From the NCBI GenBank assembly GCA_015178975.1, contig WHVD01000182.1, positions 92,425-156,424 on the forward strand: a stretch of 64,000 nt of DNA. The letters are read 5' to 3'. Under the pieces are notes generated by a model. It did not search any database. It was not told the origin of the DNA and was given only the letters and a program-made list of their open reading frames with translations. The stretch comes from Hysterangium stoloniferum. Taxonomy: Eukaryota; Basidiomycota; Agaricomycetes; Hysterangiales; Hysterangiaceae. The position numbers were made by a program, and so were the translations under genes. Each line of letters opens with the position of its first letter. Within the stretch, counting starts at the first letter, position 1. Shown piece after piece: positions 1-64,000 of this stretch.

Positions 1-620
1 TACCTACGCGGTGCACACTCGTGCACGCGCACTTGCACAGTCGTGCACCTGTGCAGTGTACCCACATCTACATGCCACACTCATACACCGGCACCTATGC
101 ACCCATGCACTGCACACCCATGTCCATGTGCCGTGTGCATGCACCACATCCACATGCCACGCACGCGCACCACATCCACGTGCCGTGTGCACTCACCACA
201 TCCACATGCCACATGCACGCACCACCTCCACCTGCTGTGCACATGCATGCCCCCAAGTGATGTGTTGGCACACTCACGCAGTGTACTTGCATACCCACAC
301 GATGTGTTGACGCACTCACGCAGTGTGCTTGTGCAACCATGCGACGTGTTTGCACGCCCGTGCAGCATGCTTGCGCACTGTGCGATGTGTTCGTGCACCC
401 ACGCAGCATGCTTGTGCACCTGTGCAGCTACATGCTCATGCACTGCACCCAGCTCTCGCCCATTTCATTGGTGAGACTGGTGCCATAGTCATTTTCACAC
501 TGCCACACCCATATCCACATGCTGCACCCATACTCCTGCACACTCGCACCTATGTGCCCATGCACTGCACCCCACTCTCGACTGTTCCATCAGTGAGACT
601 GGTGATGTAGTCATTTGCAT
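1..620. repeat. CAC/GTG-rich degenerate satellite
   Basis: The stretch is made of short diverged units such as CCACATCCACATGCC and GTGCACTCACCA (1-240), then units around GCACTCACGCAGTGTGCTTG (260-430). The block at about 438-497 (ACTGCACCCAGCTCTCG followed by GTGAGACTGGTG) returns near 562-616, so a longer period of roughly 125 bp overlays the short one. Several frames are open only because of the periodic composition; the Cys/His-rich conceptual peptides are not supported as genes. 621-714 shows nothing recognisable. Confidence 0.7.
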
Positions 621-714
621 GCTCTTGCTGCCCATAGGTGACGATCCTGTATGTGCCTTCTCCTATACTCCCTATACTGCCCCCCTGTTGCGATATTGTT
701 GTTCCAGAACAATC

Positions 715-2012
715 TCACAACATAACAATTGTCCCCCACATGACATGATTTTTGAGGGAGCGTCCCGGGTCAAATGGGAATGTATCTGTCCTCAGCTTGG
801 TCCATTGAGAGGTGTCCAGTGTGGTGTGTCTATGATTGCCTTCCATTTGCAGAAATTTCATCAGTGCCCCCCATTCTGGGATTAGGGGTTTATGTCGATG
901 AGTTCCTAGTGGTATCTCCATGGGAAAGCTTTTGTCGAGTCCTGCAAGATGGGATGGCTTTACCATTGGTGAGTTCTCTATTGGCATGTCAATCTTGCAT
1001 GAAATTGGAATGTGAAGAGTCTTGAGGTTCTGACTCTCACGTCCTGAGCCTTTTCTATTGTCAGAACCATCGTCTGATTTCTGCCCCCCAGTTTCCAAGC
1101 CTTTACCGCAGTCCCAATCATTCGAGCTATTGGACGACTTATTGGAGGGTCCACTTGGCGGAGTAAATGGGATAGGATGGATAGGTGATGGATGGCGAGA
1201 TTTGTCAGGACACTGCGAATCTCGACCTGAGGATGAGGGGGAACTGGAGATGACTTTGACTGTGATCTTTTCTGCAGACACATGCAAGAAAGACAACTGT
1301 CCTTTTTTGGCAGTTGATCTGGCATAGATTCCAGGACATTCTTCGTGAAAGGGACCAGAGCTGGAGGATGAAGATGTTCGTTCTGGCTCATCAAATCCAC
1401 TGAGCAATTCCGCCATCATCTTGTCACATTTCTGTTGGACGTGTAAAAGCCTAGACTGGAGACTGAAATATGCAAAAGATATCTCAGGTGATCTTTCGTA
1501 GAGGGAACGTTCTAAAATCTGAATGTAAATGTATCAATAGTCGACCTTGGGGACAGGGTGAAGATGTCTGATGAACACATGCAAGATCTGCAACAAGTCC
1601 ACGAGCTGGATAAACAATTCCCTTTTAATTGCCGTTCTTCCCTTCTCCATCGGGATCATGAGCTCCTCCGACCACTCAGGGATCAATTGAGTGACCTCTC
1701 CCAGAGTCCTTGATCGTGTGAAAAGGGTTTGAGCTACCAGGATCCCATGGTACCTGCCTATCCAAGTTGCAATTGATGGAGGCATAGTGGGATATCTAGT
1801 TTGATAATCCTGTGTAATCGCCATGACTTCCTCCTCTGAAATCTGGGAGGCATAGTACATATCCCATTTGTCATCCATAGGTTCGTCGTAAACCAATAGT
1901 CCGTAGTAAGCACATTGGAGCATTACCTGATGTGGTGGGAAGTTCAGAGTCACGTCTTGGGCGGGTGAAGGGTCTCTCTCTGGTGCTGTCGGTAGTTCCT
2001 GGAGTGCAGATG
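715..2012 (-). pseudogene. R1 gag, distal part (Ty3/gypsy)
   Basis: Read on the minus strand, this continues R1 gag from 14182-15000. Two open stretches are visible, 2037-1534 and 1419-715. The first aligns by eye with R5 gag at 29744-30127: shared WDMYY, QISE, IPEWS and the ending VPKVDY. After an in-frame TGA at 1534-1536 the same frame continues (FAYF, KMMAELL), matching R5 past its own TAG. The second stretch is Ser/Pro-rich, like R5 30700-30900. No zinc knuckle is reached; homology ends near 715, so the 3' half of R1 is deleted or outside the window. Normal role: the structural Gag polyprotein of the cytoplasmic particle. The assignment rests on R5; alone this ORF would be unrecognisable. 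Confidence 0.7.
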
Positions 2013-2255
2013 TGTAAAGGGTCGAGTAGTTTACCACTCAATGTGCAATTGTTATCGACTAACAATAGTGCAAAGTACAATCGACTAGTAGTTATAGGTA
2101 GTCAAGATGTAGATTACGATCGACCTTTAAGGTGCGATCGATAGATAATTACAAGGGCGGATCGACCTTACGGTGTGATCTGACTGTGTAGCTAGCTGGG
2201 CCGATGGCCAAGTAGATGAGAGAAAGTATATATGGCAAGAGAGATAGAGTGAAGG
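2013..2255 (-). repeat. solo LTR G, left half
   Basis: Begins TGTAAAGGGTCGAG, the same end as the complete LTR G copies at 23272-23953 and 41056-41735. It is preceded by AGATG (2008-2012). The other half is 13873-14176 and ends CCTTCACA followed by AGATG, so the solo LTR is flanked by a perfect 5-bp TSD in R1 gag. It was split by R2 (TSD GAAGG at 2251-2255 and 13868-13872). Confidence 0.9.
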
Positions 2256-2798
2256 TGTTAAGTGCCGTGTCAGGAACTTATTCCAGAACTATCAGAAAGT
2301 CACTGGGAACTTGGGAACTATCGGATAGGGTCAGGACGTTGGCTTCAGCTTATGTGCTGTGCCTCTATGCAAACGCTCAAAGTCTTTAATTTCAGAAGTG
2401 AGACTTACAATGGAAGATACGGATATTCAGAGTTCTGAAGAGTTCCGAATATCGAGCATACAGAAAGACGGAAGAGGGAATAAGAAACTAAGTTGATATC
2501 AGATCTAAGGTAAAGTACAAATTCACGGAAACTAATATAAGTCTTCTTGTTATTGTACTACAAACTGAGACCATAATAAGATGGAAATAGGAGTATCCTT
2601 AAATGGGAATACAATAAGTCATATCAGGGAGACAATATTCCGAAAAGGGAATACAATAGACAAACGAGTGAATACTTGTCAACGGACAAATTACCAAATG
2701 TGGAACAAGGGAAGAATGCGGAAGATACGGTAACTATGATGTTCCGTAGTCAGAGATCGGAAGTCGGATATTGAAACATCCGGGAATGGGTCGTAACA
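2256..2798 (-). repeat. R2 3' LTR (family D, 543 bp)
   Basis: On the plus strand it runs from TGTTAAGTGCCGTG to GGTCGTAACA; in element orientation it begins TGTTACGACC. The length equals the solo copy at 14352-14894. It has a single ACTTGTCAACGG unit where the 5' LTR of the same element has about 23. Confidence 0.92.
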
Positions 2799-2812
2799 GT
2801 ACCCCCCTGTTA
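2799..2812 (-). promoter_or_regulatory. R2 polypurine tract
   Basis: Directly inside the 3' LTR, the minus strand reads AGGGGGGTAC, a purine run expected as the plus-strand primer of reverse transcription. R8 has the equivalent AAAGGGAGGATAC at the same spot. This fixes pol as the sense strand and the neighbouring plus-strand gene as antisense. Confidence 0.75.
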
Positions 2813-2926
2813 GGCCGAAATCCCATAGAGGCAATTAGGTACTGAGTGATTGAAGCGACGGCTGATTATTATGTGTCGTGAAATTTACACAATTCTGGAG
2901 GTGAGAGTTTCAGCTGCTGTCCTGAG

Positions 2927-2934
2927 TATAAAAA
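2927..2934 (+). promoter_or_regulatory. TATA box of the R2 antisense gene
   Basis: TATAAAAA lies 56 bp upstream of the ATG at 2983. R8 has TATATAAA 60 bp before its antisense ATG. Position and strand are conserved although the intervening sequence differs, which argues for a dedicated promoter. Confidence 0.6.
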
Positions 2935-3794
2935 CCTCCAAATATTTGAATTAATGTTTTTGTTTCTTTATCCCCAACTTGCATGTCGATTCGTCGGCCA
3001 TTGTTCAACACTACCCCGGAAGATTCAGAGGCCAAAATTGCCATACTTCAAAAAATGTCGAAGGTTGCAGAACTTCAACAAAAATGACAGAGGATGGAGG
3101 AGATGAAGCGGTGACAAGAGGTGGAGGAAAAAGTGTTGATGTGGGAGTTGAAGGAGATGGAAGAGGCGGAAAAATGGGAGTTGGAGTGAGTGAAGGTGGA
3201 AAAGGAGGCGTGGATACGGAAAACGGCAGAGGTTCAGAAGAAGAAAGAAGAGGCAGAAAGACTGCAGCGGGAGTCTGAGGAGGCAGAAAAATGTAAGGAG
3301 ATAAGGGAAGGAAAGGTAAGTCCAATCCATAAGTTTCCGTAGTTTCTGTTACGACCGTGTCGTAACCCATGTTGCAACCCGATGGTCTCCGAGAATACTA
3401 CAGTCTATCGATGTTCCAAGTTATTGATCAAGTCATCATTTCGGCAAACTTCAGAACACCGATGCTGATGTATACCTTCACGGCGATCAAACCCCGTTTA
3501 CGCCCCTGTCAAAATATACTCTACCATCTGGTTATACTTTGATACGTCCCCTTTCATTATGATGATCCGTTTTACTCTATGTTTCACATATGCCCATATA
3601 TACCTGTAGCCCGTGGACTATTCCCTTTTCTCGTAATTCTGCTCTCGGCTAAATCTCGGCTTCCGATCTTATCGTAACTTTCCGGTTCATAGTCAAGCTT
3701 ATTTGTCAATGCCGTTTTCCACTCTTCCCTTAGTTAGTAGTTTCTAGATGCTGATAACTCGTATATAAGACCCACTGTAATGTAACTACTAGAC

Positions 3795-3868
3795 AATCAG
3801 AATATCAACTTAGAATATCAACTTAGAATATCAACTTAGAATATCAACTTAGAATATCAACTTAGATC
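3795..3868. repeat. 14-bp tandem repeat in LTR E
   Basis: About five consecutive copies of AGAATATCAACTT plus one base, close to identical. Confidence 0.85.
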
Positions 3869-3984
3869 GACTTAGATACCCTCTAATTTCCGACTCCATT
3901 ATCTATTCACGACCACCACATTCCGACTCCATCTGATTTACGATTCAACCTACATTTACGACTTCAACCTGTAATCTCCGACTC

Positions 3985-4215
3985 TCAGTCCCCGACACTC
4001 TCAGTCCCCGACACTCTCAGTCTCCGACTGTCTCAGTCTCCGACTGTCTCAGTCTCCGACTGTCTCAGTCTCCGACTGTCTCAGTCTCCGACTCTCAGTC
4101 TCCGACTCTCAGTCTCCGACTCTCTCAGTCTCTGACTCTCTCGGTCTCCGACTCTCTCAGTCTCCGACTCTCTCAGTCTCTGACTCTCTCAGCCTCCGAC
4201 TCTTGGTCTCCGACC
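3985..4215. repeat. CTCAGTCTCCGACT minisatellite in LTR E
   Basis: Roughly 16-18 units of 11-14 bp built on TCTCAGTCTCCGAC, with unit-length changes (CTCAGTCCCCGACACT, CTCTCGGTCTCCGA). It lies in the middle of the LTR. Confidence 0.85.
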
Positions 4216-4802
4216 CCTCAACCCAACCCTCAACTTATCCTTCGGTTTCCGATCGGTGGTTTACCGAGAGGTTTACTTGACAGGACTAGTTTTCGCCCGC
4301 CCGAAATTTAAGGACACCTGACAGTAACTTGCGAGGGCGCAGCACATAAGCTGAAGCCAAGTCCTTCTGTTCGGTCCCCGTCGGTCTGCCGACATCCATC
4401 AGTTTCTGCTCTTAACAGTTTCAACCGATAACTATTGGGTACAGCGAAAAGCCGTGGAGGTGGAGGTAGAGGGAGAGGCTGGGCCTTTGAGTCCTAAAGT
4501 AAGTGCCATCTGCAAGAGGTCGGTAGTTGATTAACTTCCGAAACAGAAGCAAAAGGCCAAGGCTCCGGAACGGATGGAAGTCATCCACGACAGTCTGTGT
4601 TATCGATGTTCAATTCGAAATATGACATGTTGGAAACAGAAGGTAAAATGGGGTGGAACTTGCTACCCCTGCATGGTTCTCAAACTTCCATGCACTCTCG
4701 CTGTGAAAAGGTTCTGAAAGGTGAGAAGGTTCAGAAAACTAACGACGGGGAAGGTTCGGGAGTGGCCAAAATGGCGGAAACTGAGGTGCCGAACACGGAT
4801 AG

Positions 4803-5476
4803 GGAGGGTGTTTATAATTACTATAATCTCAAATATTTACTAATAAAAGTCTTATTTTTACAAAACTCCATCTTTAAATAGTGATATCTATTCTGAAACA
4901 ATTATATCATCAAAAAATAACCATCAGAAATAGTTCTCCATATTACATCTTATACAACCCATAGTTATTTAACAAATTCCATTGTATATAATTTCCTTCC
5001 TTTTACAGATGCCTACTAATACTTTTATTAGTACTTTGTTTTTTAAAAGTTGAAATGTAGTTATTTCCATGTAAAATATGTAAAATATTATTGGAAATTT
5101 TTCATATCACAGCTGTCTTTATTAAGTAAAACCCCCTATATATTCTGGGTATGTTGAATCAAGTAGAAATCTGTTCAGATTAACAGATCCATTCTGAAGT
5201 AATACATATGTATTTAGAGGTGCCAATGATATACATATGCATGGAATGGACTATCTAAAGGTATCTATTTTTTAAAAGTATTAGTGTTTCAAACTACTAA
5301 TTTTTTTATTGTCTACTCATGTCCGGAAAGATTCTTTAGTTTGTAATGTATGAGAGAGTTTAAAACTTTCAAAAAGTTTTAAAAACCAAATTATGTTTGA
5401 ATCACATCTCAGATGTTTAAATGACCTTTAGAGTATATTAGAATTTGGTATAATTAATAGTTTTCAGATATCCTCT
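4803..5476. mobile_element. 674-bp MITE-like element, copy 1
   Basis: AT-rich, no coding capacity. The sequence starts GGAGGGTGTTTATAA and ends with the inverted, imperfect complement (TATCCTCT). It is flanked by TAG at 4800-4802 and 5477-5479. Copy 2 is at 31797-32471. Removing the element plus one TAG restores the reading frame of the R2 antisense gene across the junction, so the boundaries are right. The 3-bp TSD and short TIR indicate a non-autonomous DNA transposon; the superfamily is undecided. Confidence 0.8.
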
Positions 5477-5726
5477 TAGTATGGGTGTCAAACTCCTCAA
5501 GGACACCGTTGACGCGTTAGTCTTTATCGGGACGGAACTTATGAAAATGCAGGATGCACTGGATCGCCATAATGATATCCAGGAAAAGGGTTTCTGTTCG
5601 TTGACCTGGAATTTCCAGAGGCAAAACGAGTTTCTGGAGAAGGTAATGGTTAGCATCGGTATTATCGCAGTTTCTGAGAGGTTTTCCGATAAGGCGAGGG
5701 AGCAATCAAATGATCCGTTGGCGGAG

Positions 5727-7180
5727 TGTGAAGAGTGGTGGAAGTTCTAACCATTCTATATATGAAGAATATTGACCGTTTAGGTACGACACATAGTTGT
5801 ATTGACTGTCTAAGTTCAATACATGCTGAACAAGTATTGACTATTTAGTTCAATATGTCTGGGTAAAGTAACTATCTCAGGTAGAGTAGATTGCTACAAC
5901 GAAATAAAGGAATCGACCGTTAGGTGCGATTCCGAGTGACTGTGTTAGGATACACACACAAGGCAGGTTTCTGGAGAAACCCGCGGGATATCCGGTCGGA
6001 CTTGGCTTCAGCTTATAGGCTGCGCCCTCACTAGATCATGTTGTCCAATTTCAAACAGGTGGACGGGAATCCTGGGGAGTCCGGGCAGGTTCGTGGGTCA
6101 TAGGTCGTAGGTCGGAGGTCGTGGGTCGTGAGTCGAGATAGTTGAGAGAGGTAGATGTGCCGGAGCCCGTGGGCTCCGACTAGTGAGAGCAATGTGAATC
6201 AAGCAAGGTTTTAGAGTGGAAAATGGATTAGATTACTGGGGGGAATCTAAGTTAATTTTCTGACTGGATTGTATGTACAACATCTGCCAGTTAATATAGA
6301 CCGTGGAGTGAATGACATACCAAATCCAGTAATGATGAAACGAAACTAACAAAACATAAAACGGGAATAATAAACACCAAGTTTGGTGTTAGGAATGGGA
6401 CGTAACGGAGCAGAGTCCGAATCGTGACAAAGCATAACCCATAACGGGAAACGGAGTGGGAGTGGAGTTCAAATCATGACAGGTCATTTGACTAAAACAG
6501 GAACGGGGCTCGATTAGAGCGGTGATGGGATTCTGAGCGGGGTCCGGTGACTGATGCGTGAGATGAAGACGGACATAGACAGAGATGGATTCCAGGGGAA
6601 GTCCAGTGACTGATATGTGTCGTAAGAAGGTCGAACGTAACGAGTTTTGATGTACGGAGTCCGGGCGGGAATTCCTATAAACAGACAATTGGTGCGTGTA
6701 GGGCGTGGTGGTGTACAGGTTAGTGCCCAGAGTCTGGCGGGATTGTCCGGTCATAACAGACTGCTCGAGTGTAGAAAAGAGTAACAAGAGTTGAATGGTA
6801 GAATAGCATGGATGTTGTCTGCACAGATTGAGATATAAATGGGGTTTCGACTGGTACAGTTCGAAACTAAGATTATGTAGATAGTTGAAACCCATCTGTG
6901 ATGGTCGAGACGATACCTCAATCACGACTTACAGGACACTAACTGTGTGTCTGGGTAAGTTGTGGTTGCGAGGTAAAAAGGTGTCTAAGTTTTAACTACG
7001 GGCACTAGAATACATAAGTCTGGCGTGTATGCACCCACAACAGTCAATGTACCGCATACATAGGTCGTCAAACTAATTATAAGTGTATAATAAAATAGAG
7101 AGAGTAGAAATAATAAAGGGAATATAGTATGAGCTCATCCAGACTATATTTCCTGAGTATATTTCACCATACCTCTGACA
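5727..7180 (-). repeat. solo LTR B in R2, split by LTR C
   Basis: Plus strand reads TGTGAAGAGTGGTGG to ACCTCTGACA, flanked by CGGAG at 5722-5726 and 7181-7185. It lies in the last exon of the R2 antisense gene, and removing it with one TSD rejoins the acidic tail. The insert 5943-6758 is solo LTR C. Confidence 0.9.
5943..6758 (-). repeat. solo LTR C (816 bp)
   Basis: Plus strand reads TGTTAGGATACACAC to GGTCATAACA, with GACTG on both sides (5938-5942, 6759-6763). Same family as the R8 3' LTR at 57700-58532. It contains a short GTCGTGGGTCGTGAG array at about 6095-6137. Confidence 0.92.
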
Positions 7181-7415
7181 CGGAGTGTGTCGAGAAAAGG
7201 TGGGAGTCAGGAAAAGGACCGGAAAGTGAAGATGAAGAAGTACAGGATATGATGGAAAGTGCGGAGATTGCGGATGATACGGGAGTTGAAGCGGAAGGAG
7301 GGTTTGGGGTGTCAGAAACATTAAAATAGTTGCAAATATATTTGACTTGTATGATTTCAAAGAATGAGCGTGATATCGGAAGTATCGGAAACTGAACAGA
7401 AAGAAAATGGAAAGG

Positions 7416-10400
7416 TCAGAGTGATGTTAAAGGTCCAGGTTTGCTCGGATAAGCTGTGTGGAAGTCAGTGACAATTTCCATAGCATGTCCAAGTTCCGTG
7501 GCCAATATCCATGAAGTTTCCTCGTCAGTACCTTCATAACCTGCCCATTTGACTAAATAGAGCAATTTACAAGTATGTCGGTGATTGTCATTTTTAGAAT
7601 CCAAAATTTTGGAAACTTCAAATTTGGGCTCTCCGTCAATGATGACCGGAGGGGACGGAGGTTGAATACATTCCGGGATTTTGTTAGGAACACAGGGTTC
7701 TAACATGGAAACATGGAAGACAGGGTGGTGTGAAGAGTGGCGGAAGTTCTGACCGTTCTATATACGAAGAAATGAGTAGAAAGGAAGAATATTGACCTAT
7801 TCGGTGCAATATAAGAGAAAGTGAGAGAAAGAGCATGAGATGACGAAGGAGTCAACGAGTGCGATGGTTCGAGTGGAGGCCTCGACTATTACAGTTCGAG
7901 GCCAGAAGTGTTCAGTAGTTCAGATAATGCTACCTAAGTGGTAGCTGACACGTTACCCTGATCACCGCTCCTAGTAGACCTAGTTTATGTCTTACGAGTG
8001 GTGGTTCTTGGGTTAAAGTGTGTCTGAGTTCTAATTGGTGCTGAGTGCACCCACAAGTATACACAATGCTTCGAACTAATGAAATATGTGATATTCGAAG
8101 AATGTGAAAGATAGTAAAATATGAATAGAATATGTAAAATATAAATGAAATAAAAGGAGTGTTTTACCACAATGAAACTGTGGTAAAAGCATACTCCTCA
8201 CAGGTGGACTGCTCACATACTATCAGGAAATCGGAGAGTCCATGAGAGTGAACCAGCTTGTGCTATAATTTCAAAAGGGCCGAAGAATTTCTCAGCGAGC
8301 TTTTTAGAAGGTCGGGTGGTATGGAAGAATTGAGCTTTGACAAAAACCTGATCACCAATTTTAAAGTTAGGAGGCGGGATCCTGTTTTTGTCTGCAGAAC
8401 ATTGATAATGTTTCTGTGCAGAAGAAATAGCTTTCCAAAGTTCTTAATGTAATTTGTCGAGGTTGGTAATAAATTCTTGAGCACGGACAGAAGCCAAATC
8501 TCGTTCGGAATGTACTGTGAGATTTGGATTATAGCCTTTGTTGGTGAAAAAAGGAGAGACACCAGTAGTTGCATTCGGAGAGTTATTGTAGGCGAATTCC
8601 GCAATCGGAAGAAGGGATTTCCAGTTGTCCTGTTGATAATTGCAATAGATGCAGAGATATTGTTCCAATGTTTGATTAACATGTTCCGTTTGTCCATCAC
8701 CTTCCAGGTGGTATCCTGAGGTGAAGTGTAGTTTCATGTTGAGGGCTTTTCCAAGGGCCTGGAAGAAATGGGAGACAAACTTGGAGCCTCGATCAGAAGT
8801 TATGTGAGACAGAACTCCATGTTTGGAAAATACGTGAATAATGAAAAGTTCTGCTACATATAATTGTAAGGACGTGATTGTATCATGAGTAAGTATGAAA
8901 ATGCCTTGTTTCAATAATTGATCCACAACAACTAGAATGGATGTAAAGCCTTCAGATGTTGGAAGTTGCTCGATAAAATCCATGAAAATTGAGTTCCAGG
9001 GCTTTTCCGGTATCGGGAGTTGCTTGAGAAGGCCGTACAACTTATGCCTCTGGGTTTTAGAGTGTAAGCAGGTGGTGCATGACTTACAGAACTGGGTTAT
9101 GAAATCTTGGAGGTTGGGCCAAGTATATTCTCTACGGATTAGACCAAGAGTATTGTTAATGCCGTAATGTCCAGAGATTGGGTGTTTGTGTTTGTACTGA
9201 AGTACGCGGAGTCGGAGATTGTTGGAATCTGGAACATAGATACGTCCATCGAGACAGATAAAACCTTGAGAGTCTTGTGACCATCAGGGTTGGTCGGGAT
9301 TATCAGGAACTTCTAGATGTGGCTTGAGCTGGATCGGAAGTGAGTGCAGAAAGGATATCTTGCTGTAAGTGTTCAATGTCGATAATCATAATGCTATGCA
9401 TAATTGGATAGTAGAGGAAAGTCGCTCGAATAGATGTGGAAAGTTGTTGCATTGTAAAAACCGGTTTCAAGTTATGCGGATTAACAATGGCGTAGTTACT
9501 TTCCCCCTCTTTAGGATAGATGTCCCATCATTGAGTCATGGCATCTGGTTTTCCACCAAGGCATCTGGGTTGGAAATGGATAATCATGTTGAAAGCGGAA
9601 AGGAATTCAGACCAGCAGGCTTGCCAGCAGGTTAAAAGCTTAGTGGTAGAAAAATATTCGAGATTTTTGTGATCAGTACAATGTCAATGGGAATTGCGGA
9701 ACCTTCGAGATAATGACACCAATGTTTGAAAGCCTCAAAAATAGCCAAAGGTTCCTTATCATGAACGTCGTAGTTGAATTCAGACACTGAAAGTGTCTGA
9801 GAAAGGAATGCAACTGGATGAATGTCACCGTCAGAATCTAGAATGGAAAGAATCACGGCAATTGCATAATTGGAAGCATCGGTTTCCACAATAATCGGAA
9901 CATCAGGTTTCCAATGAGAAAGAATTGGGGCGGAAGTGAAAGCATTTTTCAAAGTCTGGAAAGCAGAGCGGCATTTGTCGTCAAAGACCCATGGTTGAGT
10001 TTTACGGGTAAGATGAGTAAGCGGTATTGTAATATCTGAGTAATTCCGAATAAAACAATGGTAAAAGTTGGCGAAATTTAAAAATAACTGAATGTCCTTG
10101 ACTTTCCGTAGTTCGGGCCAATCACGGACAACTTGGACCTTGGTTTCATCCATACGGAGACCCTCAGGTCTGATAATAAAACCTAAGTATTCAATAGAAT
10201 CCATGTCAAAGTAACATTTTTTACCATTGGCGAAAAGACTGTTTTTGTGGAGTCTTCGGAAAACTTCACAGACCTGTTCATTGTGAAGAGCGGGATCCTC
10301 AGAAAATACCAAAATGTTGTCCAAATAGACTATAACACATACATCAAGCATGTCGGAAAATATATCATTAACAAAACATTGAAAAGTGGAAGGGGCATTG

Positions 10401-11509
10401 GTAAGGCCAAACAGCATAACCAACCATTCAAAGGATCCATAGCGAGTCCGAAAAGCAGTTTTCCATTCATCACCCTCGGCAATTTGAACCAAATGATAGG
10501 CGTGTTTGAGGTCTATTTTGGTGTAGATCCGAGCTTTCTGTGGGGCATCGAGTAAATCGGTAACGAGTGGAAGTGGATACTTATCTTTCCGTGTGATGGA
10601 ATTTAATCCTCTGAAATCGACGCAGAGTCGAAGGGAGCCATCCTTCTTTCTGATGAAAAGGACAGGTGCTCTGTACGGAGACTTTGAGGGACGGATAAAA
10701 CCTATCGACAGATGTTCATCCAGGAACTCCTGAATAGACGAAAGTTCCGATTGGGATAATGGGTAAATAGGTCCTAACAGAGGGTTTGAACTGGGCTCAA
10801 TATTGATTTTTAAGTCGTAGGGCCTATGTGGTGCAAGCCGGTCAGCTTTTTGCTTACTGAAAATGTCCGCGAAATCATGGTATTTTTCAGGAACTCCTTC
10901 CAGGTTGGCTTTTAGCTCGGATAGTTCTGGAGTTGCAAAATGTCCAGATGCTTCATCAACTTTTAAGCTGATCGAAAAACACTGCGAACCATCCAGTTTA
11001 CTTGCCCTAACAAATGCTGAAGTGTTGATGAGAGAGATTTTTGGAGGCACAGAGGTTTCAATAGAAGCCGGAGATGCCATTGAGGCCAAAAAGTCATTGG
11101 CTGGAAGAGACGCTGCAGGAGGAACTGAAGTGTCGGGAATTCAGAAATTAATACTGCCCAATACCCAGTCAATCAACAGATTATATCGGGTGAGCCAGTT
11201 GTATCCAAGAACTACTGAACAGCTAGAGTCCAACTGTGTTACGAAAAAGGTAACCATCTGGGATGTTCCACAAGGGAACCGGATAGACATGTCGCAGGCT
11301 TGGGTAATTGCCATATTGCTAGTGCCGTCAAACAAATGCAAAGAAATTGTGGGAACAGAATGGAGTTTCAGATTATGTTTCATGGCAAAGGTGGTATCTA
11401 CAAAACAGTGTGTGGAGCTGGAATCTATCAGAGCTTGGAACACTAAATTTCCAAGAAGGTCAGAGATGGGTTTTACAAATAAAGAATCGGGATTAGAGAG
11501 AGCGGACAC
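7416..11509 (-). pseudogene. R2 pol (protease-RT-RNase H-integrase-chromodomain), degenerate
   Basis: Protease (11509-11141) ends [11 protein letters not shown] but has Asp-Ser-Ser where R8 has Asp-Ser-Gly. A TGG to TGA change separates it from RT, compared with R3. RT-RNase H is open from 11089 to 9632, with VDFRGLN at 157-163 and YLDN at 255-258 in place of YLDD. RNase H keeps ETDAS, then the frame breaks. Integrase continues 9040-8444 with MDF, SDRGS and DGQTE. Solo LTR F splits the integrase tail from the chromodomain (7706-7416, YLVKWAGYEGTDEETSW). R8 shows the intact order. The enzyme would process Gag-Pol, copy RNA to DNA and insert it in chromodomain-targeted chromatin, but this copy has lost an RT Asp and the protease Gly. 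Confidence 0.92.
7729..8202 (-). repeat. solo LTR F in R2 pol (474 bp)
   Basis: Runs TGTGAAGAGTGGCGG to ATACTCCTCACA with GGTGG at 7724-7728 and 8203-8207. Near its end are two 10-bp arms, TTTTACCACA and TGTGGTAAAA, which form a hairpin. The other copies at 21466-21939 and 25570-26043 have the same length. Confidence 0.93.
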
Positions 11510-11583
11510 ATTGAGACGGATAATCTCGGAAACACGGAGAGAGTCAATGCAACCCTCTGTCCATGCAGATTCTGGAGGGTTGC

Positions 11584-12802
11584 TTACTCTTTTTTCAACT
11601 CCATGGTGGGTTTTTCCTTAGATGTTGTAGTCGTAGTGGAAGTTACTGCGCGGGCCTTGGAAGAGTTAGATCTAACAGTACAGTTGGAAACCTTGTGTCT
11701 GCCTTTCCCGCAGAAAAGGCAGAGGTCATTGTCCATACTTCATTGTTTCTCCTTTGGGGTGAGTTTACCATTGGTACCCAACAAATGGGAAATGTCGGGT
11801 TTGTCGGAAGTTGACTGTTTATCCTTGTTGGATTTCTTTTTTCCAGTCAGATTTGCCAGTATTAGTGCCAGAGTTGCCAGTGTTATTGCCCGAGTTGTTG
11901 CCGGAAGACTTGCTAGTTGACACCTTGTTATTCTGAGAACGTTCCGTCTGGTTCTCTCGAGAGACCTCAGCTTTTCGTTCCCAATAACGGGCATCAGATG
12001 TCTGAGATTTGATCTGCATGAGTTGGAGAGTTTTTGGCTTCCCATCTTTGCAGATCTCGTCTTTAAGGCGTGATGGAAGTCCCATATAGAAATGGTGCCT
12101 GAGGGCGGAATTGTCCCATCTACATCGTGTGGCAAGGGTATTGAACTTGACGAGATAATTGGAAACTCGTTGATTGTCCTTCATCTTAAGCGTCATTAAT
12201 TCATTTTCCGCTTTGCTGGATTGATCGTAAGGTCCAAAATTAGTTTCCAGTTCTTCCACAAAAGTGTCCCAGTCATCGAGCCATACAGGTGTCTCGTCGG
12301 ATATTCCAGATAGTCCAGGTTCGAACCAATCCTGAGCAGTATCCTTGAGATAAGAGAGCGTGAAATTGACTTTTTGACTGTCAGATTTAAATGCAGCGGG
12401 TCGATCACAGAAACTGAAAAGGCATTGGAGAAGGAAATTCTTCAATTTTTTCAGATCCTTGCTGGTAAATGGTTCAGGTTCTTTGACTCCGGTGCGGGAT
12501 GATTCTTTACTATCCTCAGCGGATTTCAAGTAGTCAGCGAATTTCACAATGGAGTTGATAAACAACATTTCAGTCGGTTCATTGGAAGATTTCTTTTTCG
12601 ATGTCTCCGGCTGATCTTCTGCTTCATTGTCAGAAGTGTGGGGAATATTGGGATCCTTTGTTACCTCAGTAACTTCCTGAGTAACTTCTTCGACAGAAGC
12701 TGATGTTGTCGGCTGATTTGGGGTTTCGGGTTGAGTGGTATAAAGTTGCAACGGGGATTAAAGTTGGGATGGTCCTTCGGCAGCTTTGCGTTTGGGACCC
12801 AT
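11584..12802 (-). pseudogene. R2 gag, degenerate
   Basis: Starts with ATG at 12802 (MGPKRKAAEG, shared with R3), but an early stop, CAA to TAA compared with R3, closes the frame after about 14 codons. The body then stays open from 12751 to 11819: an acidic/Ser-rich leader, then a retrotransposon-gag domain (FLLQCLFSF, WFEPGLSGI, YLVKFNTLA, YHFYMGLPSRLKDEI in R3 numbering). The zinc-knuckle region near 11720 lies in another frame because of indels. The stop corresponds to TAA at 11586-11584. Gag packages element RNA in a cytoplasmic particle; R3 is the better copy. Confidence 0.85.
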
Positions 12803-12836
12803 GATGAGCGAGTTGCAGAGTTGAGATCTGAAATAC

Positions 12837-13867
12837 TGTTAAGTGCTGTGTCAGGAACTTATTCCGGAACTATCGGAAAGTCACCAGGAACTCGGGAACT
12901 ATCGGATAGGGTCAGGACATTGGCTTCAGCTTATGTGCTGTGCCTCTACGCAAATGCTCAAAGTCCTTAATTTCAGAAGTGAGACTTACATACAATGGAA
13001 GATACGGATATTCAGAGTTCTGAAGAGTTCTGAATATTGAGCGTACAGAAAGACGGAAGAGGGAATAAGAAACTAAGTTGATATCAGATCTAAGGTAAAG
13101 TACAAATTCACGGAAACTAATATAAGTCTTCTTGTTATTGTACTACAAACTGAGACCATAATAAGATGGAAATAGGAGTATCCTTAAACGGGAATACAAT
13201 AAGTCATATCGGGGAGACAATATTCCGAAACGGGAATACAATAGACAAACAAGTGAATACTTGTCAACGGACAAGTGAATACTTGTCAACGGACAAGTGA
13301 ATACTTGTCAACGGACAAGTGAATACTTGTCAACGGACAAGTGAATACTTGTCAACGGACAAGTGAATACTTGTCAACGGACAAGTGAATACTTGTCAAC
13401 GGACAAGTGAATACTTGTCAACGGACAAGTGAATACTTGTCAACGGACAAGTGAATACTTGTCAACGGACAAGTGAATACTTGTCAACGGACAAGTGAAT
13501 ACTTGTCAACGGACAAGTGAATACTTGTCAACGGACAAGTGAATACTTGTCAACGGACAAGTGAATACTTGTCAACGGACAAGTGAATACTTGTCAACGG
13601 ACAAGTGAATACTTGTCAACGGACAAGTGAATACTTGTCAACGGACAAGTGAATACTTGTCAACGGACAAGTGAATACTTGTCAACGGACAAGTGAATAC
13701 TTGTCAACGGACAAGTGAATACTTGTCAACGGACAAGTGAATACTTGTCAACGGACAAATTACCAAATGCAGAACAAGGGAGGAATGTGGAAGATACGGC
13801 AACTATGATGTTCCGTAGTCAGAGATCAGAAGTTGGATATTGAAACATCTGGGAACGGGTCGTAACA
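12837..13867 (-). repeat. R2 5' LTR (family D) with expanded minisatellite
   Basis: Plus strand TGTTAAGTGCTGTG to GGTCGTAACA, followed by the GAAGG TSD. It is 1031 bp against 543 bp for the 3' LTR. The excess of 488 bp is almost exactly 22 extra units of the 22-bp repeat at 13250-13757. Confidence 0.92.
13250..13757. repeat. 22-bp minisatellite, about 23 copies
   Basis: Near-perfect tandem copies of CAAGTGAATACTTGTCAACG plus GA. Each unit contains the inverted pair ACAAGT and ACTTGT around GAAT. Other family D LTRs in the window carry one unit. Confidence 0.95.
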
Positions 13868-13872
13868 GAAGG

Positions 13873-14176
13873 TTAGTTTTTAGACAAGACCCCAAACCAG
13901 TACTTGCGTGTGCAGGTGATGGTTGTTGGGGTTGAAAAGTGTCTAAGTTTCTTGCGTGTGACTACTACTGTGACATGTGCGTACTTCTTGTGGGCTAGAG
14001 CACCCACAAATATACATGGATTCTCGGACTAATAAAAAGGGGTATGACCCGTATTTATGAGTGATAGAAAAGAAAATAAAAATATAAAACATAAAGGAAA
14101 TAATGGAATTATAAAGCGGCTAAGGGGTAAGGCTTAGAGTCTTCAGTCATGCCTCCTATGTGACCTATCCTTCACA
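13873..14176 (-). repeat. solo LTR G, right half
   Basis: Continues the LTR interrupted at 2255 by R2. It ends CCTATCCTTCACA and is followed by AGATG at 14177-14181, matching the TSD at 2008-2012. Confidence 0.9.
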
Positions 14177-14351
14177 AGATGGTCCTGATTGGCTGGCCAT
14201 CACTGGTTCAACTTCGGTTCTGGGAGAACCTCCAGCTGAAGTTTGTTTTGGGAAGGTCAGCGAGGGCTTTCTCATCGTAACATTTCCAGGCGGTTCGAGA
14301 CTAGCAGGCCTTCATCGCGGGAATGAACTGCTTGATCCCACTGAAGGTTTC

Positions 14352-14894
14352 TGTTAAGTGCCATTTCGGGAACTTATTCCGGAACTATCGGAAAGTCACC
14401 GGGAAGTCGGGAACTATTGGATAGGGTCAGGACGTCGGCTTCAGCTTATGTGCTGCACCTCTATGCAAACGCTCAAAGTCCTTAATTTCAGAAGTGAGAA
14501 TTACAATGGAAGATATGGATATTCAGAGTTCCGAAGAGTTCTGAATATCGAGTGTACAGAAAGATGGGAGAAGGAATAAGAAACTAAGTCGATATCAGAT
14601 CTAAGGTAAAGTACAAATTCGCAGAAACTAATATAAGTTTTCTCATTATTGTACTACAAACTAAGACCATAATAAGACGGAAATGGAAGTATTCTTAAAA
14701 TGGAAATACAATAAGACATATCGGGAGACAATATTCTGAAATGGGAATATAATAAACAAAGGAGTGAATACTTGTCAACGGATAAATTACCAAATGTGGA
14801 ACAAGGGAAGAATGCGGATGATACGGTAACTGTGATGTTCCATAGTCGGAGATCGGAAGTCGGATATTGAAACATCCAGGAACGGGTCGTAACA
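14352..14894 (-). repeat. solo LTR D (543 bp)
   Basis: TGTTAAGTGCCATT to GGGTCGTAACA, flanked by GTTTC at 14347-14351 and 14895-14899. Same length as the R2 3' LTR, with one minisatellite unit. Confidence 0.93.
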
Positions 14895-14982
14895 GTTTCA
14901 CGGCCTGTTCCTTGCCGTAGTCATCATTTGTACAGGAATTAGTTACTTTTTTTAACAGATTTTTCTTCGTAGGGAAAGTATG

Positions 14983-15000
14983 GTCCAGCTTGGATCACCA
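14983..15000 (-). promoter_or_regulatory. R1 primer-binding site
   Basis: Minus strand TGGTGATCCAAGCTGGAC begins one base inside the 5' LTR. The identical word follows the R5 5' LTR at 29339-29356. It is complementary to a tRNA 3' end finishing in CCA; I cannot name the tRNA. Confidence 0.75.
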
Positions 15001-15001
15001 C

Positions 15002-15636
15002 TGTGAAGAGTGGTGAAAGTTCTAACTGTTCTATATACGAAGAATATTAACCGTTTAGGTACGACATGTAGTTGTATTGACTGTCTAAGTCTAATACACG
15101 CTGAATGAGTATTGACTACTTAGTTCAATACATTTGAGCGAAGTAGCTATCTAGAGTAGAGTAGAGAGCTTAAGACGAATAAAGGGAATCGACCATTAGG
15201 TGCAATTCTGAAAGACTGCTTCAGTGTAGAAAAGAGTAACAAGAGTCGAATAAGGGAATAGCGTGAATGTTGTCCACACGGGTTGAGATATAGGTAGAGT
15301 TTTGACTGGTACAGTTTGAAACTCTGATTGTGTAGATAGTTGAAGCCCGTCTGTGACGGTCGAGATGATACCCCAATCATAACTTATGGGACACTAACTG
15401 GGTGTCTGGGTAAGTCATGGTTGCAGGGTAAAAGTGTCTGAGTTTTAAACTATGGGCACTAGACTACATAAGTCTGGCATGTACGCACCCACAAGAGTCG
15501 ATGTACTGCATACATAGGTCATCGAACTAATTATAAGTGTATAATAGAATAGAAAGAGAGTAGAAATAATAAAGGAAATATAGTATGAGCTCATCCAGAC
15601 TATATTTCCTGCGTATATTTCACCGTACCTCTCACA
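15002..15636 (-). repeat. R1 5' LTR (family B)
   Basis: Plus strand TGTGAAGAGTGGTG to GTACCTCTCACA (635 bp). It is placed as a 5' LTR because a primer-binding site and gag follow on its left. It is followed by CTTGT and an opposite-orientation LTR B whose first part is missing, so R1 appears to have inserted into that LTR. Confidence 0.85.
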
Positions 15637-16133
15637 CTTGTGGGTGTATACGCACCAGACTTATGTACTCTAGCACCAGTAGTTAGAACTCAGACACTTT
15701 TTACCCCACAACCACAACTTACCCAGACACCCAGTTAGTGTCCTGTAAGTTGTGATTGGAGTATCGTCTCAACCATCACAGATGGGCTTTAACTACTAGT
15801 GCAATCAGAGTTTTGAACTATATCAGTCAAAACTTGAACCATTACCTCGATCCATGCAGACTATATCCATGCTACTCTGTTATTTGACTCTCTTGTTATT
15901 CTCTTCAACACTCAAGTAGTCATTCAGAATCGCACTTCACAGTTGATTCTCCTTTATTTGTCTTAGCTCTCTATTCTACTTTAGATAGCTAATTCTCTCA
16001 ACTGTATTGAACTAAATAGTCAATATGTGTTTGGTCTGTATTAGACTTAGATAGTCAATACATCGTTGTGTCGTACCTAAATGGTCAATATTCTTCATAT
16101 ATAGAATGGTTAGAACTTCCACCACTCTTCACA
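15637..16133 (+). repeat. LTR B fragment, 5' truncated
   Basis: Starts inside the LTR at CTTGTGGGTGTATACG and ends CACCACTCTTCACA. The missing first part should lie at the far end of R1, outside the window. Confidence 0.85.
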
Positions 16134-17233
16134 CCAAGCAACCAGCTGATAGGGCAGAGATCAGTGACAAGTATGTTTGAGCTGCCAGTTATTGTGCAAT
16201 CATCAATGTGTGATGCTAGAATGAGCAAATGTGTGTGAATTCATGCAATGAAAACACCCCAGTCAGCTTCAGTATGGTGAAAGCCTAAGGTAGCAAGTTC
16301 TTTACTGAGCTGCTGGAACCATTTGAGTGAACCTTGCTTTGAGCCATAGATAGCTACTCATAGACATGCAATGAGATCCTTTCCCCCTTTTGAAAAACTG
16401 GGTGGAAGTTCCATAAATATTATTTCATTGTCATCAAGTTTCCCATTAAAGGAATGTGCTATAGAAATCGAATACATCCACATCCCAGTCATGGTGTGCA
16501 GCCATAGCCAGGATAAGACAGATGGATGAAAGATGAGTGACAGGAGTATATGTTTCATGGTAATCAACACATTGTACTTGTGTGAAGCCTTTCACAACGA
16601 GTCGAGCCTTATACTTGTCAATTTCACCTGCTGAGTTCTTCTTTATCTTGAAGATCCATTTGCAGTTGACAACATTGATGTTCTTTGCCAGTTGGGTATG
16701 ACATCCCAGGTGTGTGCTTCACCAAGACTCTTAAGTTCAGCCTTGATAGCTTCATTCCATCAAGACCAATCTGATCGTTTCCATGCCTCATCTACTGTGC
16801 ATGGCTCCAATGCTTCTGTCTGCAGGTTTCTGTATGCATTGCATAAGTGATGTCATCATCCCCCATTTCCCAAGTGCCAGCAGTAGTGTCAGCAATGATG
16901 CCCACACTATCTCCACTGCTTTCATGTTGGTCTTGCACCTCAACACCTTGGATTCCATGGGGGACTACTGGGTTCCCAGTCCAACCATCATGTATACCAG
17001 TGCCATCACATAGCATCCACAAGTATGGGGATTCAGTGTGTTGATGGGTTGAGCATCTTAATGTAGGTACTGATTCATCAAGCTGTGGGTATGATGGGTC
17101 TGGGTTGACTTCTGGTGGTATGGTTGAGCTGACTTGATATTTGAGGTGTCGAGGAGAGGTTCAGGTAGGTTAGAACTACTGTGATCATTATGAGTATCAT
17201 GCTGATCATTCATTGACTCCTTATTAATCTCCA
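16134..17233 (-). pseudogene. Ty1/copia pol relic (reverse transcriptase)
   Basis: Minus-strand conceptual reading, with frameshifts, shows copia RT signatures in order. Near 16680-16620 there is a CK/WIFKIK-like segment. At 16570-16358 comes the segment ending FNGKLDDNEIIFMELPPSF, matching the family's FLNG-EEEIYMEQPPGF block. Near 16290 there is WFQQLSKELATLGF, and near 16210-16180 HIDDCTITG, the copia YVDD block with Tyr replaced by His. Upstream, 17022-16792, is the linker between integrase and RT. No LTRs of this element were found. The longest open piece is about 76 codons, so it is long dead. It is the only copia RT in the window. Confidence 0.75.
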
Positions 17234-17864
17234 TGTGAGAGGTACCTTTTCATGGGAATACATATAACTATCCTGTCAGATTATATTCCCTACATTTTTT
17301 CCTTATGTTCTACTATCTTTTAAATTGTCTAAATTTCCAATTACACACATTTATATTAGTTTGAAGATCTACATATGTATGCCTGTGGGTACATAGACCT
17401 TATGAGCATGTACATGCTTTATGTTTATGTACACTAGTGGGTGTAATGTAAAAACTCAGACACTTTTACCCTGTAACCACAACTTGCCCAGACACTCTTT
17501 TAGTGTCCTGCAAGTTGTGATTAGGGTATCATCTCAGCCATCTTGAATGGCTTCCAACTTGAACTTACAGCAATCATCTAGCTTCACACTGAATAGTTGA
17601 AGCTTGAACTCTCTACTCACATCTAGCTTTACTTGTACGAACCTCTCCTCTTACTCTTATTTCATTAGCCCACTCTTTGGAATTGTACCACAAGGTCGAT
17701 TCCATTATCTCTTAGCCATCTTAGTTATCTTACAGTTACTTAAGTTGACTAAAGCTCATTCTATTTCTATATTGTACTTCGATAGTCAATATATTGTTGT
17801 GTCATACCTAGACGGTCAATATTCTTTGTATATAGAGTGGTCAGAACTTCCACAACTCTTCACA
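17234..17864 (+). repeat. LTR B-like copy (631 bp)
   Basis: TGTGAGAGGTACC to CCACAACTCTTCACA, complete ends. The flanks CTCCA and ACACC do not match, so no TSD. More diverged than the other B copies. Confidence 0.8.
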
Positions 17865-17884
17865 ACACCTAAACTAGTACCAAA

Positions 17885-18171
17885 CCTATCATGTCAGAAG
17901 ATGGTTCACTAACTGACACATTGATTGACATACAAGTACTTCTATTACAAGTCTATTAAACCCTATATATGCAGAAGCCCTGGGTTCAATTCCTAGTCTG
18001 ACCATTCATTTTCTACACTTCACATTTTCTACATATTTCTTACTCAGACTGGCTTATGTAAAACAATGCTTATGTAAAACAATGCTTATGTAAAATGATG
18101 CTTATGTATAAAATGATGCTTATGTATAAAATGATGCTTATGTATAAAATGATGCTTATGTAAAATGATTT
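17885..18171 (+). repeat. candidate tRNA-derived SINE with tandem tail
   Basis: A Pol III B box, GGTTCAATTCC (17983-17993), sits in a T-arm-like stem (CTGGG/CCTAG). TGTCAGA upstream can pair at six of seven positions with TCTGACC after the T-arm. An A-box-like TGGTTCACTAA lies about 80 bp upstream of the B box. The tail at 18052-18171 is a short tandem array. Only one copy is seen, so the SINE call is tentative; a decayed tRNA gene is the alternative. Confidence 0.35.
18052..18171. repeat. 16-18 bp tandem repeat
   Basis: About seven copies of GCTTATGTAAAATGAT with variants GCTTATGTAAAACAAT and GCTTATGTATAAAATGAT. Confidence 0.9.
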
Positions 18172-18528
18172 CTTAAAGAAATTAAGTTAGAAATAAGATG
18201 AATAAGTAGGATCTTCTGCTTAATCTCTTTCACTCATTTTACTTGATGGTCAATAAGCTTGAGAAGAAGACATTAAGTAAATTTAAGTCAATATTGGATT
18301 TTCCTGATGCTATGTATGTAAGCATCTGAATTCTCGGGTTCTCTGGGTGAGCCATGGAGATGGATAGATCACACCCTGTCATCACGTTATCACGCAACAC
18401 CAACGGTTATTCACGAACCGATTCATTAGTTAAACACGTTCGCCGTGTTAATTTGTGCAATTCATCTGTACCTAAGGACATCTAGTCTCTGAATTTGTAA
18501 TTACCTTTTCTGGATGTTCCTACAATAC
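18172..18528. other. unassigned stretch left of R3
   Basis: No ORF of note and no repeat seen elsewhere in the window. The segment near 18380-18460 (CATCACGTTATCACGC) could be an old LTR end but lacks a partner. Confidence 0.4.
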
Positions 18529-19690
18529 ATAGACTATAACACATAGGTCAAGCATGTCAGAAAATATATCATTAACAAAACGTTGAAAAGCGGAAGGGGC
18601 ATTGGTAAGGCCAAACGGCATAACCAACCATTCAAAGGATCCATAGCGAGTCCAAAAAGCAGTTTTCCATTCATTGCCCTCGGCAATTCAGACCAAATGA
18701 TAGGCGTGTTTGAGGTCTATTTTGGTGTAGATCCGTGGGGTGTCGAGTAAATCGGTAACGAGTGGAAGTGGATACTTATCTTTCCGTGTGATGGAATTTA
18801 ATCCTCTGAAATTGACACAGAGTCGAAGGGAGCCATCCTTCTTTCTGACGAAAAGGACGTGTGCTCCATACAGAGACTTTGAGGGACGGATAAAACCTAT
18901 TGACAGATGTTCATCCAGGAACTCCCAAATAGACGAAAGTTCCGATTGGGATAAAGGGTAAATAGGTCCTAATGGAGGGTTTGAACCGGGCTCAATATTG
19001 ATTTTTAAGTCGTAGGGCCTATGTGGTGCAAGCCTGTCAGCTTTTTGCTTACTGAAAATGTCCGTGAAATCATGGTATTTTTCGGGAACTCCTTCCAGGT
19101 CAGCTTTTAGCTTGGATAGTTCTGGAGTCGCAAAACGTCCAGATGCTTCATCAACTTTTAAGCTGATTGAAAAACACTGTGAACCATCCAGTTTACTCGC
19201 CCTAACAAATGCCGAAGTGTTGATGAGAGAGATTTTTGGAGGCACGGAGGTTTCAGTAGAAGCCGTTGATGCCGTTGATGCCGAAAAGGTGTTGGCCGGA
19301 AAAGATGCTGCAGGAGGAACCAAAGTGTCAGGAATCCAGAAATTAATACTGCCCAATACCCAGTCAATCAACGGATTATATCGGGTGAGCCAGTTGTATC
19401 CAAGAACTACCAAACAGCTAGAGTCCAACTGTGTTATGAAAAAAGTAACCGTCTGGGATGTTCCACAAGGGAACCGGATAGACATGTCGCAGGCTTGGGT
19501 AATTGCCGTATTGCTAGTGCCATCAAACAGATGCAAAGAAATTGTGGAAACAGAATGGAGTTTCAGATTATGTTTCGAGGCAAAGGTGGTATCTACAAAA
19601 CAGTGTGTGGAGCTGGAATCTATCAGAGCTCAGAACACTAAATTTCCAAGAAAGTCAGAAATGAGTTTTACAAATAATGAATCGGGATTA
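18529..19690 (-). pseudogene. R3 protease-RT, truncated
   Basis: The open frame 19536-18688 covers the protease C-terminus ([31 protein letters not shown]) fused without interruption to RT (VLFVRKKDGSLRLCVNFRGLN, KIDLKHAYHLV). The catalytic triplet upstream (near 19625) reads Asp-Ser-Ser, as in R2. R3 keeps TGG where R2 has a stop between protease and RT, showing the two domains were one frame in the ancestor. After 18688 the frame shifts but homology goes on to 18529, stopping before YxDD. Dead by truncation. Confidence 0.88.
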
Positions 19691-19778
19691 GAGAGAGCAG
19701 ACATGTTGAGATGGATAACCTCGGAAACACGGAGAGAGTCAACGCAACCCTCTGTCCGTGGAGATTCTGGAGGGTTGC

Positions 19779-21006
19779 TTACTCTTTTTTTGACTCCGTG
19801 GTGGGTTTTTCCTTAGACGTTGTAGTCGTAGTGGAAGTTGCCGCGCGGGCCTTGGAAGAGTTAGATTTAACGGTACAGTCGGAAACCTTGTGTCCGCCTT
19901 TCCCGCAGAAAAGGCAGAGGTCATTGTCCATACGTCGTTGTTTCTCCTTCGGGGTGAGTTTACCATCGGTACCCAACAAATGGGAAATGTTGGGTTTGTC
20001 AGAAGTTGACTGTTTTTCCTTGTTGGATTTCTTGTCTTTCTTCCGGTCGGAGTTTGATTTGCCAGTATTAGTGCCAGAGTTGCCGGTGATATTGCCTGAG
20101 TTGTTTCCGGAAGACTTGCTAGTCGACACCTTGTTATTCTGAGAACGTTCCGTTGGGTTCTCGAGAGACCTCGGCTTTGCATTCCCAATAACGGGCATCG
20201 GATGTTTGAGCTTTAATCCGCATGAGTTGGAGAGTTTTCGGCTTTCCATCTTTGCAGATCTCATCTTTAAGGCGTGACGGAAGTCCCATATAGAAATGGT
20301 ATCTGAGGGCGGAATTGTCCCATCCACATTGTGCGGCGAGGGTATTGAACTTGACGAGATAATCTGAACCTCGTTGATTGTCCTTTATCTTGAGCGTCAT
20401 TAATTCATTTTCCACCTCGCCAGATTGATCGTAAGGTCTGAAATTAGTTTCCAGTTCTTCCACAAAGGCGTCCCAGTCATCGAGCCATACAGGTGTCTCG
20501 TCGGATATTCCAGATAGTCTGGGCTCGAACCAATATTGAGCGGTATCCTTGAGATAAGAGAGCGCAAAATTGACTTTTCGACTGTCAGATTTAAATGCAG
20601 TGGGTCGATCACGGAAACTGAAATGGCATTGAAGAAGGAAATTCTTCAATTTTTTCGGATCCTTGCCGGTAAATGGTTTGGGTTCTTTGACTCCAGTGCG
20701 GGATGATTCTTTACTATCCTCAGCAGATTTCAAGTAGTCAGTGAATTTCACAATGGAGTTGATAAACAACATTTCAGTCAGTTCGTCGGAAGATTTCTTT
20801 TTCGATGTCTCTGGCTGATCTTCTGCTTCGTTGTTGGAAGTGTGGGGAATATTGGGATCCTTCGTTACCTCAGTAATCTCCTCGGTAACTTCTTTGACTG
20901 AAGCTGATGTTGTCGGCTGAAATGGGGTTTCGGGTTGAGTGGTGTAAAGTTGCAACAGGGATTGAAGTTGGGATGGTCCTTCGGCAGCTTTGCGTTTGGG
21001 ACCCAT
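19779..21006 (-). pseudogene. R3 gag, nearly complete but frameshifted
   Basis: ATG at 21006 (MGPKRKAAEG) gives 290 codons to 20134. These hold an acidic Ser/Thr-rich leader (about 20-75), then the retrotransposon-gag domain (about 85-260; FLLQCHFSF, YWFEPRLSG, YLVKFNTLA, HFYMGLPSRLKDEI). A frameshift near 20150-20160 moves the rest to 20327-19779. That part has a Ser/Asn/Gly- and Lys-rich linker and the CCHC zinc knuckle CLFCGKGGHKVSDC, ending TESKKE at 19779. Usual role: particle assembly and RNA packaging. It is the best guide to the R2 gag. Confidence 0.88.
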
Positions 21007-21040
21007 GATGAGCGGGTTGCAGAGTTGAGATCTGATATAC

Positions 21041-22063
21041 TGTTAAGTGCCGTGTCGGGAACTTATTCCGGAACTATCGGAAAGTCACCAGAACGTTGGG
21101 AACTATCTGATAGGGTCAGGACGTTGGCTTCAGCTTATGTGCTGCACCTCTACGCAAACGCTCAAAGTCCTTAATTTCAGAGGTGAGACTTACGATGGAA
21201 GATATGGATATTCAGAGTTCTGAAGAGTTCCGAATATCGAGCATACAGAAAGACGGGAGGAGGAATAAGAAACTAAGTCGATATCAGATCTAGGGTAAAA
21301 TACAAATTCACGGAAACTAATATAAGTCTACTCGTTATTGTACTACAAACTAAGACCATAATAAGATGGAAACGGAAGTGTTCTTAAAACGGAAATACAA
21401 TAAGACATATCAGGAAGACAATATTCCGAAACAGGAATATAATAAACAAACGAGTGAAGACTTGTTGTGAAGAGTGGCGGAAGTTCTGACCATTCTATAT
21501 ACGAAGAAATGAGTAGAAAGGAAGGATATTGACCTATTCGGTGCAATATAAGAGAAAGTGAGAGAAGGAGCACGAGATGATGAATGAGTCAACGAGTGCA
21601 ATGGTTCGAGTGGAGGCCTCGACTCTTACAGTTTGAGGCCAGAAGTGTTCAATAGTTCAGATAATGCTACCTAAGTGGTAGCTGACATGTTACCCTGATC
21701 ACCGCTCATAGTAGACCTAGTTTATGTCTTACGAGTGGTGGTTCTTGGGTTAAAGTGTGTCTGAGTTCTAATTGGTGCTGAGTGCACCCACAAGTATACA
21801 CAATGCCTCGAACTAATGAAATATGCAATAATCGAAGAATATGAAAGATAGAAAAATATGAATAGAATATGTAAAATATAAATGAAATAAAAGGAGTGTT
21901 TTACCACAATGATACTGTGGTAAAAGCATACTCCTCACACTTGTCAACAGACAAATTACCAAATGTGGAACAAGGGAAGAATGCGGATGATATGGTAACT
22001 ATGATGTTCCGTAGTCGGAGATCGGAAGTCGGATATTGAAACATCCGGGAACGGGTCGTAACA
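21041..22063 (-). repeat. R3 5' LTR (family D), split by LTR F
   Basis: TGTTAAGTGCCGTG to GGTCGTAACA. Without the 474-bp LTR F and its TSD it is close to 543 bp. Confidence 0.92.
21466..21939 (-). repeat. solo LTR F in LTR D (474 bp)
   Basis: TGTGAAGAGTGGCGG to ACTCCTCACA, flanked by CTTGT at 21461-21465 and 21940-21944. It landed in the single minisatellite unit of LTR D. Confidence 0.94.
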
Positions 22064-23040
22064 GCAGGGTAGTGTGGTCGGTTGTCCTCTGAGTCAGATG
22101 AGAAATCGATGGGCCCCATCTGATAGGTTTGTTCCTGACGCCCACATTGGGAGGGAGATCTGGGAGGCAATTCAACTCTGTCCCACATCATAATGCAATG
22201 CTTTGTAATTTGATCCTCCTTACTGTCCCAATTGTAGGTGACACTGTCCTTTCCCTTCCTGCTTTTCTGTCCCATGCTCTGAACACATGGCATGCCACCA
22301 TCGCTGCATCAGCAAAATCCATCCACTTATGGCCTGGGGGGGGAGCAATGGCTGAAGGGTTGTTGCTTCCTTCCATTCTCCTCCATTCCTGCCATGTCCA
22401 CTTAGAGGGGACGTTATCCTTAGCACCCATCTTTTGCTATCCTTCTAAGTACGCATCCCTGCTCTTCCTCTTGAGTGTTTTTAGTTCCTCCTGAACTTGC
22501 ACAGAGAACACATTGGACTGCCATTTTTTCCTGATCTCCTCTTCAGTGGAAGGGAAGGTACTACGAGGGGGTGGGGGGGTTTCACTCCATGTTCCCGTGG
22601 GAGCCCCCCAAGTGCCAGAGGATGGGGGCATAGCTTTTTGGATGGGGTCCATCCACTAAGATATGTGGATGAAGAGGCCTCCCCCAAGTGCTCGACAATC
22701 TCTGTTTGAGGTGGTGGGGAAGGAGGAACTGTCGTTTGGGGCTGAGATATCCTTTTGAAGTTGGGGAGTTGGGGCCTGGGGAGAGGAGTATATGGAGTAA
22801 AAACAGTTCTGCTCCCCAAACTGGTGGAAATTCCTGCCATGTTGTCCTGCAAAGTGGAATGTATCAATGATGGCATCCCAGAATTACCTGTATAGTGCTC
22901 GACATTTTCAGTACAAGATGAGGTGGTAGAAGTATTAATGGTTTGAGGTTGTGGTATTCTTTTGAAGTTGGGGAGCCTGGGTTTGGTTTGTTGTTCCTGC
23001 AACATGGTGTACTGGCTCACGAGATTGATGTGGAGGGAAG
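22064..23040 (-). pseudogene. R4 accessory ORF relic (homologue of R5 accessory ORF)
   Basis: Minus-strand frames 23020-22481, 22652-22437 and 22293-22090 together resemble the R5 accessory ORF. The clearest match is YQMGPIDFSSDSED against YRRGPIDFSSDEDE. Others are MDPIQKAMPPS followed by a Lys/Arg/Glu-rich helix against MDWSKPLGPS with a similar helix, and a TYNWD against FYDWE block. The N-terminal part is Pro/Ser-rich, with the block LPNFKRI-PQPQT repeated twice. The C-terminal part is missing where R3 inserted. It sits downstream of R4 pol, the same order as in R5. No database family is recognised. Confidence 0.65.
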
Positions 23041-23271
23041 AGAAAGGGGGATGAAAATTTCTTTAGTGAATTTACATATTTTATATTAATTTTAAACTCC
23101 ACTCGGTTATCGAGGTGAAAGGCCAAGGGGAAGGAATAAGGGAGGATAGAGTTAAAAAGTAATAAGCAGTGTTCTCATCATGAAAAGATGAAATAATCAC
23201 TAGATTTGATAGATAGTTTTGTAAGCTCTGAGAAGAGTGGAGGCATTACAAAGGTTGTTGCCATGTGTCCT
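23041..23271. other. R4 spacer between pol and accessory ORF
   Basis: A-rich, non-coding. It corresponds in position to R5 37378-37734. Nothing else is seen in it. Confidence 0.45.
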
Positions 23272-23953
23272 TGTGAAGGATAGGTCACATAGGAGGTGCG
23301 GCTAAAGGCTCTAAGCCTTACTCCTTAGCCGCTTTATAATTTCATTATTTTCTTTATGTTCTATATTTTTATTCTATTTCTATATCTCATAAACACAGGT
23401 CAAACCCCCTTTATTTAGTTCGAGAGTCCATGTATGCTTGTGGGCGCTCTCGCCCACAAGAAGTATGCGCATGTCACAGTAGTAGTCACACACGATAAAA
23501 CTCAGACACTTTTCAACCCCGACAACCATCACCTGCACACGCAAGTACTGGTCCGGGGTCTAGTCTGAAACTAGTCTTCACCTTATCTCTCTTCCTAAAT
23601 CTACGGTAACTACACTTCACACTGAAACAGTCGAAGTCAGTTACTATTACTTGACTTGACTTCTACCTCTTGGTTCATGCAGTAAGAATATCCATCGTAG
23701 CTCACGTTCTTAGGATATTCTCTCTCTCTCACGATATATACTTTCTCTCCGCTACTTGGCCATTGGCCCAGCTAGCTACGCAATCAGATCGTACCATAAG
23801 GTCAATCTGCTCTTGTAATTATCTACCGATTGCACCTTAAGGGTCAATTGTAATCTATATTTGATCACTTCAAACTACTAGTCGGTTGTAATTCGTATTA
23901 TTGTTAGTTGATAACGATCGCACATTGAGTAGTAAACTACTCGACCCTTTACA
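23272..23953 (+). repeat. solo LTR G (682 bp)
   Basis: TGTGAAGGATAGG to CTCGACCCTTTACA, flanked by GTCCT at 23267-23271 and 23954-23958. It lies just past the 3' end of R4 pol. A complete reference copy of the family. Confidence 0.95.
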
Positions 23954-26587
23954 GTCCTCTTCCGGTCCATACCCTTTCCATCAGACTTGAAAAAGTAGTT
24001 GATTTTGATACTTTTTGTATCCCACTATAGCCTCTACTTCATACTCCTCATCAATACGGTCTAGTTCCTGAGGGTTTTCAAGTAATGCCCTTGATCTGAA
24101 TTCCTTGGGGGAGAAATGGTACCTTGTAAGATGGTCTTGGTTGATCACTGGGTGTATTTGATATTCTGAGGGAATGCGGAGTTGAAAGACTTGAGGATTG
24201 ATCTTCTCCAAGACTTTGAAGGGTCCTATCTGCCTTTGTATGAGTTTCCTCCCGGGTCCTTTGGCTTCAACGAGTTCGAGAGAATGAGGATTGATTAGAA
24301 CATAATCTCCCTCTGAGATGCTGCATGGGTGATCAGAAGTATATGTTCTCCTTTGATAAAGGCTGGAAATGGACTAGTCCCTCCTTAGTGGCTAACACCT
24401 CTCGCTCTGTGGCTGAGTAGTTACATTCGGCTTTCTTGAGCATGCAGCTCCAATAGGCGATGATGTGCTCAACAGTGACACTGGTGTTATCAAAATCTGA
24501 AGCCCAGGAATATGTCCAAGTGAATTCCAGCTCCTTGGTTTTATAACGAGTGATGAAAATGGGCACATCTCGAGATTGATCGAAGGCTGATCTTGTTTGG
24601 GCATAGATTTTGGTGTCCTTTAGATCCTTAAGCATCATTTTCTGTATTTGTTGGAGACAACATCCCAATGCGAAGTCTGAAGTGTCCATGTATAGCTGAT
24701 AAGGCATGCCACTTGTGGGGTGTCTGAGTACTGGAGCAGAGCTCAGCGCGACTTTGATGTCGTCAAAAGCCCTGGCGTGTTTGGAATCCCAGGTCCAACA
24801 AACTCCTTTCTTTAAGAGGTTGAAGAGCAGAGCAACCATCCAGGAATAAAATGGTATATAAGCGGAGAAGTACAAAACCATCCCAAGGAAACATTGAAGA
24901 TCTGCTATCTTGGTAGGCATAGCTAGTTCTAGTATGCAGCGACCTTTTCCTGATGGGTTGAAAAACCGAGTCTAGACACCTTATGTCTTAGTAATAGAAT
25001 TGAGTTATATTCAACGTAGCACTTTTTGGGTGAGAGAGTGATTCCTGCTGCAATTATGGGTTTGTAGAACTTGGTCTAAATGCTCTAAATGATCATCCCA
25101 TGTCTTAGAAAAGATCACGATGTTGTCAATATAAACTAGGCAGAATATCCATAAGTAGGGTGTGAGTACAGTTTGCATAACTCTCTGGAAGATAGAGGGT
25201 CCATTACAGAGTCTGAAGGGCATTCTCCTAAATTGCCACAGTCCTTGGTGGGATCTGAAGACAGTCTTCAGTTTGTCTTCTAACATTTTGAGTTGGGTAA
25301 AGGCAGCTAATGCATCAAAGGAAGATAGGTGTTGGATCCGGAAAGTGCTTGCATGATCTCAGACTGACGTGGCAACGGGAATTCATTGGGAACTGTTAGG
25401 CTGTTCAACTTCCGATAGTCTATCACCACTCGCGGTTTCCCGTTGTGATAGACTACAAAGGCTGGCACCCCCCAAGGACTCTTCGATGGTTCAATTACTC
25501 CCTGTTGAAACCAGGTATCCATTTGTTCATTGATGACCTTCCTGTTTGCTGGGGAAGTTGGAAACATTGTGTGAGGAGTATGCTTTTACCACAGTTTCAT
25601 TGTGGTAAAACACTCCTTTTATTTCATTTATATTTTACACATTTTATTTATATTTTTCTATCTTTTATATTCTTCGAATATTGCATATTTCATTAGTTCG
25701 AAGCATTGTGTATACTTGTGGGTGCACTTGGCACCAAATGGAACTCAGACACACTTTTACCCAAGCACCACCACTCGTAAGACATAAACTAGGTCTACTA
25801 TGAGCGGTGATCAGGGTAACATGTCAGCTACCATATAGGTAGCATTATCTGAACTACTGAACACTTCTGGCCTCAAACTATAACAGTCGAGGCCTCCACT
25901 CGAACCATCGCACTCGTTGACTCCTTCATCATCTCGTGCTCTTTCTCTCACTTTCTCTTATATTGCACCGAATAGGTCAATATTCTTCCTTTCTACTCAT
26001 TTCTTCGTATATAGAATGGTCAGAACTTCTGCCACTCTTCACACATTGGCATCAAAATAGGTTGTGCACCTTCTTTCAGTGGGACACTGACTTTAACATC
26101 TACTTGTCCTAAATGCCCATCTACTCCAAAGGCTTAGACGTTCTTAGTCAAGACCGACTCCAAATGAGGGGAGATGTCAGTAGGAATGTCAGGTCCTAAG
26201 TTAACCAACTTATGTAAGTCTTCTGAATGAAATGGTGTTGTAGTGGCAACCTCTGACATTTTAGGGCTTGCTGGGTCGAAATCGTCTGCAAGTTCCCATT
26301 CTGGGGACAGTCTGGAAGATCGAGGGTTGAAAACATGCTCCTTGTCTATTCTTGATAGGCTCTCTACAAGGTGAGCGATCTTGGTTGCCATTGACTGCAT
26401 CAATTCCTTCTCAGTCAAAGATCTAGGCATGTGGGCCCATTTGTTCATGTTGTGAATTAATCCAATGGTTTCCCCTTGCCTAATGATTCATGGTGTCAGA
26501 GAGGGGTTAGCGAGAGGTATCACAGCATGTTCCCTAGAGATGGCAGTGGTGGGAGCAGCTAGTATACTTCCATCATCATTCTGTAAG
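23954..26587 (-). pseudogene. R4 pol, with integrase deleted and LTR F inserted
   Basis: Minus-strand order: protease-RT linker (26448-26134, DLHKLVNLGPDIPT as in R5), solo LTR F, RT start (25567-25307, WGVPAFVVYHNGKPRVVIDYRKLN), RT core (25286-25011, with YIDN for YIDD), RNase H (24920-24333, MDTSDFALGCCLQQ, ATEREVLA). Then, without the integrase zinc finger or DDE core, comes the post-integrase region (near 24330-24210) and the start of the chromodomain (24211-23981, EEYEVEAIVGYKK). Compared with R5 about 1.5 kb is deleted. It cannot integrate. It is truncated on its 5' side by LTR B at 26588. Confidence 0.88.
25570..26043 (+). repeat. solo LTR F in R4 (474 bp)
   Basis: TGTGAGGAGTATGC to CCACTCTTCACA with CATTG at 25565-25569 and 26044-26048. 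Opposite orientation to the other two F copies; same hairpin near its start. Confidence 0.95.
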
Positions 26588-27009
26588 AAACCACAACTTA
26601 CCCAGACACCAGTTAGTGTCCTGTAAGTTGTGATTGGGGTATCATCTCGACCATCACAGATGGGCTTTAACTATCTATGCAATCAGAGTTTCGAACTGTA
26701 CCAGTTGAAACTCCATCTATATCTCAATCTGCATGGACTACATCCATGCTACTCTATTATTCGACTCTTTCATTACTCTCTTCTACACTTGAGCAGTCAT
26801 ACGGAATCATACTTGACAGTCGATTCCCTTTATTTGTTTTAGCTCTCTACTCTACTTTAGATAGCTATTTCACCTGATCATATTGAACTAAGTAGTCAAT
26901 ACCTGTTTGGTCTGTATTAGACTTAGACAGTCAATACATCTTTGTGTTGTACCTAAACTGTTGATATTCTTTGTATATAGAATGGTTAGAACTCCCACCA
27001 CTCTTCACA
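26588..27009 (+). repeat. LTR B fragment, 5' truncated
   Basis: Starts at ACCACAACTTACCCAGACACC inside the LTR and ends CACCACTCTTCACA. Confidence 0.85.
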
Positions 27010-27330
27010 CTCTCCCTGCTCCATTCCTCCCTCCATGATTATAGTGGTACTCACCACTTGTGAAATGGCCAAGTCACTCGATGAGGTCAATTGTTTCTGA
27101 AACCTCAGCTTATAATCTGCTGGGAAACAGTAATAAAAAAGTCCATCATAAATGGCTTTGAGTGTCCACCATTTCCAACTCAAGGCCACATGTTTCATAT
27201 AGAAGGAGCTTTCCTTGCTATCCAGAAAGTAAATTATTAGCTTCACAGCCCATTTACAATCTAACCCATTGGATTTGTCTACTCTTTCAAATTTGACATC
27301 CTTCTGCTCCTCCTATTGTTTATGGCTGCT
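27010..27330 (-). pseudogene. retrotransposon gag fragment
   Basis: Minus strand from about 27310: a gag-domain segment including KLIIYFLDSKESSFYMKHVA, then WKWWTLKAIYDGLFYYCF and DYKLRFQKQL. This is the pattern of Ty3/gypsy Gag in mushrooms (established knowledge). It is cut off at LTR B; the conceptual ending EEWWEF comes from LTR sequence. It belongs to none of R1-R8, so it is the only trace of another element. Confidence 0.7.
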
Positions 27331-27517
27331 TCCAGATAGGATAGTCAGGCAATATTCAAGGTGAATTCCATTTTTGATATTTATTGTGCACTTTTCTAAC
27401 AATCAAACAGCTTATATCAGTGTATTTCTTACATTTTTCTTGGCCTCCCGATTTTGCTACACACTATTTGCATTTCACATTCCCTCCCTCCCTCCCAATT
27501 CAGCTGATCTATCCATT

Positions 27518-28887
27518 ATGGATCCTCCTCAAACACCTGAACGCCATCGCCAGCAGGAGCGATATGAGGAGCATAGGCAGCATTTGCAAATGACCTCTCC
27601 AACTGTCTGTTATGAATGTTCTAATGTGCAGAATCAGTTACATGCTATCCCACTACCTCCTCAACCATTCCGACAACCTCCAGTGGGTTCAGGCCCATCT
27701 CAACCTCCAGTGAGGGCAGGCCCATCTCATGATGATCGATTTTTGGTTCCTGGACATCCTGCGGTCTTGCCTTACCATAATAGAAATCCTCCTGCACCCC
27801 AGCATGTATCTCTGCCACCATTGCAGCCTCCACAGAATCCACATAGACCTGGACCTGCAAATCATGGTGTGCCACCCCCACTTGGCTCTGCTGCAGTAGC
27901 TGCCATGCATGCTCAGGCTGAAGCTCTACAAGCAGCTTTGCAACCTTCTCGGCATACACATGTAAATGCAAATATGCCTCAACAACCACAGGCACAAGTA
28001 TCTATTTTGAAATTAGCACCACCACAACACCACCACCAACCTCTGCACCCATTACCACTTATTCAGCATGGTCAGGCATCAGCAAATGCAGCTGCACAGG
28101 TTCCACCTCCTGTTATGCCTCCACCTCCTGTTATGCCTCCACCTCCAGCCATTCTACAGCCAGCAGCAAATGCAGCTGCACAACCACAGCAACAATGGGT
28201 TCCACCTCCTGTTATGCCTTCACCTCCTGCCATTCTACAGCCTGAAGCCATACCTCCACCTCCTGTTGCACAATTACCCATTGGATGGCAACCAGTTGTG
28301 GAGGCCAGGTTTCCAAGACATGACTTGGGGCATATGAACATACAGTGTCCAGACTGTGGAGCCTTTCACTGGATAGATGAGCGTCTGGCAAATAGCTCCA
28401 AGATACATCCAAAGTTTGGCAAGTGCTGCAAGCAAGGAAAGGTGGCCCTCCCAATACTTGAGCCAGTCCCTCACACTTTAAGGTCCCTCCTTGAGGATGA
28501 TACAGACAATGGCAAAGAATTTCAGAAAAACATTCAGGCATATAATAATGCATTTGCATTTACATCATTCGGTGTCAATTTGGATGAGTCTGTCTTGCAA
28601 GGTGGTGGTGGCCCATATGTCTTCAAAATTCATGGTGAATTGTATCACCAGCATGGTGCCTTGATTCCTTACACAGAAGGTGTATCACGTAGTTATCCAT
28701 GATCCTGCATTGGCAGAGGAGGATGGAGTGAGGCAGGCATTGCAGCAATGGCAGAATCACAGGGCAAATCGAAACTTGAACAACCAAACCTTTTCTGACC
28801 TCATGGAGCAATATAATCCCTTTATAGAATTCTATTGCCAGGCACATGAACGATTGAGGACACAGGCAGAGACTCCGAGGTTGCATG
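27518..28887 (+). pseudogene. Helitron N-terminal (Helitron_like_N) gene, part 1
   Basis: ATG at 27518 (MDPPQTPERH) opens about 395 codons. A proline/glutamine-rich leader (about 25-270, with tandem PPPVMPPPPA) comes first. The conserved Helitron start follows: a CPDCGAFHW zinc motif, SSKIHPKFGKCC, then FAFTSFGVNLDESV, GGGPYVFKIHGELYHQ. A frameshift near 28685 moves the reading to 28680-28887 (VVIHDPALAEE, QYNPFIEFY). The gene continues at 40795 and 41741, once the insertions and their TSDs are removed. Helitron proteins carry Rep/HUH nuclease and helicase domains for rolling-circle transposition; none of that part is in the window. The structural 5' end could not be placed. Confidence 0.88.
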
Positions 28888-28891
28888 TTAG

Positions 28892-29032
28892 TGTGAAGAG
28901 CTGACCGTTCGATATATGAAGAATAATGTTTATTCAACTACTATTAGCAGGTATTGACCGTACAGTATAATACCGTAGATTACTAGACAAGCAGTACTAG
29001 TAAGAAGACACGCTATGTGTCACAAGAGCAAC
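28892..29032 (-). repeat. LTR A inserted in the Helitron, left part
   Basis: Begins TGTGAAGAGCTGACCG. The preceding GTTAG and the ATTAG after 40794 look like a TSD with one change. The copy stops after GAGCAAC, in the middle of the family palindrome, where R5 starts. The right part is 40522-40794; about 217 bp between them, compared with 50728-51371, are missing. Confidence 0.85.
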
Positions 29033-29337
29033 TGTAAAGGGTATGCATATATGCATAATTGGACTAAGGAATAATAGTTGGATTATAGTACTTTATTATT
29101 TATCTTTTATTTTCTTTCTTTACATTCTTTCTATATTTCAAGCATACCTTTATTTTGTAGTTCGAAGCTTTGTGTATACGTATGGGCGCTCTCGGCGCCA
29201 AAATGACAGACACTTTTTACCCAGCAGACACCACCTCGTAAATGACCCAGACGTCGAATAGCGAGAGGTGTCAAGGGTAACGTCTCAACTACCTATAAAG
29301 GTAGTGTTCTTTCGCATACTAACGTACTTTGGATACA
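29033..29337 (+). repeat. R5 5' LTR with 3' deletion
   Basis: Matches the 3' LTR from TGTAAAGGGTATGC to CTTTGGA, then jumps to the terminal ACA at the leader. About 340 bp are lost compared with 39878-40521. Confidence 0.88.
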
Positions 29338-29338
29338 G

Positions 29339-29356
29339 TGGTGATCCAAGCTGGAC
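29339..29356 (+). promoter_or_regulatory. R5 primer-binding site
   Basis: TGGTGATCCAAGCTGGAC, identical to the R1 site, one base after the LTR end. Complementary to an unidentified tRNA 3' end. Confidence 0.78.
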
Positions 29357-29414
29357 CGTTCTTTTCCTACGAAGAAAGATCTTATTATTGGACTACTAAA
29401 ACCCGAACACGCGA

Positions 29415-31796
29415 ATGACTACGGGCAAGAACCAAACACCTAGGTCTTCATCAGCTCCAAGTGGCTCCATGCCTCGTCAAAAATCCGCTAATTTGGAACC
29501 ACCCCGTAATGTCACTTTCAGGAAGTCTTCGTCGACTCTCCAAGGATCAACTCCTCTGGAGGATCCTTCCGGAGTAGTAGCGGATTCATCAACGAACATT
29601 CCACCTGACCCACCTGAAGAACGCTCGTCACTCGGGCAGTCGAACGCCCCTGAAGCCAACGTTTTGAGACTGGTCGAGCACCCTCGCCTGTTCTCAGGTT
29701 CCCGCTGAGACAGGTTATCCTCAAGCAGTTCCTCGGAGGTCGTATGATTTATGCTCAGCCCATCGATGTACAATGGGATATGTACTACACCGATCAAATC
29801 TCCGAGGATCTGGTTACTCCCTTTGTAGAGGAGTACAATACGGATTACCCCATTTTACCAGTGACTGTAGCAGTTTGGTTGGGTCATTACCAAGTGATCT
29901 TATCGGCGCGAGACTTATTCACGCGACCAGGGAACCTCGAGGACTTGACCCGATCGATTCCCGAATGGTCGAATGAGGTGACTACCGCTACGGAAGGAGG
30001 AAGAAGAATTCTCAAGCAGGAGGTGTTCTCTCTCTTCCTTGAGGCACTTCGTACGCATGATGATGCGTTGCAGATCCTGCACGTCCTGCTCGGCGGAGAT
30101 CATGTCGTGCCTAAGGTCGACTACTAGTACATGTACATCCGCATGTTGGAGGAGTCTCTCAATGGAGTCACGCCAAATCTGCCGTTTGCATACTTCACTT
30201 TAAGGGGTCGGCTGAGACGAAATCAAAGAAGACTCGATAAGATGGTTTTAGAGGTACTCCTCCCCTATAATGACTCGATTCAGGTCCCCGATTCGCCTAT
30301 CTCCACGACTGATTCGTTCGTTCGCAACCTAAATGGGTCTCCAGATACTCGTTTCCTATCTTCTCTCAACCGTCCTGTGATAATGGAGGACTTTCCGCTG
30401 GACTTGAGGACGCAGGTGATAGAACACCTTCAAGAAAAGAGGATTGAGGTCTGTGCTCCCTTTCATCAACCTCAGCCGTGTCGACTCCTGAACACGATGG
30501 AGATGGAGAGACAAATCGCGATGGAATCTGGTCCCACGCCTTTGCAGGGAGATCCTCGCTCTTGCGTCGCGTTTGAGGGAGTTTCCAACAGCCCTAATGT
30601 CGGGAACGAGGTGACCACCGTCAGAAATCGATCAGTCGCCAGCAAGGGTCGACCGTCCTTCTCTACGGCGTTCACTGAGGGTATAGCTGGCCCAGTCGCT
30701 GGTTGAGGATCGCTGAACCCAGACGGTCCCCGCCATTCTCTGCCAATCACTTCGAATCCCTTCTTGCCATCAGGAGGACCCCCTAGTGATTCATCCAGGA
30801 GTTCGAGCACTTCAGACCGAGGAGGGAACTCGGGATGTGGGGAGCGCCACAATAGAGTGCCTAACACCCCTTTTCGAACTCCGATGTGGTCTCAAGCCAG
30901 CGCACTTATTGACGACTTACCTAAGGACAAGAAGATCACTCTTAACACCAGCGACCTCAAGATCAAATGGTCTGACCTCCCCGAATACGATGGAGCCCAA
31001 TCCAAGGCCTTGGACTATATCATGGACATCATGAGTCTTGCAGAGATATCAGACTCTTTGAGTGTGATGTTAGGACTCGCTCTGCCAAGATGACTTACGG
31101 GAAACGCTAAGGTCTGGTGGAGCACCCTAGACCGTGAGCATCGTACTGAATTCAGTCAATCTCATGGGTCATTTCTCTGGGGCATTGTGGAAGGATTGCT
31201 TGGAACTCGCTGGCATGAATCCTTGGCCTTAGAATGGGAAGCCATGAAATTTCGACAAGTTGGTCACGATCGCGAGACACCCATCCACTACATCCAACGG
31301 AGAGTTAAACTCTATCATTTTCTGTACGGGTTCCACCAGGACAGAGGAGATGAGACACGCAGACTCATTCTCACGCTGCCTACGGAATGGCTCTACCTTC
31401 TTCAAGGACAACCCATCAACGATATCATGAGTTTGCAGACTTATGCTAATAACCTGCAAGAAGCTCTGATTAACACTTGGGTCCAAACACACCGGGAATT
31501 TTATAGGTTCCAGAAACCACGCGTAATGTTAGCAGAGGGTCAGGAAGTGGATTTTAGAGTCATCGACGACTTCCCTTCACCTAACCAGGTTCTCGTTAGT
31601 GAGACTAACGAGAGAGGCTCGACGAGAAGGACCGTCCCTGACGTCGCTAATCCAATGCAGGGAAAGCGTCACGGAAAAATGTTCTTCGAGAGGAGTAACA
31701 AGAAGAGCGCGGTCAAACCCACCAAGGAATGTTGGATATGCGGAAGTCCGGAGCATTTTAAGATAGACTGCCCTCAAGCTGGCAAAATGTCTCATT
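29415..31796 (+). pseudogene. R5 gag, degenerate
   Basis: ATG at 29415 (MTTGKNQTPR). Open pieces are 29415-29708, 29744-30127, 30131-30706, 30764-31093 and 31187-31837, broken mostly by TGA codons. Early pieces hold a Ser/Pro-rich leader, then a module shared with R1 (QWDMYYTDQISED to VPKVDY). The gag core is near 30970-31480: LPEYDGAQSKALDYIMDIM, WWSTLDREHRTEF, IHYIQRRVKLYHFLYGF, LPTEWLYLLQGQ. The CCHC zinc knuckle CWICGSPEHFKIDC is at about 31726-31770. It is long for Ty3 Gag because of the extra N-terminal module. Role: capsid and RNA packaging. The reading passes into pol once the MITE is removed. Confidence 0.88.
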
Positions 31797-32471
31797 GGAG
31801 GGTGTTTATAATTACTATAATCTCAAATATTTACTAATAAAAGTCTTATTTTTACAAAACTCCATCTTTAAATAGTGATATCTATTCTGAAACAATTATA
31901 TCATCAAAAAAAAACCATCAGAAATAGTTCTCCATATTACATCTTATACAACCCATAGTTATTTAACAAATTCTATTGTATATAATTTCCTTCCTTTTAC
32001 AGATGTCTACTAATACTTTTATTAGTACTTTGTCTTTTAAAAGCTGTAATGTAGTTATTTCCTAGTAAAATATATGAGATGTCATTGGAAATTTTTCATC
32101 CTATGGCCTTCTTTATTAAGTGAAATTACCTATATATTCTGGGTATGTTGAATCAAGTAGAAATCTGTTCAGATTGACAGATCCATTCCAAAGTAATACA
32201 TATGTATTTAGAGGTGCCAATGATATACATATGCATGGAATGGACTATCTAAAGGTATCTACTTTTTAAAAGTATTAGTGTTTCAAACTACTAATTTTTT
32301 TTATTGTCTACTCGTGTCCAGAAAGATTCTTTAGTTTGTAATGTATGACAGAGTTTAAAACTTTTTGAAATTTTTAAAAACCAAATTATGTTTGAATCAC
32401 ATCCCAGATGTTTAAATGACCTTTAGAGTATATTAGAATTTGGTATACTTAATAGTTTTCAGATATCCTCC
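31797..32471. mobile_element. 675-bp MITE-like element, copy 2
   Basis: Collinear over its whole length with copy 1 at 4803-5476, differing by scattered substitutions. It starts GGAGGGTGTTTATAA, ends TATCCTCC, and is flanked by ATT at 31794-31796 and 32472-32474. Removing it plus one ATT restores the R5 frame after the zinc knuckle. No coding capacity. Confidence 0.82.
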
Positions 32472-35400
32472 ATTATGTCTCTATCAACAAATGCTCCGCA
32501 CAGGATATGGCGGAGGAAGCTGAGGAGCAAAGGTTATATGAAGCGGTTCATGGACTATCTATACAAGGACAAGTAAATAGCTCTGATGACGAATTGACTT
32601 TTGTTTCCATTTATGCACCCCATGTCGGAGACAAATTAGTAAGGGAGGAAAATTGAACGACTGGTGAAGCTCTTCCGTCTGAAGCTTATGTATCCATACT
32701 CGCCGCAGATTTCTTCGAAAAGGGAGACCGGCTGAGTGCTCATCGGCAGGACCTTGAAGGCCTGACTGAGAACTACTGTCAGACTGGAGATTCTCATGAA
32801 CAAATCAGTTCGAATTCGCTCTGTTCGCCTGGAGCTGATGTTGACACTTTCCTGTTTGATCCCGGGAACCCCCCCAATTTACTACCGTACGAGAACTCTG
32901 AGTGCAGGAGTGTAAGCTTGTCCCTGCGCAAGGAAAGTAAGAGGCCTCGAATCCAATACCCTCGTCCCAGTCGTCTGATTAAGGAGGATACTACGATCCT
33001 TTATCGAAAACGGGATCCTCCCAGTGGTTACTCTAGCATAGGAGTTGCAGCGCTCCATGTTTTCGGTCATGTAGGAACTCCCGATTCACCCGAACGCGTT
33101 AAAATTCGAATGGACATGGGAGCGGATCTTTCCCTTATATTGGAGGAATTCTACAAGGAGCTGCAGGGCATATATAAGTTGAAACAAGGACTCAAGTTAC
33201 ATCTAATCCAGCTCACGGGTAATGCTAAGGTTATCGGATATGTTAATATTCCTATTTACCTGGAGGACGACAGTGGAACGTTACTGAAGTTCGTGGCAGA
33301 AACTTATGTCGTTAGAGGAATGACGGTGCCAATTCTTTTAGGAGAAGACTTCCATATTAATTATGAAATTGGTACTCTAAGAAATCAGCCGTTGGGATCT
33401 AGACTTATTCTCCTGGGACGACAGGGTTTTATTCCAGCCAGTTCTTCTAAGGAACCTCAACCTTTGACCTTCACCGTCAATAAGGCCCCTTTCGGGAAGC
33501 ATGAGAAGGAGCAATCCAAACTCACCTCTCTCCCCGATAAAGGTGTGCATACTGAAAGAGTTGCGTGAGCCTTGGAGGATTGCACTATCGATCCAGAGTC
33601 AGCCAGACTAGTGCCTATTTTTGTTGAAGATCTAGAGGGCGATGAATGGATTGTTGAAGGAATTGTATTGCAAAACGAGGACGGTTCGATATTAGCCACA
33701 CCAATCACGGCAATTTCAAGGAATAGTGCGGCGGTACCTTTAGCCAATCCATCGCTAACCCCTAAGACTATCCGACGAGGGGAGACAATAGGGATAATTA
33801 ATGACCCCGCTCGTTGGGCTCACAAGCCCAGGTCACTCGAGGAGAAAGGTTTAATGGTAGCAGGCGTGACCAAGATCGCACACCTTATGGAAAGTCTCTC
33901 TCAACTTGAGGAGGACCGTCAAGTCACCTCAGAGAGGCCTAAGCCACCTGTTGAACCAGAGATTGCGGACGATTTCGAACCGCCTGGTCCTAAGACGGCT
34001 GCAGTGGCTGATAATGAGAAATTTGCCTCAGAGGATCTTCACAAGTTAGTCAATTTGGGACCAGATATACCAACAGAGGTCCTGCCACGTCTCAGATCAG
34101 TTTTGACTGAGAACATTAAGGCTTTCGGAGTCGACAGACGGTTAGGGCAAGTGGAATGTAGAGTCCCTGTCCCCTTGAAAGAGGGAGCCCAGCCCATATC
34201 CATGCCTATGTTCCCTTCGTCCCCTGCCAATAGGAGAGTTATAGATGAGCAAATGGATACCTGGTTCGAACAGGGTGTCATTGAGCCATCTAAAAGCCCC
34301 TGGGGAGTGCCAGCCTTTGTAGTATATCGCAATGGTAAACCGCGGGTGGTCATCGACTATCGGAAACTTAATCATCTCACTGTTCCAGACGAATTCCCTT
34401 TACCACGTCAATCGGAGATCATGCAGGCGCTGTCAGGGTCAAATGTTATTTCTTCTTTCGATGCGCTAGCCGGGTTTACTCAATTAGAAATGTTGGAGGA
34501 CGATAAGCCCAAAACAGCCTTTAGATCCCATAGAGGGCTGTGGCAATTTAAAAGGATGCCATTTGGGCTCAGAAATGGCCCCTCCACATTTCAGCGCGTC
34601 ATGCAAACAGTTTTAGCACCCTACTTGTGGATTTTTTGTTTAGTCTACATCGATGACATAGTCATATTCTCTAAGAACTGGGATGATCATTTGCTTCACC
34701 TGAATCAGGTGCTTGGCACTATCGCTTCGGCCGGTATCACTCTCTCTCCCAAGAAATGTTTTATCGGATAAAATTCAATATTGTTATTGGGTCATAAAGT
34801 ATCCAGGTTGGGTTTTTCAACCCACCAAGAAAAAGTTCATGCTATATTGGAACTGGCCCCACCCACTAAGGTTTCTGACCTACAACGGTTCCTTGGAATG
34901 GTCCTTTACTTTTCAGCGTATATACCATTCTATTCATGGATGGTGTCCCCTTTATTCTCGCTTCTAAAAAAGGGAACACCCTGGACGTGGACTGCTGAAC
35001 ATGTCCGAGCTTATGAGGATGTTAAAACCACATTAGGATCAGCTCCAGTGCTGGGACATCCAGTTGTGGGATGCCCTACTGATTGAATACGGACGCTTCG
35101 GATTTTGCCTTGGGTTGTTGCCTCCAACAAGTCCAGAAGATGGCTTTAGGAGACTTAGTGGACACTAAAATCTATGCCCAAGCCAAGTTGGCTTTTGACC
35201 GTGCACAGGATGTGCCATCCTTTGTTCATCGGTACAAAACCAAACAGCCCGAGATTGAGTGGTCGGATTCGTGGGGACCCACTTTTGAGGCGACCGAAGT
35301 TACTGTTGAACAAGTCATTGCATATTGGAGTCGCACACTGAAAAGTGCTGAGCGTAACTATTCTGCTACTGAACGGGAAGTGTTAGCAGCAAAGGAGAGA

Positions 35401-37377
35401 CTAGTCCACTTTCAACCTTTCATTGAAGGTGAACATGTTCTGCTCATTACGGACCATGCAGCTCTGCAATGGGCTAGATCTTACGAGAACACTAATCGTC
35501 GACTAGCCACATGGGGGGCGATATACGCTGCATTTCCAGGTCTCGAGATTTTGCATCAAGCAGGGAGAGTTCACAGCAACATGGATCCACTGTCCAGACT
35601 CCCTCGGGTACCAGCCTTCGTGAGCCCTATTAGAGATGACTTGCAGGCTATCACCTCGACCTCTCTGGACAGGAGTACTGAGGAAAAACTATGGAAGGAT
35701 GAACCTGCTAAGAAGGTGGTCTTCTCTACCATACTCGATTCTATGGAACCTTTCGGAGTAACTCAAAAGGTCCGACAGTCAGAATGGGATTCTCATAACG
35801 CAATAAGGAATGACCAGGAAGACAAGTCTGACTTCGCATTGCGTCATCCTCAGCTACTAATCAGCATCGAGGAGGGATATATAAAGAAATTTCTAGAGGG
35901 TTATTCAAAGGACCCCATTTTCAAGAATCTCTACGCGCTAGATACCCCTTCACCCAATGCGGTTGTTACTCCTTCTCACTACTTCGTGGGAGCAAACCGA
36001 CTCCTGTACTTTCGCAACTCGGACTGGAAAAGTCGAGTCTGTGTACCCAGAACTATGATTAACTCGATTTTAAGGTTGGTACATGATAACCCTTTTGAGG
36101 GAGCACACGCCGGAGGCCAGCGGTTGTTCAACCTGATGAAAGACCGGTTCTTTTGGCCAAGAATGCTACAAGATTGCGTGTCATGCGTGCATACCTGCGA
36201 CATCTGCCAAAAAACCAAAGTCTATCATACCGCTCATCAAGGAGCCCTCAGACCGGCTGACGTACCTTTTAGGCCATTCGAGGTAGTTTCTATGGACTTA
36301 ATCACTGGACTACTCGATTCAGGAAAGGATTCGTATTCCGCAGTCTTCGTCGCCGTTGATAAATTGACGTGTTACGCTATTACAATACCTACCTTTTCGA
36401 ACCTTACGGCTGAAGGATTCGCACAAATATTTGTCAAACAGGTGGCAAGCCCCTTCGGACTGCCCTCTCGAATAATCTGTGACCGGGATAAGAGATGGAC
36501 CTGCAGGTTTTGGCAGGAAGTCTGTAAGATCTATGGTACCACCCTTGCGGTATCTTCGGCTCATCATCCTCAAACGGATGGGCAAACGGAGAATATGAAT
36601 GCGACCATAGAACAGATGCTTCGAGCCTATTGTGCCTCTGCTAAAGAAAGCTGGTCCCAGTGGATTGAGGTAGTTGTTCACGCATACAACTCGACTGTTC
36701 ACAGTTCCACAACCTACACCCCAGCCTTCTTATTAATGGGATACCTTCCAAGAGGAATGTCTCGAGTCCTAGGAGGTGATGAACCCCTAGTTCCTAGAGA
36801 ACTATCAGACAGCCCTATGGCCGACCAATGGATCCTCGAGCTAGAAAATCATTGGCAGATGGCGCGGGATTCAATCGCTCGAGCCCAAGAGATTCAAGCA
36901 CGAGCGTATAACAAGAAGCAAAGACCTGTAGAAGATATCTCTGAGGGAGACTTTGTATTGGTGAACCCCCACTCCCTCGAACTGGTGGAAGTCAAGGGAA
37001 TGGGGAAGAAACTAATACAAAGACGGATTGGACCATTCGAGGTCCTTGAGAAATTGAACTCTCAAGTATTTAGGCTTAAGATCCCCCCGGAGTATCCGAT
37101 GCATCCAGTCATTAATCGGGATCATCTGCGGAAATATCAACCCTCTCCTTCCAAGCTAGGTCCAAGACCCCAACTTGAGAACCTAAGAGAGTTGAAATCA
37201 GATCATGAAGAATATGAAGTCGAAGCTATTGTTGGACATAGGAAACAGCGAAATCGTCTGCTATTTAGGGTGCACTGGAAAGGTTATGGACCCGAAGAGG
37301 ATTCGTGGTTAAGCAGCACTGACCTCAGAAATGCTCCAGCACTTCTGAGGGCGTACAAGGCGCTGTTCAACATTTAA
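32472..37377 (+). pseudogene. R5 pol: protease-RT-RNase H-integrase-chromodomain
   Basis: The first part has an in-frame TGA near 32655. Protease is at 32918-33568 (IRMDMGADLS, Asp-Met-Gly for Asp-Ser-Gly; ILLGEDF). RT (33572-34771) has VVIDYRKLN at 259-267, Asp at 297 and an intact YIDD at 359-362. A TAA at 34769 and a frameshift near 35080 follow. The last open part, 764 codons from 35083, has RNase H Asp4/Glu99/Asp124 and the integrase finger His334, His342, Cys372, Cys375. The integrase core is Asp405, Asp467, Glu503 (DD35E), and the chromodomain spans about 710-748 (LLFRVHWKGYGPEEDSWLSS). The enzyme cleaves Gag-Pol, makes cDNA and inserts it; the chromodomain is a targeting reader. RT, RNase H and integrase residues are intact; the breaks are few. 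Confidence 0.93.
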
Positions 37378-37734
37378 CGGGATATATGCGCTCAAGGAAT
37401 TATCTATTCTATCATTTATTCCATCTCTTTCGTAACTTCCTTTCAGAAATATCTCAGTTATTCAGTGAGCCATCTCATTGGCTTTTATTCTCTTTCATTT
37501 TTCTATCCCTCCGGTCGATTGGGACAACCACTAATTGGCAGCGGACACATTTGCCCAAAACCTGGCCACAATTAATGAATTTTATTTAACGACCAACCGA
37601 GCGGAGTTTCAATTCAATATATATAAAAAAGTACACGTAAATTCACATAAATTTTCTTTATCTTTCACACCACGTCCTTCACCTATCTACAGCCCTTCCC
37701 TCTATCTTCAACTTCACCACTTTATCGTGCTATA

Positions 37735-39852
37735 ATGCTCCCTTTCCAACAAACAAGCAAGTCCTCCCTAAGTTCAAAAAGGTCCCGTGAGCCCCAACAG
37801 CCAGTACATCCACGACCGGTGGGGGATTCATCACCCGCATGCCTCGTACAGACAATGTCGAGAGCAATCGGGGTACCCAAGAATCAACCCCCCTGTCGAC
37901 TTTCTCCTTTGGTGATGAGCCGGGGGGAAATACCGGTATGGATTGGAGCAAGCCGTTAGGCCCCTCCGTCAGACCATCATCTGAGGAAGTCGCTGCTATC
38001 ATGTGGAAGCAGGAAATGTTTATGGAAGAACACAATGCAAGGAGGCTCACCCACAAAAGAGAAAGGCATGCTGAGTATAGAAGTCAACAGGAGGCGAGGG
38101 GAGCAAGAGAAGGAGTCCCCTCCAAGCGGCAGCGGCGTGAGTACAGAGCACAATTCGGAAACAGAGCTTCCGCGCCGATCCTTCCCCCCCGGGAGAGAAA
38201 TGGGCCAACTTCATGGAGACCAATGATAGTGAGGGTGGGACGCCTTGCATTAGGACGACGGGAACCAAGAGCTGGAAGGAGAAGGAGGGTACCATCTTTT
38301 ATGACTGGGAACTACTTCGATGCATTAAGTTGCAACGAATAGTTCTTACCCGAGGGGACGGTCAAACATTGCCCCAGCGAGAAAAAGAATACCGTAGGGG
38401 ACCAATTGATTTTTCCTCAGATGAGGATGAGGAGGAAGACGAGAACAGGAATGGTGTGTATAGCATCCGATCTCTGGGAGAGGATTGCCATGAAGGGTTC
38501 CTTCTCCCGTCTAAAGTTCACTTCATAACCAGCGACCCCAACCAAAGACAAACGCGGAGACCGTCATCCCGAGTATGGAGGGGTCACCGCCCTAGTCAGC
38601 AGTCACTGGAATGCGAACCTTCCATGATTCTGGTCCCACATCTTTTGCCAATGTCGAGGCCCTTCCCATCATTCACCCTACACACACTCCATCAGCCCCA
38701 ATTCTAACGCCTCATTTACCTCCCTCTCCAAAAGCTGTACCAGTCCCAACCTCACTTAGGATGTCGAGGCCCCCTCCCATCCTTCACCCGGCACACACTC
38801 CCTCAGCCCAACGCGAACCTTCCCTGATTCCAGCCCCACGCCTTTCACCAAGGTCGAGGCCCCTTCCCGTCCTTCTTCCGGCACGCACTCCCCCAGCCCC
38901 GATTCTGGCACCTTGTCTCTCTCCCTCCCCGAAAGCTATACCGGTACCGACCCAACTTCCGCCGTCACCGGGTATCCCTCCCGACTCTCCGTATTCATAT
39001 TGCATGTCCTTGGGTTGCCCTATCCAGGACCTTCCACCAGAGCGAATGGATGTCAATTTGGACCCTCCTACACCGGACGTCATCGATCCCATGGCAAGCA
39101 GAAAGGCGAAGGAGATGCAGAAAGCCACCACTCCTCTCCGAGAACAATCCCCTATTCCCGTCCTCGACAGCCCACTTCCCCTCACTGAGCCCGTATCCAC
39201 AACTTTCTGGATGCGAGTAGCTGTCAACTACCCTTCCAAACAGTTTCCTGTCAGAAGGGTGCTATCACAGCTCGTGCCGGTACTTCAGCAACTGGTCCTT
39301 CAAGGGAGCCTTAAGGGTTGTTGCGGTCTGGCTCCGTTGTCGGAGATAATGGAGGATTTTTATCTCTCCTTCGAGGATCTCGCAGAGGGGAAGAACTTTG
39401 CACGAGCAGCACAGGAGATTAAACTCTCTATGTTCCGGCACATCATAGTGGAGCTTCACCGTCTGCCCCCAGACTCAGCGAATGTCCTCTCTATTGCTGG
39501 CTTAGTAGATTTACTCGAGGCCCTCGTCCTGACACCTCCCACAGAGACCACCATGCAGCCACATGTTCCTGCCCCACTGCCTGCATCTTCGTTTCCCCTC
39601 CCCAATGCTCCTCTTCTCGCGCGGATTTCCGCTCCACCGGTTAGTGTCCGTGCAGTCATTCGTTGCAGAGAGAAAGCCTACAGATGATGGGCCGACTCCT
39701 TGTACAGGAATTCTAGTGATTTGGCTCGGGCGAGAATAGCCGAATCTTTCAGAGTAAAAAGGGAACAATGGGGAAACATCATTTTGGACCTTGGGGGATC
39801 CTCACAGGAAGCTTGGGGCGGTGTCCCAGATGCTCTTCGACACCTAGTATAG
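37735..39852 (+). pseudogene. R5 accessory ORF downstream of pol (unknown family)
   Basis: Sense strand, 358 bp after the pol stop and ending 25 bp before the 3' LTR. Pieces in shifting frames are 37735-37959, 37839-38342, 38213-38707 and 38611-39687. A TGA at 39685-39687 (probably CGA) is followed in the same frame by about 55 codons to TAG at 39850-39852, so the intact protein was near 700 residues. Its parts are a basic/Glu-rich helix (about 38000-38100), an acidic block GPIDFSSDEDEEED, Pro-rich tandem repeats (38640-38990, SPKA-PVPT type), and a helical C-terminus (39205-39850). No signal peptide or transmembrane helix is obvious, so nothing supports an envelope protein despite the position. 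R4 has a homologue, so it is a lineage trait. Function unknown. Confidence 0.7.
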
Positions 39853-39877
39853 CACATCCCTTCAAACTGTGGGGCAC

Positions 39878-40521
39878 TGTAAAGGGTATGCATATATGCA
39901 TAATTGGACTAAGGAATAATAGTTGGATTATAGTACTTTATTATTTATCTTTTATTTTCTTTCTTTACATTCTTTCTATATTTCGAGCATACCTTTATTT
40001 TGTAGTTCAAAGCTTTGTGTATACGTATGGGCGCTCTGGGCGCCAAAACGACAGACACTTTTTACCCAGCAGACACCACCTCGTAAACGACCCAGACGTC
40101 GAATAGCGAGAGGTGTCAAGGGTAGCGTCTCAACTACCTATAAAGGTAGTGTTCTCTCGCATACTAACGTACTTTGGACTCGAACCGCAAAGGTCGAGTT
40201 TCACTCTAAGGTCTTTGCGCTAGTCAACATTATAGTCGACTCGCGCTATTATCTCTTTACTCTAGATATTCAGCTTCGCGTTGATTATCTATTTTACATC
40301 TAGCTACAAGTTGTACCGTGAAGGTCAACTCTTTCATTCTTTCATTCTAGCCGTCAAGAGCAACTGTACAGTTGCTCTTGTGACGCATAGCGTGTCTTCT
40401 TACTAGTACTGCTTGTCTAGTAATCTACGGTATTGTACTGTACGGTTAATACCTGCTAATAGTAGTTGAATAAACACTATTCTTCATATATCGAACGGTC
40501 AAAATCTATCGACTCTTCACA
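39878..40521 (+). repeat. R5 3' LTR (family A, 644 bp)
   Basis: TGTAAAGGGTATGC to CGACTCTTCACA; preceded by the purine-rich GTGGGGCAC. Same length as the solo copy at 50728-51371. Confidence 0.94.
40355..40380. repeat. 26-nt perfect palindrome in LTR A
   Basis: The half-site CAAGAGCAACTGT is followed at once by its complement. It is conserved in the solo copy at about 50870-50895 and is the point at which the Helitron LTR A copy is broken by R5. Confidence 0.9.
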
Positions 40522-40794
40522 ACTACCTTTATAGGTAGTTGAGACGTTACCCTTGACACCTCTCGCTATTTGATGTCTGGGTCGTTTACGAGGTGGTGTC
40601 TGCTGGGTAAAAAGTGTCTGTCGTTTTGGCGCCGAGAGCGCCCATACATATACACAAAGCTTCGAACTACAAAATAAAGGTATGCTCGAAATATAGAAAG
40701 AATGTAAAGAAGGAAAATAAAAGATAAATAATAAAGTACTATAATCCAACTATTATTCCTTAGTCCAATTATGCATATATGCATACCCTTTACA
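40522..40794 (-). repeat. LTR A inserted in the Helitron, right part
   Basis: Resumes at ACTACCTTTATAGG and ends CATACCCTTTACA, then ATTAG. Companion of 28892-29032. Confidence 0.85.
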
Positions 40795-41055
40795 ATTAGA
40801 CTGAGCTACAAGGCTTTTAATGATCCATGACAGTACAACCTTCCAACTGGTGATGAACTTGCAGTCATTCTCCCTGGAGAGGGTGACACAGGTCATGGTG
40901 ATCCAAGGGATATTATTGTTCAGAGAAGGGGTGGCCAGTTCCATCATGTGCATGATGCACAAGCCATTTATACACCCCTTCATTATGTCATGCTCTTCAC
41001 CAGGGCAGAGCGTGGTTGGTCATGGGACATTCCCTATACAAATCAAAATTGGCAG
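40795..41055 (+). pseudogene. Helitron N-terminal gene, part 2
   Basis: Continues the frame of part 1: YNLPTGDELAVILPG, RDIIVQRRGG, then IYTPLHYVMLF and ERGWSWDI, the central blocks of Helitron_like_N. One in-frame TGA lies near 40830. It is interrupted by solo LTR G at 41056. Confidence 0.88.
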
Positions 41056-41735
41056 TGTAAAGGGTCGAGTAGTTTACCACTCAATATGCGATTGTTATCA
41101 ACTAACAATAGTGCGAAGAATGATTGACTAGTAGTTTTAGATAGTAAAATCGTAGATTACAATTGACCTTCAAGGTGCGATTGGTAGGTGATTACAAGGG
41201 CAGATTTACCTTATGGTGCGATCCAACTGTGTAGCTAGTTGGCCCGATGGCCAAGTAGATAAGGGAAGGAGTTTATCGCGAGAAGGGAAGAATAATCTAG
41301 AGAAGTGAGCTATGCTGGATGTTCTTACTGTGTGAAGTGATAACTTGAAGTCGAGCCAATTAATAATAATGTACTTCAACTATTTCAGTGTGAAGAGTCG
41401 TTATGGATAATTGGAGATGAGAGAGAGAGAGTCTTGTTAGACGATACCCTGATCCAGTATTTGCATCTTGCAGGTGATGGTTGTCGGGGTTGAAAAGCTT
41501 CTAACATTCTCTCGTGTGACTACTACTGTGACATGCACATACTTCTTGTGGGCTAGAGTGCCCACAAGCATACATGGACTCTCGAACTAATAAAAAGGGA
41601 ATATGGCCTGTATTTATGAGTGATAGAGAAGGAAATAAAAGTATAAAACATAAAAGAAATAAAGGAAATATAAAGTGGCTAAAGGGTAAGGCTTAGAGTC
41701 TTTAGTCGCGGCTCCTATGCGACCTATCCTTCACA
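41056..41735 (-). repeat. solo LTR G in the Helitron (680 bp)
   Basis: TGTAAAGGGTCGAG to CCTATCCTTCACA, flanked by GGCAG at 41051-41055 and 41736-41740. Confidence 0.95.
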
Positions 41736-42088
41736 GGCAGCCCCAGCATGGACAACAGGATGAAGAAGGTGAAGATGAAGATAAAAGTCATAAAGTGACC
41801 CAATGTGAATATTATGCCTATCACCTATTTCCCAGAGCAAATGAAGCTATGACCATTTTTTATGCACAAAAGCTATTCCAGCAGTATATTGTCAATGCCT
41901 GGGCCATAACAGAGCAGCACAGATTGAGATTTATGAGGGATAATCAACCAAGGTTACATGCAGAACTCGACAACCAGGTGGTTGATGCATTTACAAATCA
42001 GGATGTCAATACAGATGCTAATAATATTGGTCAGAGGGTGATACTACCTTCTTCATTTGCTGGGGGTTCAAGGGATAACGTGACATAT
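41736..42088 (+). pseudogene. Helitron N-terminal gene, part 3
   Basis: Rejoins part 2 in frame after LTR G: acidic EEGEDEDK, then TQCEYYAYHLF, LFQQYIVNAWAITEQHRL, then NIGQRVILPSSFAGGSRD, diagnostic of Helitron_like_N. The gene is cut at about 42081 by the inverted-repeat element; the HUH nuclease and helicase were not found to its right. Confidence 0.9.
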
Positions 42089-42250
42089 TAGATTAGCCTC
42101 CAGTGTCGGGATATCACACAAGTCACGAATGTGACTGTAATGACTTACTCGAGTCATAATTTGATTCCGCCGACTCATCAAATGCTTCCATCCCAGGACT
42201 GTGGCCTTGAACCTTCATGTTCAAGCCAAAGGTTGGAACCCTTGGTTCAG

Positions 42251-42876
42251 TGTGAGAGGTACGGCGAAATATACTCAGGAAATATAGTTGGATAAGCTCA
42301 TACTATATTTCCTTTATTATTCTTTCTCTCTATTTTATTACACACTTATAATTAGTTCGATGACCTATGTATGCAGTACATCGACTCTTGTGGGCGCATA
42401 CACGCCAGACTTATGTATTCTAGTGCCCATAGTTAAAACTCAGACACCTTTTACCTCGTAACCATGACTTACCCAGACATACAGTTAGTGTCCTGTAAGT
42501 CATGATTGAGGTATCGTCTCGACCATCACAGATGGACTTCAACTATCTACGCATTCTTGGTTTCGAACTGTACCAGTCGAAAACTTATCTATATCTCAAT
42601 CTGCATGGACGACATCTGCGCTATTCTATCATTCGACTCTTGCTACTCATTTCTACACTTGAGCAGTCACTTAGGATCGCACTTACAGTCAATTCCTTAT
42701 TTCTTTGTAGCTATCTACTCTACTTTAGATAGTTACTTCACTCGGACATATCAAACTAAATGGTCGATACTTGTCGGCGTGTATTGAACTTAGATAGTCA
42801 ATACAACTATGTGTCCTACCTAAACAGTCGATATTCTTCGTATATAGAACGGTTAGAACTTCCACCACTCTTCACA
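42251..42876 (+). repeat. solo LTR B in left arm (626 bp)
   Basis: TGTGAGAGGTACGG to CCACTCTTCACA; flanks TTCAG (42246-42250) and CTCAG (42877-42881), one mismatch. Confidence 0.9.
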
Positions 42877-43324
42877 CTCAGAGAGGGGAATCACATGGTA
42901 AATAAAGGGTAAAAAATAAGTAGAATATGAGGTCATTATGACCTAAATAATGACCTCATAAAGTAAATAAATGTTTAAATATTTAGTTATCAAAATGTAT
43001 ATAAGGAGAGCCAAGTTTCCAATAAAATCAATCTTATCACACATATTTTACTGCACAGCTCAGAAGCTTATCTAATCATCCTAAGGACAATAATAACCTT
43101 AGTCTGATACACTAACTGCAAGCACCTACACTTGCAGTATCTCGAATCTTTGTCAGCAACTCTTGAACTTAGCTAATCATCTAAGTTCCCCCAGCCTCAC
43201 AGCTACCCTTAGGCTTACTAAATACATAGTAAACCTAAAATAATTATCCTTACTGAAATCCCTGCCAATACTAGATTACGCAAGGCCCAGCCCTAAGTTT
43301 ATTGAATTAATCAAGTAGAAGCAC

Positions 43325-43711
43325 TGTAATGTATTCAGGGGATTCTCTTAGATAGCTCAATATATGCTATAGTGTCACAGAGCTTCAATAATAAAACAAG
43401 CAAAGGTCCAGTAATTTAAATACTGATAGATTAATGAGCTGTGCTATTAAGCTTAAACAACTCAAATCAATGCTTATTTTGATTATTGAAAGGTTCAATA
43501 GAACTGTGTATGACTCTTTTTAGCAATAAAAGAACTATTCCTTGAGAATAGGGGCTGGAAGCTGAATAGATGCGCAGTAACTTGGCAGAGACTTGATATA
43601 AGAGCTTCGGATTCTTGTATGCTTATTTTTAACTATTAATAGCTATTTAACAAGGTGTTAAATAATTTATTTATAGAGAAAATAAATTGTATTGGATTAT
43701 CTGAGTGCTTG
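43325..43711 (+). repeat. 387-bp repeat, copy 1 (loop of the inverted repeat)
   Basis: TGTAATGTATTCAGG to GAGTGCTTGT. Inverted copy at 44589-44975 of equal length. It has no TIR and no coding capacity; possibly an LTR or SINE-like unit. Confidence 0.75.
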
Positions 43712-44314
43712 TACTTGATTAATTCAATAAACTTAGGGCTGGGCCTTGAGTAATCTAGTATTGGCAGGGATTTCAGTGAGGATACTTAGATACTTATTAG
43801 GTTTATTATCTAATTAATAAGCCTAAAGGGTAGCTGTGAGGCTGGGGGAACTTAGATGATTAGCTAAGTCCAAGAGTTGCTGACAAAGATTCAAGATGCT
43901 GCAAGTGTAGGTGCTTGCAGTGAGTGTATCAGACTAAGGCTATTATTGTCCTTAGGATGATGAGGTAAGCTTCTGTGCTGTACTGTAAAATGTGTGTGAG
44001 ATAGATGATTTTATTGGAAACTTAGCCCTCCTTATATACATTTTGATAACTCAATGATTAGCTAACTATTTAGTTTATGAGGTCATTAGTTAGATCATAA
44101 TGACCTCATATTCTACTCATTATTTACCCTTTATTTATCATGTGATTCCCTTCTCTGAGACAAGGGTTCTAACCTCTTGCTTGAACATGAAGGTTCAAGG
44201 CCACGGTCCCGGGACAGAAGCAAACGATGAGTCGGCGGAATCTAATAATGAGTCGGGTAGTCACATCCGTGACCTGTGTGACATCCCGACACCGGAGGCT
44301 TATCTAATAAGTCA

Positions 44315-44588
44315 CATGACTTCAAAAATGCGCAAACTGGGCTGCAGCAAGGTGCCGAAAGGTAATAACTAAGTAAATAAAATATAAATAATTAGTTAAA
44401 AATTATAATAAATTAACTAAGATATAATAGCATAATATGAGTCCATATATTCTATTATTTATGCGAAGTTAAAAGGAATAAGGCCTATTTTTCACAATAC
44501 AAATATAATAAAAATACAATAAATTCGAAAGAATATTAAATAATCCACAGAAAATTAAGAGAATATTATGAGATGATGCTGATACATC
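44315..44588. other. AT-rich unassigned spacer
   Basis: Mostly A and T with many short stop-filled frames. No repeat or domain recognised. Confidence 0.4.
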
Positions 44589-44975
44589 ACAAGCACTCAT
44601 ATAATCCAATACAAATTAATTTCTCTATTGATAAATTATTTAACACCTTGTTAAATAACTATTAATAGTTACGAATAGGCATACAAGAATCCGAAGCTTT
44701 ATATCAAGTCTCTGCTAAGTTACTGTGCATATATTCAGCTTCTAGCCCCTATTCTCAAGGAATAGTTCTTTTATTTGCTAAAAGAGTCATATATTGTTCT
44801 ATTGAACCTTTTAATAATCAAAATAAGCATTGAATTGAGTTGTTTAAGCTTAATAGCGCAGCTCATTAATCAATCAGTATTTAAATTACTGGACCTTTGC
44901 TTGTTTTATTGTTGAAGCTCTGTGACACTATAGCATATATTGAGCTATCTGAGAGAATCCCCTGAATACATTACA
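44589..44975 (-). repeat. 387-bp repeat, copy 2
   Basis: Reverse complement of 43325-43711 with scattered differences. It lacks the 600-bp arms, so the unit is independent of the foldback arms. Confidence 0.75.
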
Positions 44976-45480
44976 AGTAACTTAAAGATGTCAACTTGTT
45001 ATATATGAAAGGCAGTAGACTATTAGTTTAGGGTTCTTGTTTAATAGTAGTTAAAGATAAAATAAAATATTGGAAAACGAATGAATAGCTTTCATTTGGA
45101 GTGTGTAATTAAGATAAGTCACGTTAGTGATAAGAGTGATTCTCGTTAACCTGAGAAAGGTAATATCCTGTAAACCTGGAACAGGTAGAATAAGATGCAC
45201 AAATGCAAATGTGACAAGGTTGTGTAGTTTAGGGGGTTCAAAAAAAGTTATATTTTCGTGATTCAGCTCAGCCATTTAAATACATAGGTATGGTGCTGCA
45301 CAACTGTGCATTACTGCATACAAACTACGGTTGCTACCTAATAACTGCACATGATCGAAATATAGTGTGGCTGTGCATGCACTGTTATGATTGTCTCAGA
45401 TTAATTTTAGCTAAACAATGATATGCATTTTGAGTCTTTACTGTCCATTCACAAATAGGTATCCTAACTAGATTAAAGAA
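44976..45480. other. unassigned stretch left of R6
   Basis: AT-rich; no long ORF and no repeat shared with the rest of the window. Around 45285-45400 there are short repeated words (ACTGTGCATTACTGCAT). Confidence 0.4.
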
Positions 45481-46824
45481 ATATATGAAAAAATAATCGA
45501 AGGAGCACACACCGGGTACCATAAGACTTATAACAGAATAGCAGGAGGATACTATTGGCCAAAAATGTCAAGAGAAATATTGAGGTTTGTTCTCAGTTGC
45601 GACATATGTCAAAAAAGTAAAGTTAAAAGACACATGCCTTATGGTATGTTACAGCCAATTCCAATTCCAAGTCAACCTTTTGAAGTTATATCTATGGATT
45701 TCATCCCCAAGTTACCTGATAGTCAAGGATATGATAACATATTAGTTATTGTAGACAAATTAACTAAATATGCTATAATTGTACCTTGTCATACAACCGA
45801 CACCACCGAGGAAATAGCTCGTTTATTCTTCAAGCACATAATTGCTACCTTTGGTATTCCTAGGCAAATTATATCTGACAGAGATCAGAAATGGATCGGA
45901 CCCTTTTGGGAATCGATGTGCCAACACTTACAAGTCAAATGAAGCCTTACCACATCTTACCATCCCCAAGCAGATGGCCAGACAGAGATTATGAATCAGA
46001 CATTAGAAGTTGCCTTGTGTGCGTACATTGGGCCAAATCGAGATGATTGGGTGAGTCTGTTAGATGCATTCACAATGTCATACAATACTGGCACACATTC
46101 AGTTACCGGATTTCCACCCTCATTTTTGCTATATGGGTTTTACCCCACAATGGAGACAGGATTCCTAAGTCCCCCTAAAAATCACGTGAGTTGAGAATCC
46201 ACCAATGGGCCACGAATTACCCAGAACGAGATTGCAGATCGTATGGTCGAGGAGTTCACTGCATATAGACAGCAAGCCCAGGATGCCTTGGTTGTAAAGT
46301 AGGTTTTTCAGCAAAGAAATTACAATAAGGGGCATTTACTGTGAGAATTCGAGGTTGGAGATTTGGTTCTGATCAATCCGCATTCATTGAACTTACTCAG
46401 GAACATTAAAGGAAGGGGACAGAAGTTTTTAATGAAGTATGACGGACCGTTCGAGATCTTGCAAAAGATCAGCACAGTCGGCTATCGACTTTGAATACCT
46501 GCGTCTTGTGGTATTCATCCTGTTATCAATATTGCACACCTGGAGCCTTACTATAGCTCTCCTAGCGAGTTTGGTCAACGCGTATCTGAAGGCTTGAATC
46601 ACGAGGATTTCGACAAACTACCAGAATACAAAGTGGAAGGAGAAGTATATTAGAGGGTACAAGTCAGACAGCTACTTTTCAAGGGTAAGAGAAGGACTTA
46701 GCAAGGAGACCAACTGGTCCAATCCGCAACACCCCCAATATTCATCAAGTGATGAGGGCTTGTTATATTTCGAGGATCACCTTGGGAATCTATGATTGTG
46801 CATACCTAAGAGTGAGCATGTGGA
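45481..46824 (+). pseudogene. R6: Ty3/gypsy integrase relic
   Basis: The only trace of a third gypsy lineage. The integrase finger is EGAHTGYHK with CDICQ downstream. The core follows with SMDFIPKLP, an in-frame TGA at 45940-45942, ISDRDQKWIG and DGQTEIMNQTLE, giving the D, D and E of the catalytic triad. Post-integrase DLVLINPHSL, YDGPFEIL and HPVINIAHLEPYY come next, then a decayed chromodomain-like tail (DKLPEYKVEGEVY). RT and LTRs are missing. There are several stops; it is non-functional. Confidence 0.85.
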
Positions 46825-48285
46825 TCTAAGCATTCAGAGTTGACAGGAGACTAGGCCAAGTGGACAGCAAGGCTACTATTCCACTGAAGAATGATGCTCA
46901 GCCAGTATCCATGCCAATGTTCCAGACCTCCCCCCCAGCCAACAGGAAGGTCATAGACAAACAAATGGACACTTGGTTTCAACAAGGAGTTATTGAACCC
47001 TCAAAGAGCCACTGGGAAGCACTGGCCTTTGTGGTTTACCGTAACAACAAACCTCAAGTTGTTATTGATTACCGAAAACTTAATGGTCTTACAATCCTTG
47101 ATGAGTTCCCCCTACCTCAACAGTCAGAGATGATGCAAGCACTTTCAGGATCCAACATTCTATCCTCATTTGACACCTTGGCTGGATTCACTCAACTCAA
47201 AATGCTAGAGGAAAATAGGCATAAAACCACTTTCAGATTGCACCAAGGACTGTGGCAGTTCAAGTGAATGCCATTCAGGTTAAGGAATGGCCCTTCTATC
47301 TTTCAGTGAGTTATGTAGACCATGCTGGCACCTTACCTATGGATATTTTTCCTGGTTTACATAGACAATATAGTAATTTTCTCAAAGACTTGGGAAAATC
47401 ATCTTAATCACCTGGATCAAGTGTTACAGGTGATAATCTCAACTGGTATCACCCCTCCTAACAAATGTTATGTAGGGTATAACTCAATCCTTCTCCTCAG
47501 GCATAAGGTATCTATGCTAGTCCACCCACCAGGAGAAAGTGCATGCTATCCTGGAATTAACAACTCCAACTAAGGTCTCTGAGCTTCAGCATTTTCTAGG
47601 AATGGTATTGTAGTTTTCAGCCTACATTCCTTTCTACTCATGGATTGTGTCCCCACTTTTCTCATTACTCAAAAAGGGCACGCGATGGTCTTGGGAAGCA
47701 GACTAGGAAAAAGCCTTGAACGACATCAAAATAGCCTTGAGCTCTGCCCTGGTCTTAGGACACCCTATCTGTGGAATGCCCTATTGTCTCTACATGGACA
47801 CCTCTAATTTTGCCTTAGGATGTTGCCTCCAGCAAGTGCAGAAAATGACCTTACAAGACCTTAAGGATACCAAAATTTACATCCAAGTGGAATTGGTATT
47901 CACACAGTCAAAAATAGTACCAACCTTTGTCACTCACTATAAAACTAAAGTACCAGAAATCACTTGGATGGACTCTTGGGCACAACCATTTGAGGAGACC
48001 TATGTTACTGTAGAATAAATTATCACATACTGGATTTGCACTCTCAAGAAGCCAGAATGCAATTACTCCATCAGGGAATGGGAAGCATTAGCAGCCAAGG
48101 AGGGTCTAGTTCACTTCCAGCCATTTTGGAAGGAAAACACATACTTCTCATCACAGACCATGCCGCTTTGCAATGGGCCAGATCATATGAAAACACCAAT
48201 TGATGACTGGCCACATGGGGGGCAGTGTATACAGTGTATCCAGGACTGGAGATACTGCACCATGCTGGATGAGTACATATGTACA
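46825..48285 (+). pseudogene. R7: RT-RNase H relic of the R4/R5 lineage
   Basis: Joined abruptly to R6. RT at 46860-47267 and 47322-47573 shows SPPANRKVIDKQMDTWFQQG, VVIDYRKLNGL, SSFDTLAGFTQL, then YIDN for YIDD. RNase H at 47716-48200 has MDTSNFALGCCLQQ, Asp-Ala changed to Asp-Thr. Stops are frequent. It resumes at 49536 after a Tc1-like insertion (SNVNPLSTLPETP against R5 SNMDPLSRLPRVP), so the two pieces belong together. It ends in LTR B at 49673; the integrase is missing. Confidence 0.85.
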
Positions 48286-48287
48286 TA

Positions 48288-49533
48288 CAGTGAGGGGCAA
48301 AACCCTTCCAATGATTTTTAGTTGTGTAAAGATTCTTGAATAACTCCAGAACAATTGTAGCTACAGACCTAGGATTTTGGGAGTGGTTAGGTCTATATGT
48401 TCTCTATTTACCCTTAAAATATTATGACATACACTTCAGTCTTTCCCACACTATAAATAAAATACTAATTAAACCACATTGGAAGGGTTTTGTCCTGGGA
48501 TCAAAATGAACACAAATCAAACAATCTAGTATTTGGCATAGCCTCCCTTGGCCTCTAGAACAGCCTCAAAATTTCTAGGCATACTCTCTACCAGGTTCTG
48601 ACAAGTAGAAGTAGGAATCTTCTCCCACTCTGTCTGAACCCTCTCCCACAACTCATAAATACTCTTGGGTGCCACTTCATGCTCTCCGAGCTTCCTTTTG
48701 AGATAATGCCAGAGATGTTCAATTGGGTTAATATCAGCAGACTGAGATGGTTATACCATGACCACAAATCCATTGTCTTTGAACAGATTAATGGCCTTCT
48801 TGCTCTTGTGTTTGGTGTCATTGTCCTTCTGAAAGACCACATCTTCTGTGTTCTTGCCATAATACTCCACAGTTGCTTGAAGTTCATCTTCCAGAATGCT
48901 ATCATAAAAGTCAGTATCCATTCTCCCATTAATCTTGGTGGAATATCCTGGGCCTTCCCACAACATACAGCTCCACAACATCAGATTTCCTCCCCCAAAC
49001 TTGACTGTGCCCATGACCAGCCTACCACTGAACCCCTCTCCTGCCCTTTTCCACATCTACTTCCTCCCATCTGACACATAAACAGTGAACCAGATGATTT
49101 GGCAAGTGATGAGCAATGGGTAGAATGAATTATGGATAGTGGACATATCCTGGCCAGGTATTTCAGAGATCTGAGGAGCACACTTGCCCTTATTGAGCAA
49201 AGTGAGAATATGGCTAAGCTGAGCAGGAGCAAGAGCCTTCATAATGTAGAATGTTGAGTTATGGGGATGTTTTTGGATTGGAAAGTAAACAGATGTATAT
49301 ATATATATAATTTTGATAGGTCAGATGATTTTTATTTACACTTATTTGCATATAAACAATAAGGTTATATGTTAATCATGTGACAGGGACAAAACCCTTC
49401 CAATGCAGTTTAATTAGTATTTTATTTATAGTGTAGGAAATACTGATGCTTATGTCATAATACTTGTGGTTCTTGAGTTATTCAAGAATCATTGCACAAC
49501 TAAAAATCATTGGAAGGGTTTTGTCCCTCACTG
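48288..49533 (-). mobile_element. Tc1-like element with two-part palindromic ends
   Basis: CAGTGAGGGGCAAAACCC at the left and its complement at the right, inserted at TA (48286-48287, 49534-49535). Each end also holds an inverted inner copy of the CAAAACCCTTCCAATG motif (48477-48495; 49387-49405), so each end can fold on itself. TIRs extend over about 200 bp. Length about 1.25 kb, typical for Tc1. Confidence 0.92.
48540..49242 (-). pseudogene. Tc1-like transposase, DD34E type, broken
   Basis: N-terminal piece 49242-49057 (MKALAPAQLSHILTLLNKGK, helix-turn-helix remnant), then 49056-48751 with KFGGGNLMLWSCM and QKDNDTKHKSK (second catalytic Asp). After a stop comes ADINPIEHLWHYLKRKL (catalytic Glu) and the C-terminus to about 48540. 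The first catalytic Asp region is deleted between the two pieces. The enzyme normally cuts and pastes at TA. Compare 56046-56864, a better preserved relative. Confidence 0.85.
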
Positions 49534-49535
49534 TA

Positions 49536-49672
49536 GTAATGTCAACCCCCTATCCACATTACCAGAAACACCCAGCTCAGTGAGCCCAGCCTGAGATAAC
49601 CTTCCGACGATCATGTCAAGCTCACTCAGCAAGGGAACCAAGGAAAAACCATAGGAGGACACACCAGCTAGT
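49536..49672 (+). pseudogene. R7 pol, continuation
   Basis: Resumes R7 right of the Tc1 TA site; aligns with R5 positions just after RNase H (SNMDPLSRLP region). Cut by LTR B at 49673. Confidence 0.75.
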
Positions 49673-49898
49673 TGTGAGAGGTCTGTGAAATATATTCCAA
49701 AATATAGTCCAGATGGGCCCACACTATATTTCTATTTCTATTTCTATTTCTCTCCATTTATCATATGCATATATTAGTTTGACAACCTATGTACTCCTGT
49801 GAGTACATGACTCTGGTGGGTGCATACACACTAGACCTATGTACTTTAGCACCTGTAGTTAGAACTCAGACACTTTTTACCCCATAACCACGATTTAC

Positions 49899-50545
49899 TG
49901 TGAAGAGTGGTGGAAGTTCTAGCCATTCTATATACCAAGAATGTCGACTGTGTAGGTACGACATGACGATGTATTGACTATCTAAGTCTAATACAGATCA
50001 AAGGGTGTATTGACTGTCTAGTTCAATACAACTGAAAGGATTAGTTATCTTAAGTAGAATAGATAGCTAAGACGACTGGAAAGAGAATCAACTTTGAAGT
50101 ATGATTCTGAGCAACTGCTCTAATGATTAAGGAAAAAATAAGAGAGTTGAGCAAAGCAGAGTAGTGCAGATGTAGTCCATGTGGATTGAGATAATGGTTT
50201 GGGTTTCAACTAGTATACTATAGTTCAAAACAGTGATTGCGCTGATAGTTAAAGCCCGTCTGTGACAGTCAAGACAATACCCCAATCACAACTTGCAGGA
50301 CACCAAGTGGGTGTCTGGGCAAGTCATGGTTACGGGGTGAAAAGTGTCTGAGTTCTAACTATAGGCGCTAGAGAACATAGGTCTGGCATGTATGTGCCCA
50401 CAAGAGTCTATGTACTGAATGCATAGGTCATTGAACTAAATATATGCGTATAATAAGATAGAGAGAAAAATAGAAATAATAATGGAAATATAGTGTGGGC
50501 TCATCTGGACTATATTTCAGAGTATATTTTGCAGTACCTCTCACA
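49899..50545 (-). repeat. solo LTR B (647 bp)
   Basis: TGTGAAGAGTGGTGG to GTACCTCTCACA; flanks TTTAC (49894-49898) and CTTAC (50546-50550), one mismatch. Inserted in an LTR of its own family in reverse. Confidence 0.9.
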
Positions 50546-50727
50546 CTTACCCCCAGACACCCTTTCTAGTGTCCTGTAAGTCATGACTAGGGTATTGTCT
50601 CAAGCCATCTTTGAATGGCTTCCAACTTGAATCTACAACAATTATTTAGCTTCAAACTGTATAGTTGAAGCTAGAACTACTATGGACTTCTGCTCACATC
50701 TCGTGTCACTTGAATCATCTTTCCTCC

Positions 50728-51371
50728 TGTGAAGAGTCGATAGATTCTGACCGTTCGATATACAAAGAATAGTGTTTATTCAACTACTATTAGCAGGTAT
50801 TGACCGTACAGTACAATACCGTAGATTACTAGACAAGCTGTACTAGTAAGAAGACACGCTACGTGTCACAAGAGCAACTGTACAGTTGCTCTTGACGGCT
50901 AGAATGAAAGAATGAAAGAGTTGACCTTCACAGTACAACTTGTAGCTAGATGTAAAATAGATAATCAACGCGAAGCTGAATATCTAGAGTAAAGAAATAA
51001 TAGCGCGAGTCGACTATAATGTTGACTAGCGCAAAGACCTTAGATTGGAACTCAACCTTCGCGGTTCGAGTCCAAAGTACGTTAGTATGCAAGAGAATAC
51101 TACCTTTAAAGGTAGTTGAGACGTTACCCTTGACACCTCTCGCTATTCGACGTCTGGGTCGTTTACGAGGTGGTGTCTGCTGGGTAAAAGTTGTCTATCC
51201 TTTTGGTGCCGAGAGCACCCATACGTATACACAAAGCTTCGAACTACAAAATAAAGGTGTGCTTGAAATATAGAAAGAATATAAAGAAAGAAAATAAAAG
51301 ATAAATAATAAAGTACTATAATCCAACTATTATTCCTTAGTCCAATTATGCATATATGCATACCCTTTACA
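50728..51371 (-). repeat. solo LTR A (644 bp)
   Basis: TGTGAAGAGTCGATAG to CATACCCTTTACA, perfect CCTCC TSD (50723-50727, 51372-51376). Complete reference copy of family A, with intact palindrome. Confidence 0.95.
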
Positions 51372-51498
51372 CCTCCCCTCAACTCATTACTTTGTTGACT
51401 CATTCTAGGGAACTGCACCACAAGGTTGATCCCATTTCCCCTTAACTTCTTAGTAACCCTACTGCTAAGATCAACTGAAACTATTTACTTTCTATATT

Positions 51499-52137
51499 TG
51501 TGAAGGGCATGCATATATCATGATCAGGCTGTTAAATATTAGACATATTATAGTACATTATTATCTAGTATTGTTTCCTTTCTTTAATCCTTATACTTTT
51601 CAAGTGTACCTTTATTTCTTAGTTCGAAGCTTTGTGTATACCTGTGGGTGCACTCGGCACCAGAAGAGAAGACACGTTTTACCCAGCAGACACCACCTTG
51701 TAATGACCCAGATGTTGAATAGCGAGAGGTGTCAAGGGTAACATCTCAGCTACCTATAAAGGTAGTGTTTTCTCGTATACTAATACTCTTTGGACTCGAA
51801 CTGCGAAGGTCGAGTCCCACTCTCAAGTCTTTGTGCTTGTCGACACTGTAGTCGACTTGCACTGCTATCTCTCTACCCTAGATATTCAGTCTTTCGCTGA
51901 TTATCTGTCTTACTTCTAGCTACAAGTTGTACTGTAAAGGTCAACTCTTCTATTCTCTTGTTCTAGTCGTCACAAGCAACTGTACAGTTGCACTTGTGAT
52001 GTGTAGTGCATCTCTCTACTAGTACTATCAGTCTAGTAACCTACTGTATTGTCCTGAACGGTCAATACTTACTAATAGTAGTTGAATAAACACAATTCTT
52101 CGTATATTGAGCGGTCAGAATCTATCGACTCTTCACA
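51499..52137 (+). repeat. solo LTR A (639 bp)
   Basis: TGTGAAGGGCATGC to CGACTCTTCACA, perfect ATATT TSD (51494-51498, 52138-52142). More diverged than the R5 LTRs. Confidence 0.95.
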
Positions 52138-52249
52138 ATATTGCACTTTAACAGTCAATATATGGTTGTTAGGGAATCATACTGTGAGGTTGATTCCATT
52201 TCTTTTAGTCATCTTAGTTGTCTTACATCCCCTTAAGCTAATTACCTTC
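52138..52249 (+). repeat. LTR B-like fragment
   Basis: ACAGTCAATATATGGTTGT and TGAGGTTGATTCCATTTC are family B words, but their order repeats a segment already seen at 51421-51470, so this is a second, rearranged B copy. Confidence 0.6.
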
Positions 52250-52581
52250 TACAGTGGCTTCCAAAACTGTCCCAATGTTTTGGTAATTCTCAGAATGCTT
52301 TATAACCTACCAAATAAATTTCCTAAAATAGTGAAACTATTCCCACATATACCCTAGCATACTAGCATTGATTTACCCAAATATTACATAATATAGATGG
52401 ATATTGGTGTCACAGTGAATATGTAAAAATGACCAATCATTGGGACAGTTTTGCAACCCTCTCTTTTCACACATTTCATTATATCATATTATATTCTAGA
52501 GGGCTAGGAAAATTATAAAAAAATCACGTGACATATATTTGATGTTCTAATTAATGTCACATTTTAAATATCATTCCTATC

Positions 52582-52788
52582 ATGAAAGCTATTTCCCCTC
52601 TCAAAAGAGAACAAGCCATCTCCCTCCTACAAAATGGACTCTCCAATAGGAATGTAGCATCTACAACAGGTCTTAGCAAGTCTACTATCAGTAGAATTGC
52701 TCAGGAGATAGAGATAGACACAGAAAACCTGAAAGGAGGATGTCCATCCAAGCTTTCTCCTGCTGACCAAAGGAGGATCATTGTTATG
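52582..52788 (+). pseudogene. Tc1-like transposase, N-terminal HTH part
   Basis: MKAISPLKREQAISLLQNGL, then NVASTTGLSKSTISRI: the Tc1/Tc3 helix-turn-helix that binds the TIR. It then has the GGCPSKLSPADQRRI linker (GRPxKL-type block with Cys for Arg). The frame runs into foreign AT-rich DNA after IIVM and meets a stop at 52795; the gene continues at 56046. Confidence 0.88.
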
Positions 52789-53257
52789 TATTTTTAAGTT
52801 TTTTCTGATTTTTAAACAATTTCCCCTAACAAATTGCGAAAACAAATATTCAAATGTAATTATATTGCGACGATAAAATTGTACAATATTTTTTGATTTA
52901 TCTTGAATTTATACAATTTATTTTGTATTTTTATCTAATAAATTGAGCAAGTTTATTGAATTTCTACTTTTTATTCTTTTTTAATTAATATGTCGGCGAC
53001 TCAGCGCTTATTCACGTGACATTTCAAACTCCAACACCACCAAAACGCGATGTGAAATAATCGCGCATAATCAAGGTAATATATATATTCATATTATTAT
53101 AATAAAATATTATATTTATAACTAACTAAAAATAAAAATAATAAAAATAATAATATAAAGCCGGCCACCTGTGTTTATTATACGGCACGTGGGAAACTCC
53201 TCACAATGAGTGACAGCCATCACAACAAGTGACAGTTGTCACAAGGGCGCGCAACGG
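52789..53257. other. AT-rich insert in the Tc1 transposase
   Basis: Very AT-rich (for example 53090-53155), then CACGTG-containing sequence and GTGACAGTTGTCACAAGGGCGCG, the start of the 19-bp satellite. ATGTA at the left junction and ATGCA at the right (56046-56050) may be a diverged target duplication. Confidence 0.5.
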
Positions 53258-53894
53258 TGTGAAGAGTCGATAGATTCTGACCGCTCGATGTATGAGGAAT
53301 AGTATTTATTCAACTACTATTATTAAGTATTGACCATCCTGTACAATACTGTAGATTACTAGACTGATAGTACTAGTAAAAGACGCACTACATGTCACAA
53401 GAGCAAATGTACAGTTGCTCATGACGATAATGACCAGAGAAAAGAAGAGTTGACCTTTACGGTACAACTTGTAGCTAGAAGTAAGAAAGATAATCAGCGA
53501 AAGACTGAATATCAAAGGTAGAGATATAGCAGTACGAATCGACTAGAGTGTCGATGAGCACAAAGACTTGAGAGTGGGACTCGACCTTCGCGGTTCGAGT
53601 CCAAAGATTACTAGTACGCAAGAAGTTGCTACCTTTATAAGTAGCTGAGACGTTACCCTTGACACCTCTCGCTATTCGATGTCTGGGTTGTTATGAGGTG
53701 GTGTCTGCTGAAAAAGTGTCTGTCTTTTGGTGCCGAGAGCGCCCATAGGTATACACAAGACTTCGAACTAAGAAATACAGGTATGCTCGAAAGATATAGA
53801 GAATTAAAGAAAAGGAATAAAAGCTAGATAATAAAGTACTATAATATGCATATCATTCCACTGTCCAATCATGCATATATGCATACCCTTCACA
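53258..53894 (-). repeat. solo LTR A in the satellite (637 bp)
   Basis: TGTGAAGAGTCGATAG to GCATACCCTTCACA; flanks AACGG (53253-53257) and GACGG (53895-53899), one mismatch. Confidence 0.93.
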
Positions 53895-53899
53895 GACGG

Positions 53900-54660
53900 T
53901 CACAGAGGCGTGCGCGACTGTCACAAAGGCGCGCGACTGTCACAAAGGCGCGCGACTGTCACAAAGGCGCGCGACTGTCACAAAGGCGCGCGACTGTCAC
54001 AAAGGCGCGTGACTGTCACAAAGGCGCGTGACTGTCACAAAGGCGCGCGACTGTCACAAAGGCGCGCGACTGTCACAAAGGCGCGCGACTGTCACAAAGG
54101 CGCGCGACTGTCACAAAGGCGCGCGACTGTCACAAAGGCGCGCGACTGTCACAAAGGCGCGCGACTGTCACAAAGGCGCGCGACTGTCACAAAGGCGCGC
54201 GACTGTCACAAAGGCGCGCGACTGTCACAAAGGCGCGTGACTGTCACAAAGGCGCGCGACTGTCACAAAGGCGCGCGACTGTCACAAAGGCGCGCGACTG
54301 TCACAAAGGCGCGCGACTGTCACAAAGGCGCGCGACTGTCACAAAGGCGCGCGACTGTCACAAAGGCGCGCGACTGTCACAAAGGCGCGCGACTGTCACA
54401 AAGGCGCGCGACTGTCACAAAGGCGCGCGACTGTCACAAAGGCGCGCGACTGTCACAAAGGCGCGCGACTGTCACAAAGGCGCGCGACTGTCACAAAGGC
54501 GCGTGACTGTCACAAAGGCGCGTGACTGTCACAAAGGCGCGTGACTGTCACAAAGGCGCGCGACTGTCACAAAGGCGCGCGACTGTCACAAAGGCGCGCG
54601 ACTGTCACAAAGGCGCGCGACTGTCACAAAGGCGCATGATGGTCACACAGGTGCGCGACT
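53900..54660. repeat. 19-bp GC-rich satellite, about 38 copies
   Basis: Tandem CTGTCACAAAGGCGCGCGA. Several units read GCGCGTGA, the change expected from CpG decay. Edge units are more diverged. All frames are open only because the unit has no stop. Confidence 0.96.
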
Positions 54661-56045
54661 GTCACAATGTGTGACAGTCACAAGACGCGAAGGGTGTCAT
54701 GTGCACGCACAGGTGCGAGAGCATTATATAATCATATATGCTACTACAGCAAAAACTAGAAATTCCCTGGAATATTCCAGTGGCTTCCAAAGGAATAGTA
54801 GATAGTAGATACTAATAATAGATAGAATATTGTAGAATATTCTATAAGATTCCAGTAAGTTCTATTATGCCAAGAATATTCTATAGTGTCTTAGAAGTAG
54901 TTAGAACCTTCCACAATGCTCTAGAAAATTCTAGAAAATTCTAAATGACATCATTCCTTCCAGAATGACATCATTCAATCTTCTAGAATCTTCTAAATGT
55001 CTCAGACCAAAATGTATATAAGGAGCTCAGCTCCAGCCTTGAATAATAAAACAATCAATCGTATCATCACATCAACCCACCACATCTGTGTGTGTCACTG
55101 CAGCAAGCAGGCTACTCCACCCCAATCTGGGCAGTTGGACATCTCATTCCACCTCTATCTGAGCTGTTGGAAACCCTTGCCACCTCTATCAGAGTTGTTG
55201 GCCCAATCAGATCCCTTGTCACCTCAATCTGAGCTGTTGACTGATCTGCTGTTCCCCTGTCACCTCAATCTGAGTTGTTGACTTTTGTTCCCCCTTGCCA
55301 CTTCTTAATTGAATAGTTGGGTATCTTTTATATATTATTTCCACTTCAGTTAGAGTTGTTGGTTATCAACTAATAATATATAAATAATCTCATACTATAG
55401 TCATCTCTTAATTGAGTACTGAGTATTAGTTTTCCTTACATTGTTATTTGTAGTTTAAGACTTCAGTCACCTCTAGTTGAGTAATTTGACTGTTTATTGC
55501 ATTACAAATAATCCTTGTTCTATTGTTCATTGATTGTGAATCAGTAAAGCATATTCACATAAACAAATACTGAGAATATCCTTGCAAGATCCTAAGACTA
55601 CATTAATATCACAGTAGACCTTGTAGGTTAGTGTAAATAAAGCATATATTAACCAAATAGTGTTTTATTCTATATCTAATCTTTTGACCTGTTTATTAAT
55701 ATTTTTACTGTTTGATAAATAGTATAAAATATATATAAACTAGCTAGCATTGAAGTTAAATCTAGCTTCGGAATCAGTAAATTCCTATTCTTATTTTAGT
55801 TGTTATCACAGAAAAAGAACAAGCTTGCACAAGCAGCTCTCAAAACCTTCTTTGCAGAGCTGGGTGCATATATTCAAGTAAACTCTTGACTTCAGGGGTT
55901 CTAAGTCTATTTAGGCTGCCACTGATTAATATCAAATACTTAAATTATTTTACCTTGCAGTGAATTGAGTATTTGCACATTTTGATAGAGCATTGGACTC
56001 CTTTTTCAGAAAATAGTATTAAAGTAAGGCTAATACATCACAATC
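54661..56045 (+). other. possible LTR-like region with imperfect repeats
   Basis: ATGTATATAAGGAGCTCAGC at 55011-55030 followed by AATAATAAAAC resembles the TATA region of the inverted-repeat arms near 43010. From 55115 to 55490 an imperfect 45-50 bp unit recurs, built on CACCTCAATCTGAGCTGTTG. 55806-55890 can encode KLAQAALKTFFAELGAYIQ but no family is recognised. No clear ends or TSD, so the element type is open. Confidence 0.4.
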
Positions 56046-56864
56046 ATGCATCAAATCACCTCTGGCCAGCTAAATAATGCTGTCCAAGCCACCCATTACA
56101 TTAACAGTACCAATCAATATAATGTGTCACCTAGCACAGTCAGGAGGACATTGAAACAGCATGGTTTCAAAGCAGTAGTCAAGGCAAAAAGGCCCTTGTT
56201 GACAGCTCAACATAGAAAGGCCAGGTTAAGCTTTGCCCTCAAATACCAACACTGGACAGTGGATGACTGGAAGAGGGTATTGTGGACTGATGAGACCAAA
56301 ATCAATAGGATTGGCTCATATGGACATCAATATGTGTGGAAGAAAGCTGGAGAACCACATTCTGATAGGATAACCCAACCTACTGTCAAGCATGGAGGTG
56401 GAAATATCATCATCTGGGACTGTATGGGTTGGAATGGAGTGGGAAGGCTTGCAGAGATTGAAGGATGGATGGATTATGCACAATATGTGGAGATCCTGGA
56501 GCAGAACTTGTCCCAGAGCATTGGAGATTTGGAGATTCCAAAAGATAAGGCCATTTTCGAGCAAGATAATGATCCAAAACATACATCTAAGATGGCACAA
56601 GAATGGTTTACTAAAAAAAAGATTCATGTATTAGACTGGCCAGCACAGTCTCCTGATATAAATCCCATAGAGCATCTTTGGAATCACCTGAAGAAACAGC
56701 TACAAAAATATTTCTCACCACCAAAGGGAGTTTGGGAGTTATGGGAGAGGGTGGAAGTGGAATGACCAAAGATTGAGCCTCAGGAGTGTCAGAAACTGAT
56801 AGAAGGTATGCCCAGAAGACTTGATGCTGTAATAAAGGCTAAGGGAGGCCATCATATAAAGTAA
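56046..56864 (+). pseudogene. Tc1-like transposase, catalytic part (DD34E)
   Basis: Second helix-turn-helix tail (VSPSTVRRTLKQHGFKA), then WTDETKINRIG (first Asp), VKHGGGNIIIWDCM, EQDNDPKHTSK (second Asp) and SPDINPIEHLWNHLKKQL (Glu, 34 residues after the second Asp by the family rule). TGA at 56763-56765 interrupts the C-terminus, which continues in frame to TAA at 56862-56864 (MPRRLDAVIKAKGG). The catalytic triad is intact, but the gene is split from its N-terminus and has a premature stop. It acts in the nucleus on TA targets. The ATG at 56046 is fortuitous. Confidence 0.92.
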
Positions 56865-57317
56865 AGTTGTACGGTGGGTGGTGGGCATTCTTAGGCGCCG
56901 CAGGCACCCCAATGCGTGAGGGCGCGGAGTGCCCGAGCTTCCCCATGAGGGTCAAAAAATCCCGATGAGGGTGCGTGTGAGTGTGTGACTAAGCTGAGGC
57001 CACATTAGGGCCCGAATGTTAGTCAGCATGGGAGCAAACCCGGAGGCTTTTTGGGATTCGCGGGAGTATTTTAGCGCCGTGGGAGTATTTGTGCCACCGC
57101 GGGAGCTTTTCTGTGACATTTGTGACATACCCGGAACTATTTTTCGATGCATGGGAACTTTTTCGGCCATAGCTGCGGGAAGCCTGGAAGCCTGCTGTAA
57201 AGCCTTGAGGCTGCCATACTTTCTCCCTTCCCCTCTCCCTCCCCCGGCTTTGTCCTCTTTAAATTGTGAGGGGATCCTCTCTGGAATATTTCTCAAGGTA
57301 TCTGGGCCCATACCAAG
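56865..57317. other. unassigned GC-rich stretch
   Basis: Higher GC than its left neighbour. The words GGGAGTATTT and GGGAGCTTTT recur at 57060-57110. Possible upstream exon of the intron-bearing region, but no convincing frame. Confidence 0.35.
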
Positions 57318-57386
57318 GTGTGTTGAGGGCTCTATTGAATTGTATTAAATTTCGCTTTTTTAATAATTAAATAAATTATTCTGCAG
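57318..57386 (+). other. intron-like segment 1 (69 nt)
   Basis: GTGTGTTGAG to TTCTGCAG after CCAAG. The 3' half (TTTCGCTTTTTTAAT, ATTAAATAA) is shared with segment 2. No coding exon can be attached. Confidence 0.45.
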
Positions 57387-57477
57387 TTAGAGTCTGGCTA
57401 TCCACTGGCCCTGGACCCCCCATATTGAGCATTTATCATCTCTGAACCCTTCTTCAACTCCTCAGGCAATATAAAAG

Positions 57478-57546
57478 GTGTGGTGAGCTTCTACCAATTA
57501 TTGTTTAATTTTCGCTTTTTTTAATGATTAAATAATTTATTTGCAG
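57478..57546 (+). other. intron-like segment 2 (69 nt)
   Basis: GTGTGGTGAG to ATTTGCAG after AAAAG; same length as segment 1 and alike, although the flanking exon-like sequences differ. Confidence 0.45.
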
Positions 57547-57624
57547 TCAAATTACCCTTTCCCGGGTGTTCTTCTCATTCATAATTTTGAAATACACAGT
57601 CTGAAGACTATCCTATAATATCAG

Positions 57625-57696
57625 GTATGTTTTGGGCTTTCTCATGCTGTTGTAATATATTCATGCATTATTTTTCCCATTTTTGGGTTATTTTAG
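57625..57696 (+). other. intron-like segment 3 (72 nt)
   Basis: GTATGTTTTGGG to TTATTTTAG after ATCAG; ends three bases before the LTR of R8. Not alike to segments 1 and 2. Confidence 0.4.
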
Positions 57697-57699
57697 ATC

Positions 57700-58532
57700 T
57701 GTTAGGATACACACTCAGGCCGGGTTTCCGGAGAAACCCGCGGGATATCCGGTAGGACTTGGCTTCAGCTTATAGGCTGCACCCTCGCTAGATCGTATTG
57801 TCCAATTTCAGACAGGCGGACGGGAATCCCGGGGAGTCCAGGCGGGGGTTCGTGGGTCGTGAGTCGTAGGTCGTGAGTCGTGAGTCGTAGGTCGTGAGTC
57901 GTGAATCGAGATAGTCGAGAGAGATAGATGCGCCGGAGCCCGTGGGCTCCGACTAGTGCGAGCGGTCTGATAAGAGTAGGGTTTAGAGAGGAAAATGTAT
58001 TTAGATTACTGGGGGGAATCTAAGCTAATTTTCTGACTGGATTGTATGTACAACATCTGCCAGTTTATATAGACCGTGGAATGCATGACATACCGAATCC
58101 AGTAATAATGAGACGAAACGAGCAAAACATAAAACGGGAATAGTAAACACCAAATTGGTGTTAGGAACGGGACGGAACGGAGCGGAGTCCGAATCGTGAC
58201 AAAGCATAACCCATAACGGGAAACAGAGCGGGAGCGGAGTCCTAAATTGTGACAGGTCATTTGACTAAAACGGGAACGGGGCTCGATTAGAGCGGTGACG
58301 GGATTCTAAGCGGGTTCCGGTGACTGATGCGTGGGACGAAGACGGACATAGACAGAGATGGGGTCCGGGGGAAGTCTGGTGACTGATATGTGTCTTAATG
58401 AGGTCGAACGTAACGAGTCTTGACGTAACGGAGTCCGGTGGGAAATCCTATAAACAGACGATTGGTGCTTGTAGCGCGTGGGGGCGTACGAGTTAGTGCC
58501 CAGAGTCCGGCGGGATTTGTCCGGTCGTAACA
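57700..58532 (-). repeat. R8 3' LTR (family C, 833 bp)
   Basis: Plus strand TGTTAGGATACACAC to GGTCGTAACA. Longer than the solo copy at 5943-6758, in part because its GTCGTGAG array (about 57850-57906) has more units. Confidence 0.9.
57850..57906. repeat. 8-bp GTCGTGAG array in LTR C
   Basis: About seven units of GTCGTGAG/GTCGTAGG; the solo LTR C at 6095-6137 has fewer. Confidence 0.8.
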
Positions 58533-58550
58533 GTATCCTCCCTTTATGCC
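58533..58550 (-). promoter_or_regulatory. R8 polypurine tract
   Basis: Minus strand AAAGGGAGGATAC directly upstream of the 3' LTR start TGTTACGACC. It gives the sense direction of the element. Confidence 0.82.
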
Positions 58551-58682
58551 GAAGTCCCAAAGAGGCTCTAGACCTAAATAAGGTTCTTGTCGGCTACGCG
58601 CATGTGTCAAAAGTCATGTCGGTTACACGTATGTGTCAAAGAGTCATGTGATCTGGAAGGTAAGGTTCAAACGCGACGAGCC

Positions 58683-58690
58683 TATATAAA
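58683..58690 (+). promoter_or_regulatory. TATA box of the R8 antisense gene
   Basis: TATATAAA, 60 bp before the ATG at 58743, on the strand opposite to pol; R2 has its counterpart at 2927. Confidence 0.65.
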
Positions 58691-58742
58691 AAATTGAAAA
58701 AATAGAAATTTCTTCTTCTTTATTACCCCCATCTTCGTCACT

Positions 58743-59717
58743 ATGGGACCAAAACCAACACCACGCAAGCCAATGCCGACAGCAGGGCCCTCCACGGGCA
58801 CTCCGTATTGGGCGCCGTGGACGGCGGCCCAATTGTTGGCGTGGCGAGAAGAGCAGCGCCAGCTTCGTGAAGCAGCAGAGAGAGAGGCAAGGGAGGCTGA
58901 GGAGGCCCTGGACAGAGAGTACCAGGAAGCATTGGCCACGGAGGAAGAGGCCGCAAAGGAGAGGGAACGTGAGGCAGAGGAGGCTGCGCGAGTGGCCGCG
59001 GAGAACGCCCGGGTGGCTGCGGAGAAAGCCCGGTTGGCCGCGGAGAGGGCCGCCATTGTTGCGGGAAAAGTAAGTCCCAAATTCACTTGTCGACTTTTAC
59101 TGACTTGTGATTTTCAGCGCAAAGTGACAGAGGTGGAGTCGGAGTCCGAGGGGGAGCCAGAGAGCCCCCAAAAGGTAGGTCTCATGTCCATGGAATACCC
59201 GCGGAGACTGATCAATTCAACAGAAGGCAAGGAAGGCGGCGCCAGTCCGTCGTGGAACGAGCCGCGGTGTTCCGGTTGCAACGACCGGAACACGGAATGC
59301 AACCGAAAGGCCGGCCGGGGGCCGGGATGTTATCAATGCGTGCACCTCAAGGCGAGGTGCTCACTTGTGCACGAGCAGGCCACGGGATCCGGGGCGCGAG
59401 ACATAAGCGGGACGGACGGGTTGTCCGGGTTGGACGAGGTCCTTGGACGGATCGCCGAGGGCATCGAGGCCCAAAACGAGTTGCTCCGGAAGAGCAACAA
59501 GGTCCAAATTGTGGTGGCAAAGGAGCTGTCCGGACTCCGTGAGGAGTTTTGGAAGTTCCTGGCGGAGTATGGCGGCTATGTCTTTGAAGAGCCGCAAGTC
59601 GGGAGTTCCGAGGATGCCGGATCGGATGAGGACGGGGTTGCCGCGGAGGTCGCGGAGCTCCCTGAGGAGGTAGCTGAGGCAGAGGGGAAAAAACATAGTC
59701 CCATAAATGTAGACTGA
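58743..59717 (+). CDS. R8 antisense Zn2Cys6/coiled-coil protein
   Basis: ATG at 58743; 324 codons unspliced, convergent with pol (202 bp between the two stop codons). Residues 1-30 are Pro-rich. Residues 30-110 are a Glu/Ala/Arg coiled coil. In the unspliced frame Cys 176, 179, 186, 196, 199 and 206 give C-x2-C-x6-C-x9-C-x2-C-x6-C, within the fungal Zn2Cys6 pattern. A second helix follows (about 225-280), then an acidic tail. Intron 1 (59070-59117, 48 nt, phase 0, GTAAGT, CTGAC branch, TTTTCAG) sits where R2 has its first intron. A second intron is conserved in R2 but its 49-nt form would here shift the frame. There is no helicase or transposase motif. Zn2Cys6 proteins usually bind DNA as dimers; role here is inference. 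A captured host gene is the alternative, but both elements have it in the same place. Confidence 0.78.
   Translation: MGPKPTPRKPMPTAGPSTGTPYWAPWTAAQLLAWREEQRQLREAAEREAREAEEALDREYQEALATEEEAAKEREREAEEAARVAAENARVAAEKARLAAERAAIVAGKVSPKFTCRLLLTCDFQRKVTEVESESEGEPESPQKVGLMSMEYPRRLINSTEGKEGGASPSWNEPRCSGCNDRNTECNRKAGRGPGCYQCVHLKARCSLVHEQATGSGARDISGTDGLSGLDEVLGRIAEGIEAQNELLRKSNKVQIVVAKELSGLREEFWKFLAEYGGYVFEEPQVGSSEDAGSDEDGVAAEVAELPEEVAEAEGKKHSPINVD
59070..59117 (+). other. intron 1 of the antisense gene
   Basis: 48 nt, in frame and stop-free, so the reading frame is open with or without splicing. Position and phase agree with the R2 intron at 3316-4444. Confidence 0.7.
59175..59223 (+). other. possible intron 2 of the antisense gene
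   Basis: GTAGGT to AACAG, 49 nt. R2 has the equivalent 48-nt intron (4499-4546), which keeps frame. Here splicing would lose the Cys cluster; an AG at 59230-59231 (57 nt) or retention would keep it. Confidence 0.45.
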
Positions 59718-59919
59718 AAAGTAATATAGAAATAAAAGTAATTGAACATAAAAGTAAAGCGTGAAAAACATAAAAATAAAAGTCAAAGCCAAAGTCCGCG
59801 GAGAGTCTGCTTAAAGACTTGACAAGACATGTCAGAACCTGTAAAAGCAAAGAGAGACATAGGGCGACAGGGAATAGTGAAAATGAGTCCAAACGTAACA
59901 CGGGGTCCACGGAGTGCGG

Positions 59920-62900
59920 TCAGAGAGACGATAATGGTCCAGGTTTGAGTGGGTAAGCTGTATGAAAGTCAGTAACGATTTCCGTGGCATTACCGAGTTC
60001 CGTGGCCAAAATCCATGAGGTTTCTTCATCGGTGCCCTCGTAACCCACCCACTTGACCAAGTAAAGCAGTTTACAAGTGCGTCGACGCTTGTCAATTTTT
60101 GAATCTAAAATCTGCGAGATTTCAAACTCGGGTTCTCCGTCAATGACGACAGGAGGAGGCGGAGATTGCACGTGATCCGGGATAGTGTTAGCAGTACAAG
60201 GTTCTAGCATAGAGACATGAAATACCGGGTGTACCGCGCGCATGCTATCCAGAAGCCGTAGAGTCCAAGAAACTGAACCTACTTGTGCGATAATTTCAAA
60301 GGGACCTAAATATTTTTCAGCAAGCTTCTTTGACGGACGGGTAGTCCGGAAGAATTGAGCTTTGACATAAACACGGTCGCCAATCTTGAAGTTTGGTGGC
60401 GGGATCCGGTGTTTGTCCGCTGAATGTTGGTATTGCTCTTGGGCGGACAATATTGCAGTCCGGAGTTCCTCGTGGAGCTCGTGGAGGTCCGTGGTAAACT
60501 CTTGAGCACGGACAGAGGCGAGATTTCGTTCTGGATGTACTGTAATGTTTGGATTATATCCTTTATTTGCAAAGAACGGGGAAACGCCAGTAGTGGCCGA
60601 GGGTGCATTGTTGTAAGCAAACTCTGCAAGTGGTAACAAGGTTTTCCAATTGTCCTGTTGATAGTTGCAATATACGCGGAGGTATTGTTCCAATGTCTGG
60701 TTGACGCGTTCGGTTTGTCCGTCACCTTCCGGGTGATGTCCGGACGTGAAATGTAATGTCATGTCCAAGGATTTTCCGAGGGATCTAAAGAAGTGAGACA
60801 CGAACTCTGATCCTCGATCGGAAGTCACGTGGGATGGAACTCCGTGCTTGGAAAATACGTGGATAATGAAAAGTTCCGCTAACTGCACGGACGTAATTGT
60901 ATCATAAGTAGGGATGAATATACCTTGTTTTGAGAATTCGTCAACAACGACTAGAATAGCGGAAAAGCCTTCGGAATCCGGTAGGTGTTGAATGAAATCC
61001 ATAGATATAGAATTCCACGGGTGTTCCGGTACCGGGAGTTGTTTCAAAAGGCCGTATGGCTTGTGTCGCTGAGATTTCGAGCAGGGACAAGTAGTGCAAG
61101 ATTTACAATAGTGCTTAACGAATCCACGGAGTCCGGGCCAAGTATATTCTCTTCTTATTAATGATAGAGTTTTGTTGTACCCGCAATGTCCTGAGAGTGG
61201 ATGATCATGTTTGTATTGAAGGATCCTGAGGCGGAGGCCGTCGGAGTCCGGTACATAGATCCTATCGTCAAGTCTAATGAAACCATGTTGATCAAGAGAC
61301 CACCGAGGTTGATCAGGGTCCACAGGATTGTCTAGATGAGCTTTAGTAATGGGGTCTAGGGGAATTGCCGATAGAATATCCTGATGTAACTTCTCGATAT
61401 CCATAATGATAATTCCACGGACAATGGGATTGACGAGGAAAGTTGCGCGGACCGATGCGGTAAGTTGTTGATTCGTGAAAATAGGTTTCAGGTTGTGCGG
61501 ATTTACCGTTGCATAGTCGTTGCTCCCCTCTTTAGGATAGACGTCCCATTGTCTAGTTAAAGCGTCGGGTTTGCCGCCGAGATGGCCGGGTCGAAAACGG
61601 ATAATCATGTTGAAGGCGGAGAGATATTCAGACCAGCGGGCCTGCCGACGGGTCAAGAGTTTTGTGGTAGAAAAGTATTCCAGGTTTTTGTGATCTGTTA
61701 CAACGTCAATAGGAGCTCCTGAACCTTCCAAATAGTGTCGCCACGCTTTGAAAGCTGAAAAAATTGCCAGAAGTTCTTTATCATGAACGTCGTAGTTGAG
61801 CTCTGCTCCGGTAAAAGTCCGGGACAGAAAAGCCACGGGGTGGACTTCTCCGTCGGAGTCCTGGATAGAGAGAATGGCTCCAAGTGCATAGTCGGAGGCG
61901 TCCGTTTCAACAATGAGCGGGAAGTCCGGTTTCCAATGCGACAGAATAGGAGCTGTGGAAAAAGAATTTTTTAAAAGATTGAAAGCTTTTTGACACTTAT
62001 CGTTAAAGTTCCACGGAGTACCCTTACGCGTAAGACGGGTAAGGGGTATTGTGATGTCGGAATATCCACGGATAAAACGTCTATAAAAATTGGCAAAGCC
62101 GAGGAAGGATTGTATATCTTTAACTTTTCGGGGTTCGGGCCAATCTTTGATGACTTGCACTTTAGTTTCGTCCATGCGGAGTCCATCGGGTCCCATCATG
62201 AAACCTAGGTATTCCACGGAGTCCGTGTCAAAAGTACATTTTTTACCATTTGCGAATAAACCATGTTGTCTGAGCCTCCGGAGAACCTCACGGACTTGTT
62301 TGTCGTGTTCCGCGGGATTCTCGGAGTAGATAAGAATGTCGTCCAAGTAAACAATGACGCATACATCGAGCATGTCGGAGAAAATGTCGTTGATAAAACG
62401 CTGAAAAACAGACGGGGCATTAGTGAGTCCAAAAGGGATGACCAACCACTCGAAGGCCCCATAGCGGGTTCTAAAAGTGGTTTTCCATTCGTCACCCGCG
62501 GCAATCCGGACCAAATGATAGGCGTGCTTGAGATCTATTTTGGTGTAAATCCGGGCATTCCGCGGAGCATCGAGCAGGTCAGATATAAGTGGGAGTGGAT
62601 ATTTGTCCTTTTTGGTGACAGCATTGAGTCCTCTAAAATCAACACATAGTCTAAGGGATCCATCCTTTTTTCTGACAAACAAAACAGGTGCTCCAAAAGG
62701 AGACTTCGAGGGTCGAATAAAACCTATGGACAAATGTTCATCCAGGAAATCATGGATTGCGGATAGTTCCGTGGACGAAAGCGGGTAAATATGTCCTAGG
62801 GGTGGCTGGGCGCCATCTTCAAGATCGATTTTTAAGTCGTATTCTCTGTGAGGCGGAAGCCGGTCAGCTTTTCGCTTGCTAAAAACATCCGCGAAGTCAT

Positions 62901-63114
62901 GGTATTTCTCCGGGACGCCTTCTAGGTCAGCAGCTTGCTCAGATTCGGATACTGGGGTTGAGAAATGTCCAGTTGCTTCATCAATTTTTAAGTTGATAGT
63001 GAACGCCTGGGAACCATCCATTTTTGAAGCCCTAATAAAAGCTGCAGCATTAATCAGAGAAATGGACGGAGGTGCCGTGGGTTCCGGGGAAGCTATAGGT
63101 GCCGTAGGGATCAC
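59920..63114 (-). CDS. R8 pol: RT, RNase H, integrase, chromodomain
   Basis: 1064 open codons, numbered from the first. RT: VDFRGLN 158-164, IDLKHAY 193-199, YLDD 256-259. RNase H: Asp405, Glu447, Asp474. Integrase finger: His638, His643, Cys673, Cys676; core Asp706, Asp766, Glu802 (DD35E). Chromodomain about 998-1040 (LLYLVKWVGYEGTDEETSW), directly at the C-terminus. All catalytic residues expected for the family are present. The frame begins without ATG because it continues the protease frame, from which it is separated by a shift near 63111-63180; in R3 these are one frame. The enzyme copies element RNA and inserts the DNA into chromatin read by the chromodomain. It could be active if the shift is tolerated or is a sequence error. 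Confidence 0.95.
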   Translation of the reverse strand: MIPTAPIASPEPTAPPSISLINAAAFIRASKMDGSQAFTINLKIDEATGHFSTPVSESEQAADLEGVPEKYHDFADVFSKRKADRLPPHREYDLKIDLEDGAQPPLGHIYPLSSTELSAIHDFLDEHLSIGFIRPSKSPFGAPVLFVRKKDGSLRLCVDFRGLNAVTKKDKYPLPLISDLLDAPRNARIYTKIDLKHAYHLVRIAAGDEWKTTFRTRYGAFEWLVIPFGLTNAPSVFQRFINDIFSDMLDVCVIVYLDDILIYSENPAEHDKQVREVLRRLRQHGLFANGKKCTFDTDSVEYLGFMMGPDGLRMDETKVQVIKDWPEPRKVKDIQSFLGFANFYRRFIRGYSDITIPLTRLTRKGTPWNFNDKCQKAFNLLKNSFSTAPILSHWKPDFPLIVETDASDYALGAILSIQDSDGEVHPVAFLSRTFTGAELNYDVHDKELLAIFSAFKAWRHYLEGSGAPIDVVTDHKNLEYFSTTKLLTRRQARWSEYLSAFNMIIRFRPGHLGGKPDALTRQWDVYPKEGSNDYATVNPHNLKPIFTNQQLTASVRATFLVNPIVRGIIIMDIEKLHQDILSAIPLDPITKAHLDNPVDPDQPRWSLDQHGFIRLDDRIYVPDSDGLRLRILQYKHDHPLSGHCGYNKTLSLIRREYTWPGLRGFVKHYCKSCTTCPCSKSQRHKPYGLLKQLPVPEHPWNSISMDFIQHLPDSEGFSAILVVVDEFSKQGIFIPTYDTITSVQLAELFIIHVFSKHGVPSHVTSDRGSEFVSHFFRSLGKSLDMTLHFTSGHHPEGDGQTERVNQTLEQYLRVYCNYQQDNWKTLLPLAEFAYNNAPSATTGVSPFFANKGYNPNITVHPERNLASVRAQEFTTDLHELHEELRTAILSAQEQYQHSADKHRIPPPNFKIGDRVYVKAQFFRTTRPSKKLAEKYLGPFEIIAQVGSVSWTLRLLDSMRAVHPVFHVSMLEPCTANTIPDHVQSPPPPVVIDGEPEFEISQILDSKIDKRRRTCKLLYLVKWVGYEGTDEETSWILATELGNATEIVTDFHTAYPLKPGPLSSL

Positions 63115-63614
63115 AGGAGTCCTCGAGACTGCAGGTGCCGGAAGGCCATGGGTGCCGTGGAGGCCGAGACAGGCGCAGTTTCCTCGGTCGCCGCGGGAGT
63201 CCGGAAAGTTATACTGTTAGCTATCCAGTCAATCAACGGATTGTAGCGGGTAAGCCAGTTATGTCCTAGAACCACCGAGCAACTTGAGTCTAACTGGGTC
63301 ACATAGAAAGTGACCAATTGAGATGTTCCACAAGGGAAACTGATGGGTAAATCACAAGCTTGGGTAACAACCGAATTACTTGTGCCATCAAAGAGGCGGA
63401 GACCGACGGGATTTATCGAATAAGTTGACAAAGAATTTTTTTGCGTGAATTTTGTATCTAAAAAACAATGAGTCAAGCCGGAATCTATGAGAGCTGAAAA
63501 AACGAAATTTCGGAAGCATATTAGACATAAGTTTAACGAAAAATGAATTAGAATGTGAAGAGAGCGGATGCGTTGAGGCGAGTGAACTCTTGAATGCGCG
63601 GAGAGGCAACGCAA
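63111..63614 (-). CDS. R8 aspartic protease domain
   Basis: Catalytic Asp-Ser-Gly at residues 44-46 of the open frame (VFSALIDSGLTHCFLD), then [39 protein letters not shown] and TRYNPLIDW, the retropepsin pattern of chromoviruses. The frame ends TGA at 63111-63113, overlapping the next frame. Cleaves Gag and Gag-Pol. R2 and R3 have Asp-Ser-Ser here. Confidence 0.88.
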   Translation of the reverse strand: MRCLSAHSRVHSPQRIRSLHILIHFSLNLCLICFRNFVFSALIDSGLTHCFLDTKFTQKNSLSTYSINPVGLRLFDGTSNSVVTQACDLPISFPCGTSQLVTFYVTQLDSSCSVVLGHNWLTRYNPLIDWIANSITFRTPAATEETAPVSASTAPMAFRHLQSRGLL

Positions 63615-63672
63615 CCCTAACCCGCGCGGAGTCCGCGGGGTTGCTTACTCTTTTTTCGAATCGGCAGCCGGT

Positions 63673-64000
63673 TTATCCTTCGACGGGGTTGTCCGTGGAG
63701 GCCTTGGCTGATCGACCCTTTGAAGAGTTTGCTTTTGCCAGCGGACATTCCGGGACTCGATGACCGGGTTTCCCGCACAAGAGACAGAGGTTGTTGTCCA
63801 TACGACATTGTCTTTCTTGTGGAGTCAATTTGCCATCAGGTCCGAGTTTGCCTGAGAGGTCGGGTTTTCCGGCTTGCTTGCCGGACTGTTGACCCTTGTT
63901 GTTGTCCTTATTGTCCTTATTGTTGTTGTTCTTCGAAGACTTTTTATCGTTCTTCTTGTCGGATTGCGTGGGAGTTCTGGTTGCTGGTTGACGAATTGGT
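63673..64000 (-). CDS. R8 gag, C-terminal part
   Basis: Minus strand from the window edge: a Lys/Asn/Gln-rich linker (KSSKNNNNKDNKDNNKG), then GKLTPQERQCRMDNN and the CCHC zinc knuckle CLLCGKPGHRVPEC, ending in TAA at 63675-63673. The layout matches R3 gag. Pol follows about 60 bp further in another frame, so a shift or re-initiation is expected. The N-terminal gag domain lies outside the window. Confidence 0.9.
   Translation of the reverse strand, partial: PIRQPATRTPTQSDKKNDKKSSKNNNNKDNKDNNKGQQSGKQAGKPDLSGKLGPDGKLTPQERQCRMDNNLCLLCGKPGHRVPECPLAKANSSKGRSAKASTDNPVEG

Follow-up and report, generated by a model that had tools for sequence, protein, structure and literature searches.

A three-exon antisense gene with a Zn2Cys6-like cluster is carried by chromodomain Ty3/gypsy elements of Hysterangium stoloniferum and appears to be exchanged between element lineages

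Introduction

Chromodomain-bearing Ty3/gypsy elements of the ectomycorrhizal fungus Hysterangium stoloniferum carry, antisense to pol, an element-encoded gene that is spliced-looking, with three exons and two predicted spliceosomal introns. The gene occurs in two element families, designated here R8 and R2, encodes a putative nuclear regulator with a Zn2Cys6-like cysteine cluster, and, among R8-type elements, appears to have been exchanged between lineages. Both families are represented in the window, the 64,000-nucleotide stretch of DNA analysed here, and further copies of the gene were sought in the 111-Mb H. stoloniferum assembly that contains it.

Organization of the R8 Element

R8 lies on the minus strand of the window and is a chromovirus by its Pfam domains, which occur in order, the chromodomain scoring 27.5 bits against a cut-off of 25.1. 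The features of the element and its antisense gene are as follows.

57700-58532, minus strand: 3' LTR of R8, with TG...CA ends read directly from the sequence
58533-58550, minus strand: polypurine tract, purine-rich on the minus strand and adjoining the LTR
58588-58649, plus strand: 29-bp tandem repeat of about two units, lying in the leader ahead of the TATA box (Tandem Repeats Finder)
58681-58691, plus strand: TATA-box-like sequence of the antisense gene, TATATAAA at 58683
58743-59069, plus strand: antisense exon 1, encoding a charged coiled-coil-like region (alignment of fetched copies)
59070-59117, plus strand: antisense intron 1, GTAAGT...CAG, 48 nt, its splice sites kept in fetched copies
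59118-59174, plus strand: antisense exon 2, 57 nt in 18 of the 20 fetched copies
59175-59223, plus strand: antisense intron 2, GTAGGT...CAG, 49 nt, with position and phase as in R2-type copies
59224-59717, plus strand: antisense exon 3, encoding a basic stretch, the Zn2Cys6-like cluster, a C-terminal helix-like region and an acidic tail
59268-59360, plus strand: six cysteines of the R8 window copy, C-x2-C-x6-C-x9-C-x2-C-x6-C
59729-59736, plus strand: AATAAA-like predicted poly(A) signal 3' of the antisense stop, read directly
59920-63216, minus strand: pol frame encoding reverse transcriptase (RT), RNaseH, integrase and chromodomain (Pfam RVT_1, RT_RNaseH, Integrase_H2C2, rve and Chromo, all above cut-off)
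63111-63644, minus strand: protease frame (Pfam RVP_2)

The antisense gene starts at 58743 and its stop codon occupies 59715-59717; some 200 nt separate it from the stop of pol at 59920, such that the two genes converge tail-to-tail. The frames do not overlap (59717 versus 59920), which rules out overlap with pol as the source of selection on the antisense gene. LTR-like direct repeats surround this same layout in 12 of the 20 R8-type loci fetched from the assembly, several of which end at contig ends.

Further mobile-element features are present in the window. Another chromodomain element occupies 29031-40175 on the plus strand, with pol at 33569-37377 and LTR-like repeats near 29031 and 39876; between its pol and 3' LTR lie several sense-strand frames (37735-39687), preceded by a TATA-like stretch near 37617, and these frames may together make up an additional gene, spliced and in the same orientation as pol. 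A Tc1/mariner-like transposase frame with DDE_3 and Tc3-type HTH domains is found at 56034-56765.

Three Exons and Two Introns

The structure of the R8-type gene was derived from an alignment of 20 fetched copies (L009-L028) with the window copy. Exon 1 measures 300-327 nt and is a multiple of three in all 20 fetched copies, one of which (L027) has lost the antisense ATG. It is followed by an intron of 48-72 nt running from GTAAGT (GTAGGT in L024) to CAG, by exon 2, whose length departs from 57 nt in L012 (56 nt) and L018 (55 nt), and by a second intron of 47-50 nt that likewise ends in CAG; intron lengths vary freely among the fetched copies. Spliced in this way, intact copies yield products of 294-298 residues in R8-type and 347-350 residues in R2-type elements. 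When the same intact copies are read unspliced, 15 of the 17 run into a stop near codons 119-136 and the remaining two (L049, L051) at codons 283-284. In the scoring that gave these 17, L023 was taken as non-intact only because its slice ended before the stop; the alignment shows its TGA. Three of the 20 aligned R8-type copies are intact.

This structure revises the first-pass annotation of the window, which had described a 324-codon frame opposite to pol containing one 48-nt intron. The frame is indeed open at 58743-59717, between the pol stop and the polypurine tract and LTR, but it is an accident of a single copy. The window copy lacks 7 nt of exon 3 near 59256 that are present in most of the 20 aligned copies, with the result that its spliced reading is frameshifted while its unspliced reading stays open (49-7=42); since the 7-nt deletion offsets the retained 49-nt intron 2, the 324-codon frame was rejected as a real product. 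The 48-nt intron at 59070-59117 was correctly placed, as its conserved splice sites attest, and the second intron (59175-59223, 49 nt) had been overlooked. The proposed TATA box also held, being kept in all of the aligned leaders except that of L027.

The Gene in the R2 Family

The same annotation had placed an equivalent gene, with its introns, cysteines and TATA position conserved, at 2983-7329 in R2. The order of parts, introns, cysteines and TATA position are as described, although the copy in the window is broken.

2983-3315, plus strand: R2 antisense exon 1, with three in-frame TGA codons in the window copy
3316-4444, plus strand: R2 intron 1, enlarged by an LTR-like insert from about 3348
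4445-4498, plus strand: R2 exon 2
4499-4546, plus strand: R2 intron 2
4547-7329, plus strand: R2 exon 3, with six cysteines at 4598-4693 and two inserts (about 4801-5480 and about 5731-7183)

Besides the three TGA codons, the insert in intron 1 and the two inserts in exon 3, the window copy carries a 1-nt frameshift past the cysteines. Intact forms are found elsewhere in the genome, in 8 of the 19 R2-type copies fetched (L030-L048), a sample that represents the top of one search. Long tandem arrays of 19-bp and 22-bp repeats occur in the window at 53760-54700 and 13117-13890, and the 22-bp array overlaps the second R2-type LTR region.

Intron positions and phases are identical in R8 and R2, and in both the residues GK precede intron 1 and exon 3 begins with a basic stretch; exon 2 measures 54 nt in R2 versus 57 nt in R8. 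A TATA-like sequence (TATAAAA) is located at 2927 in R2, at a distance from the ATG similar to that in R8. Between the families, the proteins encoded by exons 2 and 3 are only 29-30% identical, compared with an identity of 79% between the RT of the window's R2 and that of R8. The simplest reading of the sequences is that the gene had a common origin before the R8/R2 split and has since diverged faster than pol.

Copy Number and Linkage to Pol

Searches of the assembly identified at least 278 places matching the gene, comprising 128 R8-type rows (exon-3 or full-length rows from the listed part of 178 matches, exon-1-only rows being left out) and 150 R2-type matches (those scored out of 871 first-look candidates). 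Several lines of evidence indicate that the gene is part of the element, as had been proposed, and is widespread among members of both families. Firstly, all 20 of the R8-type loci fetched, which were picked by their match to the gene and not by pol, carry a chromodomain pol on the other strand, in tail-to-tail arrangement with the antisense gene. Secondly, in 17 of 20 R2-type loci (L029-L048) the flanking 1.5 kb contains a chromodomain on the strand opposite to the gene, the three exceptions being the window copy itself, L030 and L035. Thirdly, 77 of the 128 R8-type rows could be paired with a scored chromodomain match, all 77 in antisense orientation and separated by 195-423 nt (median 214); partners were sought among the 150 scored of 3144 chromodomain candidates, and the 51 unpaired rows are no evidence of absence.

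Approached from the side of pol, three of three loci fetched from the 73 chromodomain matches with no listed partner carry the gene, internally deleted in one of them (L050), and thus the gene is present beside at least 80 of the 150 scored chromodomain matches (77 listed partners plus the three fetched). In addition, all 40 scored matches (of 1557 candidates) in a search with the junction span both the gene and the end of pol, a search whose scoring favours full-length matches. Seven copies were sampled from 17 rows with a 1304-aa pol frame, and the three-exon gene is intact in six of them; exon 3 was already known to be open in four of the seven, such that the sample was not blind. The seventh is L050 (G000:C2:325300-326900), which retains the 1304-aa pol frame and in which an in-frame deletion has removed both introns and all six cysteines, leaving a frame of 122 residues. 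In a pattern search, the junction of this deletion occurs once in the genome with no mismatch.

The gene could, as an alternative, have been acquired from the host not long ago and be travelling with the element as a passenger, and the spliceosomal introns do suggest an origin as a nuclear gene at some time. This reading is highly unlikely, however, as the introns are common to two families and every fetched R8-type locus is linked to pol, and as no relative from another organism was returned from the protein collection, within the reach of a search by shared 5-residue words. In that search, one run of which scored the best 8000 candidates, the only protein returned was H. stoloniferum BU17DRAFT_80596, a result from which absence elsewhere does not follow. 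The single public protein (P0001) is a gene model without the first three cysteines, and this annotated form probably misses real exons. The reading of a stand-alone host gene was likewise rejected, as no such gene was found among the fetched R8-type and R2-type loci, which are linked to pol in the proportions given above.

Purifying Selection

Mean pairwise dN/dS in frame is 0.23 for R8-type genes (11 of 20 copies) and 0.23 for R2-type genes (11 of 19 copies), as calculated with our own Nei-Gojobori script; most copies with frame-breaking indels were excluded and stop codons were passed over, slightly lowering the value. The other two frames of the same alignments give 1.26 and 1.36 (R8-type) and 1.62 and 0.94 (R2-type). 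Within the gene, dN/dS is lowest across the cysteines (0.15 for codons 109-178), being 0.22 before them and 0.26-0.27 after, and the value for the whole gene is near that of the pol domains in the same 11 R8-type copies (0.30). Mean dS, in the same R8-type copies, is about 0.7 in the gene versus 0.20 in pol. Together these sequence comparisons indicate that the antisense gene is under purifying selection and conserved as a protein.

These results bear upon two alternatives in which the protein itself has little or no importance. The first, a chance open frame, draws on the 324-codon frame of the window copy, which is in part a product of chance; with selection acting in frame and introns conserved between copies, this explanation is rejected, and its probability is close to nil. 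According to the second, the antisense RNA matters, through interference or the formation of double-stranded RNA, and the protein matters less or not at all. The convergent layout would suit such a role, and roles of this kind are discussed for antisense transcripts in the available portion of PMC7264820, but the gene stops short of the pol stop by the roughly 200 nt already noted, and a dN/dS of 0.23, an exon 1 held to multiples of three beside introns of free length, and 17 intact proteins make this second alternative very improbable.

The Predicted Protein

The N-terminal half of the protein is long, charged and, by eye, coiled-coil-like, in agreement with the coiled coil originally noted. 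A basic stretch (KKARK or KKPKVK) precedes six cysteines, after which follow a region that is helix-like by eye and an acidic tail, the last 45 residues carrying a net charge of -10 in L022 and -13 in L033. All 17 intact copies display the cysteine spacing C-x2-C-x6-C-x9/10-C-x2-C-x6-C.

Fungal Zn2Cys6 clusters have the spacing C-x2-C-x6-C-x5-12-C-x2-C-x6-8-C, typically with a run of basic residues between the second and third cysteines. The claim that the protein contains such a cluster thus stands as regards the number and spacing of the cysteines, but with the Pfam model Zn_clus (PF00172), whose cut-off is 21 bits, an R8-type copy (L023) scores 8.1 bits and an R2-type copy (L033) has no match. 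The basic run is likewise absent, most copies having NDRNTE or SIRNMT in its place (by eye), with one Arg each. A profile search of the PDB returned the Zn2Cys6 regulator PPR1 (1pyi) as the fifth of five matches (E 3.9), over approximately the cysteine columns, and its best match (E 0.046) was an unrelated-looking initiation factor. Because the spacing is present while the Pfam model does not accept it and the basic run is absent, the cluster is labelled Zn2Cys6-like. The cluster suggests nucleic-acid binding, and the combination of coiled-coil-like region, basic stretch, six cysteines and acidic tail fits a predicted nuclear regulator.

The Leader and CpG Decay

The leader between the polypurine tract and the ATG is well conserved and contains, in addition to the TATA box, the 29-bp tandem repeat. 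As scored with a tolerant regular expression, two units of the repeat are present in 16 of 21 leaders (that of the window included), one unit in L010, L017 and L022, and none in L024 and L027, the leaders of these copies having been replaced or rearranged. Sequences resembling CATGTG or TATGTG, and TCAAA..AGTCA, are found within every unit. The conjunction of TATA box, tandem repeat and conservation makes it likely that the antisense gene has its own promoter. A scan of the LTR and leader for CGG-type binding sites gave no support: of 64 spacing tests, two fell below p 0.02 in R8, the lowest at 0.003, while R2 had none.

A further possibility is that the six cysteines bind element RNA or cDNA, the protein acting as a structural component or nucleic-acid chaperone in the manner of a second nucleocapsid. 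The protein is cysteine-rich, charged and element-encoded, as such a role would have it, but the spacing of its cysteines is not that of a CCHC motif, its basic stretch is of nuclear type, and the introns and promoter-like leader set the gene apart from gag-pol; we regard the chaperone role as improbable.

Evidence of cytosine decay is found in the same elements. With L022 as reference, change of CpG to TpG or CpA exceeds other C/G to T/A change in 19 of 20 rows (those of the window and of 18 fetched copies, but not of L015), and in 10 of the 20 rows amounts to 0.24-0.34 versus 0.07-0.13 at other C/G positions (0.34 versus 0.12 in L013); resting on a single reference copy, the comparison mixes decay with differences between gene versions. 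This CpG decay is a sign of probable host cytosine methylation of the elements in H. stoloniferum.

An Island of Divergence and the Apparent Exchange of Gene Versions

Segment identities to the window were compiled for every R8-type copy but L015 and L019, 18 of the 20 in total. In three of them, L024, L025 and L026, identity to the window is 70-77% in exons 1 and 3 and 84-97% in the other segments, L024 having no LTR match and a leader that matches in part only. In sliding comparisons of L022 with L025 and L026 the borders of the divergent region fall no farther than some 60 nt from the ATG and roughly 100 nt past the stop, a low value at -120 reflecting a gap in L022. Transversions are not produced by CpG decay, and at fourfold sites they number 22 of 110 in the gene versus 9 of 360 in pol for L022 and L025 (Fisher p 7e-9); L026, L014 and L016 show a comparable excess, L011 a weaker one (p 0.03) and L023 none (p 0.54).

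In a tree of the gene from 11 R8-type copies, L024, L025 and L026 form a clade (support 100/100, branch length 0.22). By pol, L025 joins the L022 group and L026 joins L011, and the gene clade is rejected by the pol data (p-AU 3.7e-8) and by RT and RNaseH alone (10 copies; p-AU 1.7e-10), though not by the integrase and chromodomain half alone (11 copies; p-AU 0.18), all for a clade that was named after the identity table had been seen, such that these p-values are not blind. The high level of fourfold transversions, together with rejection of the gene clade by pol, disfavours simple fast evolution as the source of the divergence. As pol data reject the clade, the R8-type gene appears to have been exchanged between element lineages, and the plainest reading is recombination that has placed old gene versions on different R8-type backbones.

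The failure of the integrase and chromodomain half to reject the gene clade means that these parts could travel together, and this agrees with an alternative role for the protein as an accessory to integration or nuclear import, joining the pre-integration complex and aiding nuclear entry or site choice beside the integrase chromodomain. The gene adjoins the integrase end, its product has a basic stretch and a coiled-coil-like region, and a nuclear role is among those discussed for plant antisense genes in the portion of PMC7264820 available. Set against this, whole pol and RT with RNaseH do reject the clade, and a separate antisense transcript would be an odd route to a packaged protein; the integration role is accordingly judged possible but unlikely.

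The case for exchange is made for R8-type elements only, as R2-type elements, in a sample from the top of one search, show a weak contrast, with pooled transversions of 0.029 for the gene versus 0.014 for the chromodomain. Exchange is hinted at there too, in that exon 1 of otherwise similar R2-type copies contains one of two alternative coiled-coil modules (L031, L039, L040 and L048 versus L033, L041, L046 and L047). In several R8-type copies (L011-L014, L016, L017, L027 and L028) divergence in the LTR and between the genes likewise exceeds, for the most part, that in pol, and pol may therefore have been homogenised as well.

Proposed Function

Taken together, the above is best explained by an element-encoded nuclear regulator, the product of an accessory gene in a chromodomain Ty3/gypsy element, and we consider this reading only just probable. 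Under the proposed mechanism the N-terminal coiled coil would allow the protein to dimerise, the basic stretch before the cysteines would direct nuclear entry, the six cysteines would bind nucleic acid, and the acidic tail would alter transcription or silencing of its own element family. The CpG decay of older copies, as would be expected under host methylation, makes a role as activator or anti-silencer seem somewhat likelier than one as repressor, though a repressor fits as well.

The exchange of old versions would be in keeping with a protein whose specificity, be it for element DNA or for a host factor, pays when it is different. In an extended and more tentative form of this idea, which we hold to be rather unlikely, the gene is a self-recognition cassette: old versions of differing specificity are swapped between near-identical backbones and decide which elements are activated, protected from silencing or repressed. 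Temperate phages, which exchange immunity regions, offer a comparison. The natural series of alternative gene versions on similar backbones makes the function of the gene directly testable, and were such specificity true, retrotransposons would have exchangeable regulatory cassettes.

Comparison with Known Systems

When the layout of R8 was first noticed, no described chromovirus with it was known to the annotator; it nonetheless has precedents, in that the plant elements Grande, RIRE2 and Retand and the fungal element Boty have antisense genes in the interval from pol to the 3' LTR, according to the text available of PMC7264820, which describes antisense accessory genes of LTR elements mainly in plants. 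The gene of R8 and R2 is antisense between pol and the 3' LTR, present in most scored copies and conserved as a protein, and in position, orientation, presence in most copies and conservation it corresponds to the genes classed as aORF-3R, namely maize Grande gene23, rice RIRE2 and Silene Retand ORF4 (PMC7264820, in part). For Grande, an own promoter and a nuclear protein are reported for the antisense gene (PMC7264820, same portion), and in Retand an antisense TRP28 ORF, probably able to bind DNA, is present in 97% of clusters (PMC11963269, as excerpted). Retand is a plant element and not a chromovirus, whereas R8 and R2 are fungal and have a chromodomain pol. The plant aORF-3R genes further differ from the R8/R2 gene in that the latter has two introns, a cluster of six cysteines and, in R8-type elements, versions apparently exchanged between lineages.

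VANDAL elements of Arabidopsis are not LTR elements, and HBZ of HTLV-1 is a protein of the bZIP type. The VANC proteins of VANDAL elements provide a candidate for how the R8/R2 protein might work: they are element-encoded, anti-silencing and sequence-specific, and relatives act on different targets (PMC5735166, in the part available). HBZ is an antisense nuclear protein of a retroelement (PMC11963269, as excerpted), and its antisense promoter is in the 3' LTR (PMC7264820, in part), whereas the promoter-like leader of R8 and R2 lies inside the element.

A search of the open-licence literature returned no description of a Zn2Cys6-like antisense gene, or of an antisense gene in a basidiomycete element, and the accessible text of two surveys of fungal LTR elements mentions added chromodomains or dUTPase and does not contain the word "antisense" (PMC3248453, PMC2864245). 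Among fungal elements, the Boty-like elements of Botrytis cinerea are likewise gypsy elements with an antisense extra gene (PMC7264820, in part), named brtn by Zhao et al. (2011; cited in the available portion of PMC8365987). The host of Boty is an ascomycete and H. stoloniferum a basidiomycete, and the two are likened here by description only. With the fungal Zn2Cys6 regulators (PF00172) the R8/R2 protein shares the spacing of its cysteines, while falling below the Pfam cut-off and being devoid of the basic run. Therefore, though the layout is a known one, its contents, a Zn2Cys6-like gene, and its behaviour as a cassette appear to be new, and the R8 and R2 elements provide a fungal example of it, matched at no fewer than 278 places, in which many copies are intact, the introns are conserved and the protein has a six-cysteine cluster.
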